Of a DNA stretch of 22,259 nucleotides, positions 1 through 22,259 are shown piece after piece. The DNA comes from a virus: IMG/VR virus record IMGVR_UViG_3300000101_006642, positions 1-22,259 of that record; one strand, given 5' to 3'. A model generated the notes under the pieces. The model had not been told where the DNA came from, made no database searches, and saw nothing but the letters and a program-made list of their open reading frames with translations. The translations under genes were made by a program, and so were the position numbers. Within the stretch, counting starts at the first letter, position 1; each line of letters starts with the position of its first letter.

Positions 1-1055
1 GTTGCTTCAAATGTTACAATACCACCATCAGCATTTGTTTCATTCATTTTATATAAAAATTCATTTGAATCCCATTCTACAAACTGATCTGAATTAGCAA
101 AGAATAAAGGTGCATCCGAATCTATATATTCTTTAGCTAATAGTGCTGTACAGGCAGCTCCTTCTGTCATACCTTCAGTTTCTACAATTTTACATCCTGG
201 GGTAATTAATGATAATAAAGCATCTAAATTGTATTTTTCTCTATGTGATTTTTGAACTACATAAATAAAGTTTGCTTTTATATTTAAGTTTTCTACTACC
301 ACTTGTATCATTGGTTTTTTTCTTACCTCAATAAGTGGTTTAGGAAATGTATAACCCGCTGCTTCAAAACGTGAACCAGCACCTGCCATTGGTATTAATA
401 CATTTAATTTATCATCTCTCCAAGCAGGAATTGATTGTTTATTTCCCATTTTTATTTGTTTTAATTTATTATTAATATTGTTATAAGTTACTTCTTTAGG
501 GTTTTTAACTCGTAAAATGTACGACTTACTTCTTGCTGCTGCAAGTAAACCATAAGGAGAATCTTCAACAATTAAAGTTTCTTCAGGTAAACGTTTCATT
601 TTAGATATAGCTTTCCAGTACATTTCAGGATGAGGTTTACTATTTTCTACATCTTCATTTGATACAACTAAATCCATATATTCCATAATACCCAATTTAG
701 ATAATACAGTAAGTACGGTTTTTCTAATTGAATTAGATGCTACTGCTATTTGGTAGCCATCATCAACTAATTTAGACATTAATATTTGTAATTCATTACT
801 TGGTTTTAAATTACTTAACATTTGTAAAGTATATTTTTGTTTTAATTCCCAAATATGTTGATGCTCATCTACAGGCAAATCTTTTTCTTTACTTAACATA
901 TCTAATTTTTGATATGTTTTTAAACCATCATATGTAGATAAGTGCTCATTCCAACTAATAGCGTACTTACCCAATGCTTTATTTAAAGCATCAAAATGAA
1001 TATTTTTAGCTTCTACAAGCACTCCATCAAGATCAAAAATAATTAATTTTACCAT
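1..1055 (-). CDS. HAD phosphatase-nucleotidyltransferase fusion (partial, 3' end beyond window)
   Basis: The reading frame opens with ATG at 1055 and stays open to the window edge (351 residues seen), so the C-terminus is missing. Residues 1-200 are a HAD-superfamily hydrolase: the nucleophile motif FDLDGVL (Asp8, Asp10), an SNS motif near 108-110, a KPHPE segment near 140, and VEDSPYG near 163-169. From about residue 217 a second domain begins with a nucleotidyltransferase signature, PMAGAGSRF (222-230) followed by FPKPLIEV (237-244), and ANSDQF (320-325) as the likely metal-binding region. The protein would dephosphorylate a sugar phosphate and activate a sugar-1-phosphate with an NTP, but the substrate cannot be told from the sequence. 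Its start overlaps the stop of the WavE-like gene by 7 bases. The fold calls are firm; the pathway role is inferred from the glycan cluster. Confidence 0.85.
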   Translation of the reverse strand, partial: MVKLIIFDLDGVLVEAKNIHFDALNKALGKYAISWNEHLSTYDGLKTYQKLDMLSKEKDLPVDEHQHIWELKQKYTLQMLSNLKPSNELQILMSKLVDDGYQIAVASNSIRKTVLTVLSKLGIMEYMDLVVSNEDVENSKPHPEMYWKAISKMKRLPEETLIVEDSPYGLLAAARSKSYILRVKNPKEVTYNNINNKLKQIKMGNKQSIPAWRDDKLNVLIPMAGAGSRFEAAGYTFPKPLIEVRKKPMIQVVVENLNIKANFIYVVQKSHREKYNLDALLSLITPGCKIVETEGMTEGAACTALLAKEYIDSDAPLFFANSDQFVEWDSNEFLYKMNETNADGGIVTFEA

Positions 1056-1729
1056 TCGTATACTGTTGTGTCTTTATACCAATCTACTAAATTTACTCCA
1101 CGTTTCAACCAATTTACTTTAACATCTTCATCTAAACAATCTTTTAAGAAAAAACTCATACCATTATCAACCATAGTTTGATAATTTAATTTAAATTCTA
1201 TACCTTTATTAGCCATATAATTCCAAGCAATTAATGCTTCAGGTGGAATAGATAGTAATTCATCTATTTGAAAATCAAACATTATTTTTAATTCATCTAC
1301 ATTTCCATAAATTACATTATCAGCTGGATAATCATGGCTAGTATGGAGATAAACCAAATCATAAACTATATCTCCTCTAACTCCTTCTTTACATGTTGCC
1401 ATAAAAGATAATTGTTTACCTTTTAATTTAGGTAATAATTTATCTAAGTTAGTAACAATAGTATCACTTCTAACTTTAAGTATTTCATCAACATTATGAG
1501 CCATAAGACCTTCATAAGTAGATCTAATCTGCATATTAACATTCATGTAACCTGGAAATTTAGGGGGTTCAACTAAAATAACCTTAATACCTTTAGATTT
1601 AATATAATCTAATCTAACTACAGATTCATTATTCCAAGTTGACCATACAACATTATCAAATTGAGAATAGTGATCAGTTAATTCTTTATAAAATTCAGTT
1701 GGTCCCTGAATTAAAATACCTTGTTTCAT
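1049..1729 (-). CDS. WavE-like lipopolysaccharide synthesis protein / putative glycosyltransferase
   Basis: The 226-aa product matches what I know of the WavE family of LPS-core proteins, thought to be glycosyltransferases. It opens with ILIQGP (5-10), then VVWSTWNN (27-34), NMQIRSTYEGL near residues 65-75 and ILKVRSDT near 83-90; the last fits the conserved acidic active-site strand of the family. No signal peptide or membrane segment is visible, so it should be cytoplasmic. It lies between an SDR gene (1 base gap) and the HAD-nucleotidyltransferase fusion (7-base overlap), consistent with translation from one message. Family call is good; donor and acceptor are unknown. Confidence 0.7.
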   Translation of the reverse strand: MKQGILIQGPTEFYKELTDHYSQFDNVVWSTWNNESVVRLDYIKSKGIKVILVEPPKFPGYMNVNMQIRSTYEGLMAHNVDEILKVRSDTIVTNLDKLLPKLKGKQLSFMATCKEGVRGDIVYDLVYLHTSHDYPADNVIYGNVDELKIMFDFQIDELLSIPPEALIAWNYMANKGIEFKLNYQTMVDNGMSFFLKDCLDEDVKVNWLKRGVNLVDWYKDTTVYEW

Positions 1730-1730
1730 A

Positions 1731-2549
1731 TTAATATAAATTATACAATTTCATTATTCCTTCTTCCAATGAAGTTCTAGGTTTCCAATATTTTAAAATA
1801 AAATCATCAGGTGCATTCATTGCATTTTGTTGTGTTTGATCCTTTCTTTCTGATGGATTAATTTTACAACTTGATAATACATCTATTATATTTGCAACTT
1901 CTTTTATAGTTGACCATTTAAAATTAGTTATATGTAAATTTTCTGTTCTAGGAATTGTTGGGTATTGAAGAGATAATTTATATAAACATTCACAAGCATC
2001 ATCCGCATATAAAAACTGTCTTGATTCTTCTCCATCAGTTCTCATATTAATTTCACCTTCATATTTAGCCATTTTTATAAAATCTGTTATAACATGAGAC
2101 TTTTCTTCATCAGTTTCATACCCATACACATTCCAAAATCTTACTACTAAACCACCTAGACTTTTAGTTAATCTCTCTCCTAAAGATTTTAATACACCGT
2201 ATGTAGAATAAGACATTTCAGACATTTGAGATGAGGCAAACATAAATGGTAAATTATATTTTGATAATAATTCAAATGTATTAGTCATTATTTTCATATT
2301 ATTAATCATAAAATCATAACTGTCCTGATATCTTTCTAGGTATTTAGCTCCACCAACATCAAAAGCTAAAAAATAAACCATATCAGAATGTTCCATATAA
2401 GATTCTAATAATGGGTTATTTGATTCTCTTAAATCCTGATAATCTTCATTTAAAACATCAAATTCTAAAACATCTTCACCTTGACTTCTTAAATAATGAG
2501 TTAAATGAGCTCCTATTTGTCCACTAGAACCTAATACTAGATGTCTCAT
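1731..2549 (-). CDS. NAD-dependent epimerase/dehydratase (extended SDR)
   Basis: The 272-aa protein has the extended short-chain dehydrogenase fold of nucleotide-sugar enzymes. The N-terminal Rossmann motif is GSSGQIG (7-13), the catalytic serine region is ASSQM (105-109), and the YxxxK pair is Tyr117 and Lys121 (YGVLK). A conserved RFWNVYGYE segment near 137-145 resembles the substrate-binding R-x-x-N-V-Y-G of UDP-glucose 4-epimerase relatives. It is a little short for the family (about 300-340). Reaction could be epimerisation, dehydration or 4-keto reduction; the sequence does not decide. It overlaps its upstream neighbour by 4 bases (ATGA). Confidence 0.8.
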   Translation of the reverse strand: MRHLVLGSSGQIGAHLTHYLRSQGEDVLEFDVLNEDYQDLRESNNPLLESYMEHSDMVYFLAFDVGGAKYLERYQDSYDFMINNMKIMTNTFELLSKYNLPFMFASSQMSEMSYSTYGVLKSLGERLTKSLGGLVVRFWNVYGYETDEEKSHVITDFIKMAKYEGEINMRTDGEESRQFLYADDACECLYKLSLQYPTIPRTENLHITNFKWSTIKEVANIIDVLSSCKINPSERKDQTQQNAMNAPDDFILKYWKPRTSLEEGIMKLYNLY

Positions 2550-3460
2550 AATATTTTTTTAGTTTGTAACATTTTTATCCCTTTATCTAAAAACTGTTGC
2601 ATATTTGATTCAAATACTTTTCTTTGATTTGGTTGATCTTTAAAAACCATTAAATCTTTATATATCTGAGTATAACCCTCATCTATTAAGGGGCCATTAG
2701 GATAATCAAATATAGTTTGACCACGCAAAACATATTGATTAAAGTCTACACCTTTAGTTTTTACATAATCTGTTAACATTAAAGAATACCAATCATGTGG
2801 ACCATATCCTTTCCAATCATCATGAATAGGACATAAATTTTCATAAAATTCTTTATTATATAAATCAAACCACCCTGCCCATTTAGATTTATAAGTTTGA
2901 TCTAATGTAATATCTCTTTGTTGAAGTTTATTTTTAGCTCTAATATCAAACACATCTACTTTATTCCAATCTTCATACGGAACGTCTAAATAATCTTTAT
3001 CAGTAATTTCATCCCATGTTTGATCCCATAATTTATGAATCTCTGGGGTAATGACAAAATATTTATTTTTAATTTGCTTAGAACTTGCAATCATTGAAGC
3101 AAGTAACTGTTCACCAAAGTACATATCAGGACAAATATGAATATAAAAATCAACTTCAGATGAAATAGCTTCTCGTTGATGGTCTAAATGTCCATACAAT
3201 TCATCCCCTTCATATATTTGAGCAGTAACTTTATAATCTTTTAATAATTTTAGGTATTGATTAAATCTACTTTTTAATAAATCTTTTGATAACTTACTTT
3301 TTTCCCAATCAAATATATATGAAGATAAATTTAATACAGGATTAATTTCAATATTATCCTCTCCTGAAAGATAATATTTTGATTTTTTTAATTGGGTAAA
3401 GGTTTGCAGACAATAGTCTAATTCCCAACCCATAGCATGGTAAGTAATTTTATAATTCAT
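2546..3460 (-). CDS. Unknown protein, possibly a GT-A-type glycosyltransferase
   Basis: I do not recognise this 304-aa protein with certainty. It has no signal peptide or membrane segment. A hydrophobic strand ending in acidic residues, VDFYIHICPDMYF (103-115), looks like the DxD-type strand of GT-A glycosyltransferases, and a later GYGPHDWYS motif (near residues 219-227) resembles the acceptor-side G-[FY]-G-x-[ED]-D motif seen in several GT-A families. It is rich in Tyr, Trp and Asp, which is common for carbohydrate enzymes. It sits between two SDR genes, overlapping the upstream one by 11 bases and the downstream one by 4. The glycosyltransferase reading is inference. Confidence 0.45.
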   Translation of the reverse strand: MNYKITYHAMGWELDYCLQTFTQLKKSKYYLSGEDNIEINPVLNLSSYIFDWEKSKLSKDLLKSRFNQYLKLLKDYKVTAQIYEGDELYGHLDHQREAISSEVDFYIHICPDMYFGEQLLASMIASSKQIKNKYFVITPEIHKLWDQTWDEITDKDYLDVPYEDWNKVDVFDIRAKNKLQQRDITLDQTYKSKWAGWFDLYNKEFYENLCPIHDDWKGYGPHDWYSLMLTDYVKTKGVDFNQYVLRGQTIFDYPNGPLIDEGYTQIYKDLMVFKDQPNQRKVFESNMQQFLDKGIKMLQTKKIL

Positions 3461-4268
3461 TATATAACTCTTTTATACCTTTTTCTAGTCCAATAAAATT
3501 TAAATTTGGATCTAAACTTGAAATATTTTTAACAGCACTTCCCAAATAAGATTTATCTCTATTTCCAGATTGTATTTGTATTTGATTTAAACCAGGAAAT
3601 AATTCCGCTATATTTGATAGTTTGTTTTTAGTAGGATATACTAGATCTAATTCTAAGGGAAGTAATTCTTTTTTAGCCGTTAAATAATGTTTTACAACTA
3701 AAATTAAATCTTTTATATAAATAAAATCAAAATATCTATCTTGATGAATTTCTATGGGCTCTTTATTTTTAGCTTTTAAAATATTACTTTTAAAAAATCT
3801 ATCAGGTTCTTCATCTATTCCAAACACACCAAAAATCCTAAGATTATAATCTGTAGAATTATTTTTAACTAATCTACTAATTATATTTTTAGATAAACCA
3901 TAACAGTCTAATGGGAAATAATTATTTACATCATTATCACCTGTAATGTCTTTAGATCTATCAAATTCTGCTCCTGTAGAAAAATTAATTAATTTATTAT
4001 ATCTATCTCTATTTCTCATTAAATTAAAAAACATAGATAAATTTTTATAAGTAATATCTAAAGAATCTTCTTTTATTCTTTTACCTCCCTTAATAGCACA
4101 GTGTATTACCCAATCAAAATATTTAGTTCTAAAATAATTATCAACTGATTCCGAATTGGTTAAATCTAATTCTTTACTATTAGGAAAAAAAACTTCATGA
4201 TCTTCTTTAAGAGATTTTATTAAGTTTCTACCTACAAAACCATTACCACCTGTGATTAATATTTTCAT
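3450..4268 (-). CDS. NAD-dependent epimerase/reductase (extended SDR)
   Basis: This 272-aa protein is an extended SDR. It has TGGNGFVG (6-13), a Ser-Thr catalytic segment NFSTGAEF (95-102) and a YxxxK pair Tyr123/Lys127 (CYGLSK). The FDFIYIKDL segment near residues 181-189 is the typical substrate-domain strand of nucleotide-sugar epimerases and reductases. Its ATG overlaps the stop of the E1-beta-like gene by a single base (TAATG), suggesting translational coupling. Next to the ThDP enzyme genes, it is a natural candidate for reducing a keto group on a modified nucleotide sugar, as YerF does in the yersiniose pathway; that role is inferred from position only. Confidence 0.8.
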   Translation of the reverse strand: MKILITGGNGFVGRNLIKSLKEDHEVFFPNSKELDLTNSESVDNYFRTKYFDWVIHCAIKGGKRIKEDSLDITYKNLSMFFNLMRNRDRYNKLINFSTGAEFDRSKDITGDNDVNNYFPLDCYGLSKNIISRLVKNNSTDYNLRIFGVFGIDEEPDRFFKSNILKAKNKEPIEIHQDRYFDFIYIKDLILVVKHYLTAKKELLPLELDLVYPTKNKLSNIAELFPGLNQIQIQSGNRDKSYLGSAVKNISSLDPNLNFIGLEKGIKELYNEL

Positions 4269-4804
4269 TATTTTGTTTTACAAAAATCAGCAAATTCAAC
4301 TAATATAGTACTTACCCCATCTTCTCTATTTAATGCTTTTTTATATGCTGGAACTATATCTTCAGGTTCAAATAATTGTACTATTTCTATATTATTAGTC
4401 ATCTGTTTAAATGCAGTTGAAAAATTACCCTTATGTTGACATTGTGGATCAACAGGATATTCACTACCTACAGCTACTCTAATAATAACTTTTGGTGTAC
4501 ATTCACCTTCTGACATTGAAGAAAATTTATCCAAGTGATTTACAATTTGATCAACCCCCATTAATAAAAAATTCCATCTAGGAAAAGTAGATACGGGTAT
4601 CATTCCTTCAATAGCCATACCATTAGCTAAACCACATTGAAAATATTCTGCCACAGGCAATTCTAATCTTTTTTCTTTTGGTATATGTTTTAAACTATCA
4701 TACAGACCTGTTCCTTCATATTCCACAGCTTGACCTATAAAATGTGTTTTTGGGTTATCAGCTAATAAACTCATAGCCTTTACTATTTCATCTATATATT
4801 TCAT
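4268..4804 (-). CDS. Thiamine-diphosphate enzyme, pyrimidine-binding subunit (E1-beta/transketolase-like, minimal)
   Basis: The 178-aa product is the Pyr domain of a ThDP enzyme of the 2-oxoacid dehydrogenase E1/transketolase type. The conserved motif is clear: LPVAEYFQCGLANGMAIEG (49-67) with Glu53 at the position of the catalytic Glu that activates the aminopyrimidine ring, followed by GVDQIVNHL (93-101), which matches the E1-beta DQI-N signature. Normal E1-beta subunits are about 325 aa because they carry a C-terminal transketolase domain of about 130 aa; here it is absent and the protein ends after the Pyr domain. It directly follows the PP-domain gene with no gap, so the two almost certainly form one enzyme. 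The substrate is unknown. Confidence 0.8.
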   Translation of the reverse strand: MKYIDEIVKAMSLLADNPKTHFIGQAVEYEGTGLYDSLKHIPKEKRLELPVAEYFQCGLANGMAIEGMIPVSTFPRWNFLLMGVDQIVNHLDKFSSMSEGECTPKVIIRVAVGSEYPVDPQCQHKGNFSTAFKQMTNNIEIVQLFEPEDIVPAYKKALNREDGVSTILVEFADFCKTK

Positions 4805-5437
4805 CTAAAATTGTACTCGTTGCCCGGCACCTGCGTGTGGGTATTTTTGGTTATCATATTGATAATAATATAAGTGAGGTAATTTTAATATCCCACCTGT
4901 ATATTCGTTATTTTCTAAAAAATAGGGTAAATTTCTCCCCCATATTTTATCTGTAGGTGTGCATACAGATTTTCTATTATCTTCAATTACAAAAGTGATA
5001 GGTAAATTATGATTTAAACTATACTTATACGCTTCATGAAAAGCACCTGTTTCAGCACTCATATCACCTACCCAACACCATACTCTATTATCTGTATTTT
5101 TTATTTTAATTGCTAAAGCAATACCAGTAGCTATAGAAGGTATACCTCCTACAATTGAACTACATATAAATTTATATTTGGGAAGATTCATTACCATAGA
5201 CTTACCAGATAATATTTTTGATCTTAGTAATTCTGGGGGTATTCCTTTAAGTAAACCTTGATAATGGTTTCTCCAAGTACAACATATCCAATCATTTTTT
5301 ATATCAATATCTTTAAAAACATCAATAACATGGTCCTCATTACCCGAGTATAGATGAACAGGAGCTTTAATTTTCCCTTCATTAAAAAGATCTCCTATTT
5401 CTTTTTCAAATGCTATTAAATAATTTTTGCTTACCAT
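4805..5437 (-). CDS. Thiamine-diphosphate enzyme, diphosphate-binding subunit (E1-alpha-like, minimal)
   Basis: The 210-aa protein is the PP domain of a ThDP enzyme resembling pyruvate dehydrogenase E1-alpha. The ThDP/Mg motif begins GDM at 124-126 (canonical GDG, with Met in the third place) and ends at Asn154, the right spacing; between them GAFHEAY (131-137) and LPITFVIEDN (145-154) fit E1-alpha well. The earlier segment TWRNHYQGLLKG (54-65) corresponds to the E1-alpha Y-R-x-H-G region and SIVGGIPSIATG (94-105) to its G-I-V-G-x-x-x-P-x-A-x-G region. Family members are usually 320-360 aa, so the C-terminal third is missing. It overlaps the upstream dehydratase gene by 7 bases and abuts the Pyr-domain gene. 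Confidence 0.82.
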   Translation of the reverse strand: MVSKNYLIAFEKEIGDLFNEGKIKAPVHLYSGNEDHVIDVFKDIDIKNDWICCTWRNHYQGLLKGIPPELLRSKILSGKSMVMNLPKYKFICSSIVGGIPSIATGIALAIKIKNTDNRVWCWVGDMSAETGAFHEAYKYSLNHNLPITFVIEDNRKSVCTPTDKIWGRNLPYFLENNEYTGGILKLPHLYYYQYDNQKYPHAGAGQRVQF

Positions 5438-6423
5438 ATAAAGTTATTTTTATAATAGTTAACAATTTTCCATAATTCTTCTTCAAAATTCTTTTGAGGT
5501 TCCCAACCTAAATTTCTTAATTTATCATCATTTAAAGCATATCTTACATCTTGCCCTTGTCTAGAATAAGAAAAGTCTAAATATTGGTTTTTATCTAATC
5601 TGTATTCTGGGATATTATATATTCTTTCTTCATCATAAAAATATGTGTCTAGTATTTTTTCAATTGTTGTTAAGTTTGATTGCTCATAACCCCCACATAT
5701 ATTATAAATTTCATTCTTTTGGCTAGTTTCAATAATGTTAATTACAGCTTCTGCTGTATCGGCGGCATGTAACCAATTACGTATTGGATCTCCATTATTA
5801 TGTAATGGTATTCTTTTATTTAATTCTAGATATTTTATTGATTTAGGAATAAGTTTTTCAACATATTGGCCTATACCATAATTGTTAGTTGGTCTTATTA
5901 TTACATATTCTATATTATATGTTCTTGCCCAAGCTAAAATTAATTGGTCAGCAGCTGCTTTTGTTGCTGAATAAGGATTTGAGGGTTTTAGAATATCGGT
6001 TTCTAAATGTTCTCCTTCTGTTATATCACCATAAACTTCATCTGTTGAAAAATGAAAAAATAAAGGACTAGCTTTACCTTCAGCTCTATAATTTCTAATT
6101 AATTCTAATAAATTATGAACTCCATTTATATTTGAATGAACAAAATCTTCACTTTTAACTATTGAATTACCAACATGAGTTTCGGCAGCAGTATTAATAA
6201 CATAATCACATTCATATAAAAATTCTAAATCATTAATATCAACTTGTTCAAAAGTAAATCTTTTATTTTTTTCAAATTCTTTTAATAATTGAGGGTTAGA
6301 TGCATAAGTAATTTTATCTATACCTCTTACATACCAACCTTGTTCTAAACATGCTCTAGTTACATAAGAACCTATAAAACCTAGGCAACCTGTTATATAA
6401 ACTATTTTATTTTCTCTTTGCAT
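5431..6423 (-). CDS. dTDP-glucose 4,6-dehydratase-like SDR
   Basis: The protein resembles RmlB-type nucleotide-sugar 4,6-dehydratases, which turn an NDP-hexose into the 4-keto-6-deoxy sugar. Starting at the ATG at 6423 gives 330 aa and places the Rossmann motif TGCLGFIG at residues 11-18, as in the family; an in-frame ATG at 6465 would add 14 residues lying inside the upstream gene. Catalytic Thr-Asp-Glu is at 127-129 (STDEVYGD), the residues that set dehydratases apart from simple epimerases, and YxxxK is Tyr151/Lys155 (PYSATK). A RPTNNYG motif follows. The usual second Gly-Ala of the Rossmann motif is Cys-Leu. It sits directly after the His-type DegT enzyme (17-base overlap); together they could make a 3,6-dideoxy-4-keto sugar. 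Confidence 0.82.
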   Translation of the reverse strand: MQRENKIVYITGCLGFIGSYVTRACLEQGWYVRGIDKITYASNPQLLKEFEKNKRFTFEQVDINDLEFLYECDYVINTAAETHVGNSIVKSEDFVHSNINGVHNLLELIRNYRAEGKASPLFFHFSTDEVYGDITEGEHLETDILKPSNPYSATKAAADQLILAWARTYNIEYVIIRPTNNYGIGQYVEKLIPKSIKYLELNKRIPLHNNGDPIRNWLHAADTAEAVINIIETSQKNEIYNICGGYEQSNLTTIEKILDTYFYDEERIYNIPEYRLDKNQYLDFSYSRQGQDVRYALNDDKLRNLGWEPQKNFEEELWKIVNYYKNNFIW

Positions 6424-7567
6424 CAAAAAATTCTTTAATTTTATTACAAACGTAATCAACGTCATCTAACCCCATTCCATGGTGAGCTCCTAGTAAAAAA
6501 CCATTTTTCATTACTATATCTGCTACTTCAAAATCTTGTAAATATTCTCTATAAATTGGGTGGCGAGTAACATTACCCGCAAATGTAACTCTTGTTTGAA
6601 TATTACTATCTTCTAAAAAACGTAATAATTCTAGTCTATTTTCAGTTTGTAATGGTATAGCTAACCAATTTGGCTTAATACTATCATCAGGTAAAACTAA
6701 TTCTTTTACATCTTTTAAATTTTCTAAATAACGTTCTATATTAGCACGTCTTATATCTTTAAATGATTGAAATCTTTCTAATTGAACTAATCCAAAAGCA
6801 GCGTTAGCTTCAGCACATTTCATATTATATCCTAAAACACCATATAAAAATTTATAATCATAAGGTAAACCATCAACATTATGTGTAAATCTTTCATCCA
6901 TGTTTTCACTATTATCTCCAATTCTTCCCCAATCACGAAACATTAATGCTCTTTTTTTATGTTCTTCATTATTAAACATTACCATACCACCCATTCCACC
7001 AGCAGTTATAACATGAGAAGCATAAAAACTAGTTGTTGAAACATCCGAACATTCTGTATATGTAATAGTATCCGCTGAATCTTCTATTATTGGTATATGT
7101 TCCATACCCATTCTCATTAATTCATTTCTTAATGTATCAAAATCGGGTTTATTACCTATTAAGTTAGGTATCATTATAGCTCTAGTTTTATTAGTAATCG
7201 CATCACAAATAGATTGAACACTAGGCACATAAGTTGTTAATTCTGAATCAATAAATTTAGGAACATAACCTAACTGTATAATAGGAGCTAATGTTGTAGA
7301 AAAAGTTAAAGCAGGAGTAATTACTTCTGAACCTTTTTCTAAATCTAAAGAAGCTAAAGCTAATAAACATGCTGATGAACCCGAATTAACGAACACACCA
7401 TATTTTTTACCAAATTCTTTAGCTATTTTCTGTTCAAATTCAGTAGTACGAGGACCAAATCCAGCTAACCACCCATCTCTAAGTGATTCTTCTACTGCTT
7501 TTATTTCTGCATCCCCATATGATTCAAATTTATAAGGAGCATACCATACTTTTTTTCTATTACTCAT
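6407..7567 (-). CDS. DegT/DnrJ/EryC1-fold PLP enzyme of the sugar 3-dehydratase type (ColD/RfbH-like)
   Basis: The 386-aa protein has the sugar aminotransferase fold: NSGSSACLLAL (61-71), TPALTFSTTLAPI (84-96) and IIEDSAD (160-166), where the Asp pairs with the PLP pyridine. The usual PLP-binding lysine motif reads SFYASHVIT (180-188), so His185 stands where aminotransferases have Lys. This exchange marks the 3-dehydratases ColD (GDP-4-keto-6-deoxymannose) and RfbH/E1 (CDP sugars). The later RDWGR, GLPYDYK and GYN segments look more like RfbH, but the four Fe-S cysteines of RfbH are not apparent and the length (386) is that of ColD (388). I infer removal of the sugar C3 hydroxyl; the nucleotide carrier is undecided. 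Overlaps of 4 and 17 bases tie it to its neighbours. Confidence 0.8.
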   Translation of the reverse strand: MSNRKKVWYAPYKFESYGDAEIKAVEESLRDGWLAGFGPRTTEFEQKIAKEFGKKYGVFVNSGSSACLLALASLDLEKGSEVITPALTFSTTLAPIIQLGYVPKFIDSELTTYVPSVQSICDAITNKTRAIMIPNLIGNKPDFDTLRNELMRMGMEHIPIIEDSADTITYTECSDVSTTSFYASHVITAGGMGGMVMFNNEEHKKRALMFRDWGRIGDNSENMDERFTHNVDGLPYDYKFLYGVLGYNMKCAEANAAFGLVQLERFQSFKDIRRANIERYLENLKDVKELVLPDDSIKPNWLAIPLQTENRLELLRFLEDSNIQTRVTFAGNVTRHPIYREYLQDFEVADIVMKNGFLLGAHHGMGLDDVDYVCNKIKEFFDAKRK

Positions 7568-8091
7568 GTTGTTATTATTAATTGTGTTGTATCAGAAGCT
7601 TTAGCTTTTAAAAATTTGTAATTTGCATTTTTATTTAAAAAATTTACTTCTAATAATTCTAAATCATACGACATTTCTACAAATTCTAAATCATCTATTA
7701 TAACTGTATGGTTATCTATTTCATGATTTAATATATGTTCTATTTCGTGTTTAATTGGACTTTCATACCCATTGCGATGAGCATCTAACCAAAATAAAGC
7801 TGGTCTATTAACTTTTTGGAGTAGTTCGGGCATCATAATAGATGAATCTCCTTTATACAAATATAATTCGGGAGTTTCTGTTGGCCTTGGCCCCCATATA
7901 TCTAAAGGCATAAATCTTTTATAGCTTTCATCAAAAAAATGAGGTTCAATTTCTACTGAAATAATTGTTTCAAATCCTAAATCAATAGCGTCTTGAACAG
8001 AATCACCCATATAAGTCCCTGTTTCAAAAAAAATCCTATGTGAAGGTTTTTTATGATCACTAAATAATTCTTTATACGGCCAATATCCCAT
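7564..8091 (-). CDS. Methyltransferase-like protein (class I Rossmann fold)
   Basis: The 175-aa product looks like a small class I SAM-dependent methyltransferase or a relative. A glycine-containing motif I equivalent, FFETGTYMGDS (21-31), is followed by IISVEIEPHFF (43-53), where the acidic residue after the second strand would bind the SAM ribose, then KGDSSIMMPELL and ALFWLDAHR, which resemble motifs seen in sugar-cluster methyltransferases of the Methyltransf_24/FkbM type. It overlaps the GT10-like gene by 20 bases upstream and the DegT-type gene by 4 downstream. A role in O-methylating a sugar is inferred from context. Confidence 0.6.
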   Translation of the reverse strand: MGYWPYKELFSDHKKPSHRIFFETGTYMGDSVQDAIDLGFETIISVEIEPHFFDESYKRFMPLDIWGPRPTETPELYLYKGDSSIMMPELLQKVNRPALFWLDAHRNGYESPIKHEIEHILNHEIDNHTVIIDDLEFVEMSYDLELLEVNFLNKNANYKFLKAKASDTTQLIITT

Positions 8092-8893
8092 TATGTTTAA
8101 AAATATTAGTTATTTCGTTGACTATATTCTGCTCGTAATCTACGAACTTTAAAGCACGATTCCAATTATCTTCAATAGCTTCTTTTTTATCCATATAAAA
8201 AGCTCTATTTAATTTATTAGATTGGTGTATAATATCATCAACATTGTTTACTTGTATTACTCCATCCAAATTAAAAAAGTCTCCTATATTAGAACAACCC
8301 CAATAAATTGGAATTGATCTTAATAAAAATAAATCTAATATTTTCTCTGTAAAATACCCTCTATGATTTGTGTTCTCAATTGCGACGGCAAACATGTTTT
8401 TTCCAAATACATCCATTTTGCCCTGTCTAGCATTATTAATATCGTGTCTATCTCCATACGTGTGATAAAAATTTGTTTCTACTTTATTTATTTCTTTTTC
8501 TCTAGCTAATAATTCATGTCTTAAACTATGACCATAAGTTTTATTTAATTTTCCTGCTAGATGTGAAATTTTAAATTCTTTATGTGTTTTTAACTTATAA
8601 TCATTGGGTTTAAACCAAGTATGCCCAAATGGTAAAAATGATGAATTATCTGTATTATTTAATACTTTATCATCCCAAGTTAATATAAATGAAAAATAAT
8701 GACTGTTTTCAATAGCCCAATTATGTAATCCAAAATATTCATCTGGTTCCTGTAAAACTAAAACATTAATTTCTGATAGATCTTCTTGACTTGTGGGAAT
8801 ATCATCTACAAATAAAGTAAATTCAATATCTTTTAAATGTTCCATTTTTTTCTCAAAAACAGAAGCATCAAAATGTTTTATTTTTAGTTTCAT
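8072..8893 (-). CDS. GT10-type fucosyltransferase-like glycosyltransferase
   Basis: I choose the ATG at 8893, which gives a 273-aa protein and a 4-base ATGA overlap with the gmd stop; an upstream in-frame ATG at 8908 lies inside gmd. The C-terminal half carries the GT10 donor-binding signature: FAVAIENTNHRGYFTEKIL (168-186) followed by SIPIYWGCSNIGDFF, matching the family pattern E-N-x(5)-Y-x-T-E-K ... [VI]-P-[IV]-x-x-G. GT10 enzymes transfer L-fucose from GDP-fucose, typically alpha-1,3 or 1,4. The adjoining gmd- and fcl-like genes would supply this donor. No membrane anchor is visible. Acceptor and exact donor (fucose or a related GDP-deoxysugar) are unknown. Confidence 0.78.
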   Translation of the reverse strand: MKLKIKHFDASVFEKKMEHLKDIEFTLFVDDIPTSQEDLSEINVLVLQEPDEYFGLHNWAIENSHYFSFILTWDDKVLNNTDNSSFLPFGHTWFKPNDYKLKTHKEFKISHLAGKLNKTYGHSLRHELLAREKEINKVETNFYHTYGDRHDINNARQGKMDVFGKNMFAVAIENTNHRGYFTEKILDLFLLRSIPIYWGCSNIGDFFNLDGVIQVNNVDDIIHQSNKLNRAFYMDKKEAIEDNWNRALKFVDYEQNIVNEITNIFKHNGILAV

Positions 8894-9861
8894 AATATCT
8901 CTACCCAATAATTAATCATTTCATCAATCATTGTTTCAAATGTATAATCAGGTTTCCAACCTAATTTTCTCAATTTAGTTGAATCTCCTTTTAAATCCCT
9001 TAATTCTTCAGGACGTAAAAATTTTGGATCCGTTTTAATATACTGTTTCCAATCTAAATCTAATTTATTAAAAGTATATTCGACTAAATCCTTAACTGAA
9101 TGTGATACACCAGTAGAACATACAAAATTATCAGGTTTATCTTGTTGTAACATTAACCACATTGCTTTAACATAATCTTTAGCATGCCCCCAATCACGAG
9201 TAGCATCTAAATTACCTAATGTTAAATCTTGTTTTATACCTTTTTTAATTTGTACAGCACCTTTTACTACTTTATTAGTTACAAAATTAGTCCCACGTCT
9301 AGGTGATTCATGATTAAAAAGTATCCCATTTGAAATAAATAAATTATATGAATTTTTATAATTATTACAAATATTATAAGAATATACTTTTGCACAACCA
9401 TAAGGAGATACTGGTGATAAAGGTGTAGTTTCTCTCTGATATCCGTCTTTGTCAATATTATTACCAAACATTTCACTACTTGATGCTTGATACATTTTTA
9501 TTTTAGGATCTGTTAATCTTATTGCCTCAAGTAAATTAAGCGTACCTATACCAGTAGCTTGTGCTGTGTATATTGGTTGATCGAATGAGATTCTAACGTG
9601 TGATTGCGCTGCTAAATTATAAATTTCGCATGGTTTACTTTGTTGTATAACTGATATTAATGAAGATAAATCGGTTAAATCTGCATATTGCAATTTACCT
9701 AATAATTGAGGGTAAATTTCATCTAATCTAGATGTTTGATTTTCAGCTACAGAATTACGTTTAATTGTACCCCATACTTCATATCCTTTTTCTAATAAAA
9801 ATTCGGCTAAATATGACCCATCTTGACCATTAATTCCCGTTATTAATGCTGTTTTTTTCAT
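8890..9861 (-). CDS. gmd: GDP-mannose 4,6-dehydratase
   Basis: The 323-aa protein is a clear GMD. It has the diagnostic TGINGQDGSYLAEFL (8-22), LAAQSHVRISFDQP (83-96), catalytic SSSEMFG (127-133) and the YxxxK pair Tyr154/Lys158 (PYGCAK), then NHESPRRG, typical of the GDP-binding region. It converts GDP-D-mannose to GDP-4-keto-6-deoxymannose, the branch point to GDP-fucose, GDP-colitose, GDP-rhamnose and GDP-perosamine. Slightly shorter than most bacterial GMDs (about 345-370). It overlaps the methyltransferase gene before it and the GT10 gene after it by 4 bases each, so the three are probably co-translated. Confidence 0.93.
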   Translation of the reverse strand: MKKTALITGINGQDGSYLAEFLLEKGYEVWGTIKRNSVAENQTSRLDEIYPQLLGKLQYADLTDLSSLISVIQQSKPCEIYNLAAQSHVRISFDQPIYTAQATGIGTLNLLEAIRLTDPKIKMYQASSSEMFGNNIDKDGYQRETTPLSPVSPYGCAKVYSYNICNNYKNSYNLFISNGILFNHESPRRGTNFVTNKVVKGAVQIKKGIKQDLTLGNLDATRDWGHAKDYVKAMWLMLQQDKPDNFVCSTGVSHSVKDLVEYTFNKLDLDWKQYIKTDPKFLRPEELRDLKGDSTKLRKLGWKPDYTFETMIDEMINYWVEIL

Positions 9862-10706
9862 TTATTGCTTGCTTTTCCTGCATTAATATAAATCCAATGT
9901 GGGTGATTATCACCTGGACCTGTTGGTCCTATAATATAATTAAAACTTGCAAAACCTGCTGCTTCTAATGATTTTTTTAATTGAATAGGATGGCTTACTT
10001 CAACATCAAAAGCTCTATTAGTACCAGGAGCATCATAAAAATTTTCATAATAATCTACTGATGATATTGCTGGTGATCCATATCCCATTTGAAAACAAAG
10101 CACACCCCCCTCATTTAATACTCTATAAAATTCACTAAAATAACTTTGTCTAATATCATGAACACATATATGTTGTAATGCTACAGTACTCATTACAATA
10201 TTATATGAATTATCTGGTATAGCACTTAAAGAAATACCATCACAAGTATATAGATTTGAATTAGTAATTCCATTTTTATCAATATACTTTTTAGCATTTC
10301 TAATGTTATTTTCACTTATATCAACTCCATCAATTTGTTTAAATTTATCTTTATATTTAACAATATTTCTCCCAGGTCCACAAGCAAAATCTAAAACTTT
10401 ACACTCATGTAATGGAAATCCTCCTAATCTACAAAATAAAAATTCATAATCCCACCAGGTATTATGTTGATCAAAACTACCTACTACATTATCAACCTCA
10501 ACACCGTCCCCAGTTGCTGCTGCTTCTTCATAATAAAGTTTCTGCATTTTAGTATAAACATTATCAGGACTTGGAGGGTTTAATTTTGGATCATCTAAAA
10601 TCATTTCTGCTGCAGCACCATCATCTCTTTTAATCTCAGCTAATTGATTAGACATTACTACCTTTCTACTTTTTTTCTTTGATTTTTTACGTCCTAGCTC
10701 TTTCAT
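9858..10706 (-). CDS. SAM-dependent methyltransferase (class I)
   Basis: The 282-aa protein has a textbook class I methyltransferase core: motif I VLDFACGPGRN (104-114), then IDGVDISENNI with the ribose-binding Asp, a YTCDG segment, and NIVMSTVALQHI, followed by FYRVLNEGGVLCFQMG. Methyltransf_11/25-type enzymes look like this. The first 17 residues are Lys/Arg-rich; an internal ATG at 10655 is preceded by AGAAAGG and could be the true start (265 aa), so the N-terminus is uncertain. The longer form overlaps the fcl-like stop by 20 bases. Lying between the two GDP-fucose pathway genes, it may O-methylate the resulting sugar; this is inference. Confidence 0.82.
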   Translation of the reverse strand: MKELGRKKSKKKSRKVVMSNQLAEIKRDDGAAAEMILDDPKLNPPSPDNVYTKMQKLYYEEAAATGDGVEVDNVVGSFDQHNTWWDYEFLFCRLGGFPLHECKVLDFACGPGRNIVKYKDKFKQIDGVDISENNIRNAKKYIDKNGITNSNLYTCDGISLSAIPDNSYNIVMSTVALQHICVHDIRQSYFSEFYRVLNEGGVLCFQMGYGSPAISSVDYYENFYDAPGTNRAFDVEVSHPIQLKKSLEAAGFASFNYIIGPTGPGDNHPHWIYINAGKASNK

Positions 10707-11589
10707 AATTTTCTATAAACCAATTAACTGTTTCTTTAATTCCTTGCTCAAATGAAGTATATTTAAAATTAGGCATTAATTCTTTAATTTTTGAATTATC
10801 TGATGGTTTTTTGTATTGCCCATCGGGTTTTGTAGAATCAAATATTACATTACCCTTAAAATTAAATTCTTGAACTAATAAATCAACTAAATCTTTAATA
10901 CTAACTTCTTCATCTCCGCTTATTATTAATGGATCAGTACCTTCATAATTTTCTAAAACCCATTGAGATATTTTAGCTATATCTTTGGAATATATGAATT
11001 CTCTTAACGGTTTCCCACTACCCCATACAGTAAAGTCTGTATTGTTTTTCTTAGCTAAATATAACTTATGAATTAACATAGGCATTACATGACCATGATC
11101 TAAATTAAAGTTATCATTTGGACCATAAATGTTAGATGGAATTATTGATGTATAATTTAAACCATACTGTTCTCTATAAGCCCTAATTTGAACATCAGCC
11201 ATTCTTTTAGCATAAGCATAAGGATAATTTGAACTATGAGGCTCACCTGTATGGATTTGGTCTATTGTTAATGGATAACTTACGTTATCAGGAAACACAC
11301 AAGTAGATAAGTATGCTACTAAACGTTTTACACCTGATAATCTAGCTGCCTCTATTACATTGGTATTAATAAGTAAATTTTTATAAAAATATTCACCTTT
11401 AAAATTAGAGTTTCCTCCTATACCTCCTACTTTACCAGCACAGTGTATTATACCTTCTGGTTGTAGTTTTTTAAAGGTGTATTCAGTTCTTTCTCTATTG
11501 GTTAAATCGCAATCTTCTCTTGATAAATGAATATCTGCATCTATAGCACTACCTACCATTCCATGGCCACCTGTAACTAATATTTTCAT
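10687..11589 (-). CDS. fcl: GDP-L-fucose synthase-like epimerase/reductase
   Basis: The 300-aa protein resembles GDP-fucose synthase (Fcl/WcaG), which epimerises C3/C5 of GDP-4-keto-6-deoxymannose and reduces C4. It shows TGGHGMVGSAI (6-16), STCVFP (95-100) carrying the catalytic Ser/Thr and the active-site Cys97, the YxxxK pair Tyr124/Lys128 (PYAYAK), and NIYGPNDNF with a following HGHVMP, where the second catalytic acid/base His lies. All key residues are present. Because a ColD-like 3-dehydratase is also in the cluster, the paralogous function ColC (making GDP-L-colitose) cannot be ruled out by eye. Confidence 0.88.
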   Translation of the reverse strand: MKILVTGGHGMVGSAIDADIHLSREDCDLTNRERTEYTFKKLQPEGIIHCAGKVGGIGGNSNFKGEYFYKNLLINTNVIEAARLSGVKRLVAYLSTCVFPDNVSYPLTIDQIHTGEPHSSNYPYAYAKRMADVQIRAYREQYGLNYTSIIPSNIYGPNDNFNLDHGHVMPMLIHKLYLAKKNNTDFTVWGSGKPLREFIYSKDIAKISQWVLENYEGTDPLIISGDEEVSIKDLVDLLVQEFNFKGNVIFDSTKPDGQYKKPSDNSKIKELMPNFKYTSFEQGIKETVNWFIENYERART

Positions 11590-12221
11590 ATTGTTGAATA
11601 AAATAAATTTTGTTGTCTTTGTCTATCTATATTCTTTATGTGATATAAAGCATAAGAATCATCATCTGCTGGTAATTCAGCGTAGGTCTTCCATCCAACT
11701 ATTTGCTCATGGACTTTGTTGACCCATTTTATTTCAGGTTTATTTCTAAATATTCTATGTTGATTATCGGGCCAATTTACCCAACCATGCTCATTTAATT
11801 GCCATCTCCATTCAAGAACATCTTTTTGTTCTAATCCTTCAACAATATTAACACGGGGTATAGCTATTAAATCAACTTCTTCATTTGATTCTAGAACTTC
11901 ATGGATTACTCTACAAAAAGTTTCACTTAAAGTTTCATCTGCATCAATCTGGAATATCCAATCTTTAGTACAGTAGGATTTTAAATTATTTTTAAATGAT
12001 CCAAAATCATTGTTTAATTCAAAAAAACATCTTTTTACAAGAAAATTTGATTTATTTTTATCAACAAAACCATCAACTAAAGATATTACCTCTATTGTTG
12101 CCTTACTATCCAATTGGATAATAATTTCATCTGTAGGTTTAACGATTTTAATTATTTGATTTAATAACCTATCTAATTCTTCATGCTCATTATAAGCAGT
12201 AATAGCAAAACTTATTCCCAT
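11586..12221 (-). CDS. GT2 family glycosyltransferase
   Basis: The 211-aa protein is a short GT-A fold glycosyltransferase of family 2. It opens ISFAITAYNEHEELDRLL (3-20), the family's nucleotide-binding start, continues with DEIIIQLDS (31-39), and has the metal-binding DxD as Asp93-Ala-Asp95 in FQIDADETLS (90-99). A HRIFRNKPEIKWVNKVHEQI stretch near the C-terminus is typical of WaaE/KdtX-like GT2 enzymes that act on LPS core. No membrane segments, so a soluble or peripheral enzyme. It overlaps the fcl-like gene by 4 bases. Confidence 0.85.
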   Translation of the reverse strand: MGISFAITAYNEHEELDRLLNQIIKIVKPTDEIIIQLDSKATIEVISLVDGFVDKNKSNFLVKRCFFELNNDFGSFKNNLKSYCTKDWIFQIDADETLSETFCRVIHEVLESNEEVDLIAIPRVNIVEGLEQKDVLEWRWQLNEHGWVNWPDNQHRIFRNKPEIKWVNKVHEQIVGWKTYAELPADDDSYALYHIKNIDRQRQQNLFYSTI

Positions 12222-12224
12222 AAT

Positions 12225-12683
12225 TTAAGATTCAAAAAAACCAATATATTCTAAAGCATCCATAAAATCTTCTTGTTTAAAATTTTTCATAGTTTTCATA
12301 TCAGTTTTATGTTTATAATAATCATCAGTTCCAGGAATTTTGAATTTTTCCTTTTCTTCTTCTTTTACATCTGTTACTTTAACTCCTGTCCATTCCCATG
12401 TTTTCCAATCTTTCCCATTAACAAAAACAGTTCCTTTATCTGGGATGTTAATTGAAGTAGGGTACCATACTCTTCCTAATTCATCTCCAACTTTAAGATC
12501 TTTATAAATTTCCGGAAGGGTTTCTTCATATTGTGAGAAATCAAATTCACCTTGAATCATTAAATCATTAGTTGTAAATCCACATCCAAAGCAAAAATAG
12601 TTTTTAACCTGTGGATTTAGTTCTGTGGTGTAACAAGCGTCACCACCACACTTCATACAAAGTTCTAAATTATCTTTAGTCAT
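12225..12683 (-). CDS. Zinc-ribbon hypothetical protein
   Basis: The 152-aa protein has an N-terminal zinc ribbon: Cys9-x2-Cys12, an extra Cys17, and Cys31-x2-Cys34 in the pattern CMKCGG ... CFGCGF. Similar small zinc ribbons begin many T4-like marine phage proteins. The rest (about 45-152) is acidic and Trp/Lys-rich, with no recognised domain. It lies inside the glycan cluster, 3 bases from the GT2 gene and overlapping the GT4 gene upstream by 8 bases, yet does not look like a sugar enzyme. Function unknown; nucleic-acid or protein binding is plausible. Confidence 0.7.
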   Translation of the reverse strand: MTKDNLELCMKCGGDACYTTELNPQVKNYFCFGCGFTTNDLMIQGEFDFSQYEETLPEIYKDLKVGDELGRVWYPTSINIPDKGTVFVNGKDWKTWEWTGVKVTDVKEEEKEKFKIPGTDDYYKHKTDMKTMKNFKQEDFMDALEYIGFFES

Positions 12684-13971
12684 TTTTTTTAGGTAATGAG
12701 ATTTTTTTAATATTAGGTAATTTAATTTCTACTTTTTTAGGAGCATTTTTATCAATTATTTCAATTAATTCTTCACTCATCTTTTCAAATGAAAAATTAC
12801 TTTTACATCTAAATCCTAATTGTTTACCTTTTACTTCGTATCCCTTATAGCTATTAAAATAATCTTTTAATAATAATTGGGTAAACTTAGTATCTGGAGA
12901 AAACCATTTACTTTCTTTTATAATTAACCCTTCTTGAACAGCTGAAGCATCTACTTGTTTTAATTCACCAGGAATAAGACTAGCAAATTCAGCATCAAGA
13001 AAATCAATATGACCACTCCAATTAGGAGCTATTACTGGTTTTTTACTTTGGGTAAATTCTAATAATGGTCTTCCAAATCCTTCACCTTTAGTTAAACTAA
13101 TCATAGCTTTAATCTTTGGATGATTATATAAATCATTCATATCACTATCTTCAATTTCACCATGGAGTAAATAAATGCTAGGTAATTTTCCTTTTACAGT
13201 TTTTCTAATAGCATCAATTCTCTTTAACATTTCTTCTTTATCCATTATACACGCTGGACCACTCATAGTTTTTAAAACTAAAGCAGGAGCCTTGGATTTA
13301 TTTGTAAATGTTTCAAAAAATGTCTGAATTAATAAACCTACATTTTTTCTATCTTGTCCTATAGCACCTTGTAGCCAATGACCAACAAATAAAAAGCTAA
13401 ATTGTTCTTTAATTTCATCTAAACTTTTTACTAATTCAGTTCTTTTTAAATCTTTTGGAGGAATGTGAAAGTATTTATTTATATCTACTCCTTCAAATAA
13501 TACCTCTACTGGTGTTTCAAGTTTTACTGCACCTGCGGCATTACCTGCTTTATCTTTTTTATCATAGACAGTTTTTTCAAATACACCTTTTGTATGATTA
13601 GAAGAAGCTAAAACTAAATCCATTCTATTACATCCTTCTATGAACTGAGGTGTACAAATATCAGTTTCAATACCAGCTGTAATTCCAATATTAAATTTAC
13701 CAACTTTTTGAAACTCATTTGGAACAGTAATTTGAATCCAAACATCTGGTGCCCTTTGTAATGGTGGTTTTATTTCAGTATTTAATAACTTTTGATCTTC
13801 AGAATTATCTTTATTTAAAAATCCAAAGGGAGTAGTACCCCATCTTTGGAATAAACATTTTACTTCATATTTTTCAGAATTTACAAGAGCTCTTACTATA
13901 TCTCTTGCTCTACTTCCATAACCACTGTAAGTATCTAGTGGGCAACTTACTACTATATAAGGTTTACTCAT
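12676..13971 (-). CDS. GT4 family glycosyltransferase
   Basis: The 431-aa protein is a GT-B fold glycosyltransferase of family 4. The N-terminal domain has a glycine-rich loop (YSGYGSRARD, 15-24). The C-terminal donor-binding domain contains FLFVGHW and the E-x7-E signature at Glu297 and Glu305 in TKGEGFGRPLLEFTQS, followed by KPVIAPNWSGHIDFL. Such enzymes retain the anomeric configuration and use NDP-sugars. No signal peptide. It is 2 bases downstream of another GT4 gene, to which it is not obviously a close copy, suggesting two different transfer steps. Confidence 0.87.
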   Translation of the reverse strand: MSKPYIVVSCPLDTYSGYGSRARDIVRALVNSEKYEVKCLFQRWGTTPFGFLNKDNSEDQKLLNTEIKPPLQRAPDVWIQITVPNEFQKVGKFNIGITAGIETDICTPQFIEGCNRMDLVLASSNHTKGVFEKTVYDKKDKAGNAAGAVKLETPVEVLFEGVDINKYFHIPPKDLKRTELVKSLDEIKEQFSFLFVGHWLQGAIGQDRKNVGLLIQTFFETFTNKSKAPALVLKTMSGPACIMDKEEMLKRIDAIRKTVKGKLPSIYLLHGEIEDSDMNDLYNHPKIKAMISLTKGEGFGRPLLEFTQSKKPVIAPNWSGHIDFLDAEFASLIPGELKQVDASAVQEGLIIKESKWFSPDTKFTQLLLKDYFNSYKGYEVKGKQLGFRCKSNFSFEKMSEELIEIIDKNAPKKVEIKLPNIKKISLPKKND

Positions 13972-13973
13972 AA

Positions 13974-15410
13974 CTAATATATAAATTTATGTTTTATTGT
14001 TTTTGGTTCTAATTTTTCTACTTTTTGAAAAGTAAAATTACGTCTAGGAGTAAAATTTTCTATAGTTTGATCCATATATTTAATTACATTTTTACTCATA
14101 TTTTTAGCAGTACATCCTGATTCTTCTGAAGTGACCCATTCACGACCAGCTAATCCTCTTTCTGTTCTTTCTTCTTTAGACATATCATAAACCACTTTTA
14201 TTTTCTCAGCTAAATCTCTAAAATCTAATCTATCATCAAAAATATAAGGTGTTTTTGGTGAACCAACTATACTCATGTTTGATGGAAATACTGGAACAGC
14301 CCATTTACCATGTTTTTTGTAGGTTCCAAAATGGTTAGAACAGAAATTTTTATCAAATTTAATCCAATCTCCATTTTCATCTTCAAATCTCATTTGATCC
14401 TGCATACCACCTGTTGTATTTGCTAAAATCATAGTTCCAGCCATCATAGATTCAGTTAATGCTAATCCCCATCCTTCATTTGAAGAAGGTAAAATAGTAA
14501 CATCAGCCATATTATATAATACATTCATTGATTCTGGGGTTATTCTGCCATCAGAAAATAATATATTTGGATCTTCACCAAATAATAGATCTCTAACAGC
14601 ATATAAATCCGTACCATTATCATCTACAGGAGCTGTGTGTAATATTAATGCAACTTTATCTTGTTTTGCTTTTGGTAAACCATCTTTAAATACTTTCCAA
14701 GCAGCAAATAAATCAGATATACATTTTCTTCTAATATTTCTAGAGTTAAAGAAAGCAACCATATCATACTCTTTATTACCTAATAAACGAGTTCTAGTTT
14801 CATTTAATTCTTTAATATGTTTATCATCTTTAGTTATAGGTCTAAATACTTCCTCATCAATACCATGGGGCACATAAGCAATAATTTTATCTTTTGCTTT
14901 TTCACCTAATACTAATCTATTAATATTTTCAGTTTGTTTAGAAATAGCCAATAATGTATCACAAGAATCATAATATGATTCATTATATAAAGGAGCAGGT
15001 AAATCGTCCCAAATATTTAAATAAACCATTGGTATTTTAGATCTAATTTCATTTTCCATTCTAAATAACCATTCCCAATATCTAGGATCAGTAAAAAAGA
15101 ATAATGCATCTGGTTTTTCAACTTCCATTATAGCTCTAATAATCTCTGGAGACCCATATCCATTTTGAGGATATAAAGTAACTTTAGCATCTGGGATGTT
15201 AGTTCTATTTGAAGTATCTTGACTTAGATCAATTTTTTTCCCTTGTTCAGGGTGATTTATAGCAGCTCCAACATTAACCCAATTATACTTGTGAGCAGTA
15301 CCTAGTACTATTTCACGAGCCATTGTTGCTATTCCGGAATGCATTCTAATGTCATCACAAAGGAATAATATTGTTTTTCTCTTTGTATAGGGTAAATAAC
15401 CTTCTTTCAT
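13974..15410 (-). CDS. GT4 family glycosyltransferase
   Basis: The 478-aa protein is a GT-B fold GT4 enzyme. It starts with TILFLCDDIRMHSGIATMAREI (13-34 region), carrying the loop that binds the acceptor, has a hinge segment YVPHGIDEEVF (179-189) typical of GT4, phosphate-binding Arg/Lys around NSRNIRRK (222-229), and the E-x7-E motif Glu312/Glu320 in NEGWGLALTESMMAGT. It is the first gene of the glycan cluster in transcription order, beginning 9 bases after the RHH-like gene. The C-terminal about 45 residues (basic, ending HKFIY) extend beyond the core. Confidence 0.88.
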   Translation of the reverse strand: MKEGYLPYTKRKTILFLCDDIRMHSGIATMAREIVLGTAHKYNWVNVGAAINHPEQGKKIDLSQDTSNRTNIPDAKVTLYPQNGYGSPEIIRAIMEVEKPDALFFFTDPRYWEWLFRMENEIRSKIPMVYLNIWDDLPAPLYNESYYDSCDTLLAISKQTENINRLVLGEKAKDKIIAYVPHGIDEEVFRPITKDDKHIKELNETRTRLLGNKEYDMVAFFNSRNIRRKCISDLFAAWKVFKDGLPKAKQDKVALILHTAPVDDNGTDLYAVRDLLFGEDPNILFSDGRITPESMNVLYNMADVTILPSSNEGWGLALTESMMAGTMILANTTGGMQDQMRFEDENGDWIKFDKNFCSNHFGTYKKHGKWAVPVFPSNMSIVGSPKTPYIFDDRLDFRDLAEKIKVVYDMSKEERTERGLAGREWVTSEESGCTAKNMSKNVIKYMDQTIENFTPRRNFTFQKVEKLEPKTIKHKFIY

Positions 15411-15419
15411 TAATAACTT

Positions 15420-15611
15420 TTATTTGTTTAACTGTAAATTTGTTTGATTGTGAATTGCTTTTTTAAATTCTTCATCTGTTAAATAGAGATAAATTGCTCT
15501 ATCAGATAATTTTTGAAATGAAAATTTTGTTTTAACACATTCAATTTTAAATTCTTCGAATAAGTTTCTATGAACTTTTACACTTGTTAATTGTAACTCA
15601 CTTTTATTCAT
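15420..15611 (-). CDS. Small ribbon-helix-helix-like protein
   Basis: The 63-aa protein has the layout of a ribbon-helix-helix DNA-binding protein: a short strand QLTSVKVH (7-14), a first helix around FEEFKIECVKT (18-28), a turn, and a second helix SFQKLSDRAIYLYLT (31-45). Phage RHH proteins often act as repressors or partner proteins. It is placed just before the glycan cluster, 9 bases from the GT4 gene, and just after the nuclease gene, with a 45-base A/T-rich gap upstream that could hold its operator. Fold is a visual judgement, function unknown. Confidence 0.6.
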   Translation of the reverse strand: MNKSELQLTSVKVHRNLFEEFKIECVKTKFSFQKLSDRAIYLYLTDEEFKKAIHNQTNLQLNK

Positions 15612-15656
15612 AATCTTTTTTATTTGGATATAAATATATATGAATTATCTTTTTTA

Positions 15657-16598
15657 TTACTCTAATATAAAAAACTTTTCATCAGGAGCCAAACCTGCTC
15701 CACATAATTCTCTATTTTTTCCAAAATTACACCAATCACATGGTTTTCCTACATTTTTTTCAAACTCTTTATCTATAGGATTCCCTTCGGGAGTATAGCA
15801 TTCTTTTATAAAAGATACAAAATCTTCATTAGCATCTTTTAATCGTTTTCTATTATCAACTGGTCTGAAATTTTGTACCCTATATGCTTGATGGGGAGAC
15901 ATTAAATTTTCATCATCGAAATCTAATACTTTTCTTTTTACAATATAAAATTCTACATTGATTTTATCTTTAGGTACTTTAAATAGTTCTGAGTAATAAT
16001 TCTTATAAAGATATAATTGTTGGTGTTTAGTAGTATCTCCCTTTTCCCATTTAGACCAACCTTTAGTAGAAGTTTTTATATCAAAAATGGTATATGTTTC
16101 ACTTATTTTATTATAGATAACTAGATCTATATAACCCATATACTTTATGTTAGGGCGTTCTTTAATAGGTTGTAATACAAGGGGAACTTCTATTCCCTTT
16201 AATTTATGTTTACGTTTAGAAAAATAACTTCTTCTACCTCTTTTATGTTTTTTAAACCAATCTATAATAGAAATACCATCTTGGTAAAATTCCATCATAT
16301 CTTCTTGGGTAGCAAAATGACCATGTTTTTTCTTATACTTAAGATATTCTTTGCTCATACTATCTTTAAAGTATTGATGTAAATTTAATTCATCAGCATT
16401 TTTGGCTGATGTATCAAACATGGTTTGTAGATAATGTTGTAATGCCTCATGCATTGCTGTACCAAATACAAAATGCATATTAGGTTTATCATCTTTATAA
16501 CCTTTCACATATTGTAAGTACCACTTGTGAGGACAAGATTTGTACATAGAGTACTGTGAAAAAGATACAACTTTATCTTTTGAATAATCTATTTCCAT
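15657..16598 (-). CDS. PD-(D/E)XK nuclease with Cas4/AddB-type cysteines
   Basis: The 313-aa protein belongs to the RecB/Cas4 branch of PD-(D/E)XK nucleases. It starts SFSQYSMYKSCPHKWYLQY (12-30), the family's opening, with His50 in GTAMHEAL as the metal-binding His. The catalytic core is GYIDLVI (155-161, Asp158) and FDIKTS (172-177, Asp173 and Lys175), followed by the QxxxY motif (Gln194, Tyr198). Four cysteines, Cys22 plus Cys287-x2-Cys290-x8-Cys299, have the spacing used to hold a 4Fe-4S cluster in Cas4, AddB and Dna2. It likely degrades DNA ends in phage replication or recombination, or host DNA. It overlaps the DUF1599-like gene by 10 bases. Confidence 0.88.
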   Translation of the reverse strand: MEIDYSKDKVVSFSQYSMYKSCPHKWYLQYVKGYKDDKPNMHFVFGTAMHEALQHYLQTMFDTSAKNADELNLHQYFKDSMSKEYLKYKKKHGHFATQEDMMEFYQDGISIIDWFKKHKRGRRSYFSKRKHKLKGIEVPLVLQPIKERPNIKYMGYIDLVIYNKISETYTIFDIKTSTKGWSKWEKGDTTKHQQLYLYKNYYSELFKVPKDKINVEFYIVKRKVLDFDDENLMSPHQAYRVQNFRPVDNRKRLKDANEDFVSFIKECYTPEGNPIDKEFEKNVGKPCDWCNFGKNRELCGAGLAPDEKFFILE

Positions 16599-17005
16599 TT
16601 ACCTTTTCCAAGCAATATACCTATTATTCCATAGTTAGCTATATCAATAAATGTGTCTTCTAGAGATTCATCTTCAACATAACTTTTACCATTTTTAAGT
16701 AAATTTTTTAAACGATTTATTTTATCGTTTAATCTAATTTGGATACCCTGAAGTGCATATTTTTGATCTTCATGAGATTCTAAATTTCCCCCTAATGCTA
16801 TATTTCCTAGACCATAATCCATCATTTTTTTAGAAAATAGATTATAAAGTTCTTTTTGGGTTTTAGTAAACTCTTCTTCAATTATAGGAAAAGTTTCTTT
16901 AAATTTAGCAGATGCTATAGCATCATTTGCTTTTTCTTCATGGTCTATTTTAACATCAGGAGATGTGCTATCCATTGTGTAATACTTTGATAATGAATCA
17001 CTCAT
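16589..17005 (-). CDS. DUF1599/MazG-like all-alpha protein (nucleotide-modification associated)
   Basis: The 138-aa protein looks like the DUF1599 (Nmad1) family, common in Bacteroidetes and their phages and linked to modified nucleotides. The matching segments are FSKKMMDYGLGNIAL (57-71), IQIRLNDKINRLKNLL (88-103) and ESLEDTFIDIANYGIIGILL (113-132). The last resembles the acidic E-x-x-x-D helix of MazG-type nucleotide pyrophosphohydrolases. It could hydrolyse or help process a nucleotide, but the reaction is not established for the family. It is sandwiched between clamp-loader genes and the nuclease gene, fitting a DNA-metabolism role. Confidence 0.65.
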   Translation of the reverse strand: MSDSLSKYYTMDSTSPDVKIDHEEKANDAIASAKFKETFPIIEEEFTKTQKELYNLFSKKMMDYGLGNIALGGNLESHEDQKYALQGIQIRLNDKINRLKNLLKNGKSYVEDESLEDTFIDIANYGIIGILLGKGKWK

Positions 17006-17228
17006 TTATTGATCCTTTAGAAGGTGGAAAATACTTTTCTAAAATTACGATTTTATCGTTGGCATCAACAAGCATTATTAGTGCTTCATTAGCATTTTTA
17101 TAAAAATCTTCTGTTGAGTGGTCTCCTATTCCTGCTGGGTGTTCTGATAAAAGATTAAGGGTTAATAATGCTTTTTCTTTTTCAGATACAGCTTGAGACA
17201 TTAACATATTGTAAAGTTCAGCTTTCAT
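16998..17228 (-). CDS. Small hypothetical protein
   Basis: A 76-aa protein I cannot assign. It is mostly predicted helical and acidic, with a conserved-looking HPAGIGDHSTEDFYKNANEAL stretch in the middle. No signal peptide, cysteines or membrane segment. Its ATG overlaps the gp62-like stop by 4 bases and its stop overlaps the DUF1599-like start by 8, so it belongs to the replication operon and is very likely expressed. Proteins of this kind occur beside DUF1599/MazG-like genes in marine T4-like phages as I recall, but I cannot verify this. Confidence 0.6.
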   Translation of the reverse strand: MKAELYNMLMSQAVSEKEKALLTLNLLSEHPAGIGDHSTEDFYKNANEALIMLVDANDKIVILEKYFPPSKGSINE

Positions 17229-17632
17229 TTTAATAATTTTTTTATTTGTTTATCATTTATATTCAAATTTTGGAGTAATGATATTTTAAAATCATTACCC
17301 AACAAATCATAACTATCTATTATTTCACGTTTACTTAATTTTAGATGTTCTGATAGAAGGTTGATTAAATCCTCATTTAGTGATGTTTTTTTAGCTTTTA
17401 TATATCTAAAAAACGTTTTTCTTTTAGGAATTAATTTACAGTAATAATTGTAAAGAGATTTTTTTGGTAATGTATACTTTTGAATAAGATTGACTATATC
17501 AATGTAATTAGGCTTCATACTAATAAAACGATTTATCATATATGGATTAAAAGCGTCCTGATCCTCTTTAGAGAAAGAAGACCAATCACTTTTATTATAA
17601 CTAATTTCATTAAGCCAATCAAATATATTCAT
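17225..17632 (-). CDS. 62: Clamp-loader small subunit (T4 gp62-like)
   Basis: The 135-aa protein resembles the clamp-loader small subunit of T4-like marine phages. It starts MNIFDWLNEI, followed by SFSKEDQDAFNPYMINRF (19-36), a stretch characteristic of these gp62 homologues, and PKRKTFFRYIKAKK (68-81). It is basic and shorter than T4 gp62 (187 aa), which is usual for marine relatives. In T4 one gp62 joins four gp44 subunits to load the gp45 sliding clamp on DNA. It is one gene away from the gp44-like ATPase; start and stop overlap neighbouring genes by 1 and 4 bases. Confidence 0.78.
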   Translation of the reverse strand: MNIFDWLNEISYNKSDWSSFSKEDQDAFNPYMINRFISMKPNYIDIVNLIQKYTLPKKSLYNYYCKLIPKRKTFFRYIKAKKTSLNEDLINLLSEHLKLSKREIIDSYDLLGNDFKISLLQNLNINDKQIKKLLK

Positions 17633-17883
17633 TATAGCGTCTTTGGAGGGCTATATTCGTATTCTTCTCTTAACTCTTTTGGAATTGTATCTTGTAAAAT
17701 TTCATTAGTTTCAGGATCATAAAAAATAGGAATAGGTATAAGACCGTCTTCACTTGTTCCAGTAACAAATTTTGAAATTCTACGTAAAATAACTCCAGAT
17801 TGCCATATTTTTCCTCCACTTGGAAGATCTACAGCAGTTGTTTTAGTTAAATCTAAGTTAACTTGTGGTTGTTGATTTTGCAT
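17632..17883 (-). CDS. Small phage protein between clamp-loader genes (possible degenerate zinc ribbon)
   Basis: This 83-aa protein is inserted between the two clamp-loader genes, with 1-base TAATG overlaps at both ends. Segments VNLDLTKTTAV (8-18) and GVILRRISKFVTGTSEDGLIPIPIFY (30-55) recall a small protein of marine T4-like phages that, as I remember it, carries two CxxC knuckles forming a zinc ribbon. In this copy the expected positions read LPSGGK and DPETNE, and the protein has no cysteine at all. If the family match is right, zinc binding has been lost. Function unknown; its position suggests a link with replication. Confidence 0.6.
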   Translation of the reverse strand: MQNQQPQVNLDLTKTTAVDLPSGGKIWQSGVILRRISKFVTGTSEDGLIPIPIFYDPETNEILQDTIPKELREEYEYSPPKTL

Positions 17884-18803
17884 TAAAATGGTTTTAATAA
17901 ATTAGCGACACATCCCATAAAATTTATTTCTTTATCCGGAGCCATTACGGATTGATATTGGGCTTCAGCTATAATAACTGTACCTAATACAGGGTTATGA
18001 AATGAATCTAAGTTTTGGTATAAGGCTCTATATAATTCACTATAATCTCTAATATTTGAATCAGCAACTAACTGTCTTATTTGAGTAAATGCTTTATCAT
18101 CATTAGATTTAATTAGATCAATAACTTGATCTGTATATTGTTTTTGATTAACAATTTCTTTATTTAATTGCAAAAATGTACCTGCTTGATCATATACAAT
18201 ACAAGATTGTAATAAATTTAATGTTTTCCTAATGTCAGGATAAGTTTTATTTACAATTTCTACTATATCAGCAGGAACATTATTACATGTTTCTTGATGT
18301 AATATTTCTTTACAACGTTTAGCTACCTCTGATTTAGATGGAGGTAATATTTCAAATACTGAGGTCCTAGATTGTATAGGATCAATGATTCTTTCAATAT
18401 AATTACAAGTAAATATAAATCTCGTTGTTTTTGAGAACGTTTCAATAACGTTACGTAAAGCTGCTTGCGCGTTTATAGTTAAAAAATCAGCTTCATCCAT
18501 TATAACCACTTTAAGTGTGCGGAATGTCGCAGCAGAAGCAAATGATTTTACTTTTTCTCTAATTGTTTCTATACCATTTTCATCTGAACAATTAATATAT
18601 AAATCATCAACATCTAAATTAGAAGCAATTAATTTAGCAGCAGTTGTTTTACCTGTACCAGCAGGCCCATATAATAAAATATGGGGAATATCTTGTTGTT
18701 TAATCCAAGTATTTAAACTTGATTTGAATACTTCGTTTCCTATGTATTCCTTAGGATCTGTTGGGCGAAATCGCTCTGTAAATAAAGTGTGTTCTTTAAT
18801 CAT
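17883..18803 (-). CDS. 44: Clamp-loader ATPase large subunit (T4 gp44/RFC-like)
   Basis: The 306-aa protein is an AAA+ clamp-loader subunit close to T4 gp44 (319 aa) and archaeal/eukaryal RFC small subunits. The N-terminal FTERFRPTDPKEYIG (8-22) is the RFC box II region; Walker A is GPAGTGKTT (46-54); Walker B is VVIMDEADFL (99-108), with the RFC-type DEAD; sensor 1 is in FIFTCNY (129-135). The arginine-finger motif, SRC in RFC, reads SRT at 145-147. It hydrolyses ATP to open the gp45 clamp and place it at primer ends. The gp45 gene is not adjacent; instead a lipoprotein gene and a terminator lie upstream. Confidence 0.93.
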   Translation of the reverse strand: MIKEHTLFTERFRPTDPKEYIGNEVFKSSLNTWIKQQDIPHILLYGPAGTGKTTAAKLIASNLDVDDLYINCSDENGIETIREKVKSFASAATFRTLKVVIMDEADFLTINAQAALRNVIETFSKTTRFIFTCNYIERIIDPIQSRTSVFEILPPSKSEVAKRCKEILHQETCNNVPADIVEIVNKTYPDIRKTLNLLQSCIVYDQAGTFLQLNKEIVNQKQYTDQVIDLIKSNDDKAFTQIRQLVADSNIRDYSELYRALYQNLDSFHNPVLGTVIIAEAQYQSVMAPDKEINFMGCVANLLKPF

Positions 18804-18818
18804 ATAACCATTAATATA

Positions 18819-18852
18819 ATAAAATAAAATAGGGGAGACACGCTCCCCTATG
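18819..18852 (-). terminator. Intrinsic terminator after the lipoprotein gene
   Basis: On the minus strand a perfect 9-bp stem, ATAGGGGAG with CTCCCCTAT (18829-18837 with 18843-18851), closes a 5-nt loop and is followed by TTTATTTTATT. The GC-rich stem stands out in this AT-rich DNA. It begins 9 bases after the lipoprotein stop and ends 25 bases before the clamp-loader ATG, so it should end the lipoprotein message. Confidence 0.85.
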
Positions 18853-18860
18853 ATAAGTTT

Positions 18861-19685
18861 TTATAGATTCTCGTATTCTTTAATGAATTCGATCCACCAT
18901 AATATAAATTTAGATTCCTTTGCTGCATTCCACGCTGCTGTCATTTCAGTAACTAATGTTCTAAAATTAATTACATTTGTGTCAGTAGAATTATCATAAA
19001 ATGTAGTTGCTGACGCAGTCATTGATACAGTACCTGTTTTAATTGCATTATTAAAAATCCAATTTGATTCGGCTGTTATCAATCCCTTTAACGTAGCAGG
19101 GGTAACACTTGCAGAGGTTAATCCTATAGATACAGAATCAATTGCAGTATTCAGTTTTGCATCTGAAATAGTTGCTGCAACCATAGTATCTAATTTATCC
19201 CTAACAGATTTAAAATCTTGTAAAATCAAAACATCTGCTAAAGCAGCATCTATTGATGCTTGTAAAGTAGTTGCTGAAGTTGTTAAACTAGCAACTTGAG
19301 ATGTTAAAGTTGTGATTTGAGAATTTAAGTCTGTCGTTGATGATGCATTAGTTGAAATAGTAGTATTTAAAGTTACTATTTGTGCATCCAACGTTGTAAT
19401 CTGAGTATTCAGACTGTCTATTGACGTTGTCAATGTTGAGATTTCTGCTAACTGATCATCATTAGTAACTCCTAATGCTGTAGCGGCAGTGTTTAAATCA
19501 TCAATTTGTGTTGTTAATGAAGTAGTTTGAGATAACAACTCGTTTTTTGAAATTGTAAGTGCATTTATCTGTTCTTGATATTGACTTCTAATTTCGCCTA
19601 CTTCTTCAGGTGAGAACCAATCTTGTTTCTCACAACTTACACTCATTCCAATGAGCATAAGTGAAACTAATAATAGTTTTTTCAT
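18861..19685 (-). CDS. Coiled-coil lipoprotein
   Basis: The 274-aa protein starts with a lipoprotein signal peptide: MKK, a hydrophobic stretch (4-14) and a lipobox MSVSC with Cys18 as the lipidation site, followed by EKQDW, much like Bacteroidetes lipoproteins. Residues about 30-170 are a long Ser/Thr/Asn-rich coiled coil with hydrophobic residues (Leu, Ile, Val) every three or four positions, likely a trimeric or dimeric rod. The last 100 residues are a distinct globular part ending in WWIEFIKEYENL. It would sit on the outer face of the cytoplasmic membrane or on the outer membrane of the host. The gene is set apart by a hairpin before and a terminator after it, as for a moron. Roles such as receptor masking or superinfection exclusion are possible; nothing in the sequence proves one. 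Confidence 0.8.
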   Translation of the reverse strand: MKKLLLVSLMLIGMSVSCEKQDWFSPEEVGEIRSQYQEQINALTISKNELLSQTTSLTTQIDDLNTAATALGVTNDDQLAEISTLTTSIDSLNTQITTLDAQIVTLNTTISTNASSTTDLNSQITTLTSQVASLTTSATTLQASIDAALADVLILQDFKSVRDKLDTMVAATISDAKLNTAIDSVSIGLTSASVTPATLKGLITAESNWIFNNAIKTGTVSMTASATTFYDNSTDTNVINFRTLVTEMTAAWNAAKESKFILWWIEFIKEYENL

Positions 19686-19709
19686 AATAATTACTTTTTT
19701 AAAAGTAGT

Positions 19710-19740
19710 AAAGGACAGGGGAATCGAACCCCTATCCTTT
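19710..19740 (-). other. tRNA-like acceptor/T-arm minihelix hairpin
   Basis: Between the Hc1-like and lipoprotein genes, minus-strand RNA would form a 12-bp stem with a 7-nt loop. The outer 7 pairs are AAAGGAU with GUCCUUU (the seventh a U-G wobble), the inner 5 are AGGGG with CCCCU, and the loop is UUCGAUU, a perfect tRNA T-loop. This is the 7+5-bp, 7-nt-loop layout of the tRNA acceptor/T-arm half, followed by A as a discriminator-like base but CUA rather than CCA. No D-arm or anticodon arm is present, so it is not a tRNA gene. It may instead act as a terminator, although the following sequence ACTACTTTT is a poor U tract, or be an integration-site remnant. Confidence 0.6.
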
Positions 19741-19759
19741 TCTGTAAATAAATACTAAA

Positions 19760-19927
19760 TTATTTGCTTTCCGCAACCGAAGCTTTACGATAATCTGTAA
19801 CTAGCTTTTTTATTGATCCAATTGCTTTTCTAGCTCTTTGCTGAGAAGCTTTGGTTGTTCCACTGTTTTCCATTCTAAAAGTTTCATACAATGAATCAAT
19901 TTGTTCAAAAATTTCTTGTTTTGTCAT
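19760..19927 (-). CDS. Histone H1-like protein (Hc1 type)
   Basis: A 55-aa reading frame lies 17 bases after the groEL stop. The product begins MTKQEIFEQIDSLYETF and continues SGTTKASQQRARKAIGS (22-38), IKKLVTDYRKASVAESK (39-55). This fits the short Hc1 proteins found widely in Bacteroidetes: an acidic N-terminal helix, a small linker, then a basic helix with the K-A-x(4)-R-A-R-K-A-x(3)-I-K-K-L pattern. Such proteins bind and compact DNA. Start ATG at 19927 has an A/T-rich leader with no Shine-Dalgarno, as in its neighbours. In a phage it could condense phage DNA or displace the host's own nucleoid protein. The family call rests on pattern recognition. Confidence 0.72.
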   Translation of the reverse strand: MTKQEIFEQIDSLYETFRMENSGTTKASQQRARKAIGSIKKLVTDYRKASVAESK

Positions 19928-19944
19928 TTTAATTAATTTTAAAT

Positions 19945-21588
19945 TTACATCATTCCCGCCATCGGGTTTGGTGTTTCTTCTTTATCCTCTCTTTTTTCAT
20001 ATATAACTGATTCAGTAGTGAGGATAGTTCCAGCTATTGAAGCAGCATTTTCTAAAGCAATACGTGTAACTTTTTTAGGATCAATTATACCTAAACTTTT
20101 AAAGTCTACTATAGCTAAATCTTTATAATCTAACCCTTTCCACGTATTATTTTTAGCATTTAACAAATTATAGGATGCAAATCTTACATTATTTTCTTCG
20201 TGCCCTGCATTTGTTAAGATTTTAACAAAAGGTTCTTGAATTGCTTGTTCAACAATATTTTTACCTATCATTATATCTGGGTTCTTAGATAAAAATGATT
20301 TAAGTCTTTTAGAAGCTTGTAACAAAGCAACTCCACCTCCAGCTATAATACCTTCGTCTAGAGCAGCTTTAGTAGCAAATAAAGCATCTTCAACTCTATC
20401 TTTTTTCTCTTTAATTTCTATTTCTGAATTACCACCTACATTAATAATAGCTACTCCACCAACTAATTTACCTAGTCTGTCTTGTAGTTTTTCTTTTTCA
20501 AATGCAGATGAAGCTTTATCTAATTGAATTTTAATTTCTTCAGCTTTTTGAGAAATAGCTTCTTCAGAACCTTTACCATCTACTACTGTAGTTTTTTCTT
20601 TAGAAACATTTACAGTTCTGGCTTTTCCTAGTAATTCATTAAATTGTAAAAGTTGTAATTTTTCTAATTTATGTCCTTTATCTTTAGAAATTACTTGCCC
20701 ACCTGTTACTGTTGCTAAATCTTCTAAAGCCATTGTTCTTCTATCACCAAAATCAGGTGCTTTAACGGCAACAACATCAATAGTACCTCTCATTTTATTA
20801 ACAATTAAGGTAGCTAATGCTTCCCCGTCAATATCTTCGGCAACTATTAATAGTGATTTTGATTCACCACTTACTTTATTTAAAACATTAAGTAATTCAG
20901 ATGCTTGTGTTATACGTCCATCATATATTAAAATATAAGGATCATTTAATACAGCTGACATTGTATCGTTATCAGTAACAAAATAAGGTGATTTATAACC
21001 TCTATCAAATTGCATACCTTCAACTACTTCTAATGAAGTATCACCAGATTTAGATTCTTCTATAGCTACAACTCCATCTCTACCTACTTTATCTAAAGCA
21101 GTAGAAATTAAATTACCTATTTCTGTATCATTATTACCTGATATTGTTGCAACTTCTTTAATTTGTGCATCATCTGTAATTTCAGTTGATTTATCTTTTA
21201 ATTCTTCTACAACAGCAGCAACTGCTTGATCAATACCTTTTTTAATATCTACAGGATTAGAACCATCATTAATAGTTTTAATACCTTCCTCTAACATAGT
21301 AGCAGCTAGTAAAGTAGATGTTGTTGTTCCATCCCCTACTTCATTAGCAGATTTAATAGATACTTTTTTAGCTAATTCAGCTCCTATTGATTCGGTTTGA
21401 TCTTCTAATTCATTAAAGGCTCTGGCTACAGTTACACCATCTTTAGTGACTTTAATTTCACCCATTTGGTCTTTGATTAATACTGTTCTACCAGCTGGCC
21501 CTAGTGTAGAAACCACACTATTATTTAACTTTTGAACTCCCTCTAAAAGTTTGTTTTTTAATTCCTTTCCAAAACTTGTTTCTGTCAT
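19945..21588 (-). CDS. groEL: Chaperonin GroEL (phage-encoded)
   Basis: The 547-aa protein is a complete group I chaperonin. ATP-site motifs are intact: [11 protein letters not shown] (28-38), KDGVTVA (49-55, Asp50), [13 protein letters not shown] (84-96, Asp86, equivalent to catalytic Asp87 of E. coli), and the equatorial [19 protein letters not shown] with the Asp equivalent to Asp398. Length is normal. The tail ends PNPMAGMM, lacking the extended Gly-Gly-Met repeats of most bacterial GroELs. It works with the GroES directly upstream (1-base gap), so the phage brings its own folding chamber, where T4 brings only the cochaperonin gp31 and uses host GroEL. A likely client is the major capsid protein. 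Confidence 0.95.
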
Positions 21589-21589
21589 G

Positions 21590-21883
21590 TTATTCTTCTA
21601 AAATTGATAAAATTGAACTTTGAGCTGTGATGTAATATTCTTCTCCATCTACAGTAACTGTTTGAGCCCCCATTTTTGGAATTAAAACTTTCATACCTTC
21701 TTTTAAGGTATTAGGTACATACTCACCTGTATTAAAATTATAAACTGAAGAAATAGCTACTATTTCTCCCATTTCTGGTTTTTCTTTTCCCATATCAGGG
21801 ATAATAATATTACCTGACATCATTTCCTGTTCTTCTACAGGACGTAGTATAACATTACCATTTACTGGTTTTAATTTACTCAT
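21590..21883 (-). CDS. groES: Cochaperonin GroES (phage-encoded)
   Basis: The 97-aa protein is a GroES/Cpn10. It opens KPVNGNVILRPVEEQE (5-20), followed by the mobile loop MMSGNIIIPDMGKEKPEMGEI, where SGNIIIPD corresponds to the GroEL-binding G-G-I-x-L tripeptide region, and ends with the GMKVLIPKMGAQ dome-base strand and EEYYITAQSSILSIL. Length matches cellular GroES. It starts in a 4-base overlap with the 93-aa gene and is 1 base from groEL, a standard groESL order within the early part of this transcript. Confidence 0.93.
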   Translation of the reverse strand: MSKLKPVNGNVILRPVEEQEMMSGNIIIPDMGKEKPEMGEIVAISSVYNFNTGEYVPNTLKEGMKVLIPKMGAQTVTVDGEEYYITAQSSILSILEE

Positions 21884-22161
21884 TTTAAAATTGCATTTTT
21901 TAGATTAATATGTGTTTGTTTAAATTCTTCAGCATATTCTGTTAATTTAAATGTTTTTTCTTTTAACATTTGGTATTTTGCTATTGCTAATATAGCGTCA
22001 GGTAGTGCCGTATGAAAACCAAGTGTTTTATTTTTTTCAGTATCAACTACGTTAAAACTATACTCATCAATAGCGATTTTAAACTTACCTAGTAAAGGAT
22101 CTTCTATAAATGTTGATTTACCTGATCCTTTTGGTCTGCCTTTAAAGTTGGGATTTGCCAT
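21880..22161 (-). CDS. Small hypothetical protein upstream of groES
   Basis: A 93-aa basic protein that I do not recognise. It starts MANPNFKGRPKGSGKSTF, with a GRPKGS segment that resembles an AT-hook or a basic DNA-contact tail. A mixed strand/helix middle follows (LLGKFKIAIDEYSFNVVD), then two helices (residues 52-92). No signal peptide or cysteines. It is the first gene after the predicted promoter and overlaps groES by 4 bases, so all three chaperonin-operon genes share the message. A DNA-binding role is only a guess from the N-terminus. Confidence 0.6.
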   Translation of the reverse strand: MANPNFKGRPKGSGKSTFIEDPLLGKFKIAIDEYSFNVVDTEKNKTLGFHTALPDAILAIAKYQMLKEKTFKLTEYAEEFKQTHINLKNAILK

Positions 22162-22186
22162 ATAATTTATATTTTTTATTACGGTA

Positions 22187-22216
22187 CAATATACGAAAGA
22201 TTTGTTAAAAAACCAA
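22187..22216 (-). promoter_or_regulatory. Bacteroidetes-type promoter candidate for the groESL operon
   Basis: On the minus strand, CTTG (ending at 22214) and TATATTGT (from 22193) are separated by 20 bases, near the Bacteroidetes pattern TTTG-N19-21-TAnnTTTG. The -7 box matches at 6 of 8 positions. A start about 7 bases later leaves a leader of roughly 20 nt before the ATG at 22161. Confidence 0.45.
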
Positions 22217-22232
22217 GCTCTAGGGCGAACTT
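22207..22232 (-). terminator. Weak intrinsic terminator candidate for an upstream gene
   Basis: The minus strand can form a 6-bp stem, AAGTTC with GAGCTT (one G-U pair), around a 6-nt loop, then GG and six T. It overlaps the -33 region of the promoter candidate. It would end a gene lying to the right of the window. The stem is short, so this is tentative. Confidence 0.3.
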
Positions 22233-22259
22233 CTTTATTTAATTTTCAGGGTTTTTGTT

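Follow-up and report, generated by a model that had tools for sequence, protein, structure and literature searches.

Organization of the locus

The window analyzed here is the whole 22,259-base virus record IMGVR_UViG_3300000101_006642. Besides the genes listed below, the record encodes T4-type clamp-loader genes, phage GroEL and GroES and several glycosyltransferases.

3450..4268, minus strand: short-chain dehydrogenase/reductase (SDR), a putative branched-ketone reductase that may act like YerF
4268..4804, minus strand: Pyr-domain subunit (mini E1-beta), 178 aa, with a Transket_pyr match, Glu53 and His124
4805..5437, minus strand: PP-domain subunit (mini E1-alpha), 210 aa, with an E1_dh match and the cofactor motif GD124-125 and N154
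5431..6465, minus strand: RmlB-like NDP-hexose 4,6-dehydratase (TIGR01181, 304 bits); the ORF start is mechanical and the true start may lie downstream
6407..7567, minus strand: DegT-fold protein of the NDP-4-keto-6-deoxyhexose 3-dehydratase type, in which His replaces the catalytic Lys

The PP and Pyr ORFs abut (4804/4805) and together encode 388 aa (210 + 178). When compared to Pfam, PP matched E1_dh (PF00676, 3.1e-16) from profile positions 7 to 171 of 300. Since the match stops at position 171, the C-terminal part of E1-alpha is missing from PP. Pyr matched Transket_pyr (PF02779, 1.2e-7) and nothing else, and thus has no Transketolase_C domain. Both ORFs, their domain identities and the loss of the two C-terminal parts had been put forward in a sequence-only reading of the window, and all were borne out by this comparison. 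By Pfam and PDB profile comparisons, E1 was the nearest sequence type for both halves. PP and Pyr also matched opposite ends of a fused PHROG family, phrog_34187 (PP, 1.7e-43 at positions 11-179; Pyr, 1.1e-23 at positions 237-396). The function of phrog_34187 is unassigned in PHROG. No match to TPP_enzyme_N (PF02776), the domain of AHAS/YerE-type chains, was detected anywhere in the window.

Residue conservation was examined in sets of 64 distinct sequences for each of PP and Pyr, drawn from 82 each. The cofactor residues of PP were retained almost without exception (G124 and D125 in 64/64, N154 in 63/64), as were H28 (63/64), R56 (63/64) and H201 (64/64), and both E53 and H124 of Pyr were present in all 64 sequences. 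The cofactor motif and Pyr Glu53, which had been singled out from the window alone, are therefore general to the family. In PDB profile alignments, Pyr E53 and H124 corresponded to Glu59 and His128 of the human E1-beta subunit, and PP H28 to the His within GFCHLCDGQE of human E1-alpha. We take Pyr Glu53 to be the ThDP-activating Glu of the E1-beta type and PP H28, R56 and H201 to occupy E1-alpha active-site positions. This conservation, together with a neighboring Pyr ORF at 77 viral loci (see below), ruled out chance or degenerate ORFs.

Predicted structures

The model of the window PP (mean pLDDT 88.6, low at residues 201-210) was superposed by its residues 1-209 on residues 35-269 of human E1-alpha, with 199 residues aligned (Z 18.8, monomer fold search); human E1-alpha is about 362 aa in length, of which the PP model covers 35-269 only. 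In this model, H201 appears to sit at about the place of E1-alpha His263, with the alignment rows pairing residue 199 with 261. A natural PP-Pyr fusion (L193) was also modelled (mean pLDDT 86.9). In monomer fold searches, the Pyr part of this fusion matched E1-beta 1w85_B (Z 21.3), whereas the full chain matched transketolase over 354 residues (Z 19.1). Since the PP and L193 models match E1 and transketolase folds, the core two-domain arrangement is predicted, from these monomer models, to survive without the missing C-terminal parts, a point that the sequence-only reading had left to a structural check. The quaternary structure would be expected to be an E1-like alpha2beta2 assembly.

Conservation and origin of the gene pair

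By one scan of viral contigs, PP relatives were found at 77 viral loci, and a Pyr ORF lay beside PP at all 77 (contig ends cut one PP and one Pyr). Dereplication of the 78 loci that include the window left 58 pair loci, in every one of which Pyr is the next gene after PP. Throughout this viral set the pair was located within glycan cassettes. In a PP tree of 100 rows, the 58 viral split sequences formed one clade (support 99). Split sequences of cellular origin, belonging to marine and groundwater lineages, branch next to this clade, and the fused form is placed apart. The pair was also present at no fewer than 23 cellular loci, and at six of these 23 a DegT relative is directly beside it. One phage locus (L017) carries two pairs, the second of which is cellular in type and accompanied by a ColD-like enzyme of its own. 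A plasmid search for close relatives yielded remote matches only (about 27-36% identity among the matches listed), most of which carry E1-subunit annotations.

The fused S-SM2 and P-TIM68 cyanophage proteins (phrog_34187) resemble the pair in their homologous PP and Pyr parts, set in the same order. By contrast to the split pair, however, the fused form is a 400-aa chain that belongs to a sister clade and has other neighbors, with an alcohol dehydrogenase directly upstream in 64/69 and PfkB in 66/70 loci. Sulfopyruvate decarboxylase (ComD/ComE) is another two-chain minimal ThDP enzyme, and is included in the list of families in PMC2831816.

The cassette around the pair

The window 4,6-dehydratase scored 304 bits against TIGR01181 (cut-off 365) compared to 66 bits against TIGR02622, and the solved relatives closest to it are dTDP-glucose enzymes. 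The window DegT protein scored highest against the Yersinia CDP-4-keto-6-deoxyglucose 3-dehydrase (197 bits), followed by ColD (142 bits) and aminotransferases (99 bits). It is without the Fe-S cysteines of RfbH and in that respect is ColD-like. A phage RfbH exceeded the NCBIfam RfbH cut-off (463.6 vs 423), and the solved structures closest to it are those of the Yersinia CDP-4-keto-6-deoxyglucose 3-dehydrase. By column conservation, four cysteines are conserved in RfbH proteins (spacings of 57, 1 and 11 in L008); an Fe-S motif with a fixed last spacing fit only 30 of 54 RfbH proteins and was rejected on this basis.

The catalytic Lys is replaced by His in each of the 60 distinct DegT proteins encoded near pairs. 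Among the 58 dereplicated pair loci, an RmlB-like 4,6-dehydratase was present in 55-56, SDRs of two clusters in 44 and 7, RfbH in 36-37 and a DegT protein of the window type in 10. A His-type 3-dehydratase was found in 48 of the 58. The sugar context proposed earlier was thus upheld, and the further suggestion that homologues always neighbor a 3-dehydratase was correct for these 48 loci but not for the other ten, which have no visible His-type DegT and three of which exceed 17 kb. Of the 41 pair loci with good flanks, 40 have the dehydratase, 38 have a DegT relative and 39 have an SDR. The arrangement can be highly compact, as in L173, where RfbH, PP, Pyr, SDR and dehydratase genes each overlap by a few bases.

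The control set comprised 74 phage loci anchored on gmd, which remained of the best 80 of 367 matches once the 6 loci carrying the pair had been removed. Compared to these controls from the best 80 of 367, pair loci were enriched in the RmlB-like dehydratase (56/58 vs 11/74), RfbH at over 400 bits (37/58 vs 8/74) and SDR at over 100 bits (53/58 vs 4/74). The His-type DegT was rejected as a specific marker of the pair, as it was present in 48/58 pair loci vs 40/74 of the same controls from the best 80 of 367 (Fisher 7e-4).

The window and its sister loci thus combine a 4,6-dehydratase and an SDR with a 3-dehydratase in which His replaces Lys, and this cassette content follows the logic of yersiniose synthesis, where the same three kinds of enzyme are used. 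The likeness is not complete, in that the yersiniose 4,6-dehydratase is of the CDP-glucose type whereas the window enzyme is RmlB-like. The yersiniose-type pathway also employs an RfbI-like E3 reductase as the partner of RfbH.

An exchangeable ThDP slot in sister cassettes

Cassettes were also collected by their RfbH, using the best 80 of 144 matches to the phage RfbH of L008 (63 loci after dereplication). Three types of ThDP module were found in these cassettes. In addition to the mini-E1 pair, there is a second pair that corresponds to a truncated transketolase (Transketolase_N and Transket_pyr, 204-212 + 158 aa, without the C-terminal domain) and an AHAS-type protein, in which one polypeptide of about 580-590 aa combines the TPP_enzyme N, M and C domains. 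The best solved relative of the AHAS-type protein is 8rph (396 bits, compared to 265 for the next), which is JanthE, a characterized YerE-like enzyme that accepts ketones and is reported to have no known physiological substrate.

Among the RfbH-anchored loci (best 80 of 144), 35 had only the AHAS/YerE type, 18 only the mini-transketolase pair and 11 only the mini-E1 pair, so that exactly one kind was present in 64; one locus had E1 plus AHAS and 15 had no ThDP module. The L008 contig holds both the mini-E1 pair and the AHAS type, and L100, which was counted as pair only, is the same contig. Seven of the 15 module-less loci from this set (best 80 of 144) have less than 2 kb downstream and eight have more than 3.8 kb. 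When module labels were shuffled, two kinds were expected together in 13.8 of the fetched flanks (best 80 of 144) compared to 1 observed, and after dereplication the values were 10.6 expected and 1 observed (63 loci, from the best 80 of 144). RfbH, dehydratase and SDR also co-occur without the pair in RfbH-anchored loci (best 80 of 144), a point against the carboligase pathway set out below: in this set (best 80 of 144) the dehydratase was present in 12/12 loci with the pair and 56/68 without it, and the SDR in 10/12 and 49/68, respectively.

A set of 64 mini-transketolase loci, anchored on one phage protein (L117), showed this same cassette. Those with good flanks (n = 50) included the dehydratase in 46, RfbH or DegT in 43 and an SDR in 48, and neither the E1 pair nor the AHAS type was detected in any of the 50. 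In 11/64 mini-transketolase loci the gene order is that of the window, with the transketolase pair replacing the E1 pair. Exclusivity was imperfect: the AHAS type was also present in 5/57 and the transketolase type in 1/57 E1-pair loci.

Closely related cassettes carry different modules. Dehydratases that are 96% identical flank different ThDP modules in L032 and L366, and DNA similarity between these two runs as far as the dehydratase stop (10002/1032), to resume at the SDR start (11169/2117). Similarity likewise breaks at gene borders in L014/L388 and L015/L110. RfbH genes that are 99.8% identical flank different modules in L042 and L156, where the breaks in similarity fall within the neighboring genes, by about 70 and 135 bases. 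For the window itself, a DNA match to L407 runs through the DegT and dehydratase genes to 5432 and is found again from 4274, at the SDR start (about 72 and 68%). In FastTree trees, the distribution of module kinds requires at least 22 changes on the RfbH tree (83 rows) and at least 20 on the dehydratase tree (104 rows); when the E1 label was followed on well-supported branches alone, at least 9 and at least 8 changes were required, respectively. L008, L013, L019 and L148, which have two kinds, were left out of these trees, and L044, L045 and L062 (also two kinds) as well as L100 were kept as E1. Exchange of the ThDP modules is thus recent and precise, and is the strongest evidence for a sugar-branching role of the pair.

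The YerE-like role that the sequence-only reading had suggested for the pair gains support, because a JanthE/YerE-type enzyme occupies the pair's slot in sister cassettes. YerE and JanthE share the proposed reaction as well as this slot, yet they are single AHAS-type chains unrelated to E1 at the family level, whereas the window pair consists of E1_dh and Transket_pyr. The surprising part is this swap among three ThDP superfamilies. We lean toward the view that the phage sugar cassette has one slot in which three unrelated ThDP types, two of them reduced to two genes for the two core domains, are repeatedly swapped at gene borders, giving one keto sugar different branches. By such swapping of donors, phages would diversify the glycans that they make. 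An E1 or YerE module would add an acetyl-type branch and a transketolase module a hydroxyacetyl-type branch.

Proposed pathway and alternatives

Based on the observed gene content and order, residues, fold and module exchange, the pair is most probably a minimal E1-type ThDP carboligase for a branched dideoxysugar, made by a pathway of five genes. A role in sugar branching is well supported, with activity, donor and product predicted as follows. The RmlB-like 4,6-dehydratase would form an NDP-4-keto-6-deoxyhexose, probably dTDP-linked, from which the 3-OH would be removed by the His-type DegT (RfbH in most phages, the ColD-like enzyme in the window). PP/Pyr would then decarboxylate a 2-oxoacid, most likely pyruvate, and transfer the two-carbon unit to the C4 ketone to give a tertiary alcohol, after which the new branch ketone would be reduced by the SDR. 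The product would be a 4-C-branched 3,6-dideoxyhexose akin to yersiniose, for a phage-directed glycan. We infer the substrates, the donor, the branch position, the order of the carboligation and reduction steps and the destination of the sugar, with lower confidence in donor and branch position than in the carboligase role.

A C2 transfer to a sugar with some other geometry (a C3 acceptor, an already transferred sugar or a non-pyruvate donor) is a possible, if doubtful, alternative. In the yersiniose pathway the C4 ketone is on a sugar without a 3-OH, and the adjoining 3-dehydratase favors such a ketone for the phage pair as well. Known E1-type enzymes, however, branch at C3 or C4 and the YerE-like ErwE takes longer donors according to a review (PMC12247030), and attached sugars are acceptors in the proposals for avilamycin and paulomycin (PMC4425429).

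The pair is quite unlikely to be a functional mini-transketolase that moves ketol units between sugar phosphates, for example toward a heptose precursor. The fused relative does resemble the transketolase fold along its whole chain, the fused S-SM2 and P-TIM68 proteins are annotated 'transketolase central region', and the PfkB kinase beside the fused form is related to heptose-7-phosphate kinase. By contrast, the window split form is nearest E1 by sequence in both halves and retains the E1-position histidines, its cassette has dehydratases and no heptose genes, and a separate, true transketolase-type pair replaces the E1 pair in sister phages. The latter indicates that the E1 and transketolase types are distinct. 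On the E1-type sequence and the existence of this separate pair, a transketolase function of the window pair was rejected.

A remnant or truncated 2-oxoacid dehydrogenase E1 that has no carboligase role and serves as acyl donor to E2 or as a plain decarboxylase would fit the E1 ancestry of both subunits but is highly improbable, since sizes and catalytic residues are maintained across dozens of phages, glycan cassettes are the setting throughout the viral set, and the E2 catalytic domain (PF00198) was found in 0 of the 32 records searched, many of them fragments, on which ground the classic E1 role was rejected, as the sequence-only reading had anticipated when it judged a classic oxoacid dehydrogenase unlikely and proposed looking for homologues accompanied by E2 genes.

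Comparison with known sugar-branching enzymes

The sequence-only reading had both the facts and the role correct, and its single error was to regard a two-subunit E1-type enzyme as a new design for making branched sugars. In published accounts, AviB1/AviB2, Pau11/Pau12 and KbDH-alpha/beta are alpha/beta pairs of the E1 type by which a two-carbon branch is attached (PMC4753412, PMC4425429, PMC4802897, PMC12247030). Transfer of the two-carbon unit from pyruvate to the keto sugar is proposed or based on gene inactivation, with KbDH acting in vitro on ketones (PMC4753412, PMC4425429, PMC4802897, PMC10338323, PMC12247030). EvdU5/EvdS3 as an E1-type sugar-branching enzyme is a hypothesis in its source. 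Like the phage pair, AviB1/AviB2, Pau11/Pau12 (Plm8/Plm9), EvdU5/EvdS3 and KbDH (alpha-KADH2) consist of two subunits akin to the alpha and beta chains of PDH E1, and the alpha-KADH2 branching enzymes share with the window pair two E1-like subunits, a deoxysugar cluster and the absence of E2. The enzymes of antibiotic clusters are bacterial and of full length where sizes were seen (Pau11 325 aa and Pau12 345 aa in PMC4425429), whereas the phage subunits are 210 and 178 aa and without both C-terminal regions. The phage pair also differs from them in lying beside a 3-dehydratase in viral glycan clusters. With classic 2-oxoacid dehydrogenase E1, the window pair shares the PP and Pyr domains and the cofactor and catalytic residues, but the classic enzyme has the alpha C-terminal region and the beta Transketolase_C, both of which the pair is without.

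Since E1-type sugar-branching enzymes are known from antibiotic clusters, the phage pair is a variant of these that is truncated, virus-borne and modular. New are the bare 388-aa form, its occurrence in phages alongside a 3,6-dideoxy pathway and the exchange among three ThDP superfamilies; no account of these or of this phage cassette was found in the literature surveyed, which was mostly without subscription papers. A 2025 review places ketone acceptors in three of nine ThDP superfamilies (the decarboxylase, E1 and transketolase types), gives no structure for the ketone-accepting E1 and transketolase types, considers the transketolase function unproven and states that unexplored orthologues may exist in viruses (PMC12247030). 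The split-gene transketolases of miharamycin and amipurimycin, for which ketone-accepting sugar branching is proposed and unproven in that text (PMC12247030), have their counterpart in the phage mini-transketolase pair of the same slot, whereas the window pair is of the E1 type.

If the proposed role is true, phrog_34187 would gain a function, viruses would make C-branched deoxysugars and the pair may rank among the smallest ketone-accepting ThDP carboligases. With the three ThDP types from which ketone acceptors are known in one slot and on one presumed substrate, these enzymes can be compared side by side.

Variation among ThDP modules of phage loci

Two kinds of ThDP module were found within or close to a single cassette in phage loci L008, L013, L019, L044, L062, L045 and L148. 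Such loci may perhaps direct the synthesis of two branched sugars, or of one sugar that is modified doubly. Additional ThDP gene arrangements were detected in the following phage records:

L172:5482-7205, minus strand, further E1-like pair (276-aa alpha-like and 306-aa beta-like)
L117:4014-5107, two-gene mini-transketolase (about 206 and 158 aa, without C-terminal domain)
L004 (LR756501, a 735-kb phage record), 10388-10918, Pyr gene, and 11962-12606, PP gene

The E1-like pair of L172, with subunit sizes unlike those of the window pair, adjoins a DegT relative. The mini-transketolase genes were side by side in 63 of the 64 loci of the set anchored on the L117 protein, and the L117 mini-transketolase had no match in PHROG at 1e-5. 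In L004, gene order was reversed, with Pyr upstream of PP and the two non-adjacent genes separated by a gap of about 1 kb.

A separate cassette was found to be built around a fused 400-aa PP-Pyr relative (loci L280-L349; cyanophages S-SM2, L002:11971-13179, and P-TIM68, L003). The gene immediately upstream of the fusion encoded a Zn alcohol dehydrogenase (64/69 loci), and a PfkB kinase accompanied it in 66 of 70 loci.

Split pairs in cellular loci

ColD-like His-DegT enzymes were detected near split pairs in cellular loci (L178-L184 and L199). Neighbors of the split pair included a GHMP kinase related to HddA in L180, with a score below the cut-off, and a radical SAM protein in L183. Cellular loci L179 and L181 carried genes that we take to encode flagellin.

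Other genes in the window

3-1055, HAD hydrolase fused to a nucleotidyltransferase domain, incomplete at the window edge
8072-8908, GT10 fucosyltransferase-like protein
8890-9861, GDP-mannose 4,6-dehydratase (gmd)
10687-11589, GDP-fucose-synthase-like SDR
19945-21883, phage genes for a 547-aa GroEL and a 97-aa GroES

The gmd, GDP-fucose-synthase-like SDR and GT10 genes likely represent a GDP-fucose route adjoining the branched-sugar cassette. Among the dereplicated pair loci, the cluster of the HAD/nucleotidyltransferase protein was close to the pair in 7 of 58.

Follow-up and report, generated by a model that had tools for sequence, protein, structure and literature searches.

The DNA binding of chlamydial Hc1 (HctA) is usually ascribed to its lysine-rich C-terminal region. 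In vitro the protein represses transcription as well as binding DNA (PMC13317200). Hc1 proteins are also common in the Bacteroidota, where 87 of 148 sampled genomes carry one. The Hc1 family itself is already known, as is the label 'histone H1' that has been given to an Hc1-type protein of Synechococcus phage S-SRM01, while the phage branch is otherwise mostly unlabelled. Our literature search found no paper testing any phage Hc1. Here we describe an Hc1 gene in a 22,259-nucleotide stretch of viral DNA (the window), and compare it with its relatives in phages and cells.

The Hc1 gene of the window and its phage relatives

In the window, groES is followed by groEL and then by Hc1 as the last gene of the run. 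The features are as follows.

21880..22161, minus strand: 93-aa protein that opens the groES-groEL-Hc1 run and is kept only in close relatives of the window (L001-L006); no Pfam family matched
21590..21883, minus strand: phage groES, 97 aa (PF00166, Cpn10, E 9e-20; phrog_3188)
19945..21588, minus strand: phage groEL, 547 aa (PF00118, E 7e-64; phrog_5725, chaperonin groEL, E 8e-146)
19760..19927, minus strand: Hc1 (PF07432) gene, 55 aa, an open reading frame with a Pfam match and a predicted two-helix hairpin bearing a basic stripe on helix 2
19708..19741 (approximate), minus strand: 12-bp hairpin and U-rich stretch about 19 nt past the Hc1 stop, a probable intrinsic terminator
17883..18803, minus strand: clamp loader large subunit of the T4 gp44 type (phrog_168, E 9e-76)

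The translation of the 55-aa frame (window 19927-19760, minus strand) is MTKQEIFEQIDSLYETFRMENSGTTKASQQRARKAIGSIKKLVTDYRKASVAESK. In a Pfam profile search it matched PF07432 with an E-value of 4.1e-7 and 30.2 bits, above the curated cut-off of 23.5 bits, and the match is full-length, with residues 5-55 aligned to profile positions 2-56 of 57; some copies in sister phages score slightly under the cut-off, at 18-21 bits. When IMG/VR was scanned with a single sequence, 276 of the 291 pattern-matched viral stretches kept the frame, and it recurred in at least 571 stretches when the scan was made with an alignment. Comparison with the nearest relatives gave dN of 0.05-0.12 and dS of 0.6-1.6 (dN/dS about 0.07-0.11, NG86), and 16 of the 55 positions hold an invariant residue across 16 diverse phage copies. 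Frame conservation together with dN/dS rules out a chance open reading frame. Judged from its sequence, the 55-aa frame is a genuine Hc1-family phage gene under strong purifying selection, and we regard the identity of its product as a member of the phage branch of Hc1 as close to certain. An earlier note on this DNA had proposed a short Hc1-family gene next to groEL, and had suggested an HMM search and the fate of the frame in related phages as ways to judge it; the profile match, the spacing of 17 nt from the end of groEL at 19945 and the recurrence of the frame are all in agreement with that proposal.

The same note held that phages rarely carry this family, and here our data point the other way. 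Sequence scans indicate that Hc1 is widespread, occurring in hundreds of mostly marine phages and mostly unlabelled. Beyond the IMG/VR stretches, Hc1-type proteins are found in the Prevotella Lak phages of the collection, in metagenomic megaphages and in the cyanophage S-SRM01. The 635-kb megaphage LR745206.1 (L083) has two copies, at 246465 and 567427, which belong to different clades. The suspicion that annotation could miss the gene was well placed: the copy in Flavobacterium phage immuto (gp196) is annotated as 'hypothetical protein', and neither PHROGs nor NCBIfam held a usable model or label for the protein, so that phage annotation tends to overlook it. We note that phage-type Hc1 also occurs on short MAG contigs labelled Deltaproteobacteria (L084), Pelagibacter (L085) and Flavobacteriales (L086). 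L085 has a phage gene order, which makes it likely that this contig, at least, is a piece of a phage genome binned with bacteria.

The hairpin at 19708-19741 (-23.7 kcal/mol, z -4.4) probably closes the groES-groEL-Hc1 unit as an intrinsic terminator in the window phage. Its T-arm-like sequence led us to consider a tRNA remnant; none was detected there by ARAGORN or Rfam, and the hairpin is therefore read as a terminator. Between Hc1 and the clamp loader lies a gene (18861-19685, minus strand) whose 274-aa product is a coiled-coil protein and bears a lipoprotein-like signal (MKKLLLVSLMLIGMSVSCEKQ); the other fetched loci yielded no relative of it. The clamp loader large subunit itself is a conserved downstream neighbour in relatives of the window. 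Elsewhere in the window, a long run of minus-strand frames at 1049-15410 resembles sugar-nucleotide epimerases/dehydratases, aminotransferases, methyltransferases and glycosyltransferases, and on sequence alone reads as a phage-borne surface-glycan module. Relatives of the window also carry an Hsp20 gene upstream of groES in about 20 loci (as at L016:2314-2730, plus strand; PF00011, E 2.5e-11).

Genomic neighbourhoods

The neighbourhood of Hc1 was tallied over 116 fetched viral loci, many of them related and so not independent events. groEL lies upstream of Hc1 in 50, and in 47 of these the two genes are 2-32 nt apart; Hc1 is located in a terminase/portal module in a further group of 43, and beside a DnaB-type helicase or a ribonucleotide reductase in seven. 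The terminase/portal module comprises the terminase large subunit, the portal protein, a thymidylate-kinase-like protein and a predicted dehydrogenase. In immuto-type loci the neighbours are DNA polymerase A and groES/groEL, and in window-type loci they are the clamp loader and groEL.

The groES-groEL-Hc1 order with its short gap in 47 of the 116 loci, and the presence of Hsp20 near Hc1 in some, would be consistent with Hc1 being an accessory or client of GroEL, acting with the phage chaperonin and not with DNA. We consider such a role highly improbable, because Hc1 is present where the chaperonin is not: no GroEL was detected in the two Lak genomes tested, in megaphage LR745206 or in S-SRM01. 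Moreover, groEL is more than 70 kb away from Hc1 in G011 and G015, and none of 64 fetched cellular Hc1 loci had groEL in its flanks. Since several complete Hc1-bearing genomes are without groEL, the pairing is frequent and not obligatory, and an obligatory GroEL partner is ruled out.

The 43 loci of the terminase/portal type raise a different alternative, in which Hc1 would be an internal head protein that travels on the genome inside the capsid and is injected together with the DNA, like the internal proteins of T4. Several neighbours of Hc1 in these loci have in common the N-terminal motif MNNFDLKKYLAEGKL.E, which was present in 27 of 503 open reading frames of at least 70 aa there and in 0 of 626 in groEL-type loci. 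We take this motif to be reminiscent of the T4 capsid-targeting peptide, and by that analogy it may mark internal head proteins. The Hc1 N-termini, however, lack the capsid-targeting leader or motif of their neighbours, the motif being in any case our proposal, and within the stretches seen Hc1 lies away from head genes in both the window and immuto lineages. Carriage of Hc1 in the head is accordingly a reading that we hold to be distinctly unlikely. Written as M(N)NFDLKKYLAEGKL.E, the N-terminal motif of these neighbours is shared by different protein families in the terminase/portal module (L028, L037-L040, L049-L054, L059, L062, L063, L072, L079, L080 and L125).

Predicted structure, kinship and host

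AlphaFold predicts the window protein as a hairpin of two helices, residues 3-21 and 26-54 (pLDDT 93), and predicts the same two-helix architecture for a Marinimicrobia Hc1 (pLDDT 94). Helix 1 is net negative and helix 2 net positive, the latter with a nearly invariant basic stripe of K26, R33, K34, K40, K41, R47, K48 and K55. Positions 33, 34, 40 and 47 are K or R in 100% of phage, Marinimicrobia and Bacteroidota Hc1 proteins, and positions 26, 41, 48 and 55 are basic in at least 96% of the phage copies. The placement of these eight positions on one helical face has a p of about 0.003 relative to random positions in a post hoc test, and the charge-moment test taken alone is borderline (p 0.05). 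The net charge of phage Hc1 is modest, from +1 to +6 with a median of +3.

A structural search with the hairpin gave no significant match, the best E-values being 0.6 in PDB and 0.18 in BFVD; the best BFVD row, also not significant, is named 'Histone H1 [uncultured virus]'. Sequence search of solved structures returned only chance-like eIF2B matches. The top PDB rows from Foldseek are ribosomal L29/L35-type chains with TM of about 0.8, which could suggest an RNA- or ribosome-binding protein with a fold resembling that of ribosomal protein uL29. Their E-values of 0.6 or worse argue against this, and the modelled two-helix hairpin is a generic fold, resembling many unrelated chains, so that we give RNA or ribosome binding very little credence.

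In a tree of 83 rows and only 59 columns, the phage copies group together with strong support (100/100) within the Marinimicrobia-like part, in a set that also includes Kapabacteria/Ignavibacteria copies and the three MAG contigs, which are possibly phage. The ordinary Bacteroidota clade is separate from them, with supports of 97/95 and 100/100. By sequence, phage Hc1 is thus closer to the Marinimicrobia/Kapabacteria types than to ordinary Bacteroidota Hc1, in a sample where cellular relatives were sought with patterns from phage motifs and phage-like ones were as such favoured. A profile built from the phage copies recovers in return Marinimicrobia Hc1 and many Bacteroidota Hc1 proteins. A Marinimicrobia copy sits between HSP90 and an M48 peptidase, flanks which indicate that it is chromosomal. 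Recent capture from a Bacteroidota host was rejected on the separate clades of this 59-column tree, with the Kapabacteria/Ignavibacteria rows falling inside the phage clade.

Since phage Hc1 does not group with the Bacteroidota clade, Hc1 by itself is weak evidence of host, the more so as a Synechococcus phage has one. The earlier note had taken Hc1 to support a Bacteroidetes host; the host assignment keeps its support, though from another source, in that the gene order common to the window and Flavobacterium phage immuto points to a Bacteroidota host more strongly than Hc1 does.

These relationships also bear on host takeover, in which phage Hc1 would mimic or displace host Hc1 or other nucleoid proteins and so silence or rearrange the host chromosome. 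Bacteroidota hosts often have an Hc1 of their own, making mixed assemblies possible, and the transcriptional repression by the chlamydial protein would suit such a function. However, a mimic might be expected to be close to host Hc1, and the phage copies are not; nor are their neighbours those of an early takeover region, being replication, chaperone and packaging genes. We therefore judge host takeover to be unlikely.

Proposed role and comparison with known systems

It is probable, by analogy, that Hc1 is a phage nucleoid-type protein binding the phage's own replicating or packaged DNA, a role that we regard as the most likely because in most lineages it lies among genes for replication or packaging. 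In this small protein, helix 1 would pack on helix 2, molecules would probably associate with one another, and helix 2 would contact the DNA backbone through its basic side, without sequence preference. Hc1 may in this way coat or condense the replicating DNA of the phage or the DNA entering the head, and joint expression with groES/groEL, in the many lineages that have this arrangement, would simply mean that it is transcribed at the time of head-protein folding. As the lysine-rich tail is missing and the net charge is small, DNA binding by phage Hc1 is something that we infer. More tentatively, and as a possibility that we would not yet favour, a large and mainly marine clade of tailed phages may have its own histone-type nucleoid protein, which evolves apart from host Hc1 and condenses phage DNA; some lineages would also package this protein into the head, alongside leader-bearing internal proteins. 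Phage-encoded chromatin-like proteins are seldom studied, and here one small family under selection is found in hundreds of phage contigs.

Phage Hc1 has the PF07432 domain in common with chlamydial Hc1, but the window frame ends with the domain at residue 55 (...YRKASVAESK), without the lysine-rich C-terminal tail. It resembles the short cellular Hc1 proteins of Bacteroidota and Marinimicrobia, sharing their length of 55-60 aa and basic positions 33/34/40/47, and, with the Marinimicrobia protein, the two-helix prediction. Unlike these, phage copies have TTKA or SKAA in place of the GNKAAG loop, end in YRKASVAE.K, form their own clade and are often directly behind groEL. Among phages, the Lak proteins also match PF07432, at 75-77 bits, but are closer to the Pfam profile, lie outside the phage clade and have no detectable phage GroEL. 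The S-SRM01 'histone H1' (YP_010670256.1) is likewise a phage Hc1-type protein, in contrast nearer the Bacteroidota type, from a phage with a cyanobacterial host and no GroEL found in its genome; it was retrieved with Bacteroidota and Marinimicrobia queries and not with the window protein. A further counterpart is gp196 of Flavobacterium phage vB_FspM_immuto_2-6A (KNV73_gp196), which is 62-64% identical and has the same groES-groEL-Hc1 order, although immuto has DNA polymerase A upstream and its fetched region shows no match to a clamp loader immediately downstream. Isolated Flavobacterium phages such as immuto thus carry the same arrangement as the window, and culture experiments can therefore address directly whether Hc1 acts in packaging, in host takeover or in the compaction of DNA.
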